Shown here: one piece after another, positions 1-54,558 of the stretch | How the letters are laid out: the number at the start of each line of letters is the position of its first letter | Position numbering within the stretch: position 1 is the first letter of the stretch | Source of the DNA: Paracoccaceae bacterium | GTDB taxonomy: Bacteria; Pseudomonadota; Alphaproteobacteria; Rhodobacterales; Rhodobacteraceae | Assembly (NCBI GenBank): GCA_007692585.1 | Contig: REBU01000051.1 | Coordinates: 1-54,558 of the forward strand | Direction: 5' to 3' | DNA: 54,558 nt | Program-made: the position numbers and the translations under genes | The notes under the pieces: model-generated | Database searches by the model: none | What the model was told of the DNA's origin: nothing | What the model saw: only the letters and a program-made list of their open reading frames with translations

Positions 1-761
<761 letters not shown>

Positions 762-981
762 AAAGCACCGAAATGCTATCCTTGACGTCAAACCCAAGCA
801 CATATCACACATCCAGAGCTCTCACCCCAGACGCGTCTTTCCCGTTCTGTGCTCTCGTCCCACAAAGAAACAAAAGCCGCAAAACAGTGAAGCTGACACC
901 CGCATCATCGGACAGCCTAAGCCACCCTAGCGAGCCGATATGTGTCAGGTCGATCCATCGAAAACAGACCAAACCGCCCAC

Positions 982-1010
982 ATATCTCTTCAAGTTTCCA
1001 TATCTGTCAA
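982..1010 (-). promoter_or_regulatory. Candidate rRNA operon promoter
   Basis: The 570-bp gap between 16S (5' end 761) and the ABC-F stop (1331) has no convincing gene and should hold the rrn promoter and leader. On the minus strand a perfect -35 TTGACA (1010-1005) is followed after 17-18 bp by a weak -10 (AGATAT or GATATG, about 987-981). That gives a leader of roughly 210 nt. Inside the leader, CTGACAC and GTGTCAG (about 893-899 and 942-948) can pair, with an inner CGG/CCG, as for an RNase III processing stalk. The -10 is poor, so this is tentative. Confidence 0.4.
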
Positions 1011-1330
1011 ACAGCAACAAGACAAAACAACATGAACCACGCCAATCCTTCGGCGCAATCCAAGCTACCCTTCTCGAATTTCAGTCCCGCCTCAGCAATC
1101 CAAAACCGCCTCAGCTCCCAGCAACCTCAGCCGCCGGTGAAGCGCTATCTAGGCAATCAACTCATACCACGCAAGAGGAAATTTGAGCTTCGCGACAGTT
1201 TTTCTACTTTGCTCAAAAAATAAGCTCATACGCGTAATTTTGTTCCAAATGGAACCGCCAAACTTGTCAGATCCATCCCGGCTACAGCTTTTTCGTAGAC
1301 AAGGGCAGCAGCGGTTTGAAAACTCGCCGC

Positions 1331-3145
1331 TCAGCGCGCGGTCTCTGCCTTCTCGGAGAGACTCAGCCAGTCTTCCTCAGCCTGTTCCAACGCGGCCTTA
1401 CGCATCGCCAGAGCCTCGGTGGCTTTCTGGAACTTCGCTGGCGCACGGCTGAACAGCTCGGGATCAGACAGAAGCTCGCCCAGTTTCGCGATTTCGGCCT
1501 CCAGTCGGTCGATCTCGGCCGGCAACGATTCGAGTCGATGCGATTCGGTGAAGCTCAACCCGCGCTTCTGTCCCGCTTTCGGTTTCCCCTTGCTGCCCGT
1601 CGCAACAGCGACCGTGTTGGCCGAAGACTTCACGCCCTCCACTGTCTGAGCGCGCGCATCCGTCCAGCCACCCGCATAGGCGGTCACGCGGCCCTCGCCC
1701 TCGAATACCAGCGTCGTCGTGGCGATCCGGTCGATAAAATCGCGGTCGTGGCTCACCAGCAGCACTGTGCCGTCAAACTCACTCAGGATATCCTGCAACA
1801 GATCAAGCGTTTCGATATCGAGGTCATTGGTCGGCTCATCGAGCACCAGCAGATTGGCCGGCTGTGCCATGATCCGCGCGAGCAGGAGCCGCGCCTTCTC
1901 GCCCCCAGACAAAGAGCGCACTGGCGCGCGGGCCTGCGATTCGTCGAACAGGAATTCCTTGAGATAGCCCACGACATGCTTTGGCTGGCCACGCACCATG
2001 ACCTGATCGGCCTGCCCCGACACGCGCATCAGCGGATCACCCGTCAGATTTTCCCACAGTGTCGCGTTGGGATCAAGCTGCGCGCGGGTCTGGTCGAACA
2101 CGGCCGTCACCAGATTGGTACCGCGCCGGATGCTGCCCTGATCGGGCTCCAGCTCGCCGGTGATCAAACGCAGAAGTGTCGTCTTGCCCACACCATTCGG
2201 GCCGACAAAGGCGACACATTCCCCGCGCATCACCCGGAGCGAAAAATCCCGCAGGATGACGCGGTCGCCAAAGCCCTTGTCGACATGCTCCAGCTCGGCA
2301 ACCAGCTTGCCCGAAGGCGGTGCAGCTTCCAGCGCCATCGCCGCAGTGCCCTGCCGTTTGATCTGGCCCGCGCGTTCCGCCCGCAATGCCTGCAAGGCGC
2401 GCACCCGGCCCTGATTACGCTTGCGGCGCGCCGAGATGCCCTCGACCGCCCAGCGCGCTTCGGCCTTGATCTTGCGATTAAGCTTGTGGCGAGCCTCGTC
2501 TTCCTCTGCCCAGAGCGTGTCGCGCCAGTCCTCGAAGCCGTCAAAACCGGAGTCGCGGCGGCGCACTTGCCCACGGTCGACCCAGAGCGTCGCCCGGGTC
2601 AGCGCACGCAGAAAGGCACGGTCATGGCTGATCAGCACATAGGCCGCACGGGTCTCGCGCAGCCGTGCTTCCAGCCAGCCAATCGCGTTGATATCGAGAT
2701 GATTGGTCGGCTCATCAAGCAACATGAGTTCCGGCGCTTCGGCCAGAAGCTTCGCCAGCGCCGCGCGTCGCCGCTCCCCGCCAGAGGCACGCGCGGGGTC
2801 GAGCGCGGGGTCGAAATCTAGCCCCTCAGCGGCCATCTCGACACGGTAATGCTCCGCCGGGTCGAGGTTCTGTGTCGCAAACTCTCCCAAAGTGGCGAAA
2901 CCCGCGAAATCCGGGTCCTGCTCCATATAGCCCACGCTCGTGCCGGGCGAGAGGCTGCGCGCGCCCTGATCGGCCTCCACAAGACCGGCCATCACCTTCA
3001 TCAGCGTGGATTTGCCAGAGCCGTTACGGCCCACCAGGGCCACACGGTCGCCGGGCTGGATGACCAGATCAAGCCCGTCAAAGACTGGATTGCCGCCAAA
3101 AGTCAGCGAGATATTTGCAAGTTGAAGAAGCGGTGCTTGAGCCAT
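1331..3145 (-). CDS. ABC-F family ATPase (Uup-like)
   Basis: This is a soluble twin-ATPase protein of the ABC-F class; relatives act on the ribosome or, for Uup, on branched DNA and ribosome-linked functions. Of 604 residues, the first nucleotide-binding domain has Walker A GRNGSGKST near residue 42 and signature SGGERRR. The second has GPNGVGKTT and LSGGEKARL, and each has a LLDEPTNHLD- or VLDEPTNDLD-type Walker B. There are no membrane segments. A charged C-terminal region (LPAEIDRLEAEI, then KAALEQAEEDW) looks like the Uup coiled coil. I start at 3145 (MAQAPLLQLAN), not at an upstream in-frame ATG, because family similarity begins there. It lies between the GTA cluster and the rRNA operon, all on one strand. 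Confidence 0.9.
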   Translation of the reverse strand: MAQAPLLQLANISLTFGGNPVFDGLDLVIQPGDRVALVGRNGSGKSTLMKVMAGLVEADQGARSLSPGTSVGYMEQDPDFAGFATLGEFATQNLDPAEHYRVEMAAEGLDFDPALDPARASGGERRRAALAKLLAEAPELMLLDEPTNHLDINAIGWLEARLRETRAAYVLISHDRAFLRALTRATLWVDRGQVRRRDSGFDGFEDWRDTLWAEEDEARHKLNRKIKAEARWAVEGISARRKRNQGRVRALQALRAERAGQIKRQGTAAMALEAAPPSGKLVAELEHVDKGFGDRVILRDFSLRVMRGECVAFVGPNGVGKTTLLRLITGELEPDQGSIRRGTNLVTAVFDQTRAQLDPNATLWENLTGDPLMRVSGQADQVMVRGQPKHVVGYLKEFLFDESQARAPVRSLSGGEKARLLLARIMAQPANLLVLDEPTNDLDIETLDLLQDILSEFDGTVLLVSHDRDFIDRIATTTLVFEGEGRVTAYAGGWTDARAQTVEGVKSSANTVAVATGSKGKPKAGQKRGLSFTESHRLESLPAEIDRLEAEIAKLGELLSDPELFSRAPAKFQKATEALAMRKAALEQAEEDWLSLSEKAETAR

Positions 3146-3194
3146 GATCGCGGATATAGAGCGCCCAGCGCGGGCGCGAAAGGGGTTTTCGCGC

Positions 3195-3479
3195 TCACCG
3201 CGCCTTCCAGGCCAGCACGGCCTCCAGCACGGCACGGATCGCGGTCAGATAGCGGCGGTCAGACGCGGGCGGCTCGGCGACAGGCGCTTTGGCAAGTGCC
3301 ACTGACATCAACGTACCATTGCCCAGACCCGGATGGAGCCGCCCCATCGCCTTGCGATAGCAATCGGCATGATGCGCCTGCACAAGCATACGGGCCACAA
3401 GGTGAGGCCATTCCTGCTCAGCATGGCTCAGCAGAACGCGCGCAGCCGCCCGGATATCGCCATGCGTGACCTCCCGCAT
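3195..3479 (-). CDS. Small conserved-looking protein downstream of the GTA cluster
   Basis: This 94-residue protein is predicted helical and carries no signal peptide or known catalytic motif that I recognise. Residues near the start (MREVTHGDIRAAARVLL, then HAEQEWPHLVARML) form amphipathic helices. It has the same strand as the GTA genes and begins 86 bp after the tail-tip gene stops. The start at 3479 follows a G6 run (3488-3493) that would serve as ribosome site but is buried in the stem of the palindrome at 3487-3563, so translation may be structure-controlled. An upstream in-frame start would read through the palindrome into low-complexity Pro/Arg-rich sequence and is unlikely. Function unknown. 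Confidence 0.6.
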   Translation of the reverse strand: MREVTHGDIRAAARVLLSHAEQEWPHLVARMLVQAHHADCYRKAMGRLHPGLGNGTLMSVALAKAPVAEPPASDRRYLTAIRAVLEAVLAWKAR

Positions 3480-3486
3480 CAGCAAA

Positions 3487-3563
3487 GCCCCCCGCGCAGA
3501 CGGCGAGCAGACCGGCGCAGCCGGTCTGCGGGGGTGGGCGGGCGGGCCGTCTGCGCGGGGGGC
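3487..3563. repeat. Palindrome with nested hairpin and G-quadruplex motif (element 1)
   Basis: An 18-bp perfect inverted repeat (3487-3504 with 3546-3563) starts one base beyond the GTA tail-tip stop codon. Its interior holds a second perfect hairpin (10 bp, 3507-3516 with 3520-3529, loop GCA) and then GGGGGTGGGCGGGCGGG on the plus strand (3530-3546), a four-tract G-quadruplex motif. Read on the minus strand it would fold in the message between the GTA tip gene and the small downstream gene. It may act as a terminator or processing stem although only TTT follows it. It shares its architecture, not its stem sequence, with elements at 29097 and 46105. Confidence 0.85.
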
Positions 3564-3564
3564 G

Positions 3565-6500
3565 TCATGCGCTGACCTCCAGGGTCGCGAAGGGGCCGGG
3601 GCCGGACAGATCCGAGATCTGCGCAACCTCGATCATGAAATTCGCCCCTACTCCATCTGCCGCGCGCATTGCCGCTGTATAAACCCACTGTGCAGCGTCC
3701 AGCTGCACCTCACGCAGCACCAGCCCACCACTGCGCACCCGCAGAACATATTGCTCGACCGCCTCGGACAGCGGCACATCAGCGACCCCCCAGCCATCCC
3801 CGCCGAACCGCGTGCGGCGTATCCAGCGCAGCGCCAGATTACCGGCCTCGTCGAATTCACCACGCAGATGCGCGGGCCGATAGGGTCGCAGCCCGATTCC
3901 GTCAAATCTGGCGTCAATATCGACCTGCGCAGGATCGCCCAGCGGACGGCTGGCTGGTCCCACACGGTAACTGCGCGCCACCCCCAGCGCACTCAGTGGC
4001 ACTGCCAGCGTCGCGACTGCGGGATCGAGCAGCACGACAACAGCGCCGGGCGGCCATGTTGCAGGCATGATCCCGTCGGTGCCGTATTGCCCGCGCAACC
4101 GCTGGCTGAGCTCATATACCCCCGGCTCGATCAGTTGCGCCTCGGCGAATTGAAACAGCTCCCAGTCTTCGCCCTGCCCGATGGCCATCAGATTTGCACC
4201 CCCCAACACACGGTCCGGTGCCACTGTATCGAGCCTGCCCGACACCATCCGTACCCGGAGCGCTGCGCCACGGTCCCAGATGCCGGACTGGGCTGCCTCA
4301 AGCGGGCTTTCCGTCACCCCCAGCACGGCCGGGCGCTCCAGCAAGGCGTCCAGTTCGAACTGCCCCGGCGCGCTCTGGTGATGCACCGTCACAAGCCCTG
4401 GCCAGGCCCGCGCACTTGCCGCGATGCGCGGATGATGCGCAACTTCTTCGCCAGTGATCATCGGCAAGTCCAGAAACACAGGCCGCACCGGCGCAGGCGT
4501 CTGGAAGTTCAGCAGCGCCGTGCCCGCGCGCTCCGTTTCGCCCCAATCGTAGACGATATCCTCGACGCGCGTCGCCTCGAACGCGCGGCCACCCGCCAGC
4601 GTGGCGCGGTCGATGCGCCAGAGCCCCGACCCTTCTCCAAGATCGAGCGCCACCACATCCCCCGCGCCGATATCGCGCGAAGGCGGCAGCCGGAAGCGCA
4701 GCGTGTCGCGCGCCACCCGCGCCTGCGCCAGCCAGCGCTCGGCGATCAGCACGGCCTCGCCTTCGGAAAACACCAGCGGCAGCTCCGAACCGGAAGCCCG
4801 CTCTGCCGAAGCATCGGGAAAACTCGCCTCCGCCACGCGTAGATCGAAATCCGCACCTTCCTCGATATAGCCCAGCCGCACACGGCCCGCGCCTTCTGCC
4901 TCTGGCGCGCGGATCAGCGTTACGTCGCCCCCGTCGCTGCGGCCCAGATCATCGCACCCAAGTGCGGCCACCGGACGGCCATTGCGCATCTGGAAGATCA
5001 GCCGCCCCTCGCGCTCGATCGCTTCCACGCCATAAGCCAGCATCAGCGATTGCAGCATCGCGCGCGGCGCCTCGGTCGAGGCTATGGCAAAGCCGCGCAC
5101 CACCCCATAGACACGGCTGACATCGACATCATGCACCCCCGCCCGCGCGCAGATCGCCGCGATCAGCGCATCGAGCGGCTGGCTGGTCGACCGGCCCGTG
5201 ATCCAATGCCCGCGCAACCAGTTCGCGCCGTCATCCCAGAGCGCCCGATTGCCCGGAAACCAGGGGTAAGGCCGCGCATCCCAGGCCCAGGCATGGGCGC
5301 GGGACATATCGACCATCGGGCCCTCATAAAGCTCCGAGATCGGGTTATGCGCAGGGTCCGACCAATACTCATTGACTGCGCGGTAATACTGCATCTGGAT
5401 CGCGTCATCGCGCCAGCCACGCGAAAAGTAAGGCACAAAGCTTTCCGAGGATTTCGGATCAAGAAAGACATTGGGCTGGTTGGTGCCGCGGTCAATCGCG
5501 GCGCAACCGTATTCCGTGAACCAGAAGGGCTTGGAGCGCGGCTCCCAATCGGTCGGCTGCTCGGAACGCACACCGCCTATGCGGTCGTGGTGGTCATTTT
5601 CCCACCAGCTGCGCAGATCCTTGGTGCGGAAAATCCAATCCTCGCCCCATTCGCTGTCATCGATGATCGGCGTCCGGCGCTGCTCTTCGCGGTCGAGCGC
5701 TGTGGCGTAGAACCAGTCATGACCCTCGCCGCCCACGACGTTGGATTTCAGGTACTCGAGGTTGTAGATATCGCCCCAATGCGCGTCGAGATGATCCGTG
5801 CCGTCGCGCCAGTCGGATAGCGGCATGTAATTGTCGATGCCGATGAAGTCGATATTGGCATCCGCCCAGAGCGGATCGAGATGGAAAAACCGATCGCCCT
5901 GCGCCGTGATATAGCCGAAATATTCCGACCAGTCGGCAGCATAGGTGATCTTCGTATCCGGCCCCAGAATCGCGCGGACCTCAGCGGCCAGCGCGATCAG
6001 CGCGGCCACAGCCGGGAAGCTGTTGCCTGCACCCCGGATCTGCGTCAGCCCGCGCATTTCCGAGCCGATACAAAACGCATCGACCCCACCCGCCGCCGCA
6101 CAGAGCGCGGCCTGATGCAGGATGAAACGGCGGTAGCGCCATTCCTGCGGGCCGGAATAGCTGACGCTGCCGGGCGAGATGCTGAAATGGCTGGCCTGCG
6201 CCGTGCCGAAGAACGCCGCCACTTCGGCTGCGGCCTGCGCGGTCGAATCCGTACTGCCTGCCACACCGGGCGCTTTTTCAGTGGTGATGCGCCCGCGCCA
6301 TGGCAGGGCGGGCTGGCTCTCGGCGTCGGACCACGGGTCGGGCAGGTCATTGCCGGGCAGGATTTCCATCAGGATGAACGGGTAATAGACGACGGCCTGC
6401 CCGCGTGCCTTGAGCGCGGCAATTGCGTCGAGCACGGAGGCATCAGAGGGCGTGCCGCCATAGGTGATCCCGTCACCGAGCCGCGCGATCTCGGGGGTGT

Positions 6501-7518
6501 CAATTGCAGCGCGACCGGCAACGGCCCACGGCTGCTTGGGCACGAAGCGGTCTGCAAATTCGACCTTGGGCTCGATCTCGCACTGCCCCGCCCGCAGGTC
6601 GGAGCCGAACCATGAGACGATCAACAGGCTCGAGGCGCAGCGCGGCAATTCCCGCACCAACGCGTCCAGAGCCGCGTCGAGATCGCTCTGCCCGGTCGGG
6701 GAATTGAGGTTCATCGGCACGTCCGCCGCGTTGGTCAGGCGCCCCCGCAATGTGGGTTCAGATCCGCTGCCGCCATCCGTCGCGGCATTGTAGCTGCGTC
6801 CATAGAGCGGCGTTGTCGCCAGCGCGAAATCGCCCGAACCGGGCATCAGCGCGACGGCCTGCACGTGATCGGCCAGACCCTGCGGTGCGTCTCCCTCGAC
6901 TGCGCGCAGCACCTCGAAGCTCAGCTGCGGCACGCGGTTGCCGAATTCGCCCAAGGGCAGATCCTCGATCACCACATAGGCAATCCCGCGATAGGCGGGC
7001 GCGTGGCCTGCGCCCTCGATGGCCTCGATCAGCGGATCGGGAAGCTGGTCTTCATCGCCATGATAGATGCGCAGATTCAGATCCGCAGGTGTCAGTTCCT
7101 GACCATCCGCCCAGATCCGGCCCACACCCAGAATCGGACCTTCGCACAGCGCCACCGCCAGCGAAATCGAATAGCTGAATTCGCGCACCTTGGGGCGCTG
7201 GACGATCTTGCCGCCGCCGCCCGAGGTGCGCACCGTTTCAAGGAAATCCGACGCCCAGATGACCTGCCCGCCGACGCGCATGCGCCCCCAGACCAGCGCT
7301 ACGGCGGCGCCTTCGGTCGCGCCCGTCATGCGCAGCCGCTCGATCCGGCCCGTCTCGATCACCTGCGATCCGCCGCCCATCAGCCGCTGGTCGATCAGCC
7401 GCCCCACGGTCGCACCGACCGCGCGCCCGATGACCAGCCCCGACAGGCCCAGCACCGCGCCCCCGAAGCTGGAGCCGACCGCCGCGCCCACTGCAGAAAG
7501 AACCAAGGTTGCCATCAT
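3565..7518 (-). CDS. g15: GTA host-specificity / tail tip protein (RcGTA g15-like)
   Basis: At 1317 residues this is the largest GTA structural protein, about the size of R. capsulatus gp15, which forms the tail tip that contacts the recipient cell. The N-terminus is glycine-rich and hydrophobic (MMATLVLSAVGAAVGSSFGG). A central region around residues 420-740 (e.g. FSISPGSVSYSGP, FCIGSEMRGL, DNYMPLSDWRDG, FWFTEYGC) matches the glycoside-hydrolase/TIM-barrel-like domain of GTA tip proteins. The C-terminal part is phage tail-like. The start is two bases past the peptidase stop with GGAG upstream. No frameshift is visible. It closes the structural operon. Confidence 0.93.
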   Translation of the reverse strand: MMATLVLSAVGAAVGSSFGGAVLGLSGLVIGRAVGATVGRLIDQRLMGGGSQVIETGRIERLRMTGATEGAAVALVWGRMRVGGQVIWASDFLETVRTSGGGGKIVQRPKVREFSYSISLAVALCEGPILGVGRIWADGQELTPADLNLRIYHGDEDQLPDPLIEAIEGAGHAPAYRGIAYVVIEDLPLGEFGNRVPQLSFEVLRAVEGDAPQGLADHVQAVALMPGSGDFALATTPLYGRSYNAATDGGSGSEPTLRGRLTNAADVPMNLNSPTGQSDLDAALDALVRELPRCASSLLIVSWFGSDLRAGQCEIEPKVEFADRFVPKQPWAVAGRAAIDTPEIARLGDGITYGGTPSDASVLDAIAALKARGQAVVYYPFILMEILPGNDLPDPWSDAESQPALPWRGRITTEKAPGVAGSTDSTAQAAAEVAAFFGTAQASHFSISPGSVSYSGPQEWRYRRFILHQAALCAAAGGVDAFCIGSEMRGLTQIRGAGNSFPAVAALIALAAEVRAILGPDTKITYAADWSEYFGYITAQGDRFFHLDPLWADANIDFIGIDNYMPLSDWRDGTDHLDAHWGDIYNLEYLKSNVVGGEGHDWFYATALDREEQRRTPIIDDSEWGEDWIFRTKDLRSWWENDHHDRIGGVRSEQPTDWEPRSKPFWFTEYGCAAIDRGTNQPNVFLDPKSSESFVPYFSRGWRDDAIQMQYYRAVNEYWSDPAHNPISELYEGPMVDMSRAHAWAWDARPYPWFPGNRALWDDGANWLRGHWITGRSTSQPLDALIAAICARAGVHDVDVSRVYGVVRGFAIASTEAPRAMLQSLMLAYGVEAIEREGRLIFQMRNGRPVAALGCDDLGRSDGGDVTLIRAPEAEGAGRVRLGYIEEGADFDLRVAEASFPDASAERASGSELPLVFSEGEAVLIAERWLAQARVARDTLRFRLPPSRDIGAGDVVALDLGEGSGLWRIDRATLAGGRAFEATRVEDIVYDWGETERAGTALLNFQTPAPVRPVFLDLPMITGEEVAHHPRIAASARAWPGLVTVHHQSAPGQFELDALLERPAVLGVTESPLEAAQSGIWDRGAALRVRMVSGRLDTVAPDRVLGGANLMAIGQGEDWELFQFAEAQLIEPGVYELSQRLRGQYGTDGIMPATWPPGAVVVLLDPAVATLAVPLSALGVARSYRVGPASRPLGDPAQVDIDARFDGIGLRPYRPAHLRGEFDEAGNLALRWIRRTRFGGDGWGVADVPLSEAVEQYVLRVRSGGLVLREVQLDAAQWVYTAAMRAADGVGANFMIEVAQISDLSGPGPFATLEVSA

Positions 7519-7519
7519 G

Positions 7520-7951
7520 TCACTCCATTTCAGTCATAAGCGGCGGGAAGTCGAAGCGCGCCACGATGCGGCGCGCCCAGGGGGCCGAGAGCGGGGCCTC
7601 CACCACGCCAGCGTGCGGGCAGGTATGGATAAACCCGCGCCCGGCGCGGGTCTGGATGCCAAGATGTTTTGCCAAGGCGCGCGGTTGCAGCCGGAACAGC
7701 AGAAGCTGCCCGTCTGCAGGTGCCGTCGCGGGCAGGAAGTGGCGCGCAAGGCCTTGCCAGAGCCGTTCTTCAGGGCCCGTTTCGGACCAATGCGGCGCGT
7801 AATCGGGCAGGGCCTGCATGTCGCGCCCGTAGCGCGCGCGCCAGATGCCGAAGATCAGCCCCAGACAATCCGCCCCTGCCCCGCGCCGACTTGCGCGGTG
7901 GTGATAGGGCGTGCCGATCCAGCCCCGCGCGAGCGCCACCACATCGCCCAT
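7520..7951 (-). CDS. g14: GTA NlpC/P60 family peptidase (g14-like)
   Basis: This 143-residue cell-wall peptidase is expected at the tail tip, where it would help local peptidoglycan opening during DNA delivery. The catalytic Cys lies in GADCLGLIFGIWR (Cys29) after the family's WIGTPYHHR segment, and a His follows in GRGFIHT. The length fits single-domain NlpC/P60 GTA proteins. Its start shares one base with the stop of the DUF2163 gene and it ends just before the tip gene, so it is translationally coupled on both sides. Confidence 0.93.
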   Translation of the reverse strand: MGDVVALARGWIGTPYHHRASRRGAGADCLGLIFGIWRARYGRDMQALPDYAPHWSETGPEERLWQGLARHFLPATAPADGQLLLFRLQPRALAKHLGIQTRAGRGFIHTCPHAGVVEAPLSAPWARRIVARFDFPPLMTEME

Positions 7952-8826
7952 CAGCGCCGCTTTCCGCCTTGATTGGGTGCGCCCGCCTTAGGGTAGCTCG
8001 TCAGCCAATCCTCGCCCGGAATATGCGGGAAACCACGGAAATTCAGGAGGTTGTTGAACTTCACGCGGCAAGTGCCCGCCTGCTTGTCGCATCCCACCTC
8101 AAGGCGCAGCAGATCGCCGGGGGCGAGGGGCGCGCGCAGGCTGTCCCAGAGCGTGATCTCACGCACCTCGCCCTGCATCCGGTCGTCGCGGATATGGCCG
8201 ATCAACCCCTCGGCCGCGCCCGAGAGCACAGTGACGCGCCCGCCTGCAAACCAGCCAGGCGCGACAGTTTCGATCGGCGCGAAACGCAGCTGCGCGGGCT
8301 CGGCGCGCAACTCGGCCAGTGGCACCTCCGCCCGATAGCCGGGGGCATCAAGATCGAAGCGGCAGGCGCTGTCACCCAGCGTGGCCGCGCAGGCCGCATG
8401 ATAGATGCGCCCGCCGGACTGGCCCAGCGGCTCCGACAATCCACGCAATTCCGTGCGAAACGCCCCGCCTGCGCGGGTGATCTCGCCCAGGGTGCCGCGA
8501 AAGATCACGCGCCGCTGATCGGGCGCGGCCCAGTTGACCTCCCAGATCGCCAAATCGGCGCCGTCATAGCGGCCCGCCATGATATCAGCCTCACGCAGGC
8601 CCGCATCACGCAGCGCGCCAACGGCCTCGGAGTTGTCCACCGCCAGCCCTGTCACCTGCTCCAGCGCGCGGGCGGTCAGTCCGGCCTCGGCGCGAAAGGT
8701 GATGCCGTCGAAATTCAGGTCGCGGTCATGGTCGGTGAAGCCCAGCGTCAGCCCGTCACGCCGCATCAGCGCCCAGGCGCGCGCGATCGTGGTGGCCCCG
8801 GTGGAAAGATGTTGCGCAAGGCTCAC
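7951..8826 (-). CDS. g13: GTA distal tail / hub protein, DUF2163 (g13-like)
   Basis: This 291-residue protein resembles the DUF2163/BR0599-type hub component of the RcGTA tail. The N-terminal part (ARAWALMRRDGLTLGFTDHDRD) is the usual DUF2163 opening. The C-terminal part has conserved cysteines (CAATLGDSACRFDLDAPGYR; VGCDKQAGTCRVKFNNLLNFRGFPHIPGED), which in RcGTA gp13 are reported to bind an iron-sulphur cluster; four cysteines suitable for this are visible here, but the cluster is inferred. It overlaps the g12 stop by ATGA and touches the g14 start. Confidence 0.92.
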   Translation of the reverse strand: MSLAQHLSTGATTIARAWALMRRDGLTLGFTDHDRDLNFDGITFRAEAGLTARALEQVTGLAVDNSEAVGALRDAGLREADIMAGRYDGADLAIWEVNWAAPDQRRVIFRGTLGEITRAGGAFRTELRGLSEPLGQSGGRIYHAACAATLGDSACRFDLDAPGYRAEVPLAELRAEPAQLRFAPIETVAPGWFAGGRVTVLSGAAEGLIGHIRDDRMQGEVREITLWDSLRAPLAPGDLLRLEVGCDKQAGTCRVKFNNLLNFRGFPHIPGEDWLTSYPKAGAPNQGGKRR

Positions 8827-9455
8827 AGCCGCACCTCCACGACCGGAACCTTGGGCAACTGCCCGGCGCGGAAACTCGCAACCGAGAGCTGGATGAGATC
8901 TGTATCGAACCGCACGGGCACATCGAATTCATACCCGGCCTGCACTTCCGCGCCGACATCGGGCGCGCGCTCGAAGGTGATGACGCCGGTCGTGACATCC
9001 ACCTCGAAGTCAATACCCGCGATCTTTTCGTCCGCACGCAACCCCGCGACGACTGTGCCCGCGACAGGCTTGCGGATGTCGCGGAAATAGGTTTGCGCGC
9101 CAGAGGCATAGGACTTGCGCAGCTGAAAGCTGCGCGTCTGCCCGTCGCCAATGGCAATGACCTGATCGAAGGGTGTCACCTGCTGCGAGGCGGGGGCCGA
9201 ACGGTAGTCGCCCCAGTCCTTCCAGCGAAATGCGTGCAGCATACCCTGACGGGCCTCGAAAAAGGCGATCATCACTTCCAGATCATCCAGCGCGCGCAGG
9301 CCAGTGCCCGCATCATAGCGCCGGCGCGATGCGGACCAGGGTGTGTTGCGCTCTTCAAAGCCATTGGCCAGCTCGACGATCTCGGTGCGCCGTTCCGGCC
9401 CGCCCAGCGCGCCGAAGCTCAGATTGGCAGGAAAGCGGATTTCATGAAATGCCAT
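8823..9455 (-). CDS. g12: GTA distal tail protein, DUF2460 (g12-like)
   Basis: This 210-residue protein of the DUF2460 family joins the tail tube to the hub in GTA particles. It starts MAFHEIRFPANLSFGALGGPE, has the family's RRYDAGTGLRALDDLEVMIAFFEAR and FRWKDWGDYRS segments, and ends with PKVPVVEVRL. The length equals the family norm. It follows the tape-measure gene by 15 bp and overlaps g13 by four bases. Confidence 0.93.
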   Translation of the reverse strand: MAFHEIRFPANLSFGALGGPERRTEIVELANGFEERNTPWSASRRRYDAGTGLRALDDLEVMIAFFEARQGMLHAFRWKDWGDYRSAPASQQVTPFDQVIAIGDGQTRSFQLRKSYASGAQTYFRDIRKPVAGTVVAGLRADEKIAGIDFEVDVTTGVITFERAPDVGAEVQAGYEFDVPVRFDTDLIQLSVASFRAGQLPKVPVVEVRL

Positions 9456-9470
9456 TGGCGTATGTCCCCC

Positions 9471-10124
9471 TCAGCGGTTGCGATTGCCCTGCGCCAGAAG
9501 GCGGCTCATCTGGGCCGCGATCTGGGTTTGCGAACGCTCGAACCCAGCGACATCGGGCGTCGAGATGTTGAAGGTCACATTGACCGGCTGCCCGCCGCCG
9601 CCCGCACGCACGCCAAGGCTGCCATCGGGGCCGCGCGACAGAGGCAGAATCGCCTCTGGACCGGCTTCCCCCATCAGTCCGGTGCCGCCGCGCATCGGGA
9701 AGGCCGTGGCCTGACTGACCACACCGCCCTTGGCGAAGGGCATCACCCGCCCCGCGCCAAAAGCCCCGCCCTGCGCGAAGGGCATGACCGATCCCATGAC
9801 GCCCGCAAGCCCCTGCGCCAGCGCTCCGCCAAAGGCGTTCTGCACCGGGCGCATCGCGGTGTTGTAGACGCTGTTCACCATCGTCTGCGCGATACCGCGC
9901 AGCGCGTCCTGCAGGCGCATGCCGTCAAACACCACCCCGTCAAAGGCCCGGCGCAACCCGGTCGAGAAATTGCGCGACAGCCCATCCACCTCGCGCCCCG
10001 TGAAGATCAGGCTGCGACCGAGGCCCGACAACTCATTATCGAACTCCGCGACCAGACCCGTGGTCTGGCCCAGCCGCGCTTCAAGCGTGGCAATCTGCGC
10101 TTCAAGATCGCTCAGCGTGGTCAT
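9471..10124 (-). CDS. g11: GTA tape measure protein (g11-like)
   Basis: This protein sets tail length and may help DNA exit. At 217 residues it is short, as in RcGTA, consistent with the very short GTA tail. It opens with a coiled coil (LSDLEAQIATLEARL), continues through FDGMRLQDALRGIAQTMVNSVYNTA, then a Gly/Ala/Phe-rich stretch with the repeated phrase VMPFAQGG / VMPFAKGG, and the phage tail motif GGTGLMGEAGPEAILPLSRG. The start lies inside the end of g10.1 (23-bp overlap), so the two are coupled. Confidence 0.93.
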   Translation of the reverse strand: MTTLSDLEAQIATLEARLGQTTGLVAEFDNELSGLGRSLIFTGREVDGLSRNFSTGLRRAFDGVVFDGMRLQDALRGIAQTMVNSVYNTAMRPVQNAFGGALAQGLAGVMGSVMPFAQGGAFGAGRVMPFAKGGVVSQATAFPMRGGTGLMGEAGPEAILPLSRGPDGSLGVRAGGGGQPVNVTFNISTPDVAGFERSQTQIAAQMSRLLAQGNRNR

Positions 10125-10326
10125 TGTCCTTGCCTTTCTGTCTGTCAGGATAGCGCGCGGCCAGGTCTTCCAGCCGGGCGCGGGTCAAGGGACCGGGCGC
10201 GGCATCGAGCCCCGCCATGATCATCAGCTCCGCAGGCGTCAGCGCCCAGAACTCACGCGGAGCCAAGCGCAGCTCGCGCAGCCCAAGCCGCATCAGCGCG
10301 GGCCAGTCCAGCGCCCGCGCACTCAT
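10102..10326 (-). CDS. g10.1: GTA phage tail assembly chaperone (g10.1-like)
   Basis: This 74-residue protein of the small GTA tail-chaperone family precedes the tape measure gene, as in RcGTA where g10 and g10.1 take the place of the phage lambda G/GT chaperones. Visible features are LGLRELRLAPREFWALTPAEL, the typical phrase of the family, and a basic/acidic tail. It overlaps g10 by ATGA and the tape-measure start by 23 bp. No slippery frameshift site is needed because each protein has its own start. Confidence 0.88.
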   Translation of the reverse strand: MSARALDWPALMRLGLRELRLAPREFWALTPAELMIMAGLDAAPGPLTRARLEDLAARYPDRQKGKDNDHAERS

Positions 10327-10649
10327 GCCGGGGGCGTGAAGGCGCGCGCCAGCAATTCGGCCGCGATACGGGCGGCACCATGCAGACCGCCCTCGATCTC
10401 GGCCTGCATCAGATCGGAGGCCTGGCCTTGCCAGCCGCCGCCGCGCAGCCCCGCCACGATCAGCCCCAGCACATCGCGCGACGACACCCGGCCCTGCTCG
10501 AATCGCTCGACCAGTGCGAGGATCGTATCCTCGCCCATCGCGGTCTCCATCTCGGCCAGCGCACCCAGCGTCAGGCGCAACCGCTGCGGTTGGCCGTCAA
10601 TGATCAGCGTGACTTCGCCTGCATAGGGATTGGTCATGGCCGCGCTCAC
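10323..10649 (-). CDS. g10: GTA gp10 family protein (tail tube assembly chaperone)
   Basis: This 108-residue protein resembles the GTA-gp10 family. The start region has a beta-hairpin signature (YAGEVTLIIDGQPQRLRLTLGAL) followed by helices (AEMETAMGED; VLGLIVAGLRGGGW). It is placed between the major tail protein and g10.1, the position of the G-type chaperone of siphoviruses, which holds the tape measure before assembly. It overlaps both neighbours by four bases, so expression is tied to the tail tube gene. Confidence 0.88.
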   Translation of the reverse strand: MSAAMTNPYAGEVTLIIDGQPQRLRLTLGALAEMETAMGEDTILALVERFEQGRVSSRDVLGLIVAGLRGGGWQGQASDLMQAEIEGGLHGAARIAAELLARAFTPPA

Positions 10650-11059
10650 AGCTCCACGAAGGTCACAAGACCCGCCGAGGACAACGACAGCTCGAATGTC
10701 GCCTCGCCATTATGGCTGCCCGCGTAATCGAGGCCGGTGATCATGAACCGGCCCTGCACAATCCCGAAGTCGGGGATGATGATCTGGAAATCCGGGGTTT
10801 CGCCATTGAAGAAGATCGCCCGCGCACGCTCATCGGTCGCCGCGTCGCGAAACACGCCCGAGCCCGAGATTGCCGCCGATTTCACCCCTGCGCCGCCGAG
10901 CAATTCGCGCCAGCCCATCTGCGACGACATCGAGGTGACATCGACCGTCTCGGCATTGAAACTCAGCCGTGTCGCGCGCAGACCCGCGAGCGTTTCAAAC
11001 TGCCCGTCGCCAGTCATATCGACCTTGACCAGCAGATCCTTGCCATTCTGTGCACCCAT
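10646..11059 (-). CDS. g9: GTA major tail (tube) protein (g9-like)
   Basis: This 137-residue protein matches the phage TP901-1-type major tail subunit: it opens MGAQNGKDLLVKVDM and contains TSMSSQMGWRELLGGAGVKS and GRFMITGLDYAGSHNGEATFE. It polymerises into the tail tube. An unusually good ribosome site, AAGGAGGTG, precedes the ATG, in keeping with the many copies needed. The gene is separated from g8 by 24 bp, one of few gaps in the operon. Confidence 0.93.
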   Translation of the reverse strand: MGAQNGKDLLVKVDMTGDGQFETLAGLRATRLSFNAETVDVTSMSSQMGWRELLGGAGVKSAAISGSGVFRDAATDERARAIFFNGETPDFQIIIPDFGIVQGRFMITGLDYAGSHNGEATFELSLSSAGLVTFVEL

Positions 11060-11083
11060 GGTGGCACCTCCTTGAACGTGAAA

Positions 11084-11497
11084 TCAGATGTCGTCCTCGA
11101 CCCGCGCGCGAAAGCGCAGGTCAATGCGGCGGGTCTGGTCGCCTTCGACCTTGCGCGCCTCGGCACGGTCGAACCACATCGCAACCAACCGCCCGCGCGC
11201 GAGCACCAGCGCAGGCGCGTCCAGCACTTCGCTGATCCGCGCGGCGATCTGCTTGGCCGACAGAAACCCGGTCGCATTGGTGACAACCGACACGACCAGC
11301 CGGTGTTCGGCCCCGTGCCCGGTCTTGTCGGAGCGGTCGAACGCTTCCTCCGGGCCGATCAGCACATAGGTCGCGGGCGGTGTGGCAGGCGGGATTGCAT
11401 CGTAGATCGCATCGCCCAGCAGCGCTTCCAACGCGACATCAGCGGCCAGATGCGCGTAAATCGCGGTCTGCAGCATGGCGGCCAGTTGATAGCTCAT
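11084..11497 (-). CDS. g8: GTA tail terminator, DUF3168 (g8-like)
   Basis: This 137-residue protein of the DUF3168 family caps the head-proximal end of the tail tube. It has the family pattern AAMLQTAIYAHLAADVALEALLGDAIYDAIPPA, an internal YVLIGPEEAFD and a C-terminal RRIDLRFRARVED. It overlaps g7 by ATGA and lies before the tail tube gene, the canonical position for a siphovirus tail terminator. Confidence 0.92.
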   Translation of the reverse strand: MSYQLAAMLQTAIYAHLAADVALEALLGDAIYDAIPPATPPATYVLIGPEEAFDRSDKTGHGAEHRLVVSVVTNATGFLSAKQIAARISEVLDAPALVLARGRLVAMWFDRAEARKVEGDQTRRIDLRFRARVEDDI

Positions 11498-11835
11498 GCG
11501 GGCAACTCCTCTTGCGCGGTGCAGACCAGATAGCGGCCCTGCACATCGGCTTCGGCCACGGCAAGAATGCGGAAAATCCGAGCGCCTTCACGAAAGCGCT
11601 GCTCGGGGCGCGGGCGCTGGTCCGAGCCATGCGGCGCCCCGCGCACCAGTATGCGCAAGGTGACCTCGCCCGCAGGCCCAAGCGTGGCGAAGCGCTCGCG
11701 CCCGGCACCTGCGCGGATCTCGCCCCAGAGCGTGCCGAGCACTTGCCAGCCTTTGGTGAACCCGCCCGCACCATCCTTGATGATCACCGGGGTTTCCAGC
11801 ACCAGCGCACGGGTCAGATGCGGCGCGCGGCTCAT
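11494..11835 (-). CDS. g7: GTA head-tail closure / stopper protein (g7-like)
   Basis: This 113-residue protein of the phage head-tail joining family forms the ring that closes the capsid exit channel. Typical phrases are LVLETPVIIKDGAGGFTKGWQVLGTLWGEI, ILVRGAPHGSDQRPRPEQRF and FRILAVAEADVQGRYLVC. It is coupled to g6 and g8 by four-base ATGA overlaps on both ends, the arrangement expected for connector subunits needed in equal number. Confidence 0.92.
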   Translation of the reverse strand: MSRAPHLTRALVLETPVIIKDGAGGFTKGWQVLGTLWGEIRAGAGRERFATLGPAGEVTLRILVRGAPHGSDQRPRPEQRFREGARIFRILAVAEADVQGRYLVCTAQEELPA

Positions 11836-12410
11836 GCCCGCCCCCCGATGCGAATGTCGCGCCAGCGCTCCAGCAGCGCACGGATGCCAAAGGCCATATC
11901 AGCATCGCCGCCAGTGTCGCGGGCCTCATAATATTGCGCGGCCAGAAGCAGCACCGCCTGACGCAGATCTGATGGGATCGCAGCCCAATCGGTGGCAAAA
12001 CCCGCGGTGAAGGCAATCACCACCTGCCCGCGCGTGGGGATCGTGGGCAACACGCCGATGACCCTGGGCCGCGCGCTATCCGCATCGAGCCGCAGCCGCC
12101 CGGCGGCCACCGGGCTTTGCCCGCCTGCGGCATTGATCAGCGTCACAGCGCCGAGCGCTACGACAGGCGCGACGGGCAAGCGCTGCGCCTCGGTCCCGCG
12201 CCATGCACTCAGCCGCAGCTCGAATGTGCGCTGGAACAACGCGCGCGACACCCGCGCCTCGACCGAGGCGATGGCCGCGCGCAGGAACTGCTCAAGCGTG
12301 GCGTCCTGCGTGGTCTCATCGACAAAGCCGCTGCCCAGACGCAGATGCGCGCGAAACTCGGCCAGCGGCAGGGCGGCTGTAGGGATAGGGCTGGTCTCTC
12401 TCAGATCCAT
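11832..12410 (-). CDS. g6: GTA head-tail connector / adaptor protein (g6-like)
   Basis: This 192-residue protein is the HK97 gp6-type adaptor that docks on the portal. It has PLAEFRAHLRLGSGFVDETTQDATLEQFLRAAIASVEARVSR, the classic phage gp6 opening, and ends with ARDTGGDADMAFGIRALLERWRDIRIG. I start at 12410 (MDLRETSPIP) because an earlier in-frame ATG would include the hairpin upstream. It begins about 165 bp after the capsid gene, behind a terminator-like structure. Confidence 0.92.
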   Translation of the reverse strand: MDLRETSPIPTAALPLAEFRAHLRLGSGFVDETTQDATLEQFLRAAIASVEARVSRALFQRTFELRLSAWRGTEAQRLPVAPVVALGAVTLINAAGGQSPVAAGRLRLDADSARPRVIGVLPTIPTRGQVVIAFTAGFATDWAAIPSDLRQAVLLLAAQYYEARDTGGDADMAFGIRALLERWRDIRIGGRA

Positions 12411-12441
12411 GAAGGGCCTCGCGCAGCTAGAATTCTTCGGG

Positions 12442-12470
12442 AAAAACAGGGTGCCCCGCGCCCGGCCCTG
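12442..12470 (-). terminator. Terminator-like hairpin between capsid (g5) and adaptor (g6) genes
   Basis: On the minus strand CAGGG and CCCTG (12470-12466 with 12451-12447) close a GC-rich loop and are followed at once by five T (12446-12442). A longer-range pairing of GGGTGCCC (about 12530-12523) with GGGCACCC (about 12456-12449) could compete with it. The intergenic stretch 12411-12575 holds no gene. Its position directly after the capsid gene suggests partial attenuation, so that capsid is made in excess over connector and tail genes. The stem is short, so strength is uncertain. Confidence 0.5.
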
Positions 12471-12575
12471 CAGCAATCAGGGGGAACGTCAGGACGATGC
12501 AGGCCAGGTCAATGAGGACAGGGCACCCGTCCGGCCCCGTGACGCTCAGACGCGCCGCGGGGACGGGATTTCAGA

Positions 12576-13781
12576 TCAGTTCAGGCCGAATTTCAGCAGT
12601 TTGATTGCCTTGAAATCCGACACATCACCGCCGACGCGCTTGGTGGCATAGAACAGAACATGGGGCTTGGCGCTGAACGGATCGCGCAACACGCGCATAT
12701 CGGGCCGCTCGGCGATGGTGTAGCCGGACGCGAAATCGCCAAAGGCAATCGCATAGCTGTCTGCCGCGATATCGGGCATATCCTCGGCCACGAGCACCGG
12801 ATAGCCCATCAGACGCGCAGGCTCGCCTGCGGCCAGACCATCCGACCACAGGAAGCGGCCATCGGCATCTTTCATCTTGCGCACGGCACCTGCAGTTTTC
12901 GAATTCATCACGAAAACGCCATTGGCGCGGTAGGTCGCGTCCAGCGCATAGACCAGATCGACAATCGCATCGGCCGCGTTCACGGCCGCGAAATCGCCAT
13001 TCGCGCCGGTCGCGATATAGCCCAGGCTGCCCCATTCCCAAGCCGCATCTTCGACCGCTGCGTGATCAAGGAACCCGCGCGGCTTGTCCACACCGTCGCC
13101 ATGGATGAAGGCGGAAGCTTCTGCACGGGCGAATTTCGACGCGATCCGGCCCGCAAGCCAGCCCTCGATGTCAAACGCACTGTCATCAAGCAAGCGCTGG
13201 CTGGCCTTGGGCATGGCCGACAGCTCATGCAGGCGGATCGGGATGCGGTCGATCTTGGGCGTGTCGGATTCCGCAATCGTGCCGGTTTCGCTGGCCCAGC
13301 CGGTCGACACATCCGTATGATCGACCAGCACATCGAAAGAGGTCGATTCGACCGTCACCACAGAGGCAATCGCGCGGATCGACGCGGTCGAGGTCAGCGC
13401 CGAGCGGATCACGCTCGCGGTTTCAGGATCGACCAGATAGCCGCCATCAGCTGCAATCTGTGTGTTCAGACCCTTGGCTTCCAGCTCCAGGCCGCGCATC
13501 GCCGCATCGTCACCGCGCCGCAGATAGGCGTCAAACGCCTTGTGATGAAGGGTTTCACCTGCATCCGCGCTCATCAGCACGGGGCGGGCGGGGGATAGGG
13601 CAGTCTTGCGATCCAGCATGGTCAGTCGCTCTTCCTGTTGTGAAAGTTTCCGGGTGATATCGGCCTGAAAGGCATCGAATTCCTGCGCGAAGCCCTGCAT
13701 CGCGGTCTTCAGCTCCAGGCCCTCGGCCACGGGTGCCCCCGCGCCTTTCGGGCCCGCGTGCGCGCGCACGGGGTCAGTCAT
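12576..13781 (-). CDS. g5: GTA major capsid protein, HK97 fold (g5-like)
   Basis: This 401-residue protein matches the HK97-type phage major capsid family. The first ~90 residues form a charged scaffold-like coiled coil (AMQGFAQEFDAFQADITRKL, SQQEERLTMLDRK) that is normally cut off by the neighbouring protease. The body carries DGGYLVDPETASVIRSAL, GWASETGTIAESDTPKIDRI, ASKFARAEASAFIHGDG and PRGFLDHA. A good AGGAG site precedes the start. It is expressed between the protease and the connector genes, the usual order. Confidence 0.95.
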   Translation of the reverse strand: MTDPVRAHAGPKGAGAPVAEGLELKTAMQGFAQEFDAFQADITRKLSQQEERLTMLDRKTALSPARPVLMSADAGETLHHKAFDAYLRRGDDAAMRGLELEAKGLNTQIAADGGYLVDPETASVIRSALTSTASIRAIASVVTVESTSFDVLVDHTDVSTGWASETGTIAESDTPKIDRIPIRLHELSAMPKASQRLLDDSAFDIEGWLAGRIASKFARAEASAFIHGDGVDKPRGFLDHAAVEDAAWEWGSLGYIATGANGDFAAVNAADAIVDLVYALDATYRANGVFVMNSKTAGAVRKMKDADGRFLWSDGLAAGEPARLMGYPVLVAEDMPDIAADSYAIAFGDFASGYTIAERPDMRVLRDPFSAKPHVLFYATKRVGGDVSDFKAIKLLKFGLN

Positions 13782-13876
13782 GGTCGTCTCTCCTGCTCAA
13801 GGGGTTGGGTGTTGGTCGATCAAGGGCAGAGTATCGGGCCGCGCCCAAGATCAGATGAACTCAGCGTGCGCTGGGT

Positions 13877-14407
13877 TCACAACCGCGCAACGGCGGCACG
13901 CGCATCGCGCAGACGCGCGGTCAGCGCCGCGATTTCGGCCAGCGTGTCGGATTTCGTCGAAACACGCGCCTCGGGTTGCATCGGGAACGTCACAAGGCTG
14001 ACCTCCCAGAGGTCCAGCTCGATCAGCTTGCGCCCGCCGCCGGGCACGGCCTCGGCGCGCAGCGTGCGGTAACCGATGGACAAGCCGTCCACCGCGCCCG
14101 CTTCCAGCAGCGCCTGCGCCTCACGCGCGCGGGCCACATCGGGCAACAGACGGCCCGTCACATGCAGCCCGTGGGCATCCTCATGCACCTCGTCCCAGAT
14201 GCCGATGGGCTGGGCGGGGTCATGCTGCCAGAGCATCCGCACCTTGTCGCCCCGCGTCGCCATCCGCTTCAGCGAGGCCGCATAGGCCCCAGGCGCGACA
14301 GTGTCACCGCCCTTGTCGCGCAACCCGAAGACGCTGGCATAGCCCGCAATCCGGTGGCCCTCGAAGACGGTCACGCCGACCTCTGCGCCTGTGAACTTGT
14401 ATTCCAT
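13877..14407 (-). CDS. g4: GTA prohead (HK97 family) protease (g4-like), internal start
   Basis: This 176-residue serine protease cleaves the capsid scaffold during maturation. Family phrases: MEYKFTGAEVGVTVFEGHRIAGYASVFGL, DKGGDTVAPGAYAASL, VRMLWQHDPAQPIGIWDEV (catalytic His), GAVDGLSIGYRT (catalytic Ser) and LDLWEVSLVTFPMQPEARV. An internal ribosome site, GAGAGAGG, lies about eight bases before ATG 14407, exactly where family similarity starts, so this is probably the main product. Confidence 0.85.
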   Translation of the reverse strand: MEYKFTGAEVGVTVFEGHRIAGYASVFGLRDKGGDTVAPGAYAASLKRMATRGDKVRMLWQHDPAQPIGIWDEVHEDAHGLHVTGRLLPDVARAREAQALLEAGAVDGLSIGYRTLRAEAVPGGGRKLIELDLWEVSLVTFPMQPEARVSTKSDTLAEIAALTARLRDARAAVARL

Positions 14408-14665
14408 CGGTTTTTCCTCTCTCTGCGCGATACTGACCAGCGCCAGCGCCCCATGCAGCAACACACCAGCGACCACGCCGTAAACGGCCAGCCAAAGACG
14501 CTTTTCCAGCCGCTCTACGGCAGTCTCCAGCCGCGCGATGCGGAATTCGAGCGCTTCCTTGCGAGCTTCAAAAACTCGCTCCTGCGCCTCAAAACGGGCC
14601 TCGGCGGCCTCGAAACTGTCATAGAGATAGCGCGAGCCCCCGATCTGACGGCGCGCGGCACTCAT
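13877..14665 (-). CDS. Fused g3.5 / prohead protease open frame (262 residues)
   Basis: The frame opens by ATGA overlap with the portal stop (14665-14662) with the small GTA head-formation protein (g3.5): MSAARRQIGGSRYLYDSF, a coiled coil (FEAQERVFEARKEALEFR) and one membrane-like segment at residues 57-77 (LWLAVYGVVAGVLLHGALALV is the core region). It then continues without any stop into the g4 protease. In RcGTA these are described as two genes. Whether a fused protein is made, or g4 starts separately at 14407, cannot be decided from sequence alone; see the next entry. Confidence 0.6.
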   Translation of the reverse strand: MSAARRQIGGSRYLYDSFEAAEARFEAQERVFEARKEALEFRIARLETAVERLEKRLWLAVYGVVAGVLLHGALALVSIAQREEKPMEYKFTGAEVGVTVFEGHRIAGYASVFGLRDKGGDTVAPGAYAASLKRMATRGDKVRMLWQHDPAQPIGIWDEVHEDAHGLHVTGRLLPDVARAREAQALLEAGAVDGLSIGYRTLRAEAVPGGGRKLIELDLWEVSLVTFPMQPEARVSTKSDTLAEIAALTARLRDARAAVARL

Positions 14666-15891
14666 GCGCCCTCGACATGCGGCGGCAGGCCCAGAAGGAC
14701 ACGCTTCTCCGCATCGCTGAGGAAACTCGCCTCGCCCACGCGCCGCCATTGCTGCTCACGCTCGACAGCCAATGCGGGCACCTGATCCAGATCAGGCTTC
14801 AGCTCCACCTCGCCGGGAATGAAACCCGACAACCAATGCGCCACCGTGGCCGTTACCCGCATCGCCATCGGCAGCACCGTCAGCCGATAGAAGGCGCGGT
14901 TGGCCTCCTGATAATTGGCATAGGTCGCTTCACCCGGCACGCCCAGCAACATGGGCGGGATGCCAAAGGCAATCGCAATCTCGCGCGCCGCAGCTTCCTT
15001 GGTCTTCTGAAACTCCATATCGGAGGGCGAAAAGCCCATCGGCTTCCAGTCCAGCCCGCCTTCCAGCAGCATCGGACGCCCGGCATTGCGCGCGCCCTGA
15101 TGATGCGCCTCCATCTCGGATTGCAGCCGCTCGAACTGCTCGGCACTCATCGCGCCCTGCCCGTCCGGCCCCTTGTAGATGATCGCGCCCGACGGCCGCG
15201 CAGCATTGTCCAGAAGTGCCTTCGACCAGTTGGAGGCAGCATTATGCACATCCACCGCGCGCCGCGCCGCTTCCAGCGGCGACAGGCCGTAATGATCGTC
15301 CTGCGGATGGAAATTGCGCAAATGACAGATCGGCGCGACGCCCTCGCGGATATGAAACCGATGGCTGCGATTGCCGACCGTGTAATCATAGGCCACAGGC
15401 CAGCCATCGCCACCGGGCACGACACTCATGCGGTCCGAGCGCAACACATGCAACTCGCGCACCCCGCCTTCCAGGTCCATGACAGCTTCCAGATAGGCAT
15501 TTCCCGACAACAGAAGCTGGGCATAAAGCGCCTCGAAAAGTTCCGCGCGCCCCTGCGCGGGATTGGGCCGCGCGATCAGCTCGAGGATCGGATGCGCCTC
15601 ATAGCGGCGCTCGCAATCCTGCAGGATCAACGGCAAGGCACTCGCGGCTTCAGCGATCAGCTTGACCGCCCGAAACCCTACCGGATTGCCCAGAAACCCC
15701 GCCCGCGCAAGCGATACGCCATCGCGCGCGGTCCAATGCGCACCCGCCACACCATAAGCGGCCTTGCCCGTGGCGATCCGCCCTGCCGTCAATGGCCCCA
15801 CAGCCGAGGCCTTTCCCTCACTCAACGCCTGCGTCGCAGTCTCTGGCGCAGAAGTCGCGGAAGCTCTGGTCTTGCGTAGAAAATCAAACAT
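14662..15891 (-). CDS. g3: GTA portal protein (HK97 family, g3-like)
   Basis: This 409-residue protein matches the phage HK97 portal family, the dodecameric DNA channel at the capsid vertex and docking point of the terminase. Landmarks: GNPVGFRAVKLIAEAASALPLIL, LIARPNPAQGRAELFEALYAQLLLSGNAYLEAV, SNWSKALLDNAARPSGAIIY, GIPPMLLGVPGEATYANYQEA and the basic/acidic end. It starts 146 bp after TerL, behind the hairpin element at 15918-15971, and overlaps g3.5 by four bases. Confidence 0.95.
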   Translation of the reverse strand: MFDFLRKTRASATSAPETATQALSEGKASAVGPLTAGRIATGKAAYGVAGAHWTARDGVSLARAGFLGNPVGFRAVKLIAEAASALPLILQDCERRYEAHPILELIARPNPAQGRAELFEALYAQLLLSGNAYLEAVMDLEGGVRELHVLRSDRMSVVPGGDGWPVAYDYTVGNRSHRFHIREGVAPICHLRNFHPQDDHYGLSPLEAARRAVDVHNAASNWSKALLDNAARPSGAIIYKGPDGQGAMSAEQFERLQSEMEAHHQGARNAGRPMLLEGGLDWKPMGFSPSDMEFQKTKEAAAREIAIAFGIPPMLLGVPGEATYANYQEANRAFYRLTVLPMAMRVTATVAHWLSGFIPGEVELKPDLDQVPALAVEREQQWRRVGEASFLSDAEKRVLLGLPPHVEGA

Positions 15892-15917
15892 CTGCGGCAG
15901 TCTCCATGCGTTCGCCC

Positions 15918-15971
15918 CTTCATCCTTGCAAAAATATCCTCGGGGGGTGCGGGGGGCAGACAGCCCCCCGC
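15918..15971 (-). repeat. Intergenic hairpin plus GAGGATATTTTTGCAAG motif (TerL-portal gap)
   Basis: In the 146-bp gap between TerL and portal, a perfect 9-bp stem (15949-15957 with 15963-15971, loop of five) is followed on the minus strand by a C6 run and GAGGATATTTTTGCAAGGATG. A close variant (GAGTATTTTTGGCAAG), also beside a GC hairpin, occurs before the hydratase gene at 49751-49766. Both sit 20-60 bp upstream of a start codon. I recall similar motifs between genes in other Rhodobacterales. Role unknown; a terminator or processing site is possible. Confidence 0.6.
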
Positions 15972-16037
15972 CTGCTTACGAAAGCCGTGCTCTCGTCCTG
16001 AATGTCACCCTAAAGCGCCTGCGTGAACGCCGGCTTA

Positions 16038-17393
16038 TCACAGCGTACGCAGCTTCGGCCGCCCGGCCCGCGCTGCAGGGCCGAGGATCAGCTCATGCAA
16101 GGCCCAGACCAGCGCATCGACCCGATCAGGGCTGCCCTGACCGCGAAAACCCTGCGCGGTCATCTGCATCATCTGATCTTCCAACGGTCCGAGACGGCCG
16201 TGATGAAACACACGCCCCTGCTCATAGAGCGCGGCCACAGGCTCCGCGCGCGCGGCCTTTCCGCGCGCCGCATGCAGCGCACGAAACGGCATCAAGGGAT
16301 CGACCTGGCGCAAGACCTGCTCGACCAGATTGCCGCCCTGATTGACCTCGGCGACGATCCGCTCCGCGCCGTGCCGCGTCGCCGCCGCCAGCGCCGCTTC
16401 CGCCCAGGCGCTGGGCGAGCTTGCGCGCAGCGACGCATCCTCGAGCACATAGGCCCGCCAGTCCTGCGGCGGCCCTTTCGTCACCGCGCCGACGACCACA
16501 ATCCCGCAGAGGTCGGATTTCACGCCCGCACTCACGGCCGGGTCCACCGCGACCACCACGCGCGTCATCTCCGGCAGCGCGTCCACCCGCGCACGCTCCA
16601 GCAGCGCGATAGGCCAGAGCGTGCCCTCGGTATCCTCGACCAGCACCCCGTCCAGTTCCTGCCGCTCCAGATGCGAGCCACGATAGCGCGCGCGGATCTC
16701 CTCAAGAAACGACGGCGCGAGCCAGGCGCGATTGGCCTCGGTCGCGGCATGGGTCAGCACGGTCGAGGGGGCGCGCAGAATCGCCTTCAGCGTGCCCTGT
16801 GCGCGCGGTGTCGTGGTCACCAACTGGCGCGGCGCATCCCCCAGGCGCAGCGCGAATTGCAGCATGTCCCAGGCCTGATCGGCTTTTGGCCATTTCGCCA
16901 ACTCATCGCACCAGGCCGCGTCGAATTGCGGCCCGCGCAGCGCCTCGGGGTCCGAAGCCGAGAAACATTGCGCGACGGCGCCGTTCGGCCAGACCAGACG
17001 GCGGCGCGTGGCTTCCCAGGCCGGTTTGCGGTCCGGCGGGCAGCAGGCCATGATGCCGCTGTCGCCAAACACCATCACATCGCGCGCCTGGTCATAGGTT
17101 TCAGCGACCAGCGCCACACGTCGCGCACGCCCCGTATCGAGTGGCCGCGCGCCTTCGACCTGAGCGCGCACCCATTCGGCGCCTGCCCGCGTCTTGCCAG
17201 CGCCGCGCCCGCCAAGACAGACCCATGTTCGCCAGTCGCCTGCGGGGGCAAGCTGATGCGGCTGGGCCCAGATGTCGAAGATCCAGGGCAGGGCCGCCAG
17301 TGCATTGGGCGTCAGATCATCGAGAAACGCCGTCACCGCCTCTGGCGATGCGGAGGCGATCCAGTCGGCGGTAGATCTCGTCTCGTGCAGCAT
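16038..17393 (-). CDS. g2: GTA terminase large subunit (g2-like)
   Basis: This ATPase-nuclease packages headfuls of host DNA into GTA heads. Walker A is CLGGRGAGKTRAG near residue 60, followed by RRVALVAETYDQARDVM and WPNGAVAQCFSASDPEALRG, Walker B-like DAAWCDELAKW, and nuclease-domain VVVAVDPAVSAG and GAERIVAEVNQGGNLVEQVL. I chose the start at 17393 (MLHETRSTADWI), giving 451 residues and a 77-bp overlap with g1. An in-frame ATG at 17459 is an alternative with a weak GGAG site. No stop or frameshift interrupts it. Confidence 0.92.
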   Translation of the reverse strand: MLHETRSTADWIASASPEAVTAFLDDLTPNALAALPWIFDIWAQPHQLAPAGDWRTWVCLGGRGAGKTRAGAEWVRAQVEGARPLDTGRARRVALVAETYDQARDVMVFGDSGIMACCPPDRKPAWEATRRRLVWPNGAVAQCFSASDPEALRGPQFDAAWCDELAKWPKADQAWDMLQFALRLGDAPRQLVTTTPRAQGTLKAILRAPSTVLTHAATEANRAWLAPSFLEEIRARYRGSHLERQELDGVLVEDTEGTLWPIALLERARVDALPEMTRVVVAVDPAVSAGVKSDLCGIVVVGAVTKGPPQDWRAYVLEDASLRASSPSAWAEAALAAATRHGAERIVAEVNQGGNLVEQVLRQVDPLMPFRALHAARGKAARAEPVAALYEQGRVFHHGRLGPLEDQMMQMTAQGFRGQGSPDRVDALVWALHELILGPAARAGRPKLRTL

Positions 17394-17652
17394 CGAGGTC
17401 GAGCGCGGCCCCACCCGCGCTGTCGGACCCCTTGAGTTTTTGCAGGTTGGCACGTTCATGATAGGCAATCTCCAATGCTTTGCGCAGGCTGCGGAACTCC
17501 TCGGACAACTCCTTGCTGTCGGCAGGCGAAACATCGCCATATCCGTGCAGAAGTTTGGTCAGCCGCGCGATGCTGAGGTTGAGAAGGGTCTCGGAATAGG
17601 ACACCATTTTTTCGGGTGTCGGCCCGTTGCCGGGTTTGTCATCTGTGATCAT
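17317..17652 (-). CDS. g1: GTA small terminase-like protein (g1-like)
   Basis: This 111-residue helical protein at the head of the cluster corresponds to RcGTA g1, regarded as the small terminase. It shows ETLLNLSIARLTKLLHGYG and LRKALEIAYHERANLQKLKG, consistent with the oligomerisation coiled coils of TerS. RcGTA TerS lacks a specific DNA-recognition domain, consistent with random host DNA packaging; here too I see no helix-turn-helix. The main GTA promoter should lie in 17653-17796, but I cannot identify a convincing one. Confidence 0.85.
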   Translation of the reverse strand: MITDDKPGNGPTPEKMVSYSETLLNLSIARLTKLLHGYGDVSPADSKELSEEFRSLRKALEIAYHERANLQKLKGSDSAGGAALDLDAARDEIYRRLDRLRIARGGDGVSR

Positions 17653-17796
17653 ATGGCTCTCGCCTGTCTACTGGCCCCAACGCATGAGGCACTTCGCGGC
17701 ACCTCCCGGAAGTTCCGTCATGCGGCAGGGCAAAGACTACCGCGCGAGCCTGAAAAAACGGGGCAGAGAGCGTGCGCTGTCGTCAGGACGGGCCTG

Positions 17797-19629
17797 TCAC
17801 AGCGGCCAGAAGATTGGGATAAACACGGCGGCGACCACCGCGAGTAGAAAGTTCATCGGCACACCGATCCGCAGGAAATCGGTGAATTTATAGCCGCCTG
17901 GTCCGTAGACCAGCGTATTTGTCTGATACCCGATGGGCGTGGCAAAAGATGCCGACGCCCCCATCATGACAGCAACCACCAGGCCCCGCGGGTCAATGCC
18001 CAAGGCAAGACCGAGGGCGATGACAATCGGTGTCAGGATCACGGCCACGGCATTATTGGTCACAAGTTCCGTCAGGAAACTGGTGAGCGCATAGACTGCA
18101 AGGACCAGCATGATCGGAGAAAGTGTGGCCAGATAGGGCGCGAGCACATCGACAACCAGCCGCACAGCGCCCGCGCTTTCCAGCCCTGCCCCGACCGCCA
18201 GCATCGCAAAGATCAGCGCCAGTAACCGGCCATCGACGAAACCCAGCGCTTCGTCTGCATCGATGCAGCGTGTCAGCAGCACGACGGCAACCCCAATGAA
18301 GCTCATCAACGAAATCGGCGCGAGATTAAGCGCCGAGACCACCACGATCGCCAGCAGCACGGCAACCACGATCGGCGCATGTCCACGGCGATAAGCCCGC
18401 TCGGTCGGTTTCGTGATATCGGCAAGATTCATGTCCTGCGCGAGCCGCTGAATATCCTCCGGCGTGCCCTCAAGCAGCAGCGTATCCCCGACCCGCACGA
18501 CAAGGTTCTCGAAATTCGTGCCGATATTCTGGTTGCGACGATGCACCGCCAGCGGATAGACCCCGTAACGCCTGCGCAGCCGGATGCTGCCAAGCCGCCG
18601 CCCGACCATCTTGCTGTCTGGCGAAATCAGCACCTCGACGGTCGTGGTTTCAACCGAAGACAGCCGGTCGACATCGCGCTGAGGTCCGATCAGATCAGGG
18701 TCTTCCGGGTCGCCACTGTCGACCTGCGCCACATCGGGATTCTGCTTCAGCCCCAGAACCTCGGACATCTGCGTGCGCAACACGACACGGTCGCCCGCCT
18801 GCAAGGTCACCTGCGCCATATCGCCCCAACGCAATGACGCATCTCCGCGCAAGACGTCGATCACCCGCGCCCCTTCGCGCTTGAACATGTCAACATCGGC
18901 CAGCTTACGCCCGACCAGCCGGGATGCTTCGGGGATGGCCACTTCGGTGAAGAACTTGGCCTTGGAGCGGTTCGAGAGAACATCACTCATCGACGCACGG
19001 TCGGGCAACAGCCTATGACCGAACAGCGCGAGATACAGCACCCCTGCCACCGCCATCAAAAGCCCAAGCTTGGTGATCTCGAAGACGGTAAACGGGGCCA
19101 TGCCATTGGCGCGCGCAACCCCATCGACCAGCAAATTGGTCGACGTGCCGATCAAAGTCAGCGTCCCCCCCAAAATGGCCAGATAGCTGAGCGGAATCAG
19201 AACCTTGGACGCGGAAGTGCCCATCTGCTTGGCCAACTGAACGAAAATCGGAATCATCACCACAACGATGGGTGTATTGTTCACGAAGGCCGAAAGCACC
19301 AGAACCGTCAGGGTCAGCGTTGCCAGCGTGATCCAGGGTCGCTTCTGGATGTTGCGGGCCGCCAGCTGCGAAATCAGATCCAGCGTGCCGGTCCGTACCA
19401 AGGCACCCACGATCACGAACAGGGCAGCAATCGTCCAGGGCGCGTGGTTGGAAAAGGCATCGAACGCCGCGCCTTGCGGAAGAATGCCCAGCACCAGCAT
19501 CAACACCGCGCCGCCAATGGCCGTCACTTCGACCGGATAGGCTTCGCGCATGAAGGCCACAAACATTCCCAGCACGATCAGCAAAGCGACAATGGCCTGT
19601 GTCGTATCGCCAAGCTCTATGCCGAACAT
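17797..19629 (-). CDS. SLC13/DASS family transporter with two RCK_C domains
   Basis: This inner-membrane anion:sodium symporter-family protein (610 residues) has about a dozen hydrophobic segments in two halves. The signature motifs are VNNTPIVVVMIP with GTSTNLLVDGV in the first half and TNNAVAVILTPI with GYQTNTLVYGPGGY in the second. Between them (about residues 200-400) are two TrkA-C-like repeats (SRLVGRKLADVDM... and SKMVGRRLGSIRL...). The substrate (dicarboxylate, sulphate or other) cannot be told. I start at 19629 (MFGIELGD) behind a G6 ribosome site. It ends 144 bp before the GTA cluster and is not part of it. Confidence 0.9.
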   Translation of the reverse strand: MFGIELGDTTQAIVALLIVLGMFVAFMREAYPVEVTAIGGAVLMLVLGILPQGAAFDAFSNHAPWTIAALFVIVGALVRTGTLDLISQLAARNIQKRPWITLATLTLTVLVLSAFVNNTPIVVVMIPIFVQLAKQMGTSASKVLIPLSYLAILGGTLTLIGTSTNLLVDGVARANGMAPFTVFEITKLGLLMAVAGVLYLALFGHRLLPDRASMSDVLSNRSKAKFFTEVAIPEASRLVGRKLADVDMFKREGARVIDVLRGDASLRWGDMAQVTLQAGDRVVLRTQMSEVLGLKQNPDVAQVDSGDPEDPDLIGPQRDVDRLSSVETTTVEVLISPDSKMVGRRLGSIRLRRRYGVYPLAVHRRNQNIGTNFENLVVRVGDTLLLEGTPEDIQRLAQDMNLADITKPTERAYRRGHAPIVVAVLLAIVVVSALNLAPISLMSFIGVAVVLLTRCIDADEALGFVDGRLLALIFAMLAVGAGLESAGAVRLVVDVLAPYLATLSPIMLVLAVYALTSFLTELVTNNAVAVILTPIVIALGLALGIDPRGLVVAVMMGASASFATPIGYQTNTLVYGPGGYKFTDFLRIGVPMNFLLAVVAAVFIPIFWPL

Positions 19630-19742
19630 GAACCCCCCGTCAGCTTTGCCCTCGCTGTGACAGTTGCGCAGAAAGATGTGTCGGCGCAAGCCGTTGCGTG
19701 CGCAATGCGGGCGGCGCGGCCGAATTTACCCCACTGCATGCC

Positions 19743-20570
19743 TCAAGCCAGGGCGTCAGGCCCCGCCTGCGGCAACCGGCCGCCCACGCGCACCATCTCG
19801 ATACGGGACGCGCGCCCGGTCACGGGGTCGACTTCCAGATAGGTACCCGACAGGGTCGCAGCCCCCATCGCAGGCTCGAATCGCGCTTGCGCCATGCCGG
19901 TGATGAAGCGGCGCATCGGCTCATCCTTGTGCATCCCGATGACGCTATCGTAGTCCCCGCACATGCCCGCATCGGTCTGAAACCCGGTGCCGCCGTTCAG
20001 GATCTGCGCATCTGCGGTCGGCACATGGGTATGCGTGCCCACCACAAGGCTCGCACGCCCGTCGCACCAGTGGCCCATTGCGTATTTCTCCGATGTCGCC
20101 TCACAATGCACATCGATGATCGAGGCCTGCACCAGACCCCCGCGCGGATGGGCGCGCAGCACCGGCTCGATGGCCGAAAACGGATCGCTGTAGGGCTGCT
20201 TCATGAACACCTGCCCCAGCACCTGCGCGACCAGCACCCGCGCGCCCGAAGGCAGGTCATACACCCGCGCGCCCTGCCCCGGCGCGCCTGATTTGGCGAA
20301 ATTCAGCGGACGGATGATGCGCGGCTCCTGAGCGGCAAACTCGCGCATGCTGCGCTGGTCAAACGCATGATCGCCCAGCGTGACGCAATCGGCCCCGGCT
20401 TCGAGCAAGAGCTTCGCATGTTCAGGCGACAACCCCATCCCGCCCGTGGCATTTTCGCCATTGACCACAACGAAATCCAGCCGCCACTGCTTGCGCAGCG
20501 CCGGCAGTGTCTGCGTGACGGCCTGCCGCCCGGCCCGGCCCATGACATCGCCCAAGAAGAGTATCCGCAT
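19743..20570 (-). CDS. YmdB family metallophosphoesterase
   Basis: At 275 residues this matches the YmdB/TIGR00282 phosphodiesterases, which in Bacillus hydrolyse 2',3'-cAMP and affect biofilm behaviour. Metal-ligand motifs are visible: FLGDVMGRAGR near the N-terminus, VVNGENATGGMG, LGDHAFDQ, DVHCEATSEKYAMG and VGTHTHVPTADA, ending in GTGFQTDAGMCGDYDSVIG. The start at 20570 (MRILFLGD) matches the family's first strand. It stands apart from its neighbours; role in this organism unknown. Confidence 0.9.
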   Translation of the reverse strand: MRILFLGDVMGRAGRQAVTQTLPALRKQWRLDFVVVNGENATGGMGLSPEHAKLLLEAGADCVTLGDHAFDQRSMREFAAQEPRIIRPLNFAKSGAPGQGARVYDLPSGARVLVAQVLGQVFMKQPYSDPFSAIEPVLRAHPRGGLVQASIIDVHCEATSEKYAMGHWCDGRASLVVGTHTHVPTADAQILNGGTGFQTDAGMCGDYDSVIGMHKDEPMRRFITGMAQARFEPAMGAATLSGTYLEVDPVTGRASRIEMVRVGGRLPQAGPDALA

Positions 20571-20713
20571 GTCACAGGGCATAGGCGGGCCAAAAAGGCT
20601 TCACAAGCGAAAAGATGCCTCAGCAAGGCGAAGCGGCCGCAACGGCTTTAACGCGATCGTAACTTTTGGAGCCTAGCTTTTCAGTATGTGAGGCTGGCAT
20701 CAGGATCCGGAAC

Positions 20714-21538
20714 ATGATCGCATCACCATCCGGAAATCTGCGCTCCGCGCCCGCACTCCCGGCGCGCGTGCCCTCAAGCCTGGACCTTTGCCTGCTCTAT
20801 GACTGGCAGACCGGACCCGATTTCGACACCTGCTGCAACAGCATCCTGCAACATCTGCGCAATGAGGACAACGTGATCACCCGCGCCACCCGCAGACCCA
20901 GCTATCTGGACCTGCATAGCGACGGTGCGCGCCTGTTGATCGAAAGCTTCAACCCCGCTCAGATCGCGCATCTGCAGCGCCCGGCCTGTCTCGGACCTGA
21001 TCGGCTGCGACGCGGGCTATCTGAAGCGCATGCCCGCAGCAATACGGCGCTGCGACTGCGCGTTGCTGCTGGCTTTGATGACCGACGGCTTGGCGATCTT
21101 CTGGGGCACCTGATCTCACTGGTCAGCCCGGCGGCGCTGGTCCTGATGGACACCAATATCGTCCTTACACAAGCAGAATTCCGCGCTGCAAGTCTCGCGC
21201 AATTGGCGCAGATCATTCCGGGTCAGGCGCTCGCACAGCGGTGCGACGCGCCAATGCGGCACCCTTCGGTCTTTGCGGCCCCTCCACACAAGCCGATGGA
21301 ACTGGCGGCACCTCTGGACGCGGGCCGCGCGGCAAAGCTCTGCGCTGTGCTGGCGGATGAGTTTCGCAATGCGCCGCGCTGGTCGTGGATCGGAAACAGC
21401 AAACCCGGCCAATGCCGCATCGGCGTGCTGTCCAGCCGGGACGGTGCACTGCATATGGACCCTGCCCGCGCCATCACGGGCACCCTGCGCATCAGAACGA
21501 AAGAACCACGCACAGATCGCGTGCGCTTGTCCAGCTAG
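20714..21538 (+). CDS. Uncharacterised protein (274 residues)
   Basis: I do not recognise this protein. It is soluble, with no signal peptide or membrane segment. The N-terminal half contains LCLLYDWQTGPDFDTCCNSIL and RPSYLDLHSDGARLLIESF; the middle has LISLVSPAALVLMDTNIVLTQAEF, which faintly recalls DUF4261-like domains but is not convincing. A TTG start at 20666 is possible; the ATG at 20714 is chosen because residues before it look random. It is divergent from ymdB and convergent with the lipoprotein gene. Confidence 0.7.
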   Translation: MIASPSGNLRSAPALPARVPSSLDLCLLYDWQTGPDFDTCCNSILQHLRNEDNVITRATRRPSYLDLHSDGARLLIESFNPAQIAHLQRPACLGPDRLRRGLSEAHARSNTALRLRVAAGFDDRRLGDLLGHLISLVSPAALVLMDTNIVLTQAEFRAASLAQLAQIIPGQALAQRCDAPMRHPSVFAAPPHKPMELAAPLDAGRAAKLCAVLADEFRNAPRWSWIGNSKPGQCRIGVLSSRDGALHMDPARAITGTLRIRTKEPRTDRVRLSS

Positions 21539-21599
21539 GGTGGATCGCGATCAGGTTGGATGACGTGACTTTGCTATAGCGTCTGTTATTGGGCCAGGC

Positions 21600-21624
21600 T
21601 TGCCACGCTGCGCCGTAGTGGCAA
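21600..21624. terminator. Weak hairpin between convergent genes
   Basis: TTGCCAC (21600-21606) pairs with GTGGCAA (21618-21624) across an 11-base loop in the 99-bp gap between two convergent genes. There is no T run, so any termination role is speculative. Confidence 0.3.
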
Positions 21625-21637
21625 TGCACTCACAAGG

Positions 21638-22165
21638 CTACTCGGCATAGACGCGCAGTCCCACCAACTGCGTCAGCGGCACCCCAAGGGTCGTGAACGC
21701 CGCAAGTGACAACTGACTTCCCGCGCCAGCTGGCGCCCCGGATGGCCGCAACTCGACCCGCAATGACCCTGTGCCCTGCTGTAGTTCCACCCGGCCCTGC
21801 TGCACCCGCGTCACAAGCCCGGTGCGCAACCAGATACCGCCCTCGCCAGGACTGCCCAGCGCCGCAAGGGTCTCCCCCAGAAGTTCCGTGCGCGCCGCAG
21901 GTGGAGCAAGCGCGACGCGGCGTTCCTCGGCTGTGGTTTGATCCAACGCATCGGGCCGAAGGCCACCCGCACCGAGCCCGGCAACCCCGGACGCGGCTGC
22001 AGGGCGTGCTTGCGGGCGTGTCGTTTCATCTTCCGGGGCGAGCACAGCGACATCGACCGCCTCCGCAGGCGCACCGCGCCCGGAACCCGTCCCGCCCAAC
22101 TGCGCACAACCGCCCAGCACCAGAAGCGCCAGAAGTGAGCCAACAGTTATGCGCGCGATTTCCAT
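21638..22165 (-). CDS. Putative lipoprotein
   Basis: This 175-residue precursor has a signal peptide ending in a lipobox ([10 protein letters not shown], Cys20). The mature part starts with a Gly/Ser/Pro/Ala-rich linker. A globular end follows ([23 protein letters not shown], then [17 protein letters not shown] and [12 protein letters not shown]), resembling small SPOR-less envelope lipoproteins, but I cannot name a family. It is divergent from moaA with an 83-bp gap that must hold both promoters. Confidence 0.8.
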
Positions 22166-22248
22166 CTTTTCTGGATACTGCCAAAAGCGGACGACGGCAA
22201 TGGGCTTGCCACTTGCCGCGCAGCTCCGAGATGGCTATTTTGTCAGGC

Positions 22249-23253
22249 ATGACCGCGCCGCTGATTGACCCCTTCGCCCGCCCGATCTCTTACTTGCGCG
22301 TCTCGGTGACGGATCGCTGCGACTTCCGCTGTGTCTATTGCATGGCCGAACAGATGACCTTTCTGCCCAAGAAAGAACTTCTGACCCTCGAGGAACTCGA
22401 CCGGATGTGCTCGACCTTCATCGCAATGGGGGTGGAAAAGCTGCGGATCACCGGCGGCGAACCTCTGGTGCGCAAGGATATTCTGACCTTCTTCCGTTCC
22501 ATGTCGCGCCATCTCGACAGTGGCAAGCTGAAGGAACTGACCCTGACCACCAATGGCAGCCAGCTGCGCAAATACGCGGCGGCCCTCGCGGATTGCGGGG
22601 TGCGGCGCATCAATGTGTCACTGGACACGCTTGATGACCGGAAATTCGCCGCGATCACGCGCTGGGGACGGCTGGCGCAAGTGCTCGACGGGATTGCCGC
22701 GGCGCAAGAGGCCGGCATGCGCGTCAAGATCAACGCCGTGGCGCTCAAGGGCTTCAACGAGGACGAGTTGTTCACCCTGCAGGACTGGTGCGCACAGAGC
22801 GGGATGGATCTGACCTGGATCGAGGTCATGCCGATGGGCGATCTGGGCAATGAAGACCGGCTGGACCAGTATTGGGCGCTCAGCGATCTGCGCGCGCAGC
22901 TGGCCGAACGCTACACCCTGACCGATCTCGCCGAACGCACAGGCGGCCCGGCGCGCTATGTGCGGCTGGAAGAAACAGGCCAGAAAATCGGCTTCATCAC
23001 GCCACTGACGCATAATTTCTGCGAAAGCTGCAACCGTGTGCGGCTGACCTGCACGGGCGAGTTGTATATGTGCCTCGGGCAGGAAGACATGGCCGACCTG
23101 CGCGCGCCGCTGCGGGCATCACCTGACAATGCTCTGCTGCAGGACGCCATCCGCGCGGCGATTGCGCGCAAGCCCAAAGGGCATGATTTCGACTATTCGC
23201 GCCAGTCAGTTTCGGGTCAGGTCACCCGCCATATGAGCCATACCGGCGGCTGA
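22249..23253 (+). CDS. moaA: GTP 3',8-cyclase MoaA
   Basis: This radical SAM enzyme converts GTP to the cyclised intermediate that MoaC turns into cyclic pyranopterin, the first step of molybdenum cofactor synthesis. The N-terminal cluster motif is CDFRCVYC (Cys24, 28, 31). The second cluster is bound by Cys258, 261 and 275 in [18 protein letters not shown]. The protein ends in the conserved Gly-Gly tail. Length 334 residues is typical. I start at 22249 (MTAPLIDPF); an upstream ATG at 22231 is also possible. No other moa gene is nearby. Confidence 0.96.
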
Positions 23254-23261
23254 TCCGCGCG

Positions 23262-24653
23262 TCATGTCAGCTTGCGCCGCCGCGACACGGAGATGTCCAG
23301 CTCGGTGATCTTCTTGCGCAATGTGTTGCGGTTGATGCCCAGCAAGTCCGCACAGCGCGCCTGATTGCCCCCGGTCGCGTCCAGGGCGATCTCGATCAAC
23401 GGCGTCTCCATCTCGCGCAGGATTCGCCCATAGAGCCCCGGCGGCGGCAGATCCTGCCCATGGAGATCGAAATATCGCCGCAAATGACGCCCCACGGAAT
23501 CCGACAAAGTCTCATCGGTGACCCGCTCGCCCACGACCAAGGCGCTTGGTTGGCTTTGCAGCGCGCCCTCGATCTCGGCGCGTGAAATCATCGGGTCGGA
23601 TTGCGTCAGGCTCAGCCGTCGCAGGGTGTTTTGCAATTGCCGCACATTGCCTGGCCAGGAATAGGCGCGCACCAGCTCCATCGCCTCCGGCGACAGGCTG
23701 CGCAGGCTGGCGCCTTCATCCGCCGCCTGCGAGAGGAAATGCCGCGCCAGCGGGTCCAGATCGTCGATTCGTTCACGCAAGGATGGCACATTCAGCACGA
23801 CGCCCCCCAGCCGGTAATAGAGATCTTCTCGCAACGCCCCTTCGGCCAGCGCGCGCGTCAGATTGCCCTGTGCCGTCGCCATCACCCGCGGCCCATCATC
23901 CGTGATCACATCCAGCAGACGCGCCGCGCGCAGCTGCGCGTCTGTGTCAAACGCGGTCAGTTCATCAAACAAGAGCGTGCCCCCGCGCACCCGCGACAAG
24001 AGCGTCTGCGCCCCGTCCGAGCTTTGCAGATCCTCGACGCTTGCGGTCACGAAGGGCTGGTTACGACGGTCCGAGAGGTCATGCACGGTGCGCGCGATCA
24101 GCGACTTGCCCGACCCCGATTCCCCGATGATCAGCACCGGCATCTGCGAATTGATCACCCGCGCGATCAGCCGATACAGTTCCTGCATGGCGGGCGTGCG
24201 TCCCACCAGAGGCATGCTGTCCATGCTCAGCATATCCCCGCGCGGCGCAGGCGTCTGGCGCTGCGGCACCTCGGAGGCCGAGATCAACCGGCGATTCTTC
24301 ATCGCCGCACCTGCGCGTTTCAGCAGATCGGGCAGATCGAAAGGTTTGGGCAGATAATCATGCGCCTCGACCTCATTGGCCTGGATCGCCGTCATGATCG
24401 TGTTTTGCGCCGAAATCACGATCACCGGCAGATCCGGGCGCTCCTTGCTGATCTTGGGGATCATCTCGATACCGTTGCCATCAGGCATCATCACATCCGT
24501 GATCACCAGATCGCCGCGCCCTTCCTCGACCCAGCGCATCAGTGTCGTCAGGCTGGACGTCGCATGCACTTTGCAACCCGCCCGCGTCAGCGCCTGTGTC
24601 AGCACTGTGCGGATCGTGCGGTCATCATCTGCGACCAGAACAGTTCCATCCAT
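23262..24653 (-). CDS. ntrC: Nitrogen regulation response regulator NtrC (sigma-70 type)
   Basis: This 463-residue regulator responds to NtrB. The receiver domain has acidic DDD at 9-11, phosphoacceptor Asp53 (ITDVMMPDG) and Lys103 (LPKPF). The AAA+ domain has Walker A GESGSGKS at 177-184 and Walker B-like GGTLLFDEL at 224-232. The segment between them is short and lacks GAFTGA, the loop that contacts sigma-54. The C-terminal Fis-type helix-turn-helix reads [21 protein letters not shown]. capsulatus NtrC also lacks GAFTGA and activates sigma-70 promoters, so the same is expected here. It follows ntrB by 13 bp. Confidence 0.96.
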
Positions 24654-24666
24654 CAGCGCGTCTCCT

Positions 24667-25746
24667 TCATGTCATGGTTTCTGCCGCGCGCGGCAACGAA
24701 ATGCGAAACACTGTGCGCCCGGGCGCACTATCGACCGAAACCCAGCCGTCATGGGCGGCGATGATCTTTGACACCAAGGCCAATCCCAGCCCGGTGCCAT
24801 TCTCGCGGCCAGAGACGAAAGGATCGAACACCTCATCGGCAATCTCGGGCGGCAGACCGGGGCCATCGTCAATGATCTCGACATGGATCGGCAACGCGAC
24901 ATCCTCGCCACTGGCCGCGCGCAGGCGCAGCGAGTGTTCAAAGAAACTGCGGATCTCGATCTTGCCGCCCATCAGATTGGCCTGAGCTGCGTTTTTCAGA
25001 AGGTTCAGAATCACCTGCAACAACTGATCACTATCGGCCAGCACCGGCGGCAGCGACGGGTCATAACTCTTGCGGATGCGCATATGCGCTGCAAATCCGA
25101 CCTCGGCAGAGCGACGGGCGCGCTCCAGCACGTCATGGATATTGACTGCGCGCAGATCGGGCGGGCGCTGGTTGCCGAATTGCTCGACCTGATCAAGCAG
25201 CTTCACGATACGCTGGGTTTCGGCCACGATCAGATCCGTCAGCGCCCGATCCTCGCCCGACAGGCCCATCGACAAAAGCTGCGCCGCACCTGTGATGCCC
25301 GCCAGCGGGTTCTTGATCTCATGCGCCAGCATCTGCGACATGCCGATGGCCGAGCGCGCGGCATGCCGCATGCCATCCGCCTTACCCAACTTGCCCGCGA
25401 TCTCGCGAGGGGTCAGCAGCATCAACACCAGATCGCGCCGGTCCCCGAACAGCGCCAGCTGGATCGCGCAATGACCGCCCGGACGGTCGCCCAGCGTCAC
25501 CATCACATCATTGATGAAGACCGGCGCACGATTCTTGCGACACCGCATCAGCGCTGAATGCAGCGGTGCGTCTGTCTCGATCAGATGCGAAAGCGCCTGC
25601 CCCAGCACCGCGCGCCGCGACAGGCTGAGATACTGTTCCGCCGCGGGGTTGCAATCGATAACCGACTCAACGCCGTCTTTCTGCCCGATCATCAAGGCAG
25701 GCACTGGCAGGGCCGCCCAGATTGATCCCGTGGTGGGCGGGGTCAT
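24667..25746 (-). CDS. ntrB: Nitrogen regulation sensor kinase NtrB
   Basis: This cytosolic two-component kinase/phosphatase (359 residues) controls NtrC according to nitrogen status, normally through PII. A PAS domain fills the N-terminus (residues ~8-110; [21 protein letters not shown]). The H box is [13 protein letters not shown] with phosphorylated His142. The N box [10 protein letters not shown]1 [10 protein letters not shown] and G2 GTGLGLAL complete the kinase domain. Its start overlaps the dusB stop by four bases (ATGA). Confidence 0.96.
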
Positions 25747-26765
25747 GCGGCCTGCTCCAGCGCGGTGCAGGGCGCAAGAGCGTCGGGCAGAAGGCGCAAC
25801 ACCTCTGCCGGATCACGCGCGGTCAGAAGTCGCTGGCGCAGCGCGGGCGCACCGCGCGCGGCCTCGGCATACCAGCCCAGATGCTTGCGCGCGGTCTTCA
25901 GGCCCAGATCGCGCCCGTAGAAGGACAGCACCGCCTCGTAATGTGCCGCCACCAGATCGACCAACGCCGCCCCTTCCGGTCGCTTGGGCGCCGCACCGCC
26001 ATAAAGTGCCGCCGCGATCTGCGCGAGCAACCAGGGCTGCCCCTGCACGCCGCGCCCGATCATCACCCCCGCAGCGCCTGATCGCGCCAGCGCAGTCTCG
26101 GCCGTCGCACAGCTGACAATGTCACCATTCGCGATCACCGGCACGCCCACGGCCTCGACCACGGCGCGAATCGCTGCCCAATCGGCCTGGCCTTTGTAGA
26201 ACTGGCAGCGTGTGCGGCCATGAACCGTGACCATTCGCACGCCGGAATCCGCCGCACGCCGCGCGATCTCGGGCGCGTTCAGGCAGTCGTCATCCCAGCC
26301 CAGCCGCATCTTGACCGTCACTGGCACCCGCACCGCGCCCACAACAGCTTCGATCAGCGACAGCGCATGATCAGGCGCGCGCATCAACGCCGAGCCCGAC
26401 AGCCCGCCCACGACTTTCTTCGCGGGGCAGCCCATATTGATGTCGATGATCTCCGCACCGCCCGCTTCAGCCATCCGCGCGGCCTCGGCCATCCAATGCG
26501 CCTCACGCCCCGCCAATTGGACTGCGGTGCGCGCTTCGCCCAGCCCCAACTCGGTGCGCGCTTTTGCACGGACCGAGGGCTTGGCCTGCACCATTTCCTG
26601 ACTGGCGACCATTTCCGACACGACCAGCCCGGCCCCGAAGCCTGCCACCACCCGCCGAAACGGCAGATCCGTGATCCCCGCCAAAGGGGCCAACAGAACT
26701 GGCGGCGCAATACCAAGGGCACGCAGCGCATCGGGCACGGGGCGCGGCAAAGAAGCGTCGGTCAT
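25743..26765 (-). CDS. dusB: tRNA-dihydrouridine synthase (DusB / NifR3 type)
   Basis: This FMN enzyme reduces uridines in tRNA D-loops. The N-terminal phrase [17 protein letters not shown], catalytic Cys in [33 protein letters not shown] and ANGDI are diagnostic. Length 340 is standard. It is the first gene of the dusB-ntrB-ntrC operon, the same as the nifR3-ntrB-ntrC operon of R. capsulatus, where nifR3 was named for this context. It is divergent from ispDF across a 187-bp gap with no gene. Confidence 0.95.
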
Positions 26766-26952
26766 TCATCTGTCCTGTCTGTCATGCACTGTCCCTAAAC
26801 CTGCAGGCGAGCTGAGGCAAATGTCATACGCACCCCCTTGGCGCGCAATTGATCATCTGCCTAAAATTTGTGCGATCACCGCCGATCCGGGCGCGGATTG
26901 TCACGCCCCCCTGCTTCGGCCTATAGCTGGGCACAAGAAGCAAAGGCCGGAC

Positions 26953-28110
26953 ATGGACCAGATCGCCGCCATCATTGTCGCCGCAGGACGCGGTACCCGC
27001 GCCGGAGAAGGGCTGCCCAAGCAATGGCGCAGCGTGGGTGGTCGGCCTGTGCTGGACTGGACGCTCAGGGCCTTTCGCCGTGCAGGGCTGACGCGGCTGG
27101 TCATTGTGATCCACCCCGATGACCGGGCGCAAGCCGAAGCCTTGCTGGCCCCCGGCGAAATCCTGGTCGCGGGCGGCGCAGAGCGCGTGGCCTCCGTCCG
27201 TGCCGCGCTGGAAGTTCTGGCTGCAACACCGCCCGCGCGCGTGCTCATCCATGACGGCGCACGCCCGCTGGTCAGCGCGACCGTGATCGCGGATGTGCTG
27301 GCCGCGCTGGCCGATGCTCCCGCCGCTGCCCCCGCCCTGCCTGTGGTCGATGCGCTCTGGCACGGCGCGCAGGGTCAGGTCACAGGCACCGCCGCGCGCG
27401 ACGGGCTTTATCGCGCCCAGACCCCGCAGGCCTTCGACTTCGCCGCGATCCTGCGCGCCCATCGCGCCCATTCCGGCCCCGCCGCCGATGATGTCGAAAT
27501 CGCCCGCGCCGCCGGGCTGACAGTTGCGATTACAGCCGGATGCGAGGATAATTTCAAACTGACCTACCCCGCCGATTTTGCGCGCGCAGAACGGCGTCTG
27601 ACAGAAAGGCACGCAATGGATATTCGGCTGGGCAACGGCTATGATGTGCACCGCTTCGGCGCGGGCGAGGGCTGCTGGCTCTGTGGTGTGCTGGTGCCGC
27701 ATCCGCGCGCGCTGCAGGGCCATTCCGACGCGGATGTGGGCATGCACGCGCTCACCGACGCGATCTATGGCGCCTTGGCCGAGGGCGATATCGGGCGGCA
27801 TTTTCCGCCCTCCGACCCGCAATGGAAGGGCGCAGCCAGCGCGATTTTCCTGCGCCACGCTGTGGATCTCGCCGCGAAGAAGGGCTACCGCATCGCCAAT
27901 TGCGACGTAACACTGGTCTGCGAATTGCCCAAGATCGGCCCGCATGCGCAGGCCATGCAGGCGCGTCTGAGCGAGATTATGACGCTCGCCCCTGACCGGA
28001 TCAGCGTGAAGGCAACGACATCCGAACGGCTGGGCTTCACCGGGCGCGAAGAAGGGATCGCAGCACTCGCGACCGCCTGCCTGATCGCAGATGAAAAGGT
28101 GCCTACATGA
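26953..28110 (+). CDS. ispDF: Bifunctional IspD/IspF isoprenoid enzyme
   Basis: This fusion carries two steps of the MEP pathway. Residues 1 to about 220 are 2-C-methyl-D-erythritol 4-phosphate cytidylyltransferase ([41 protein letters not shown]). From Met222 (27616) runs 2-C-methyl-D-erythritol 2,4-cyclodiphosphate synthase ([54 protein letters not shown]). IspDF fusions are common in alphaproteobacteria. 385 residues. It overlaps pgpA by ATGA. Confidence 0.96.
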
Positions 28111-28604
28111 CCCCCTCCCGTCTGATCGCGACCTTCTTCGGCGCAGGGCTGTTGCGGCCTGCACCCGGCACATGGGGCTCACTCGCGGCCCTGCCCGCCG
28201 CCTGGGGGCTGCACATGATCGGCGGCTTCTGGCTTCTGGCCCTCGCCACGGCGCTGGTGTTCCTGCTGGGCTGGTGGGCAACTGTGCAGGAAACCCGCGG
28301 CCTTGCAGACCCTGACCCGTCCGAGATCGTCATCGACGAGGTTGCGGGCATGTGGCTCGCCCTCTGGCCAGTGTCACTGGGCGCGATGCTGCAGGGCGTG
28401 CCGGTGCTGGCGCTCTGGCCGGGCTGGGTGGTGGCGTTTCTGGCGTTTCGGGCCTTCGATATCTGGAAACCAGGTCCAGTGGGGCTTGCCGACCGGATGC
28501 ATACACCGTTGGGCGTGATGCTCGACGATATCATCGCAGGCGCGCTGGCCGCAATGTTGGTCGCAGTCTTCGCCGTCGTGGCGCATGGGATGATGGGGGT
28601 ATGA
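28107..28604 (+). CDS. pgpA: Phosphatidylglycerophosphatase A
   Basis: This inner-membrane phosphatase makes phosphatidylglycerol from its phosphate precursor. The 165-residue protein has the PgpA opening [21 protein letters not shown], then [12 protein letters not shown] and [11 protein letters not shown]...[17 protein letters not shown], with three or four hydrophobic helices. It overlaps ispDF by ATGA and the CinA-family gene by ATGA, so the three form a tight operon. Confidence 0.95.
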
Positions 28605-29074
28605 GCGCTGCCGAAGCTCTCGCGGCGGCGCGTGCGCAGGGGCTGCAGATCGTGGCGGCCGAAAGCTGCACCGGCGGGATGATCATGGCCGCTCTGACCG
28701 ATATCGCAGGCGCGTCCGATGTTGTGGACCGGGGGTTTGTCACCTATTCCAACGCGGCGAAGACGGAGCTGCTGGGCGTACGGACTGAAACGCTGGCCGC
28801 GCATGGGGCCGTGTCCGAACAGGTGGCGCGAGAGATGGCCGCAGGCGCGCTGGCTCGCGCACAGGCCGGGATCGCCATCGCGGTCACAGGCATCGCAGGC
28901 CCCGGCGGGTCCGAGCACAAGCCCGAAGGCCGCGTCTGTTTCGGCCTTGCGACAGAGGATGATATCCGCAGCGAAACCGTCGAATTCGGCGCGATTGGCC
29001 GCGTGCAGGTGCGCAAAGCGACTGTGCAACACGCGCTCGGGATGATCATTGCAGCCTTGCGCGCAGCAGGCTGA
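28601..29074 (+). CDS. CinA C-terminal family protein (nicotinamide-nucleotide amidase)
   Basis: This 157-residue protein equals the stand-alone CinA_C domain (PncC), which deamidates NMN to recycle the NAD pool. Diagnostic phrases are IVAAESCTGGMIMAALTDIAG, VTYSNAAKTELLGV, ALARAQAGIAIAVTGIAGPGG and KPEGRVCFGLA. The MoaB-like half of full-length CinA is absent, which is normal for PncC. It ends 22 bp before the palindromic element at 29097. Confidence 0.92.
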   Translation: MSAAEALAAARAQGLQIVAAESCTGGMIMAALTDIAGASDVVDRGFVTYSNAAKTELLGVRTETLAAHGAVSEQVAREMAAGALARAQAGIAIAVTGIAGPGGSEHKPEGRVCFGLATEDDIRSETVEFGAIGRVQVRKATVQHALGMIIAALRAAG

Positions 29075-29096
29075 ACCCACCCAACCGACCAGAGCT

Positions 29097-29172
29097 GCCA
29101 GCCCTTTCGCCCTTCGGATGGCGCGCAAGGGTGGGTGGGTGGGCGCGACATCCGAAGGGCGAAAGGGCTGGC
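29097..29172. repeat. Palindrome with G-quadruplex loop (element 2)
   Basis: A perfect 24-bp inverted repeat (29097-29120 with 29149-29172) encloses a 28-base loop. The loop contains GGGTGGGTGGGTGGG (29129-29143) on the plus strand, the ideal form of a parallel quadruplex with single-base loops, framed by GCGC on both sides. It fills the 102-bp gap between the convergent pncC and COQ10-like genes and ends five bases from the latter's stop codon. No T run follows on either side. See elements at 3487 and 46105. Confidence 0.93.
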
Positions 29173-29176
29173 CGCG

Positions 29177-29623
29177 TCAGCCGTATAGCTCTCTGGCACG
29201 CGTCTCAAAAGCGCCCACCACCCGGCGCATGGCCTGATCGAAGACAACCCCGATCAACCTTTGCAGAACAGGGTTGCGGAATTCGAAATCGACCGAGAAA
29301 TCCACCACACAGCCCCCGTCTTCGGCAGGCTTCATATGCCAATGCGAGATCATGTATTTGAACGGCCCGTCCAGATAGGCCGTGTCGATACGCCGTGCTT
29401 CGGGATAAAGCTCGACGCGACTCCCAAACCTCTCGCGAAACACCTTGAACGAAATCACCAGATCCGCCTCGATCTGCTCGCCGCCCTCGATGGGCCTGCG
29501 CGAGCGGATGCGCGCGGCCGCTGTCCAGGGTAGAAATTCGGGATAACGCGCCACATCAGCGACCAGATCGAAGATCTGTTCCGCACTATAGGGCATATGC
29601 CGATGTTCTGTGTGGCTGGGCAT
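29177..29623 (-). CDS. COQ10/RatA-type START domain protein
   Basis: This 148-residue protein of the polyketide cyclase/COQ10 family is expected to bind ubiquinone and support respiratory or Q biosynthetic steps. It has [22 protein letters not shown], the family's N-terminal helix, [14 protein letters not shown] and [33 protein letters not shown]. In Rhodobacteraceae the gene is usually near lipA or elsewhere; here it is solitary and convergent with pncC. Confidence 0.92.
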
Positions 29624-29687
29624 GCTCTGCTCTTGTCCTGATCGCGCCGTATGTCCTAAAGTCGAGGCAGAAAATCAAGGGGCAGAT

Positions 29688-30224
29688 ATGACGCAGCCAG
29701 CCTATGTCATCGATCAGATGATCAGCGCCAAGCAGATCGCCGCGCGGGTCGAGGAACTCGCCGCCGAAATCACCCGTGCCTTCGCGGGAACCGAGAAGCT
29801 TGTGGTGGTGGGGCTGTTGCGCGGCTCTTTCGTCTTCATCGCCGATCTGGCGCGCGAGATCGACCTGCCGTTGGAGGTCGATTTCATGGAAGCCTCAAGT
29901 TATGGCAATGCCACTCAATCCTCGCGCGAGGTGCGCATCCTCAAGGATCTTTCGGGCAAGGTCGAGGGCCGCGATGTTCTGGTGGTCGAAGATATCGTCG
30001 ATACGGGCTTCACACTCAGCCAGGTTTTGCACCTGCTACGCGCTCGCAACCCCGCCCGGCTGGAAGTCTGCGCGCTGCTCGACAAGCCCGCACGCCGCGA
30101 AGTCGAGATCCGCGCCACATGGACCGGCTTTGAAATTCCTGATGAATTTGTGGTCGGATACGGTATTGATTACGCCCAACGCGACCGCAATCTGCCCTAT
30201 ATTGGCAAAGTGCGCTTCACCTGA
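29688..30224 (+). CDS. hpt: Hypoxanthine phosphoribosyltransferase
   Basis: This purine salvage enzyme (178 residues) makes IMP/GMP from hypoxanthine or guanine and PRPP. It has [20 protein letters not shown], the PRPP-binding signature [14 protein letters not shown] and the base-pocket region [20 protein letters not shown]. The start at 29688 follows AGGGGCAG. The 79-bp gap to the cytochrome gene contains a small CCCGC/GCGGG hairpin directly after the stop. Confidence 0.95.
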
Positions 30225-30303
30225 CCCGCTTCACGCGGGCGTGAGTTGGTCTTATGTCCTTGCCGCGTTAACGTCGGTACAGCTATTAATCAGGAGCGAT
30301 AAA

Positions 30304-30762
30304 ATGACAGCCAAACGCCTATTCAGCGCCTTTTTGCTTGGTGCCACACTCTCCAGCCCGGCTTTTGCGGATCAAGACCCCGCCGTCGAGCAACGGCAGG
30401 GCCAGTTCAAACTCTATGTGCATAATTTCGGCCTGATGGGGGCAATGGCGCAGGGCCGCATCGATTACGATGCCGAGGCCGCGCAGACTGCCGCGACCAA
30501 TCTCTATCACGTCACCCGCCACGACCAGAGCCGCCTCTGGCCCGAGGGCACTGATTCCTTCAGCATCGATGGCACCCGCGCCAATCCGGCGATCTGGGAA
30601 AATCTCGATGATTTCGTCGAGAAATTCACCGCCATGCAGACAGCCGTAGAAGCGCTGCAGGCTGTGGCAGGGGGAGGGCTGCCGGAAATGCAGGCCGCTT
30701 TCGGGCCGGTCGGTCAAAGCTGTCAGGCTTGCCACGAAGCCTATCGCGACGAAGCCAGCTGA
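30304..30762 (+). CDS. Cytochrome c' family protein
   Basis: This periplasmic 152-residue precursor has a signal peptide cut after SSPAFA (about residue 22). The haem-binding CQACH lies near the C-terminus (Cys140, Cys143, His144), the arrangement of cytochrome c', a four-helix haem protein that binds NO and CO. It is followed by a di-haem cytochrome c gene after a hairpin, which suggests co-transcription. The haem-site context SCQACHEAYRDE fits the family. Confidence 0.9.
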   Translation: MTAKRLFSAFLLGATLSSPAFADQDPAVEQRQGQFKLYVHNFGLMGAMAQGRIDYDAEAAQTAATNLYHVTRHDQSRLWPEGTDSFSIDGTRANPAIWENLDDFVEKFTAMQTAVEALQAVAGGGLPEMQAAFGPVGQSCQACHEAYRDEAS

Positions 30763-30780
30763 TCGGCGACGCCTCGCTCC

Positions 30781-30811
30781 CCCTTGCGCACGGCATCACC
30801 GCGCGCAAGGG
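30781..30811 (+). other. Intergenic hairpin between two cytochrome genes
   Basis: CCCTTGCGC (30781-30789) pairs with GCGCAAGGG (30803-30811) across 13 bases in the 71-bp gap. No T run follows, so it is more likely an mRNA processing or stabilising stem that lets the upstream cytochrome c' be made at a different level. Its right arm ends 22 bases before the next start codon. Confidence 0.5.
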
Positions 30812-30833
30812 CTAACAACAAGGACACCTGCCG

Positions 30834-31718
30834 ATGCGCCGCGCCGTCTTTGGCCTGATCACCCTCGCGGCCCTTGCAGGGGCTACCGCATGGATGCTGT
30901 CCGGCCCGCAGCCGCTTGACAGCGCCGCGATTGCCGGGCTCTCCGGTGGCGATGCCGAGAGCGGACGCGCGGTCTATCTCGCCGCCGGATGCGCCTCGTG
31001 CCACATGGCCCCCGGAACCGACGCTGATCCGCTGCTCTTGTCCGGTGGCCGCCAGTTTGAAAGCGATTTCGGCACCTTTCTCGCGCCCAATATCAGCCCT
31101 GATCCTGATCATGGCATCGGCGGCTGGACACAGGAACAATTCCTAAACGCCGTGATGCGCGGCATCTCACCCGACGGGAAGCACTATTACCCGGCTTTTC
31201 CCTATACCAGCTACATCCGCGCCGAGCCGCAGGATATCGCTGATCTTTATGCCTACATGATGACCCTGCCCGCCGACGCGACCCCGTCGCAGCCCCATGA
31301 TCTGGGCTTTCCCTTCAACATCCGTCGCAGCGTCGGGCTGTGGAAATGGCTCTATCTGCGCGAGGACTGGATCGTGACCGGCGATCTGACCGAAGCCGAG
31401 ACACGCGGCCGCTACCTGTCCGAAGCGCTGGCCCATTGCGCCGAATGCCACACACCGCGCGGCGCCTTGGGCGCGCTCGACCATGACCGCTGGCTGATGG
31501 GTGCCCCCAATCCTTCGGGGCGCGGGCGGATCCCGGCCATTGCGGGCGACAGCTTCACCTGGAGCGCCTTCGACATCAGCGCCTATCTCGCCTCTGGACT
31601 GACACCGGATTTCGACGTGGTGGGCGGCAGCATGGCCCCGGTCGTGAACAACCTGCGCCAGCTTGACCGCGCCGAGCTGGACGCAATCGCCGCCTATATC
31701 CTGCGCGCTGGCCAATAA
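30834..31718 (+). CDS. Membrane-anchored di-haem cytochrome c
   Basis: This 294-residue cytochrome has an uncleaved or cleaved N-terminal hydrophobic segment (residues 4-22). Two haem sites follow, CASCH at 53-57 and CAECH at 202-206, with methionine candidates afterwards. The phrases FLAPNISPDPDHGIGGWT and FVNAVM-like NAVMRGISPDGKHYYPAFPYTSY match cytochromes that pair with alcohol/aldehyde dehydrogenases or with cytochrome c' in electron transfer. No dehydrogenase gene adjoins it here. The partner is unknown. Confidence 0.9.
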   Translation: MRRAVFGLITLAALAGATAWMLSGPQPLDSAAIAGLSGGDAESGRAVYLAAGCASCHMAPGTDADPLLLSGGRQFESDFGTFLAPNISPDPDHGIGGWTQEQFLNAVMRGISPDGKHYYPAFPYTSYIRAEPQDIADLYAYMMTLPADATPSQPHDLGFPFNIRRSVGLWKWLYLREDWIVTGDLTEAETRGRYLSEALAHCAECHTPRGALGALDHDRWLMGAPNPSGRGRIPAIAGDSFTWSAFDISAYLASGLTPDFDVVGGSMAPVVNNLRQLDRAELDAIAAYILRAGQ

Positions 31719-31808
31719 CCCGGCCCCCGGCACGCAAAATTCAACACGCAGCCCTTGTGCGAATGCTGTGCTGCGCACATAGTATGATGGTCGTAACATA
31801 CAGAGCGC

Positions 31809-32990
31809 ATGGCACAGGATAAAGACATCACGCCGCTCAACCCTGCCGCGCGCCTGAGCTTCACTGAAAAGTTCCGGCTGCAGACATGGTTGATGGGCAT
31901 CATCGCCTTCGCGGTGGTGCTTTTTCTGCTGGTGCAGGCGAAATTCATTCTCATCGCGCTGGCCATTGCCATCATCCTCTTTTCGCTGACGTCTGATGCG
32001 ATCAATTCGATCTCGCGCCTGCGCATCGGAAGTTTCCGAATCGCCAACTGGCTGGCCTCGATCGTCGCGGTGATCCTGATTGCCTCGGGCCTGCTGACAC
32101 TCGCCGGTCTGGTCATCTCGCAGATCAACACTGTGCTGACGACCACGCTCGCCTATACTGACGACGCCCAGCGCGCGATTGCGCAGATGTTCGGCTGGAT
32201 GGGTGAAGATGTCGAACAATCGGTTCTGGCCACTGTTCGCAGCATCGAGATTTCCAGCTATCTGCGCTCTGCCGCCGGTCAGGCAGGCACGATCCTGAGC
32301 CAGGTGGTGCTGATCATCCTCTTCGTAGGCTTTTTATTCCTCGAACGAGTCTGGTTTCACACCAAGCTTGAAAACCTGATGGATGATCCCGCGCAGGCAC
32401 ACCGCGTCAGTCATATCATCAGCTCAATCATTCGCCGTGTGAATCACTATCTTCTGGTCAAGGGGCTGATCTCCTCTGTCACGGGCTTCCTGATCTTCCT
32501 GATGCTAAGCGTCTTCAATCTGCAATTCGCCGTCGCGATGGGATTGCTGACCTTCGTGCTGAACTTCATCCCCTCCGTCGGCTCGATCATCGCGACACTG
32601 ATCGTCACGCTGGTGGCATATATCCAGGTTCCCGAGCCGCAAACCGCTGTGCTGATCTTCGTGCTCGCCGGCATGATCCAGTTCATCCTCGGCAATGTCA
32701 TCGACCCGATGCTCATGGGCCGGACCCTGCGGCTTTCAGCGTTTGGGATCATCATATCACTGGCCTTCTGGGGGGCTGTCTGGGGTATACCGGGCATGTT
32801 CCTGGCCGTGCCCTTCATGGTCGCTGTGATGATTGTCTGCTCGCATATCCCCGCGGCCCGTCCGGTGGCCGTGCTTCTGTCGCGCGAGGGGCTGCCGGAA
32901 GAGGAATTTCCGATCATCGGCAAAACTGTCCCACCCCCCGATGATCAGGAAGCCGAGCGGGCGTATCACCACGCGGTTGGGGCGGAATAA
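31809..32990 (+). CDS. AI-2E family transporter
   Basis: This 393-residue inner-membrane protein has eight or so hydrophobic helices arranged as in the AI-2E/PerM family: a first cluster (residues ~25-100), a soluble middle (about 100-200) and a C-terminal cluster with FVLNFIPSVGSIIATL and FILGNVIDPMLMGRTLRLSAFGIII. Members export varied small molecules or sodium; the substrate here is unknown. Only four bases separate its stop from that of the convergent 5-FCL gene. Confidence 0.92.
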   Translation: MAQDKDITPLNPAARLSFTEKFRLQTWLMGIIAFAVVLFLLVQAKFILIALAIAIILFSLTSDAINSISRLRIGSFRIANWLASIVAVILIASGLLTLAGLVISQINTVLTTTLAYTDDAQRAIAQMFGWMGEDVEQSVLATVRSIEISSYLRSAAGQAGTILSQVVLIILFVGFLFLERVWFHTKLENLMDDPAQAHRVSHIISSIIRRVNHYLLVKGLISSVTGFLIFLMLSVFNLQFAVAMGLLTFVLNFIPSVGSIIATLIVTLVAYIQVPEPQTAVLIFVLAGMIQFILGNVIDPMLMGRTLRLSAFGIIISLAFWGAVWGIPGMFLAVPFMVAVMIVCSHIPAARPVAVLLSREGLPEEEFPIIGKTVPPPDDQEAERAYHHAVGAE

Positions 32991-32994
32991 TCGC

Positions 32995-33573
32995 TCATTC
33001 GGGCCAGAGGACACCGTTCTGTGTCACGACTGCGTCCAGCCGCTGATCACGGTGGTCATATGGGACACGATCACTGAGCTGCTCTGCAAAGGCAAAGCCA
33101 ATCGCCAGGACGCGCCCCTGCGCGCGCAGCTGCGCTAAAGTGCGGTCGTAGAACCCGCCGCCATACCCCAGCCGGTAACCCGACCGGTCGAACGCGAGCA
33201 TCGGCACGATCAGGGCGTCAGGCACCAGCGGATCGGACTGCGCGGGGACAAGCGCCTTGAACGCCCCCGGCACCATCACCCCGTCCGGGGTCCAGCGATG
33301 AAACTCCAGCGCTTGACCCGCACTGCGGACCACAGGCACACAGACTGGCCCGGCATGCGCAGTCATCGTCGCCGATGGGTCTAGTTCACCGCGCATCGCC
33401 ATGTAGCCCGAGAGCGTCACATGCGGCAAACTAGCACCATAATGCTGCGTCAGGAACTGGATCAGATGGGCATTTGCCTGCGCAGTCGCGACCGCAGCAT
33501 TTATTACTCCAGCGCGCGCGGCAGCCATTACCTTGCGCAGGCCCTGCTTTTCTTGTGCCAGACTGTCTGCCAT
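32995..33573 (-). CDS. 5-formyltetrahydrofolate cyclo-ligase
   Basis: This folate enzyme (192 residues) converts 5-formyl-THF to 5,10-methenyl-THF using ATP. The signature is RLGYGGGFYDRTLAQL near residue 140, with LGPLIVP-like PDALIVPMLAFDRSGY before it and the N-terminal KQGLRKVMAAARAG helix. In many proteobacteria the 6S RNA gene lies just upstream, but only 71 bp are free here before the small membrane protein gene. Confidence 0.94.
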   Translation of the reverse strand: MADSLAQEKQGLRKVMAAARAGVINAAVATAQANAHLIQFLTQHYGASLPHVTLSGYMAMRGELDPSATMTAHAGPVCVPVVRSAGQALEFHRWTPDGVMVPGAFKALVPAQSDPLVPDALIVPMLAFDRSGYRLGYGGGFYDRTLAQLRAQGRVLAIGFAFAEQLSDRVPYDHRDQRLDAVVTQNGVLWPE

Positions 33574-33644
33574 CCCTATCGCGCGCCTTTCAAGCCCCCA
33601 TCGGGGTCAGTTAGGCACCACTTGGCGCGAGGCAACCATCCCCG

Positions 33645-33842
33645 TTACGACTGGTCAGCACGCGACACCGACGCGCTCAGCGATCCCATATAGGCATAAG
33701 CCGTCAACGTCAGTACCAGTACACAAGACCCTACCAAACTGTATCCTGCCAGAGCAGCGAGAAGGCCCGCGCCTCCAATCAGCAAATAGACCGCTGCAAT
33801 CAGCCCGGATATGACCGAGAGCAACAAACACGCAATGACCAT
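33645..33842 (-). CDS. Small two-helix membrane protein
   Basis: This 65-residue protein has two hydrophobic segments (about residues 2-30 and 33-52) and a short polar tail ending in SRADQS. A clear ribosome site, GAGGGG, lies nine bases before the ATG, which supports translation despite the small size. It has no known family to me. It lies between gmk and the 5-FCL gene on the same strand. Confidence 0.6.
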   Translation of the reverse strand: MVIACLLLSVISGLIAAVYLLIGGAGLLAALAGYSLVGSCVLVLTLTAYAYMGSLSASVSRADQS

Positions 33843-33917
33843 GACCTATCCCCTCAAGACACGGTAGGGTCACTAATCGCAACAAAAAATGAAGATTGAG
33901 TTAAGTCTTGGTCACAA

Positions 33918-34568
33918 TCACGCCTGACGCGCCATTGCGACCTCGAACTCGCCATTCAGCCTGCGGACGAAATCATTCAGGCCAGTGAGGCGCTCTCGCC
34001 GCAGGCGCTCGGTCTCGATGATGCCGCGCAATTGCGCCTCGCTGCGATCAAGATCGTCATTGATCAACACGTAATCGTATTCCGCCCAGTGGCTTATCTC
34101 ATCACGCGATTTCTGCATACGGGCCGCGATCACCGCGTCGCTGTCCTGACCGCGCTGGCGCAGCCGTGCATCCAGTGCCGCGATGGAGGGCGGCAGGACG
34201 AAAATCGACACGACATCCTTGCCCAGCGACGAGTTGCGCACCTGCTGTCCACCCTGCCAATCAATATCAAAAAGCATGTCACGCCCCTCGCGCAAGGCGG
34301 CATCCACTGGACTTTTCGGGGACCCATAGAGATTTCCGAACACATCCGCATGTTCGAGCATTTCTCCGGCGGCGATCATCGCCTCGAACTCGGCACGACT
34401 GCGAAAGAAATAGTCGCGCCCGTCCACTTCGCCGTCGCGCGGTGCGCGTGTTGTGGCCGAGACCGAGAAACGCAGCGTGCTGTCCCATGCCATCAGACGC
34501 TTGGCCAAAGTCGATTTTCCAGCTCCGGAAGGGGATGACAGGATGATCAACACACCGCGTCTGGTCAT
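33918..34568 (-). CDS. gmk: Guanylate kinase
   Basis: This enzyme phosphorylates GMP to GDP. The P-loop is [10 protein letters not shown] (residues 11-20), followed by [24 protein letters not shown] with the GMP-binding Arg/Tyr residues and [21 protein letters not shown]. Length 216 is standard. It follows yicC by four bases; the yicC-gmk pairing is common in alphaproteobacteria. Confidence 0.96.
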
Positions 34569-34572
34569 GGGG

Positions 34573-35475
34573 TCACTCCACGTTCTGAACCTGCTCCCGC
34601 ATCTGATCGATCACGACTTTAAGGTCAAGTCCGATCCGGGTCATCTCCAGATGCTGCGCCTTGGAGCAAAGCGTATTCGCCTCTCGGTTGAATTCCTGCG
34701 TCAGGAAATCCAGCTTGCGCCCGACCGGCCCCGGCGTCTCCAGCAAGGCCCGTGCGGCGGCACAATGGGCGCTCAGGCGATCAAGCTCCTCGGCAAGATC
34801 CGTCTTCACGGCGAGCAACGCCAGTTCCTGTTCGGCGCGTCCAGGGTCGGCCTGACCGGCCTCCAGGATCTGTGCCAGCAGCTTGCGGAAATGCGCACGG
34901 AGTTCCGCGCCGCGCGTCTGCGTCAGCGCCCGCGCCTGATCGGTCAGCCGCGCAAGCTCGTCGATCTGACCGTCAAGAACGCCGCGCAACGCCGCGCCCT
35001 CTGTGGCGCGGCTTTGCTGAAACTCCGCGAGCAGAAGCCTGAAGTCCTCGAGCAGAACCGCTTCCAGCGATTCGGGCGCAATTGTGGCCGAATCGGGACC
35101 ATGCGGCTGGACCCCGCGCCAAGACAAAAGCTCCAGAGCATTGGGCGGTTGCAGCAAAAACCCCACAGCCTCGGCTTGCACGGTGATCTGTTGAAGAGCC
35201 CGGAGGGTTGCAAGCAACGCATCTGTGTCGACTGCCGGAGCGAGCGTATCAGAGGCTATACGCATTCGCAATCCCAGGTTGATCTGCCCTCGCGCCAAGG
35301 ATGATCCCAGCAAATCGCGTAGCTTTTTTTCCATGAAAACAACATGTTCAGGCAGGCGCAATCGGACATCCAGACCCCGCCCATTGACCGAACGCAGATC
35401 CCAATCCCACTCTATCTGCACCCCATCGCGCACCTGAGACCCCGCGCGATTGGCATAGCCGGTCATTGAATGCAT
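34573..35475 (-). CDS. YicC family protein
   Basis: This 300-residue protein of the YicC/YloC family has been linked to RNA degradation (the E. coli member acts as an endoribonuclease). The N-terminal hallmark [12 protein letters not shown] is present, then [16 protein letters not shown], and the C-terminal DUF1732-type end [44 protein letters not shown]. It is co-transcribed with gmk. Upstream the 205-bp gap shared with the PAS gene is AT-rich and holds CtrA-type boxes. Confidence 0.94.
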
Positions 35476-35518
35476 GGCAGTTTCCCATTCTGGCGTCTGC
35501 CGCCTTCAAACATAAATC

Positions 35519-35581
35519 TTAACCAGAATTCAAGAATGTGGCAGAAATCGAGCAAAATTCGAGCTATTAATTTCTCATTAA
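35519..35581. promoter_or_regulatory. CtrA-type binding sites upstream of the PAS gene
   Basis: TTAA-TTTCTCA-TTAA (35567-35581) is a perfect match to the CtrA consensus TTAA-N7-TTAA. A second, one-mismatch copy (TTAA-CCAGAAT-TCAA, 35519-35533) lies one nucleosome-free, AT-rich step upstream. Both sit in the divergent gap of yicC and the PAS gene, 100 and 150 bp before the PAS start. In Rhodobacteraceae CtrA controls motility and GTA genes. Confidence 0.65.
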
Positions 35582-35680
35582 GAGAGCTTGCGGCAATATT
35601 AAGTTTGCATCATCCGTTTGCTCTCGGTTCGGGGTATCGTCGCCGCTCTTGTGGCGCGTAAAGTTGGGTAAGGGAAAGAC

Positions 35681-36268
35681 ATGTCTGAGCATCACATGAC
35701 ACATAGTGCAGCGGCCCTCGCGGGGATTACCAGCGACTCGGTCTTTGCACGGGTCTGCGCCTATTGGGCGATCCTGCGCGAAAACGGCACTGCGCCCAAG
35801 CGCAGCGCGATCGACCCGCGCGCGCTGGGCGATGCGCTTCCGCATGTCTTTCTGGCCGAACTGGTCGCGCCTCGCGTCGCGCGACTGCGGATCTGCGGTC
35901 ACAAGATCGAGGATCTGATGGGCATGGACATGCGCGGGATGCCCCTGACAGTGCTGTTTCAGGGAAATGCCCGCGATGCTGTGGCCGAAGCCGTCGAACA
36001 GGTCAGCCATGGCGCCCGCGTCATCCTCTCGCTCGAGGGGGAATCGGGCTTCGGACTGCCTGAGGTCAAGGCCACGCTGGCGCTGATGCCGCTGGCCGAT
36101 GAATCCGGGCGCATCACCCGCATGATGGGTGTGATTGAGCGGCGGGGCGAGCCTGGCCGCACCCCGCGCCGCTTCGGCCTCGCGACCCCGGTCAGCGAAC
36201 AAGGCCACGCTGTTGCCGCTGCTCCGGCACGGCCAACATTGCGCGTCATCGATGGCGGGCGCGGCTGA
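35681..36268 (+). CDS. PAS domain protein (PAS_5 type)
   Basis: This 195-residue protein has a single PAS-like domain at residues ~20-155 with the family's opening VFARVCAYWAILRENGTAPKRSAIDPRAL, LRICGHKIEDLMGMDMRGMPLTVLF and EVKATLALMPLADESGRITRMMGVIE. The C-terminal 40 residues are Pro/Ala-rich and end in RVIDGGRG. No output domain is attached, so it would signal by binding partners. CtrA-type boxes precede it, suggesting cell-cycle or motility-linked expression. Confidence 0.85.
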   Translation: MSEHHMTHSAAALAGITSDSVFARVCAYWAILRENGTAPKRSAIDPRALGDALPHVFLAELVAPRVARLRICGHKIEDLMGMDMRGMPLTVLFQGNARDAVAEAVEQVSHGARVILSLEGESGFGLPEVKATLALMPLADESGRITRMMGVIERRGEPGRTPRRFGLATPVSEQGHAVAAAPARPTLRVIDGGRG

Positions 36269-36341
36269 CGCTTTCACGGTTTTCCTGCGCCGCTGCCCAA
36301 GGTAGAAGGCGCAGGACAAAGACCCAGTGAAAGGCCGCGCC

Positions 36342-37067
36342 ATGATCCTCTACCCTGCCATCGACCTGAAAGACGGCCAATGCGTGCGACTTTACAAAGG
36401 TGAGATGGCGCAGGCTACGGTATTCAACGACAGCCCCGCCGATCAGGCGCGCGCTTTCGCGGATCAGGGCGCGGAATGGCTGCATCTGGTCGATCTGAAT
36501 GGCGCATTCGCGGGAACGCCGATCAATGCCAGCGCGGTCGAAGCGATCCTTGGCGCAGTGCGCATCCCTTGCCAGCTTGGTGGCGGCATCCGCGACATGG
36601 CGACGATCGAAGCCTGGCTGAAGCGCGGGCTGGCGCGTGTGATTCTGGGCACGGTCGCTGTGGAAAACCCCGATCTGGTGCGCGAAGCCGCGCGTGCTTT
36701 CCCTGGACAAGTCGCCGTCGGCATAGACGCGCGCGACGGGCGTGTGGCGACCAAGGGCTGGGCCGAGGAAACGGATGTGCTGGTCACGGAGCTTGCGCGG
36801 CGATTCGAAGATGCCGGGGTCGCAGCGATCATCTACACCGACATCAATCGCGACGGCGCGATGCAGGGGCCGAATATTGACGCCACGGCAGCGCTGGCAC
36901 GCGCGGTCTCCATCCCGGTGATCGCGTCGGGCGGGGTGTCACGACTGGACGATCTGATCGCGCTGCGCGATTGCGGGGCAAAGCTCGACGGCGCGATCTC
37001 TGGCCGCGCGCTCTATGACGGAAAACTCGATCTGGCCGAGGCGATGGCCGTGCTCAAGGCTGGATGA
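36342..37067 (+). CDS. hisA: Phosphoribosylformimino-5-aminoimidazole carboxamide ribotide isomerase
   Basis: This histidine-pathway isomerase (241 residues) is a TIM barrel with catalytic acid in [15 protein letters not shown] (Asp near residue 8) and second Asp in [22 protein letters not shown] and ASGGVS carry the phosphate-binding loops. The start at 36342 is preferred over GTG 36327 because HisA proteins begin at MILYPAID. The other his genes are not in the window. Its end overlaps the convergent AlkD-like gene by 14 bp. Confidence 0.95.
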
Positions 37068-37740
37068 TCCGCAAGGCTTCCGTGCGCGCCCATTTTGCCA
37101 GCCCTGCCCCCGGTCCGTCGAGAAACGCCACAACGCGCTCCGGGTCGCGGCGGGACAGATCGCGCAGCCACCAGGCGACGGATTTCTGGATGAACCAGTC
37201 GCGATCCGCGACATAGCCCTCCGCCCAGCCCAGCACCCGCTCGCGCACGGCCAGCTCGGCGGCTTTGGGATGGGTCAACCGCGCCCATGGCAGCGTCATC
37301 ACCAGCGCAGCGCGCCGCGTCCACAGGTTTTCGGATGTCGTCCAGCCCGCGACCGCGTCCAGCCGTGACGGGTCCGCCTGCAAGCGCTTGGCCCCGGCGA
37401 TACTCGCATGATCAGCCAGGGCCCAGCTGTCAAAGCCCTGCGCCCAATCCGCGATGATCTGCCAGACCGACGCATCATCAGGCCGGATACGCGCCTGCGT
37501 CAGCAGTTTGGCCGCGAAAATGCAGGCTTCATGGACATCACTTGCCCATAACTCTTGGGCAAGCGCGCAGCGCTCCTCCAGCGTGATCTCGCGGCGCAGA
37601 TCGCGCGCCTTCGTGTCCAGCATCGCCGCGGGCACGCCCAGAAAGGTTCGGTCGGTCTTGTGATAGCCCGCCATTTCCTGCGCTTTCGCCGCATCCCCAA
37701 GCGCGCGCAGATCGTCGATGAGCTGCGCCGCAGGGCTCAT
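37054..37740 (-). CDS. DNA alkylation repair (AlkD-like) HEAT protein
   Basis: This 228-residue all-helical protein matches the AlkD/AlkC family of HEAT-repeat DNA glycosylases that remove bulky or cationic alkyl purines. Visible family phrases are [62 protein letters not shown] and [15 protein letters not shown]. It overlaps glmS by ATGA, an unusual partner for a repair gene, and hisA at the 3' end. Confidence 0.87.
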
Positions 37741-39554
37741 TCCACAGTGACCGACTTCGCCAGATTGCGCGGCTGGTCGACATCCGTGCCCCGGTGGAGC
37801 GCTGTGTGATAGGCGATCATCTGCGCAGGAATGGCATAGACGATGGGCGCGATCAGTTCCGGCACGGTCGGCATTTGCAGCGCATGCGGCACGTCGCCGG
37901 CTTCCGCCAGCCCCTTGGCATCGGAGATCAGCAAAACGCGACCCTGACGCGCCATGACTTCCTGCATGTTCGAGATCGTCTTCTCGAACAGCGCGTCATA
38001 GGGTGCCATCACGATCACCGGCAAATCCTGATCGATCAGAGCGATGGGGCCATGCTTCAATTCACCTGCCGCATAGGCTTCAGCATGGATATAGCTGATT
38101 TCCTTCAGCTTCAGCGCCCCTTCCAGCGCAAGCGGATACATCACGCCGCGCCCCAGAAACAGCACATCACGCGCTTGCGACAGGATTTCGGTCAGACGCC
38201 GGATCTCTTCTTCACGATCAAGCGCCTGGGCCACGAAGCCCGGCACGCTGCGCAGCTCATCAAGCCGCGACGCATATTCCGCCTCGGTCAGCCGCCCGCG
38301 GTCCCGCCCGGCGCGCAAGGCCAGCAGCGCCAACACCTGCAACTGCGCCGTGAAGGCCTTGGTCGAGGCCACGCCGATTTCCGGTCCGGCATGGATCGGC
38401 AGCGCAAATGTGCTTTCCCGCGCGATGGAGGAGGTCGGCACATTCACCACGGACACGACCTGCCCGACTTCGCCCCGCACATGGCGCAGCGCGGCCAGCG
38501 TATCGGCCGTCTCACCCGACTGGCTGACGAAAATCGCCATGTTCTGCGGCCCAAGCACTGGATCGCGGTAGCGGAACTCGGATGCGATATCCAGCTCCAC
38601 CGGCAGGCCCGCATAGCGCTCGAACCAGTATTTCGCCACCTGACAGGCGTAAAACGCCGTTCCGCAGGCCACCATCAGCAGCCGGTCAACACGGGTGAAA
38701 TCCAGCCCGTCGGGCAGGGCAACCCCGGATGCGTCATGGCCAGTATATTGCGCCATCGCAGCTTTCAGGATCGCAGGCTGCTGCGCCATCTCCTTGGCCA
38801 TGAAATGCTTGTGACCAGATTTGTCGATCTGGGTGTTTTCCAGCGCAATCCGCATCATCGGGCGCGCGGTCTGCTGGTCATCCGCATCGAACACCTGCAC
38901 AGTGTCGCGCGTCAGGATCGCCCAGTCGCCTTCTTCCAGATAGGTGATGCGATCGGTCATTCCCGCCAGCGCAATCGCGTCCGAGCCCAGATACATCTCA
39001 CCCTCGCCATGCCCGATACAGAGCGGCGAGCCGCGCCGGGCGCAGATGATCAGATCTTCCTCCCCGTCAAAGAGAAACGCGAGCGCGAAAGCGCCTTCCA
39101 GCTGCTTGAGCGTCGAGCGCGCGGCCTGCACCGGGGTCATGCCCTGCGCCAGAAAACGGCTGGTCAGCTGCACGATCGTCTCGGTATCCGTCTCGGACGT
39201 GAACTGTGCCCCTTCTGCGGTCAGGCTCTCGCGCAGGGCGCGGAAATTCTCGATAATGCCATTATGCACCACCGCGACCCGCCCGGCCTGATGGGGATGC
39301 GCGTTGGCCACACTCGGCCCGCCATGTGTGGCCCAACGCGTATGACCAATACCAACGCGCCCCGGCAGCGGATCATGGACGAGCGTATCTGACAGATTGA
39401 TCAGCTTGCCCACAGCGCGGCGGCGGTCGAGCTGGCCGTGATTGACTGTCGCGATGCCCGCGCTGTCATAGCCGCGATATTCCAGCCGTTTCAGCGCATC
39501 GAGGATCTGCGGCGATGCCTCGTGTTTGCTCAGAATTCCGACAATTCCACACAT
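37737..39554 (-). CDS. glmS: Glutamine-fructose-6-phosphate aminotransferase
   Basis: This enzyme makes glucosamine-6-phosphate for peptidoglycan and LPS. The N-terminal nucleophile is Cys2 in MCGIVGILS (Cys1 after Met removal); the GATase-II domain has GIGHTRWATHG and VVHNGIIENF. Two SIS domains follow (ACGTAFYACQVAKYWFERYAGLPVELDIASEFRYR, ALEGALKLKEISYIHAEAYAAGELKHGPIALI) and the C-terminus ends [11 protein letters not shown], the sugar-lid loop. 605 residues. It follows glmU by four bases. Confidence 0.97.
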   Translation of the reverse strand: MCGIVGILSKHEASPQILDALKRLEYRGYDSAGIATVNHGQLDRRRAVGKLINLSDTLVHDPLPGRVGIGHTRWATHGGPSVANAHPHQAGRVAVVHNGIIENFRALRESLTAEGAQFTSETDTETIVQLTSRFLAQGMTPVQAARSTLKQLEGAFALAFLFDGEEDLIICARRGSPLCIGHGEGEMYLGSDAIALAGMTDRITYLEEGDWAILTRDTVQVFDADDQQTARPMMRIALENTQIDKSGHKHFMAKEMAQQPAILKAAMAQYTGHDASGVALPDGLDFTRVDRLLMVACGTAFYACQVAKYWFERYAGLPVELDIASEFRYRDPVLGPQNMAIFVSQSGETADTLAALRHVRGEVGQVVSVVNVPTSSIARESTFALPIHAGPEIGVASTKAFTAQLQVLALLALRAGRDRGRLTEAEYASRLDELRSVPGFVAQALDREEEIRRLTEILSQARDVLFLGRGVMYPLALEGALKLKEISYIHAEAYAAGELKHGPIALIDQDLPVIVMAPYDALFEKTISNMQEVMARQGRVLLISDAKGLAEAGDVPHALQMPTVPELIAPIVYAIPAQMIAYHTALHRGTDVDQPRNLAKSVTVE

Positions 39555-39558
39555 CGCC

Positions 39559-40908
39559 TTATCCTTTCGCCTGTGCCGCCTTGGCTGCGCGCAGCCGGTC
39601 CATCAACCGCTTGCCCAGACCCGGTTTCGTCTCTTGCCGCCCGCGCCCCAGCGCCAGCGCCCCGTCAGGCACATCGCTTGTGATCACCGAGCCGGAGCCG
39701 ATCAAGGCCTGCGCACCCACGCGCACAGGGGCCACGAGCATCGTCGATGAGCCGATAAACGCGCCTTCGCCGATTTCGGTGTGATGCTTGAACACCCCGT
39801 CATAATTGCAGGTCACTGTGCCTGCGCCCAGATTGGCGCGTGGCCCGATCGTCGCATCGCCGACATAGGACAGGTGATTGACCTTCGCGCCCTCATCGAT
39901 CTGGGCATTCTTGATTTCCACGAAATTGCCGATGCGCACATCCTCGGCCAGCTCTGCCCCCGGACGCAGCCGCGCATAGGGGCCGACCACAGCGCCACGG
40001 CTGACATGGCAGCCTTCCAGATGGCTGAAAGCGCGCACGGTCGCGCCACTTTCAACCGTTACGCCGGGGCCGAAAACGACGAATTGCTCGACCACGGCAT
40101 CACGGCCCAGATAGGTGTCCTGCGCGAAATAAACCGTTTCGGGCGCGCTGAGGGTCACGCCGTTGTCCAGCGCCTCTGCCCGCATGCGCGCCTGAAAGCG
40201 CGTCTCGGCTTCGGCCAGCTCAGTGCGGGTGTTGATGCCCAGCGTCTCGGCCTCGTCGCAGCGCACGACGCCCGCGCTCAGGCCCCGGTCGCGCGCCAGT
40301 GCCACGATATCGGTCAAGTAATATTCACCAGCCGCATTGTCATTGCCCACGGCCGCGATCAGATCGAAGAGCGTGCCGCGGTCGGCGCAGATCACCCCGC
40401 TGTTGCACAGGTTGATGGCGCGCTCGGCTTCGGACGCGTCCTTGAATTCGACGATCCGCTCCAGCGCGTCGCCTTGCGCCACAAGGCGCCCATAGCGGCC
40501 CGGATCAGCCGCTTCAAACCCCAGCACCACGACATCATGCGTCCCACGCGCGGCCTGCATCGCCTGCAAGGTTTCGGCCCGGATGAAGGGGGTATCGCCA
40601 TAAAGCACCACCACATCCCCCACCACGTCTTCCAGCGCCGCGCGGGCCTGATCGACGGCATGGGCGGTGCCAAGCTGCTCGGTCTGCGTGACGATCTGCA
40701 CGCGATCATCTTCGGCCGCGATGACCTTCGCGACAGCCGCGCCGCCATGGCCCACTACCACGATCACATGCTCGGGTTCCAGCACGCGACCGGCGCGCAG
40801 CGCGTGCAGGACCAGAGGCGTCGCGCCCAACGGATGCAGCACCTTGGGCAAGTCGGACTGCATCCGGCTGCCCTGCCCCGCGGCGAGAATGATCAGTGAA
40901 ACGGACAT
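39559..40908 (-). CDS. glmU: Bifunctional GlmU uridyltransferase/acetyltransferase
   Basis: This enzyme makes UDP-GlcNAc from the GlmS product. The N-terminal pyrophosphorylase domain has LAAGQGSRMQSDLPKVL (residues 8-24), and the C-terminal left-handed beta-helix shows the hexapeptide pattern from about residue 240 (GRDAVVEQFVVFGPGVTVESGATV, RLRPGAELAEDVRIGNFVEIKN). 449 residues. I start at 40908 (MSVSLIIL) behind AAGGGGCAG. glmU-glmS as an operon links the two consecutive steps. Confidence 0.97.
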   Translation of the reverse strand: MSVSLIILAAGQGSRMQSDLPKVLHPLGATPLVLHALRAGRVLEPEHVIVVVGHGGAAVAKVIAAEDDRVQIVTQTEQLGTAHAVDQARAALEDVVGDVVVLYGDTPFIRAETLQAMQAARGTHDVVVLGFEAADPGRYGRLVAQGDALERIVEFKDASEAERAINLCNSGVICADRGTLFDLIAAVGNDNAAGEYYLTDIVALARDRGLSAGVVRCDEAETLGINTRTELAEAETRFQARMRAEALDNGVTLSAPETVYFAQDTYLGRDAVVEQFVVFGPGVTVESGATVRAFSHLEGCHVSRGAVVGPYARLRPGAELAEDVRIGNFVEIKNAQIDEGAKVNHLSYVGDATIGPRANLGAGTVTCNYDGVFKHHTEIGEGAFIGSSTMLVAPVRVGAQALIGSGSVITSDVPDGALALGRGRQETKPGLGKRLMDRLRAAKAAQAKG

Positions 40909-41020
40909 AATCTGCCCCTTGCCTGCTGAAATTGCGTTGCGTCCTTGTCGCGCAGATACAGGGGATGACACAAGGGGCGCAAGAGTCACTTGTGATGTCA
41001 GCCTGCAACATGCCCAAAGC

Positions 41021-41034
41021 TTGACCGAGATCAA
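41021..41034 (+). promoter_or_regulatory. FNR-type (FnrL) binding site upstream of the Usp genes
   Basis: TTGACCGAGATCAA matches the Fnr/FnrL consensus TTGAY-N4-RTCAA at all key positions. It lies 59 bp before the first universal stress gene, in the 184-bp gap to glmU, at a distance suited to an activator. It implies low-oxygen control of the usp-usp-usp group and perhaps of the ferredoxin-ATPase gene behind it. Confidence 0.75.
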
Positions 41035-41092
41035 CGCGCAGGCCGGTGTCATCTGACAGTCTCGCAGCGCGGAACAGGAAAGGAGCGACCCA

Positions 41093-41506
41093 ATGTATGC
41101 ACGCATCATTGTTGCCGTTGATCTGGAACATGCCGCGCAGGCGCAGGCATTGCTTGCGCGCGCGACCGCCCTTCTGGATCGCGACGGCGAGATCCGGCTC
41201 ATCCATGTGCTGGAGGAAATTCCCGGCTATATCGCCGCCGAATTGCCCCGCGATCTGGCCGAGCGCCGCCGCGCCGAAGCGGCAGTGGAGCTGCGCGCCA
41301 TGATCGACCCCGCGCAGGCAGCGCAGATTACGCATGAGGTGCGCCGCGGTGCGGCCTCTGGCCAGATCACCCAGGCCGCCGAGGATTGCGGGGCCGATCT
41401 TATCATGATCGCCAGCCACAGACCCGGTCTGCGTGATTATTTCATTGGCTCGACCGCCGCCCGCGTGATACGCCATGCCAGATGTTCGGTTCTGGTTGAG
41501 CGCTGA
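41093..41506 (+). CDS. Universal stress protein (Usp copy 1)
   Basis: This 137-residue UspA-type protein starts MYARIIVAVDLEHAAQAQALLARA and ends with the ATP-binding motif SHRPGLRDYFIGSTAARVIRHARCSVLV. The Rossmann-like fold and the G-x2-G-x9-GST pattern are as in nucleotide-binding members. It is the first of three tandem paralogs behind an FNR box; 26 bp separate it from copy 2. Confidence 0.93.
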   Translation: MYARIIVAVDLEHAAQAQALLARATALLDRDGEIRLIHVLEEIPGYIAAELPRDLAERRRAEAAVELRAMIDPAQAAQITHEVRRGAASGQITQAAEDCGADLIMIASHRPGLRDYFIGSTAARVIRHARCSVLVER

Positions 41507-41532
41507 TATAGAACGACAAAAAGGAAACTCTC

Positions 41533-41949
41533 ATGTACAAGTCCATCGTCATTGCCGCCGCCCTGTTCAATGAAGGCGAGACCACACGCGCCGCACTCGC
41601 CAAGGCGCGCAGCCTGCTTGATGCGGGCGGGACCGTCACGCTCGTCCATGTCATTGACGAAGTGCCGGGCTATGTCGCGGCCTCGATCCCGAAAGCCCAT
41701 ATAAGCGCGCGCATGTCCGACGTGAAAGCTCAGCTCGACAACATCGCCGCCGAAGGCGCAGGGATGACCATCAACACGGTCGTGCGCGAAGGCCAGCCTG
41801 CGGCGTCGATCCTGGGCGCAGCCAAGGAAGCCCAGGCAGATCTGATCATGATCGCCAGCCACAAGCCGGGCCTGAGCGACTACTTCATCGGCTCGACCGC
41901 TGCGCGCATCGTGCGTCACGCGCCAATCTCGGTGCTGGTTACACGCTGA
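41533..41949 (+). CDS. Universal stress protein (Usp copy 2)
   Basis: This 138-residue paralog reads MYKSIVIAAALFNEGETTRAALAKARSLLDAGG and ends SHKPGLSDYFIGSTAARIVRHAPISVLVTR. It keeps the same ATP-binding end as copies 1 and 3. AAGGAAAC serves as ribosome site 5 bases before the start. Copy 2 and copy 3 are closer to each other than to copy 1 (both start MYKSIV and share IGSTA/IGSTAS ends), so an internal duplication is likely. Confidence 0.93.
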   Translation: MYKSIVIAAALFNEGETTRAALAKARSLLDAGGTVTLVHVIDEVPGYVAASIPKAHISARMSDVKAQLDNIAAEGAGMTINTVVREGQPAASILGAAKEAQADLIMIASHKPGLSDYFIGSTAARIVRHAPISVLVTR

Positions 41950-42057
41950 GCCTCCGCGCGCAATTGCCTTCACGCGCGCCATGTGCAACTCTGTCGTCAA
42001 ATCCCTTTGGAGGGCAGAGTCCTGTGCGACCAAGCCCATGATTTCCGGGAGAACGCC

Positions 42058-42474
42058 ATGTATAAATCCATCGTCGTCGCTGTCGCCCTGTTCAACAAGG
42101 GGGCGACCAGTCGCGGCCTGATCGAGAAGGCCAACAAGCTGATCGATTCCGACGGGACCATCACGCTCGTGCATGTGCTGGATGAAGTGCCTGCCTATCT
42201 CAGCGCGGCCGTCTCGCGCGAACAATTGCTGGCCCATCGGGCCGCACTGCGCGAACAGCTGGATTCGCTGGCATCCGCGGCAAAGGCCAAAACCGTCGAT
42301 ATCGACGTGCGCGGCGGAAGACCCTCGGACAACATTCTGGCCTGCGCCAAGGACTGCAACGCGGACCTGATCATGGTCGCAAGCCATAAGCCGGATATGA
42401 GCGACTATTTCATCGGCTCGACCGCCTCGCGCGTGGTGCGCCATTCGCCGATCTCGGTGCTTGTCGCGCGCTGA
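42058..42474 (+). CDS. Universal stress protein (Usp copy 3)
   Basis: This 138-residue paralog reads MYKSIVVAVALFNKGATSRGLIEKANKLIDSDG and ends SHKPDMSDYFIGSTASRVVRHSPISVLVAR. The start at 42058, not an upstream in-frame start, aligns with copy 2. A 108-bp gap separates it from copy 2, long enough for a separate leader or promoter. The ferredoxin-ATPase gene begins 89 bp downstream. Confidence 0.92.
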   Translation: MYKSIVVAVALFNKGATSRGLIEKANKLIDSDGTITLVHVLDEVPAYLSAAVSREQLLAHRAALREQLDSLASAAKAKTVDIDVRGGRPSDNILACAKDCNADLIMVASHKPDMSDYFIGSTASRVVRHSPISVLVAR

Positions 42475-42563
42475 CGCAATCGCACTCTGGCATGCCGCGA
42501 TCTGACCTTCCCGAAGCCGCATGCCGGGTTATCTGACCCGGCAGAGCTTCAGGAGGCAGACCC

Positions 42564-44597
42564 ATGTCGGACGCGCTGGTGATCTTCACGCCCTCGGGCA
42601 AGCGCGGACGCTTCGCGCTTGGCACCCCCGTTTTGACCGCCGCGCGCCAGTTGGGTGTCGATCTCGATTCCGTCTGCGGCGGGCGCGGCATCTGCTCGCG
42701 CTGCCAGATCACCCCCGGATATGGTGATTTCTCGAAACATGGCGTGCGGGTTGCGCCCGATGCGCTGTCCGAATGGAACGCGGTCGAACAGCGCTACAAG
42801 GACAAGCGCGGGCTGATCGACGGGCGGCGGTTGGGCTGTCAGGCGCAGATCATGGGCGATGTGGTCATCGATGTGCCGCCCGAGAGCCAGGTTCACCGGC
42901 AGGTCGTGCGCAAGGCGGCCTCTGCCCGTGCTGTCACGATGGACCCCGCGACGCGGCTCTATCTGGTCGATGTGTCGGAGCCCGACATGCATGAGCCTTC
43001 GGGCGATCTGGAACGCCTCGCGCAGGCGCTGCGCAGCCAGTGGGACATCCCTGCGATCACGGCGGGCCTCGACGTCTTGCGCAAGCTGCAACCCACGCTC
43101 AGGCAGGGCAAATGGCAAGTGACGGTCGCACTGCACAAGGATCACCGCGACGGGCCGCATCGCGTGCTTGACCTCTGGCCAGGGTTCTACGAGGGCGGGC
43201 TTTACGGGCTGGCGATCGACCTTGGATCGACCACCATCGCCGCGCATCTGTGCGATCTGCGCAATGGGGCTGTCGTGCATTCGGCGGGTGTGATGAACCC
43301 GCAGATCCGCTTTGGCGAAGACCTGATGAGCCGCGTGAGCTACGCCATGATGAACCCCGGCGGCGATGTCGAGATGACCCGCGCCGTGCGCGAAGGGCTG
43401 GACGCGCTGGTGGCTGAGATCGCGCGCGAGGCGCAGATCACCCCGCGCGAGATCATGGAAGCCGTGATCGTCTGCAACCCGGTCATGCATCACCTTCTTC
43501 TGGGCATCGACCCGGTGGAACTGGGACAGGCGCCTTTCGCGCTGGCCACCTCCGACGCGCTGAATCTGGCGGCGCACGAATTGGGGCTGACTGCGCTGAA
43601 CCCATCGGCCCGCGCCTATCTGCTGCCCTGCATCGCGGGCCATGTCGGCGCGGATGCGGCCGCTGTTGCACTGTCGGAAAGCCCCGAGACTTCGGACGAT
43701 CTGGTGCTGGTCGTCGATGTCGGCACCAATGCCGAGATCCTGTTGGGTGACCGGCGACAAGTGCTCGCCTGTTCTTCGCCCACCGGACCGGCCTTCGAGG
43801 GCGCGCAGATTTCCGCAGGCCAGCGCGCCGCCCCCGGTGCCATCGAGCGGCTGGAAATCGACCCCGCAACCAAGGAGCCGCGCTTTCGCGTCATTGGCTG
43901 CGATCTGTGGTCGGATGAGCCGGGCTTTGCCGACGCCACAGCGCAGACCGGCATCACCGGCATTTGCGGCTCGGGTATCATCGAGGCCGTGGCGGAAATG
44001 CGCATGGCGGGGCTGGTTGACGCCTCTGGCCTGATCGGCTCGGCCGCGCAGACCGGGACCGCGCGCTGCATCCCGGAGGGGCGCACCCATGCCTATCTGA
44101 TCCATGATGCCACCGCCACAGGCGGGCCGCGACTCACTGTGACGCAGGGCGATATCCGGGCGATCCAGCTGGCGAAATCCGCGCTCTATGCAGGCGCGCG
44201 GTTGTTGATGGATGAAATCGGCACCGATCAGGTCGATCGTATCGTGCTGGCAGGCGCGTTCGGTGCGCATATCAGCCCGAAACACGCGATGGTTCTGGGC
44301 ATGATCCCGGATGCGGCACTGGACCGTGTCACGAGCGCAGGCAACGCTGCCGGAACCGGCGCGCGCATCGCGTTGTGCAGTATTGCAGCCCGTGCGGGAA
44401 TCGAGGCGACCGTGACGCGCATCCACAAGGTCGAAACCGCCATCGCACCGCGCTTTCAGGAGCATTTCGTCAATGCCAACGCCCTGCCCCATGCTGTCGA
44501 CAGCTTCCCTGAACTCAGCCGGATTGTCACCCTGCCCGAGGTGAATTTCAACGCAGGCGATGGCGAAGGGGGGCGGCGCAAACGTCGTCGCGGCTAA
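42564..44597 (+). CDS. Corrinoid-activation type ferredoxin-ASKHA ATPase (RACo/DUF4445-like)
   Basis: Members re-reduce cob(II)alamin of corrinoid methyltransferases, spending ATP. The N-terminal ferredoxin domain has ligands Cys38, Cys44 and Cys47 (CGGRGICSRC) and Cys92 (RLGCQAQ) for a [2Fe-2S] cluster. The C-terminal ASKHA-like region starts with LAIDLGSTTIAAHL near residue 213 and has VVDVGTNAEILLG and GAQISAGQRAAPGAIERL. 677 residues. No corrinoid protein or methyltransferase gene is in the window, so its partner must lie elsewhere; glycine-betaine or methylamine use is one option. Confidence 0.88.
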   Translation: MSDALVIFTPSGKRGRFALGTPVLTAARQLGVDLDSVCGGRGICSRCQITPGYGDFSKHGVRVAPDALSEWNAVEQRYKDKRGLIDGRRLGCQAQIMGDVVIDVPPESQVHRQVVRKAASARAVTMDPATRLYLVDVSEPDMHEPSGDLERLAQALRSQWDIPAITAGLDVLRKLQPTLRQGKWQVTVALHKDHRDGPHRVLDLWPGFYEGGLYGLAIDLGSTTIAAHLCDLRNGAVVHSAGVMNPQIRFGEDLMSRVSYAMMNPGGDVEMTRAVREGLDALVAEIAREAQITPREIMEAVIVCNPVMHHLLLGIDPVELGQAPFALATSDALNLAAHELGLTALNPSARAYLLPCIAGHVGADAAAVALSESPETSDDLVLVVDVGTNAEILLGDRRQVLACSSPTGPAFEGAQISAGQRAAPGAIERLEIDPATKEPRFRVIGCDLWSDEPGFADATAQTGITGICGSGIIEAVAEMRMAGLVDASGLIGSAAQTGTARCIPEGRTHAYLIHDATATGGPRLTVTQGDIRAIQLAKSALYAGARLLMDEIGTDQVDRIVLAGAFGAHISPKHAMVLGMIPDAALDRVTSAGNAAGTGARIALCSIAARAGIEATVTRIHKVETAIAPRFQEHFVNANALPHAVDSFPELSRIVTLPEVNFNAGDGEGGRRKRRRG

Positions 44598-44606
44598 GCG
44601 CCATTG

Positions 44607-44636
44607 AAAAACCCGGATGCGACGGGCGCATCCGGG
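44607..44636 (-). terminator. Intrinsic terminator of the acidic protein gene
   Basis: A perfect 10-bp stem (44612-44621 with 44627-44636, loop of five) is followed on the minus strand by TTTTT (44611-44607). It lies 29 bp past the stop of the acidic membrane protein gene and 10 bp past the RACo stop, so it may serve both directions. Confidence 0.85.
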
Positions 44637-44664
44637 CAAAACACAATTTGCGCTTGGGGTCCGG

Positions 44665-45285
44665 TCAGTTACCGGTCATCTCGCGCAGTCGGTCCACGAC
44701 AGTCTGAAGCAGCTCGGGATTGTCACCCGCTGCCTGAAGCAGCCCCTCGACAACACCACGCTCCATGACGTTCAGGCCAGCGGCTTCGATTTGCGCGCGG
44801 ATCGCATCGACCGACAGATCGAGGCCCAGCTCTTCAAGGGCCAGCGCCTCTTCGACAGCATCGGCGGTTTCCTCTGCCGCTTCGGTCGACAACTCGGCCT
44901 CGGCCTCGTCCAGCGCATCTTCGACCGCAGCTTCGCTGCCCGCGTCAGTTGCGTCATCCCCAATGATCTGCTCAACAGCCTCTTCGACAGATTCCGTGGT
45001 CGGATCTACTGCGCCATCGACAGCACCCTCGACTGTCTCGGCTGCTTCATCGGCCACGTCTTCAAAAAGCTCTTCGGTCGTCGGCTCTTCCACGACTTCG
45101 GGCTCGACGGCTTCGGGCTCTGCAACTTCGGGCTCAACAACCTCCGGCTCTGCGATCTCGGGAGCACTGACCTCTGTCTCAACCTCGGGAGTCACAATCA
45201 CATCCCCCTGACGCGACTGCAGGCCGAACCAGACACCAATCGCAGCAACCACCGCCGCAATACCTATCAGAACGCTCTTATTCAT
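44665..45285 (-). CDS. Acidic single-pass membrane protein
   Basis: This 206-residue protein has one N-terminal membrane segment (residues ~4-21, VLIGIAAVVAAIGVWFGL) followed by a very acidic tail: repeats of the type EPEV (residues ~34-62), Glu/Ala-rich helical stretches and a short C-terminal domain (DAIRAQIEAAGLNVMERGVVEGLLQAAGDNPELL). The orientation would put the tail in the periplasm. No family is recognised. The start at 45285 follows AAGGAAGAGACC. It is divergent from infC. Confidence 0.8.
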   Translation of the reverse strand: MNKSVLIGIAAVVAAIGVWFGLQSRQGDVIVTPEVETEVSAPEIAEPEVVEPEVAEPEAVEPEVVEEPTTEELFEDVADEAAETVEGAVDGAVDPTTESVEEAVEQIIGDDATDAGSEAAVEDALDEAEAELSTEAAEETADAVEEALALEELGLDLSVDAIRAQIEAAGLNVMERGVVEGLLQAAGDNPELLQTVVDRLREMTGN

Positions 45286-45476
45286 GGTCTCTTCCTTCTG
45301 AACAGAGATATACCGGCGCGCATATGACAGGATTCGGCATGGTTGCAAAGGCAAGTTTGCTGCACCTGCAAAAACAAGCGTGTTATTGCGTATCGGCCCT
45401 GATCTTCGCGCTTGAATCACGGACGCGCCAGCCTTAATCTACATCACCTGTTGAAACAGCATCAAGGAGTGCTCCC

Positions 45477-46016
45477 ATAGCCCGCAGACCGCATAATGCC
45501 CCGCCGCAACGTGATACCGGACCCCGTGTCAACGACCGTATCCGCGCGCAAGAAATTCGCCTTATCGGGGCAGAGGGAGAGAATCTGGGGGTCGTTCCCC
45601 CATCAAAAGCGATGGCACTGGCCGAAGAGGCCGGGCTGGATCTGGTCGAAATCTCGCCCAACGCGACCCCGCCGGTCTGCAAGATCATGGATTTCGGCAA
45701 GTATAAATACGAAGTTCAGAAGCGGGAAGCCGAGGCCCGTAAAAATCAGAAGATCATCGAGATCAAGGAAGTCAAATTCCGCCCCAACACGGATACGCAT
45801 GATTACGACGTGAAAATGCGCAACGTGATGCGGTTTCTGGAAGCCGGTGACAAGGTCAAGGTGACGCTGCGCTTTCGGGGCCGTGAAATGGCGCACCAGG
45901 ATATCGGGGCGCAGCTTCTGCACCGTGTGGCCGCCGATATCGACGAAATCGGCAAGGTCGAAAACATGCCCAAAATGGAAGGGCGGCAAATGATCATGAT
46001 GATCGCACCGCGCTGA
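45477..46016 (+). CDS. infC: Translation initiation factor IF-3 (AUA start)
   Basis: IF-3 keeps the 30S subunit free and checks initiator codons. Family similarity begins at [15 protein letters not shown] and runs through [21 protein letters not shown] to [18 protein letters not shown] and [16 protein letters not shown]-like [18 protein letters not shown], ending [14 protein letters not shown]. Before the first ATG at 45612 there is no ATG, GTG or TTG in frame. ATA at 45477 follows AAGGAG (45464-45469) with ideal spacing, giving 179 residues, the usual length. E. coli infC also starts with a rare codon (AUU) for autocontrol by IF-3. No rpmI-rplT follows. Confidence 0.93.
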
Positions 46017-46038
46017 GCCGACGCCACGAAAGAAAGTG

Positions 46039-46064
46039 ACCCGCCGCATTCCGGCGGGTTTTTT
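46039..46064 (+). terminator. Intrinsic terminator of infC
   Basis: ACCCGCCG (46039-46046) pairs with CGGCGGGT (46052-46059) across five bases and runs into a T6 tract (46059-46064), 22 bp past the infC stop. This is the clearest intrinsic terminator in the window. Confidence 0.92.
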
Positions 46065-46104
46065 CATGGCCGATCGCAAGCCCCGCGACGCACCATACGC
46101 GCCG

Positions 46105-46175
46105 GGCCTGAGGCCGCCCGCCCGGAGCGTTGGGGTGGGTGGGTGGGAAACGGTCCGGGCGGGCGGCCTCAGGCC
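46105..46175. repeat. Palindrome with G-quadruplex loop (element 3)
   Basis: A perfect 22-bp inverted repeat (46105-46126 with 46154-46175) encloses a 27-base loop that carries GGGGTGGGTGGGTGGG (46132-46147) on the plus strand. Its right arm overlaps the last two codons and the stop codon (46169-46171) of the convergent aminotransferase gene. infC already has its own terminator upstream, so this is not needed to end infC. See elements at 3487 and 29097. Confidence 0.93.
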
Positions 46176-47491
46176 AAAGCTGCCTCGACCGCGTCCGACA
46201 GCCGGCCTGTGATTTCCGACACATCGTCCCTGGTCACGATGAAAGGCGGCGCAAGCAGCACATGATCGCCCCGCACCCCGTCAATCGTGCCGCCCATCGG
46301 ATAGACCATCAGCCCGCGCGCCATCGCTTCCGCCTTGATCTTCGCATGCAGCTTGCGCGCGGGATCAAAGGGCGCTTTCGTGTCGCGATCGGCGACCAGC
46401 TCAATGGCCTGAAACAGCCCGCGCCCACGAATATCGCCAATATGTGGGTGCTGACCGAAAGCCGCCTGCAGCTCATCGCGCAGATATGCGCCCATCACGT
46501 GCACATTCTCCAGCAGATTGTCGCGCGCGATGACCTGCTGCACTGCCAGCCCTGCCGCCGCCGCCATGGGATGACCCATATAGGTGTGGCCATGCTGGAA
46601 AAACCCTGTGCCGCGCGCGAAAGCGTCGTAAATCTTTTTGCTTAACAGTGTCGCGCCCACTGGCTGGAACCCGCCGCCAAGTCCCTTGGCAATGGTCAGC
46701 AGATCCGGCGCAATTCCGTCATGTTCGCAAGCATAGCGGGTGCCGGTTCGGCCCATCCCGCACATCACCTCATCGAGGATCAGGAGCACCCCGTAGCGAT
46801 CACAAATCGCGCGGATCTGTTTGAAATAATCACCCACTGCGGGCACCGCCCCGGCAGTCGCACCCACCACTGGCTCAGCGATGAAGGCCGCGACCGTCTC
46901 GGGGCCAAGCTCCAGGATCTTGGCCTCCAGTTCACCCGCCGCCCGCGTCGCATAATCCGCGTCCGATTCGCCCTCATGCTGCTCACGATAGGCAAAACAG
47001 GGCGCAATATGGTGCGCCTGCATCAGCAGCGGCTTGAACTGCGCGCGGCGCCACTCATTGCCGCCCGCGGCCAGCGCACCCAGCGTATTGCCGTGATAGC
47101 TCTGCCGCCGCGCGATGATATGGCGGCGCTCGGGCTGACCCGTCTCGGTGAAATATTGCCGCGCCATCTTCAGCGCGGCCTCCACGGCCTCTGACCCGCC
47201 CGAGACCAGATAAACATGCTCCAGCCCGGCAGGTGCACCTGCGATCAACGTATCGGCCAGTTTCTCGGCCACCTCGGACGTGAAAAAACCGGTATGCGCA
47301 TAGGCGAGGTGGTCGAGCTGGGCATGAAGTGCTGCGATCACATCAGGATGCGCATGCCCGAGGCAGGACACCGCCGCCCCGCCCGACGCATCGATATAAG
47401 ACCGCCCGTCGCGGTCTGTAATCTCGATCCTTTTCGCACCCACCGCGACGCGGGGCGGCGTGTGGATGGAGCGGTGCAGAAGATGGGTCAT
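46169..47491 (-). CDS. Class III (PLP) aminotransferase
   Basis: This 440-residue aminotransferase belongs to the class III omega-type. PLP-binding Lys269 lies in LLTIAKGLGGGFQPVGA, and Asp240 in VLLILDEVMCGMGRTG contacts the cofactor ring. LVSGGSEAVEAALKMARQYF and YHGNTLGALAAGG complete the fold. Substrate is unknown; gamma-aminobutyrate-, beta-alanine- and taurine-pyruvate-type enzymes are all possible. Its stop is inside the right arm of the palindrome at 46105-46175. Confidence 0.92.
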   Translation of the reverse strand: MTHLLHRSIHTPPRVAVGAKRIEITDRDGRSYIDASGGAAVSCLGHAHPDVIAALHAQLDHLAYAHTGFFTSEVAEKLADTLIAGAPAGLEHVYLVSGGSEAVEAALKMARQYFTETGQPERRHIIARRQSYHGNTLGALAAGGNEWRRAQFKPLLMQAHHIAPCFAYREQHEGESDADYATRAAGELEAKILELGPETVAAFIAEPVVGATAGAVPAVGDYFKQIRAICDRYGVLLILDEVMCGMGRTGTRYACEHDGIAPDLLTIAKGLGGGFQPVGATLLSKKIYDAFARGTGFFQHGHTYMGHPMAAAAGLAVQQVIARDNLLENVHVMGAYLRDELQAAFGQHPHIGDIRGRGLFQAIELVADRDTKAPFDPARKLHAKIKAEAMARGLMVYPMGGTIDGVRGDHVLLAPPFIVTRDDVSEITGRLSDAVEAALA

Positions 47492-47576
47492 TTCGCGGGC
47501 CTTGGCAGGATCAGGGACACCCCCGACCTAGCAAAGCCCCCCAGCACCGCGCAAGACATCTTTACGCGAGCAGCCG

Positions 47577-47876
47577 TCAGGACGCCGTGCCAGGCTTGGG
47601 GAACACCTCGTCGCGCGCCTCATAGCCGATCCCGCGCGCCAGAAGGCAGGTCCGGCCATCGCGGAAGGTCACTGTCAGGGTCCAGTGCTGGCTGTCATCT
47701 TCTGCGAAAAGCTCCATCATCGCAACACCCGCCTGCCCCAGGGCGCGGCGCGTCTGTTCCTGTTTGGCCAGCATGTCGAGCACCTGCGCGCGCGGTGCGC
47801 ATTGCAGCGACTGGGACAGGGCCGGGGCCGGGGCAAAGGCGGCAAGCGCCACCATAAGACAGCTGAGAAGACGCAT
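47577..47876 (-). CDS. Small secreted protein
   Basis: This 99-residue precursor has a signal peptide (MRLLSCLMVALAAFAPAPALSQ, cleaved after about residue 21). The mature part carries two Cys (LQCAPRAQVLDML and GRTCLLARG) that could form one disulphide, and a central HWTLTVTFRDG strand. Proteins with this shape are frequent as short unknowns in Rhodobacteraceae. I start at 47876 because the stretch before it has no signal-like sequence. It is divergent from the lyase gene. Confidence 0.75.
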   Translation of the reverse strand: MRLLSCLMVALAAFAPAPALSQSLQCAPRAQVLDMLAKQEQTRRALGQAGVAMMELFAEDDSQHWTLTVTFRDGRTCLLARGIGYEARDEVFPKPGTAS

Positions 47877-47991
47877 GGTCGGATCCTTTTCGGGCCAGAG
47901 AAAACCGTCCTGCTCAGACTGCCCGTTGCGAAAGAAAACCCGGTAAACGCACCGCGCGGCGCATGTTAGCGCCCAATGTCGCGCATTTGCG

Positions 47992-48002
47992 CTGCAATGC
48001 AG
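47992..48002. promoter_or_regulatory. PhaR-like site (CTGC-N3-GCAG) upstream of the lyase gene
   Basis: CTGCAATGCAG matches the CTGC-N3-GCAG pattern bound by PhaR of Paracoccus and Rhodobacter, a regulator of carbon storage and acetyl-unit use. TTGC and CAAG flanks extend the symmetry. It lies 69 bp before the CoA-ester lyase start, in the 194-bp gap to the divergent small secreted gene, which is otherwise without genes. Confidence 0.45.
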
Positions 48003-48070
48003 CAAGTTTTGTCTTGCGATACATGTCTGAAAATGGTCCACAGGCGACAGATTATTACGAGGGACAGATC

Positions 48071-48937
48071 ATGGACACGCGCCCCTTCCGCTCCGTGCTA
48101 TATATTCCGGGCTCCAAAGAACGCGCTCTGGAAAAAGCCACGACGCTTGCTGCCGATGCGATCATCTTCGATCTGGAGGATGCGGTCGCCATCGACGAGA
48201 AAGCCCGCGCCCGCGTGTTGCTGGCCGAGACACTGCAGAGCACCGATTACGGCCAACGCGCGAAACTGGTGCGGATCAATGCGCTCTCTTCCGAATGGGG
48301 GGCGGCGGATCTGGATGTGATCGGGAGCATCAAACCCGAAGCGATCCTGCTGCCCAAAGTCGACACGCCAGCGCATGTCGAAGCCCTGGCCCGGCTCCTC
48401 GATGCCCGCCCCGAGACGGCCGACACCCGGATCTGGGCGATGATCGAATCGCCGAAAGCCGTGCTGAATGCCCAGACCATCGCCTGTGCGCCGCGCATGG
48501 CAGGGTTCATCATGGGGACGAATGATCTGGCCAAGGATGTGGGGTGCCGCAGCCGCCCCGACCGCCAACAGCTGCTCACCGCGCTGCAATTGCCGCTGAT
48601 CGCCGCGAAAGCTGCGGGCATTGTCGCCGTCGATGGCGTCTATAATGCGTTTCGCGACGAGGCCGGGCTTCGGACGGAATGCGAGCAGGGGCGCGACATG
48701 GGCTTTGACGGCAAGACGCTGATCCATCCCCTGCAATTGCCCGTCGCCAATGAAGTTTTCTCGCCCTCCGAGGCCGAAGTCACGTTGGCCAAGCGCCAGA
48801 TCGAAGCCTTTGATGCGGCGACCGCGCGCGGTGAAGGGGTGGCGGTTCTCGATGGCATGATCGTCGAAAATCTGCATATTGTCACGGCGAAGCAAACGCT
48901 CGCGAAGGCGCAGGCTTTCGCGGAATTGACGGAGTAG
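48071..48937 (+). CDS. CoA-ester lyase, HpcH/HpaI-CitE type (malyl-CoA lyase/thioesterase-like)
   Basis: This 288-residue TIM barrel matches the citrate lyase beta/malyl-CoA family: FRSVLYIPGSKERALEKATTL, DAIIFDLEDAVAIDEK (Mg-binding acids), RINALSSEWGAADLDV, ILLPKVDTPAHVEAL, WAMIESPKAVLNA and FDGKTLIHPLQL. Size and place next to mch suggest the (3S)-malyl-CoA thioesterase Mcl2 of the ethylmalonyl-CoA pathway, which R. sphaeroides keeps near mch-sdh; that assignment is inference. The start at 48071 has GAGGGA before it. Confidence 0.85.
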   Translation: MDTRPFRSVLYIPGSKERALEKATTLAADAIIFDLEDAVAIDEKARARVLLAETLQSTDYGQRAKLVRINALSSEWGAADLDVIGSIKPEAILLPKVDTPAHVEALARLLDARPETADTRIWAMIESPKAVLNAQTIACAPRMAGFIMGTNDLAKDVGCRSRPDRQQLLTALQLPLIAAKAAGIVAVDGVYNAFRDEAGLRTECEQGRDMGFDGKTLIHPLQLPVANEVFSPSEAEVTLAKRQIEAFDAATARGEGVAVLDGMIVENLHIVTAKQTLAKAQAFAELTE

Positions 48938-48941
48938 CCAC

Positions 48942-49499
48942 ATGGGAACCCTGATCCTGATCGCCGGGGTCGCGCTCTGGGCGGGCGCGCATTTCTTCAA
49001 AAGACTTGCGCCGGAACGCCGCGCCGCGATGGGCAATGCGGGGCGGCTGCCGGTCACACTGGCGATTGTCGGATCGATCGTGCTGATGGTGATCGGCTAC
49101 CGCATGGCCGATCCGGTCTGGCTCTGGGTGACGCCGGGCTGGATGGTACATCTCAACAACCTGTTGGTGTTCCTGGGCTTCTATCTCTACGCAGTTTCGG
49201 GGCTGAAGACGCGGCTGCACCAGCGCATCCGCCATCCGCAGCTTTCGGGCTTCAAGGCCTGGGCCGTGGCGCATCTGCTGGTCGTGGGCACGCTGCAAGG
49301 CGTCATCCTGTTTGGCGGGCTTCTGGCCTGGGCTGTCGTTTCAGTGATCCTGATCAACCGCGCGAATCGTGAATGGACCCGCCCACCGGAAGCCGCCGCC
49401 TGGAAAGAGGGTGTGGCGGTCGTGGGCGCGTTGTTTGCGATGCTGGTCGTGGGCCAGATCCATGGCTGGCTGGGGCCGTGGCCCTTCGGGGGCGCGTGA
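48942..49499 (+). CDS. NnrU family membrane protein
   Basis: This 185-residue inner-membrane protein has about five hydrophobic helices. Family phrases are GVALWAGAHFFKRLAPERR, VIGYRMADPVW and RHPQLSGFKAWAVAHLLVVG. NnrU-like proteins were named from denitrifiers, but many members have no such link, and none is shown here. It follows the lyase gene by four bases and its TGA stop overlaps the next start (TGATG). Confidence 0.9.
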   Translation: MGTLILIAGVALWAGAHFFKRLAPERRAAMGNAGRLPVTLAIVGSIVLMVIGYRMADPVWLWVTPGWMVHLNNLLVFLGFYLYAVSGLKTRLHQRIRHPQLSGFKAWAVAHLLVVGTLQGVILFGGLLAWAVVSVILINRANREWTRPPEAAAWKEGVAVVGALFAMLVVGQIHGWLGPWPFGGA

Positions 49500-49702
49500 T
49501 GCTAGCCTATCGGCTGCTGACCGGCGAAGACACATCGGCCTTTTGCCACAAGGTCACCGAGGCGCTGTCAAAAGGCTGGGCGCTGCATGGTGATCCCGCC
49601 TATGCCTTTGACGCCGCGACAGGCACGATGCGCTGCGCGCAGGCGGTGGTGAAAGAGGTTGATGCGACCTACGCGCCTGAGCTGAAGCTCGGCAGCTTGT
49701 GA
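49499..49702 (+). CDS. DUF1737 family small protein
   Basis: This 67-residue protein matches DUF1737: it opens LAYRLLTGEDTSAFCHKVTEAL and has KGWALHGDPAYAFDAATG in the middle. Function unknown. It is translationally coupled to nnrU by one base of overlap and ends two bases before the hairpin motif element that precedes mch. Confidence 0.85.
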   Translation: MLAYRLLTGEDTSAFCHKVTEALSKGWALHGDPAYAFDAATGTMRCAQAVVKEVDATYAPELKLGSL

Positions 49703-49703
49703 C

Positions 49704-49766
49704 GCCGGGGGTCAGCCGCCCCCCTCCGGCCAAAGGTCGGACTATGCCGCGAGTATTTTTGGCAAG
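49704..49766 (+). repeat. Intergenic hairpin plus GAGTATTTTTGGCAAG motif
   Basis: GCCGGGGG (49704-49711) can pair with the CCCCC-CT-CCGGC region (to 49730), followed after a spacer by GAGTATTTTTGGCAAG (49751-49766). The same motif, in the variant GAGGATATTTTTGCAAG, occurs on the minus strand at 15918-15943 beside a hairpin. Here it lies 15 bp before the mch start. Confidence 0.55.
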
Positions 49767-49781
49767 ACAATGGGACATGAG

Positions 49782-50810
49782 ATGAGCAAGACCACAGCTG
49801 GTTACTTCTTCGAGGATTACCGGATCGGGCAAGTGATCACACATGCTGTGCCGCGTACGGTTTCCGGGGGCGAGCGGGCGCTGTATCACGCGCTCTACCC
49901 GGCGCGCGGCGCGCTCTATTCTTCAGACGAGTTCGCCCGCGCCTGTGGGCTGGCGCAAAGCCCGATCGATGATCTGATCGCCTTCCATATCGTTTTCGGC
50001 AAAACGGTGCCTGATGTCAGCCTGAATGCGGTCGCCAATCTCGGCTATGCGGAAGCCCGGTTTCACGCGCCAGTCTATCCGGGCGACACGCTGCGCAGTC
50101 AATCCGAAGTGATCGGCCTGAAAGAGAATTCCAACGGCAAATCGGGCGTCGTCTGGGTGCGCACGCGCGGCAAGAACCAGCATGGCGTGGCGGTGCTCGA
50201 CTATGTGCGCTGGGTGATGGTGCGCAAGCGTGATCTGGACGCGCCCGCGCCCCAGACAGTTGTGCCTGATCTTGCGCCTGTTGTTGCCGCGCAGGACTTG
50301 GCCATCCCTGAAGGCCTGGATTTCACCCGCTATGATTTCGCGCTGGCGGGCGAGCCGCATCGCTGGTCCGATTACGCGATTGGCGAGCAGATCGACCATG
50401 TGGACGGAGTCACGGTCGAAGAGGCCGAGCATATGCTGGCGACGCGGCTCTGGCAGAACACCTCGAAGGTGCATTTCGACACCACGCAGCGACCGGACGG
50501 CAAGCGACTGATTTATGGCGGGCATGTGATCTCGATGGCGCGCGCGCTGTCGTTCAACGGGCTGGCCAATGCGCAGATGATCGCGGCGATCAATGCCGGA
50601 AGCCATGCCAATCCCTGCTTTGCGGGCGACACGATCCGCGCCTGGTCCGAAGTGCTCGACCGCGCCGAGACTGCGGCCCCCGGTGTCGGTGCACTGCGTT
50701 TGCGGCTGGTGGCGAGCAAGGGTAAGATGGACGCGCTGAAGGGCGAGGACGGCAAATATCATCCTGATGTCCTGCTCGATCTTGATTACTGGGCGCTGGT
50801 GCCACTCTGA
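49782..50810 (+). CDS. mch: Mesaconyl-CoA hydratase (MaoC family)
   Basis: This enzyme hydrates mesaconyl-C1-CoA to erythro-beta-methylmalyl-CoA in the ethylmalonyl-CoA pathway for acetyl-CoA assimilation. The 342-residue double hotdog protein has FFEDYRIGQVITHAVPRTVSGGERALYHALYPAR, GYAEARFHAPVYPGDTLRSQSEVIGLKENSNGKSGVVWVRTRG and TRLWQNTSKVHFD, which match the Rhodobacter sphaeroides enzyme closely as I recall it. I start at 49782 (MSKTTAGYFF), which aligns with that protein, rather than 49770. It precedes sdhCDAB. Confidence 0.92.
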   Translation: MSKTTAGYFFEDYRIGQVITHAVPRTVSGGERALYHALYPARGALYSSDEFARACGLAQSPIDDLIAFHIVFGKTVPDVSLNAVANLGYAEARFHAPVYPGDTLRSQSEVIGLKENSNGKSGVVWVRTRGKNQHGVAVLDYVRWVMVRKRDLDAPAPQTVVPDLAPVVAAQDLAIPEGLDFTRYDFALAGEPHRWSDYAIGEQIDHVDGVTVEEAEHMLATRLWQNTSKVHFDTTQRPDGKRLIYGGHVISMARALSFNGLANAQMIAAINAGSHANPCFAGDTIRAWSEVLDRAETAAPGVGALRLRLVASKGKMDALKGEDGKYHPDVLLDLDYWALVPL

Positions 50811-50864
50811 AATCCGCTTGAAGAAGCCGACTCGGTGCGCTGGAATGCTGCGCGCCGTAAATCT

Positions 50865-50893
50865 GTGATCACTTAATTCCATGCTGTGATCAC
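50865..50893. promoter_or_regulatory. Tandem GTGATCAC operators upstream of sdhC
   Basis: GTGATCAC occurs twice, at 50865-50872 and 50886-50893, centred exactly 21 bp (two helical turns) apart; each is preceded by T, and the second extends to TGTGATCACA. The 238-bp gap between mch and sdhC holds no gene, and the AT-rich stretch 50894-50940 after them is a likely promoter. Side-by-side spacing suits a dimer pair bound on one face. The regulator is not known to me. Confidence 0.55.
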
Positions 50894-51048
50894 AAATATC
50901 AGATTGCGTCATATTTTATCGCTATCATCGCCAAAATCTTTGCCCGCGCCGCGCTCGGCGCGTGACATTTGCGTGAAATCGCGTATGTCAGAGGCATCGT
51001 GCGCGCCAGCATTCCCTGCCCGCCGCACCAAGAAAGAGGGAGCCGTGC

Positions 51049-51432
51049 ATGGCTGATGTTAACCGGGGCAATCGCCCGCTTTCCCCGCATTTGCAGGTCT
51101 ATCGTTTGCCACTGGCCGCGATCTCGTCGATCCTGAACCGGGTCACGGGTGTCGGCATGACGCTGGCGGCGGTCCTGATCGTCTGGTGGTTCGCCGCAGG
51201 CGCGTTCAGCGCCGAGTATTTCGCCACAGTGGACGGGCTCATGACCTCGATCCTGGGGCATCTGATCCTGATCGGCTCGCTGGCGGCACTTTGGTATCAC
51301 ATGCTCAATTCCATCCGCCACCTGATCTGGGATACGGGCCGGATGATGGATGTCGCAACCGTCGAGAAGACCAGCTACGGCGTGTTCGCAGGAACCGTTG
51401 TCCTGACGCTTCTGACCATCATCATCGTCTGA
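51049..51432 (+). CDS. sdhC: Succinate dehydrogenase cytochrome b556 subunit
   Basis: This 127-residue subunit anchors complex II and carries haem b. His84 in LWYHMLNSIRHLIWD is the expected haem ligand, and Ser27 and Arg31 (SSILNRVTG) are the ubiquinone-site residues, at the same numbers as in E. coli SdhC. Three membrane helices are visible. A GAGGGAG site precedes the ATG. It starts the sdhC-D-A-lipoprotein-B operon. Confidence 0.95.
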   Translation: MADVNRGNRPLSPHLQVYRLPLAAISSILNRVTGVGMTLAAVLIVWWFAAGAFSAEYFATVDGLMTSILGHLILIGSLAALWYHMLNSIRHLIWDTGRMMDVATVEKTSYGVFAGTVVLTLLTIIIV

Positions 51433-51444
51433 GGGGGCAAGGAT

Positions 51445-51825
51445 ATGGGATTCAAGACCGATTACGCCCGCGTACACGGCCATGGCGCTGCTGGCGAAGG
51501 ATTGCATCACTGGTGGAGCCAGCGCATCACCTCCGTAGCGCTCATACCGCTGACGCTTCTATTCATCGTGCCCTTTGGCCGCGCGCTCGGCAGCGGGCAT
51601 GACGCGTTCATCGCAACCTATTCGAACCTCTGGCACGCGCTTGTTGCGGTTCTGTTCATCATCGCGGCTTTCGCGCATCTGCAACAGGGTTTGCAAGTTG
51701 TGATCGAGGACTATGTCCCGAACAAGGCCACGCGCACAGCTGCGCTCTTGGCCAATACGCTGCTATGCTGGGCGTTTGGTGTCGCCGGTGTCCTGTCCAT
51801 CGCCACTGTGCTGTTCAGCGCCTGA
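51445..51825 (+). CDS. sdhD: Succinate dehydrogenase hydrophobic membrane anchor
   Basis: This 126-residue subunit has three membrane helices and the segment AAFAHLQQGLQVVIEDYVPNKATR, which holds the haem- and quinone-site His/Asp/Tyr residues. The opening FKTDYARVHGHGAAGEGLHHWWSQRITSVALIPL is typical of alphaproteobacterial SdhD. It lies 12 bp after sdhC and 9 bp before sdhA. Confidence 0.95.
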   Translation: MGFKTDYARVHGHGAAGEGLHHWWSQRITSVALIPLTLLFIVPFGRALGSGHDAFIATYSNLWHALVAVLFIIAAFAHLQQGLQVVIEDYVPNKATRTAALLANTLLCWAFGVAGVLSIATVLFSA

Positions 51826-51834
51826 GGAAAAGAT

Positions 51835-53640
51835 ATGACCGCTTACAAGATCGAAGAACATTTCTATGACGTCGTCGTGGTGGGCGCAGGCGGCGCCGGG
51901 CTGCGCGCCACGCTGGGCATGGCGGAACAGGGGTTGAAAACCGCCTGTGTGACCAAGGTTTTCCCGACCCGTTCGCATACGGTCGCCGCGCAAGGCGGGA
52001 TCGCCGCAAGCCTCGGGAATATGGGGCCGGACAGCTGGCAGTGGCATATGTATGACACGGTGAAGGGCTCGGACTGGCTGGGCGATACGGACGCGATGGA
52101 ATATCTCGCCCGTGAAGCGCCAAAGGCCGTTTATGAGCTGGAACATTACGGCGTGCCGTTCTCGCGCACCGAAGAGGGCAAGATCTACCAGCGCCCCTTC
52201 GGCGGCCACACGACCGAATATGGTGAAGGCCCGCCCGTGCAGCGCACTTGCGCCGCTGCCGACCGCACGGGGCACGCGATGCTGCACACGCTTTACGGCC
52301 AGTCCGTCAAGCAAAAGGCGGAATTCTTCATCGAATATTTCGCCACTGATCTGATCATGTCCGATGATGGCGTCTGTCAGGGCGTGCTGGCATGGAAACT
52401 CGACGATGGCACGCTGCATCTGTTCAGCGCCAAGATGGTGGTGCTGGCGACAGGCGGCTATGGGCGTGCCTATTTCAGTGCCACTTCGGCGCATACCTGC
52501 ACGGGCGACGGCAATGGCATGGTCGCGCGCGCGGGCCTGCCGCTGCAGGATATGGAATTCGTGCAATTCCACCCGACCGGCATCTATGGCGCGGGCTGTC
52601 TGATCACGGAAGGCGCGCGTGGCGAAGGCGGCTATCTGACAAACTCCGAAGGCGAGCGCTTCATGGAACGCTACGCGCCGACCTACAAGGATCTTGCGTC
52701 ACGCGATGTGGTGTCGCGCTGCATGACGATCGAGATCCGTGAAGGGCGTGGTGTGGGGCCGAACAAGGACCACATTCACCTGAACCTATCGCATCTGCCG
52801 AAAGAAGCGCTGCATCTGCGCTTGCCCGGTATCTCTGAGAGCGCGCGGGTCTTTGCCGGCGTCGATGTGACCAAGGAACCGATCCCGGTGCTGCCGACCG
52901 TGCATTACAACATGGGCGGGATTCCGACGAATTACTGGGGCGAAGTGCTCAATGCCGATGCCGAAAACCCCAACCGCATCTCGCCAGGCTTGATGGCCGT
53001 GGGCGAAGCGGCCTGTGCCTCGGTGCATGGGGCCAACCGGCTCGGGTCGAACTCGCTGATTGACCTGGTGGTGTTCGGCCGTGCGGCGGCCATTCGTGCA
53101 GGGCAGGTCGTCGACCCAAGCGCGCCGAACCCGACGCTGAACCGCGCCAGTGTAGATGCGGCGGTTGAGCGGTTCGACCGCTTCCGTCACCTTGATGGGG
53201 CCGTCCCCACGGCAGAACTGCGGCTGGAAATGCAGAAGACGATGCAATCTGACGCCGCCGTGTTCCGCACGGACAAGACCTTGGCCGACGGGGTGGTGAA
53301 GATGAAGGACGTGGCCAGAAAGGTCGACGATCTGAAAGTCACCGACCGCTCGCTGATCTGGAACACCGACCTGATGGAGACGCTGGAGCTTGACAATCTG
53401 ATGCCCTGCGCGATCACCACGATTGTCTCGGCCGAAGCGCGCAAGGAAAGCCGCGGCGCACATGCGCATGAGGATTATCCCGACCGCGATGATGCCAACT
53501 GGCGCAAGCACACTCTGGCCTGGGCGAATGGCGACAATGTGCGGCTGGAATACCGCGCTGTCGTCACCGCCCCGCTGACGAAGCAGGAAGATGGCGGGAT
53601 CGATCTGAAGAAGATCGCCCCCAAGGCGCGGGTCTATTGA
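51835..53640 (+). CDS. sdhA: Succinate dehydrogenase flavoprotein subunit
   Basis: This 601-residue subunit oxidises succinate to fumarate with covalent FAD. The dinucleotide-binding [21 protein letters not shown], the FAD-attachment segment [18 protein letters not shown] (His in RSHT), [32 protein letters not shown] and the active-site Arg region [20 protein letters not shown] are all present. Its TGA stop overlaps the TTG start of the next gene. Confidence 0.97.
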
Positions 53641-53954
53641 TCCGCAGCGTTCTTCCGTTGGCCGCGCTCGCGGTGCTGGTATCCTGCGCCCCGGTGCAGG
53701 ACCAGATCGCACGCGACGCGGCCCGGCAAGCCGTGCGCCCGGTTCTGGCAGAGCGCTTTCCGGGCGTGCCGCTGGAACCGGCAAGTGACTGCGTGATCAA
53801 TAATGCCACCGGCGCGGAAATCACACAGCTCGCGCTGGCGGCCACCCAACCGGTCGTGCACCCCGCGACCACTGCGCTGGTGACGGAGATCGCCACGCGC
53901 CCCGAAACGATTAGATGTCTAGCCACGGACGGGCTTGCCCCGTTCCTGCGATGA
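53637..53954 (+). CDS. Putative lipoprotein between sdhA and sdhB
   Basis: This 105-residue protein starts at TTG (53637) overlapping the sdhA stop by four bases (TTGA). It has a signal peptide with lipobox LAVLVSC (Cys17) and a small mature domain with two more Cys ([11 protein letters not shown] and IRCLATDGL). Its place inside the sdh operon, also seen in Rhodobacter, suggests a link to complex II assembly or envelope function, but nothing is shown. No family is recognised. Confidence 0.8.
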
Positions 53955-53966
53955 GGAGGCCCTGAT

Positions 53967-54558
53967 ATGGTCCAGCTGACCCTGCCCAAGAACAGCCAGA
54001 TGCGCACCGGGAAAACCTGGCCCAAGCCAGAGGGCGCGAAAAACCTGCGCAAGTTCCAGATCTATCGCTGGAACCCTGATGACGGCAAGAACCCGCAAGT
54101 GGACACGTATTTCGTCGATCTCGATGATTGCGGGCCGATGGTGCTGGACGCGCTGATCTGGATCAAGACCAAGATCGACCCGACCCTGACCTTCCGGCGC
54201 TCTTGCCGCGAGGGGATTTGCGGCTCTTGCGCGATGAATATCGACGGCGGCAACAAGCTTGCCTGCATCTTCGGCATGGATGAGGTGAAGGGCGATGTGA
54301 AGATCTACCCGCTGCCGCATATGCCGGTGGTCAAGGATCTGGTGCCGGATCTGACGCATTTCTATGCGCAGCATGCATCGATCAAGCCGTGGCTTGAGAC
54401 GAAATCGAACACGCCCGCGAAGGAATGGCGTCAATCGATCGAGGATCGCGACAAGCTCGACGGGCTTTATGAATGCGTGATGTGCGCCTGCTGCTCGACC
54501 TCTTGCCCGAGCTATTGGTGGAATGGTGATCGTTATCTGGGGCCAGCCGCCTTGCTGC
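53967..54558 (+). CDS. sdhB: Succinate dehydrogenase iron-sulphur subunit, partial (window end)
   Basis: The frame starts at 53967 behind GAGGAGG and runs off the end of the window, so only about 197 of roughly 260 residues are seen. The [2Fe-2S] ligands are Cys80, Cys85, Cys88 and Cys100 ([21 protein letters not shown] is the region). The second cluster region [16 protein letters not shown] is present. It carries electrons from SdhA to quinone. The rest of the gene lies outside the window. Confidence 0.96.

What the first reader, a model, noticed from the sequence alone, without database searches (positions are those of the whole stretch)
29097..29172. Long perfect palindrome with an ideal G-quadruplex in its loop, at a convergent gene junction
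Seen: 24-bp perfect arms, a 28-base loop and GGGTGGGTGGGTGGG in the loop on the plus strand, filling the gap between pncC and a COQ10-like gene. Two more elements with the same plan but different stem sequence lie at 3487 and 46105. A stem plus quadruplex would be a strong block to polymerase and could act as a two-way terminator, a processing signal or a protein-binding DNA structure. REP-type repeats conserve stem sequence; here the loop is conserved and the stems are not, which I have not seen described. G4 motifs of this (GGGT)n type have been noted in the related Paracoccus denitrificans, but not, to my knowledge, in this hairpin form.
Basis: partly seen in the sequence, partly recalled or inferred. 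Interest (0 to 1): 0.85.

Follow-up and report, generated by a model that had tools for sequence, protein, structure and literature searches.

The report
G-quadruplex-capped DNA hairpins at gene ends
Some soda-lake bacteria and their relatives carry DNA hairpins tipped with a four-stranded G-quadruplex motif; the stems are rewritten between species yet stay paired, and the structure lies on one particular strand at the ends of genes, which suggests a selected DNA structure that stops transcription there.

Summary
All three window elements are G4-capped hairpins; the G4 motif occurs 3 times against 0.03 expected. The genome has 21 (GGGH)3GGG places, 17 in strong hairpins. Genus: Roseinatronobacter/Natronohydrobacter; other Rhodobacteraceae genera have them too.

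New: (1) Stems covary: at the GTA megatron-DUF7742 junction 18 of 24 genus loci keep outer stem, inner hairpin and G tracts with exactly 41 nt between outer arms; 21 of 28 stem positions show double compensatory changes. (2) Stem mismatches are those stable on the G strand: G.T 62 against A.C 5, G.G 27:1, G.A 27:4. (3) The G4 lies on the template strand of a gene whose stop codon is about 10 bp away. (4) In the own genome the G4 was on the inferred leading-strand template in 20 of 20 scored hits.

A two-way terminator is not supported; the element is polar. Best reading: a selected, strand-specific DNA fold that halts RNA polymerase at ends of co-directional transcription units. The fold is well supported; termination is inference. 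The site in the finding is a species-specific gain (absent in 19 relatives).

The parts
29094..29175 (+). Element 1 (the finding): arms 29094-29126 and 29143-29175, G4 tract at 29129-29143; G strand is +
29177..29623 (-). RatA/COQ10-like (Polyketide_cyc) gene whose stop codon is next to element 1; the G strand is its template strand
   Evidence: gap 4 bp
28601..29074 (+). pncC/CinA-type gene converging on element 1 (22 bp away)
   Evidence: gap
3487..3563 (+). Element 2: outer stem 3487-3504/3546-3563, inner hairpin 3507-3516/3520-3529 with GCA triloop 3517-3519, G tracts 3530-3546; G strand is +
3565..7518 (-). gene transfer agent 'megatron' baseplate protein (gp15) gene whose stop codon is next to element 2
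   Evidence: NF048004, 1764.6 bits
3195..3485 (-). DUF7742 gene starting on the other side of element 2 (tandem)
   Evidence: PF24891
46105..46175 (+). Element 3: arms 46105-46131/46149-46175, G4 at 46133-46147; G strand is +
46169..47491 (-). class III aminotransferase gene whose stop codon overlaps the right arm of element 3
46040..46064 (+). ordinary intrinsic-terminator-like hairpin + T tract of the opposite gene infC (45612-46016), read by eye
   Evidence: sequence; infC

Best explanation
The element is a selected, strand-specific DNA structure: one strand (the G strand) folds into a stem capped by a G-quadruplex, in one class with an extra GNA-triloop hairpin. It sits at the 3' end of a transcription unit that runs with replication, on the strand that is the template both for RNA polymerase and for the leading-strand DNA polymerase. 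SHOWN (by comparison): the stem pairs covary, the G tracts are kept, mismatches are tolerated as if only the G strand had to fold, the element abuts the stop codon of a gene for which the G strand is template, and it is replication-polar. INFERRED: transcription-driven or gyrase-driven negative supercoiling extrudes it; RNA polymerase, which tracks the template strand, is stopped by it, so that transcription does not run into the next unit; the same fold is purged from the lagging-strand template, where exposed single strands would fold at each replication, so that only co-directional genes can carry it. I put about 0.85 on the strand-specific selected DNA fold and 0.4 on the whole statement including transcription stop.
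For: Covariation at one orthologous junction in 18 species: 474 of 504 stem cells Watson-Crick against a shuffle mean of 318 and maximum of 343 in 1000; 21 of 28 pair positions with a double change. At least 15 orthologous sites carry an element in two or three species, several with unrelated stems. Mismatches on the G strand: genus 2777 pairs G.T 62/A.C 5, G.G 27/C.C 1, G.A 27/C.T 4; other genera 651 pairs 13/0, 11/1, 8/1. Gene polarity: 80 of 92 classifiable sites; non-REP-like set tandem 36 against 3, median 10 bp to the stop codon, 36 of 53 within 20 bp; three other genera 24 of 29. Replication polarity: 20 of 20 scored hits in the own genome, 39 of 41 over four genus genomes by the GGGNAGGG proxy; G130 all 47 hits uniform per contig. 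Inner loops: 14 of 18 triloops are GNA (gp15 set 11 of 11). Precedent for a template-strand DNA hairpin extruded in vivo by gyrase: phage N4 early promoters, where non-conserved stem bases do not matter as long as the hairpin is kept (passages of PMC4496689).
Against: No transcription data at all. PMC7023247 (passages): in E. coli (G3T)8 was 354- and 270-fold more mutable with G on the NON-template strand, supercoiling alone was said not to form G4, and leading/lagging differences were minimal for (G3T)4 and (G3T)8; so the template orientation may be the one in which G4 folds least, and gene polarity could be avoidance rather than function. Outside the genus only 5 of 52 gp15 junctions show an ordinary terminator in the same place, so the element does not clearly replace one. 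At the pncC site 12 of 19 relatives manage with overlapping stop codons and no element. Replication polarity is not universal: G097 is mixed, some contigs of G015, G033 and G011 are mixed; GC skew disagrees in 3 of 19 own-genome hits and 2 of 6 in G031. L134/L144 have the same genes with the G4 on opposite strands. Three of 39 non-REP-like tandem sites have the other polarity.
Confidence: 0.4

Rival explanations
1. Mutational origin: a G4 on the leading-strand template stalls the polymerase, and template switching (quasipalindrome correction) keeps copying one arm into the other. The palindromes are made and kept perfect by replication, with little or no function.
For: Explains perfect arms with fast-changing letters, the need for a G4, and leading-template polarity. 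Template switching can create and maintain hairpins with multibase compensatory changes (abstract of PMC8794818).
Against: Does not by itself explain contact with the stop codon of the co-template gene, the constant 41-nt plan in 18 species, persistence at the same genes across species, or the one-strand mismatch bias.
Confidence: 0.17
2. Topological element: a gene-end site that absorbs or signals supercoils (cruciform/G4 as sink, or binding site for gyrase, a nucleoid protein or SSB), as proposed for REP/BIME in enteric bacteria.
For: Gene-end location, palindromic, many copies in some genomes, DNA-level strand signature.
Against: No conserved protein-binding letters in the stems; no binding data. 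REP roles are taken from abstracts/listings and recall.
Confidence: 0.15
3. mRNA 3' hairpin: the C-strand RNA of the abutting gene forms the stem and works as terminator hairpin or exonuclease block.
For: Position and polarity fit a 3' UTR hairpin.
Against: On the C strand the tolerated mismatches would be A.C, C.C and C.U while G.U is nearly absent (5 against 62), the reverse of an RNA under selection; T tract after the hairpin in 2 of 57; replication polarity would be unexplained.
Confidence: 0.12
4. G-strand RNA: an antisense or regulatory RNA carries the structure.
For: G.T excess on the G strand suits RNA as well as DNA.
Against: G.U makes up only 62 of 2777 pairs and is not commoner than G.G plus G.A (54); GNA triloops outnumber tetraloops; RNA would not need replication polarity; no Rfam family reaches its threshold there. 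Promoters for such an RNA were not searched for.
Confidence: 0.06
5. Mobile repeat of REP/RAYT or MITE type.
For: Copy number varies from 0 to 158 in the genus; a REP-like subset with conserved stem exists, and G015 has its own stem family; the pncC site is a gain.
Against: Y1 transposase PF01797 over cut-off in 2 of 37 genus genomes and not found in the own genome; non-REP-like stems are not conserved; many sites are orthologous.
Confidence: 0.06

Closest known systems
REP/BIME palindromes (RAYT-associated)
   Same: Extragenic, palindromic, near gene ends, many copies in some genomes
   Different: REPs share a consensus and have short stems (passages of PMC3733652 and PMC12306157: 5-13 bp stems, common consensus motif); here stems of 12-34 bp are free to change, the loop is a G4, and RAYT is absent from the own genome
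Xanthomonas/Nostoc GGGAATC quadruplex repeats (PMC4692102, abstract and passages)
   Same: Abundant bacterial G4 sequences, often within 50 bp of a stop codon
   Different: Those are tandem repeats without hairpin, on the SENSE strand near stops and without leading/lagging preference; here template strand and replication-polar
Phage N4 virion RNA polymerase promoters (PMC4496689, passages)
   Same: Template-strand DNA hairpin, small loop with a sheared G:A pair, stem letters partly free, extruded by supercoiling
   Different: A promoter recognised by a phage polymerase; no G4; here at gene ends
Intrinsic (Rho-independent) terminators
   Same: Hairpin just after a stop codon
   Different: No T tract in 55 of 57; selection signature on the template strand, not on the RNA strand
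Paracoccus denitrificans nasT G-quadruplex (cited in passages of PMC5424462)
   Same: Rhodobacteraceae-related G4 DNA with a proposed role
   Different: Lies upstream of a gene; no hairpin described in the passages seen

Membership tests
REP/BIME | extragenic palindrome | tested here: met
   2 of 114 sites called inside a gene
REP/BIME | shared consensus stem sequence | tested here: not met
   non-REP-like elements have unrelated stems; a REP-like subset meets it
REP/BIME | RAYT / Y1 transposase partner | tested here: not met
   PF01797 over cut-off in 2 of 37 genus genomes, none in G000
REP/BIME | gyrase or IHF binding | not testable with these tools
   no binding data
Intrinsic terminator | hairpin soon after stop codon | tested here: met
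   36 of 53 within 20 bp
Intrinsic terminator | T tract after the hairpin on the coding strand | tested here: not met
   2 of 57 non-REP-like
Intrinsic terminator | transcript 3' ends at the site | not testable with these tools
   no RNA data
Structured RNA family | match to a known Rfam family | tested here: not met
   only SSU rRNA in the window at gathering threshold
Structured RNA family | G.U tolerance on a transcribed strand | tested here: inconclusive
   G.T is tolerated only on the strand antisense to the neighbouring gene, at a low rate
G-quadruplex | four GGG tracts with 1-nt loops | tested here: met
G-quadruplex | folds in vitro or in vivo | not tested
   needs CD/NMR or in vivo probing
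N4-type extruded DNA hairpin | small G-A closed loop on the template strand | tested here: met
   GNA in 14 of 18 triloops of inner hairpins outside the gp15 set; only one class of elements has an inner hairpin
N4-type extruded DNA hairpin | recognised by an N4-like vRNAP as promoter | not tested
   not expected at gene ends

The most novel reading that the evidence does not exclude
A new class of cis-acting element whose functional form is folded DNA on one strand: stem letters are free, pairing and a G4 cap (with or without a GNA-triloop hairpin) are selected, and the fold acts as a template-strand transcription terminator that is permitted only on the leading-strand template. Bacterial transcription units would then be punctuated by DNA structure in the template, not only by RNA hairpins and Rho.
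Probability: 0.35. Interest if true: 0.93.

Novelty: categorically new. Interest (0 to 1): 0.8.

Why it matters
Covariation is usually read as proof of a structured RNA. Here it marks a fold whose mismatch spectrum, triloops and replication polarity point to single-stranded DNA on the template strand. If so, selection maintains a non-B DNA structure in a bacterial chromosome, which is a long-disputed matter that becomes directly testable: dozens of natural sites, natural sister species with and without the element, and natural stem variants that keep only the structure.

Tried and rejected
Mobile REP/RAYT: rejected as the general explanation (orthologous sites). Conserved terminator of pncC/COQ10: rejected, since 0 of 19 relatives with both genes have it. 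Replacement of an ordinary terminator after gp15 outside the genus: not supported, 5 of 52. Known Rfam RNA: none at gathering threshold; the laxer E-value search was not run. Inverted copy of local flanking sequence as source of the arms: planned, but I had no closely related empty site with alignable intergenic DNA, so it stays untested. MAFFT alignment of the gp15 set shifted the inner stem between the tri- and tetraloop clades, so pairs were counted in a script on the ungapped plan and the counting tool was not used; one of the 19 sequences (L195) was dropped before the count as mis-registered. The first pattern (GGGNGGGNGGGNGGG) counted poly-G runs (G033: 550 hits against 40 with H), so later counts use H. 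An earlier count gave inner hairpins as 26 with 14 of 16 triloops GNA; a recount gives 28 with 14 of 18, used here. My notebook also gives G078 contig C3 as 18+/1-; the list gives 17+/1-.

Literature: searches (open-access library only) listed no description of G4-capped hairpins of this kind. Seen as passages only: PMC4496689, PMC7023247, PMC5424462, PMC13155455, PMC12563890, PMC4692102, PMC3733652, PMC12306157; abstract and outline of PMC8794818; everything else in listings. The KOPS motif GGGNAGGG, the stability order of DNA mismatches, d(GCGAAGC)-type GNA triloops and REP/gyrase roles are recalled.

Full report
OBSERVATION. The palindrome with GGGTGGGTGGGTGGG in its loop is at 29094-29175, and the two sister elements are at 3487-3563 and 46105-46175. 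They are the three best inverted repeats of the window, the motif occurs 3 times against 0.03 expected, and each strand folds as DNA far better than shuffles.

OWN GENOME. G000 (3.26 Mb, 116 contigs) has 23 hits of GGGNGGGNGGGNGGG: 22 places, one of them a poly-G run without hairpin (L006). Of the 21 (GGGH)3GGG places 17 sit in a hairpin of score 12 or more and 18 of score 10 or more; 400 random positions in the loci then in hand had median 6 and 99th percentile 10. Two of the 21 (L015, L021) look like the same element on two contig ends. Stems differ, while loops fall into groups: one with GCGC next to the G4, one with the loop AAGCGGGGTGGGCGGGCGGGAGCG in front of three unrelated stems (L008, L011, L020 nearly so), one with an inner hairpin (L001, L012), and a REP-like one with a kept AGCGCCC...GGGCGCT stem (L004, L010, L016, L017; probably L002).

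SPREAD. In the genus 35 of 37 genomes have the motif, 0 to 158 hits. In a sample of 295 genomes of the family 137 have the motif. Of one locus from each of 30 of those genomes 12 have a hairpin of score 12 or more; many others are GGGCGGGCGGGCGGG without a hairpin. In three other genera rich in the motif (G130, G078, G097; 10 loci each) 29 of 30 have score 10 or more and 23 of 30 score 12 or more.

GENE POLARITY. With the G4 strand as plus, the gene to the right is on the minus strand in 80 of 92 sites (114 examined; 20 unclear and 2 inside genes dropped, own gene finder). In G000 it is 16 of 16 (5 unclear). For hairpins of score 9 or more that are not REP-like: tandem 36 against 3, 1 divergent, 17 convergent of which 13 are closer to the minus-strand gene, 3 to the other and 1 tied (12 dropped); median gap to that gene's stop codon 10 bp, 36 of 53 at most 20 bp. 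The REP-like set is weaker: tandem 11 against 5, median 22 bp. In the three other genera 24 of 29 agree. The neighbouring genes of the own genome look like ordinary last genes of units (sequences; names recalled except those).

ORTHOLOGOUS SITES. Comparing flanking proteins, at least 15 sites have an element next to the same gene in two or three species; in several (L007/L031/L051, L009/L069, L023/L129, L030/L058, L115/L132) the stems are unrelated, in others (L011/L037) they are related with compensatory changes. One pair (L134/L144) has the G4 on opposite strands. The pncC-COQ10 site of the finding is different: 0 of 19 relatives with both genes have it, and in 12 of these the stop codons overlap, so it is a gain in this species.

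COVARIATION. After the GTA megatron gene, 24 genus loci could be read: 18 have the G4 motif on the template strand, none on the coding strand, and 6 lack it (L193, L197 and L202 keep the plan with broken G tracts; L195, L209 and L218 do not keep it); two of the 24 are cut by a contig end inside the element. 18 loci (15 with the intact motif, plus L193, L197 and L202) have exactly 41 nt between the outer arms. Outside the genus 0 of 52 junctions have it. In the 18, 474 of 504 stem cells are Watson-Crick (shuffle mean 318, maximum 343), and 21 of 28 positions have a double change. Shuffles do not keep relatedness, but the double changes are many and the two stems change independently of the loop.

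WHICH STRAND. Mismatches in stems of score 12 or more (161 of 236 places, both sets together): genus G.T 62, G.G 27, G.A 27 on the G strand against A.C 5, C.C 1, C.T 4; other genera 13, 11, 8 against 0, 1, 1. In the 114-site subset 11 of the 28 G/T cells with G in the left arm are at one shared position, so not all are independent, but the bias holds in other genera and in the gp15 set (15, 3, 6 against 2, 1, 1). Only G-strand stability explains this; mutation bias of this size in all three mismatch classes would be odd (inference). Inner hairpins outside the gp15 set: 28, with 18 triloops of which 14 are GNA, 5 tetraloops and 5 longer; in the gp15 set 11 GNA triloops and 7 tetraloops. GNA triloops and tolerance of G.G and G.A as much as G.T suit DNA better than RNA (recalled thermodynamics).

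REPLICATION POLARITY. Using the majority of GGGNAGGG (KOPS, recalled) in the surrounding 20 kb or the window as a sign of the leading strand, the G4 is on the opposite strand in 20 of 20 scored hits in G000 (2 hits without majority dropped; the 20 include one overlapping pair and the probable duplicate, so 18 elements; some majorities are thin), 9 of 9 in G020, 4 of 6 in G021 and 6 of 6 in G031; by third-position GC skew 16 of 19, 7 of 7, 6 of 6 and 4 of 6. On single long contigs the strand switches once: G020 C1 plus at 22-275 kb, minus at 417-1954 kb; G021 C1 minus at 842 kb, plus at 2155-3430 kb. In G130 every contig is uniform (18-, 15-, 3+, 10+, 1+), in G078 nearly so (C1 8-/1+, C2 1-/4+, C3 17+/1-, C4 6+/1-), G097 is mixed. 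In G130 GC skew mostly and KOPS agree on the leading strand; in G078 skew is unclear and only KOPS speaks. So the G4 is on the leading-strand template.

HOW IT MAY WORK. A structure on the template strand blocks a polymerase that reads that strand; on the other strand it need not. That fits contact with the stop codon and the polarity. A fold on the lagging-strand template would form at each replication: PMC7023247 (passages) cites 20-1000-fold more deletion for hairpins there, though it found little leading/lagging difference for G4 repeats themselves and a 354- and 270-fold higher mutation rate with G on the non-template strand. The latter offers a plain rival: both polarities may be the orientations in which the G4 does least harm. 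But harm avoidance does not explain why the structure is kept with compensatory changes at the same genes, so I favour function, with a template-strand stop as the most likely one. Phage N4 shows that a template-strand DNA hairpin with free stem letters can be extruded by gyrase in vivo.

KNOWN KINDS. Not REP (no shared stem, no RAYT in the own genome), not an ordinary intrinsic terminator (no T tract in 55 of 57), no Rfam family at threshold, unlike the Xanthomonas G4 repeats (sense strand, no replication bias). I call it categorically new because no known kind that I could compare combines free, covarying stems, a G4 cap, a DNA-type one-strand signature and double polarity; if it proves a plain terminator, 'new variant of a known kind' would be the fairer label.

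Noticed in passing
window 3195-13781: A gene transfer agent tail cluster lies here (megatron/gp15 at 3565-7518 with NCBIfam NF048004 and Pfam GTA_TIM; DUF7742 at 3195-3485).
   Followed up: partly
window 1-761 (minus): The window starts inside a bacterial 16S rRNA gene (RF00177, cut at its 3' end).
   Followed up: no
L002, L015, L021 (contigs C10, C66, C107 of G000): G4 hairpins lie within 90 bp of contig ends, and L015/L021 look like one element shared by two contig ends; in G002 and G011 contigs end inside the gp15 element (L192, L208). The structure seems to break assemblies, so draft genomes may under-count it.
   Followed up: partly
G033, also G003, G005, G011, G025: Hundreds of overlapping hits of the N pattern shrink with H (G033 550 to 40), which points to long poly-G runs in these genomes; real or an assembly artefact is unknown.
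   Followed up: no
L085, L090 (pncC-COQ10 junction in G031 and G022); L089 (G035) beside the COQ10 gene: In these species the place holds another small palindrome, GGTGCGTGC...GCACGCACC or similar.
   Followed up: no
L141, L149, L151, L152, L155, L158 (G015): G015 (158 hits) has a family with a shared stem AAGCGCCCTCGG or similar around the G4, as if a REP-like subset had multiplied there.
   Followed up: no
L134 (G001) and L144 (G015): Same two genes in the same order with the G4 on opposite strands: the loop may have inverted between the arms.
   Followed up: no
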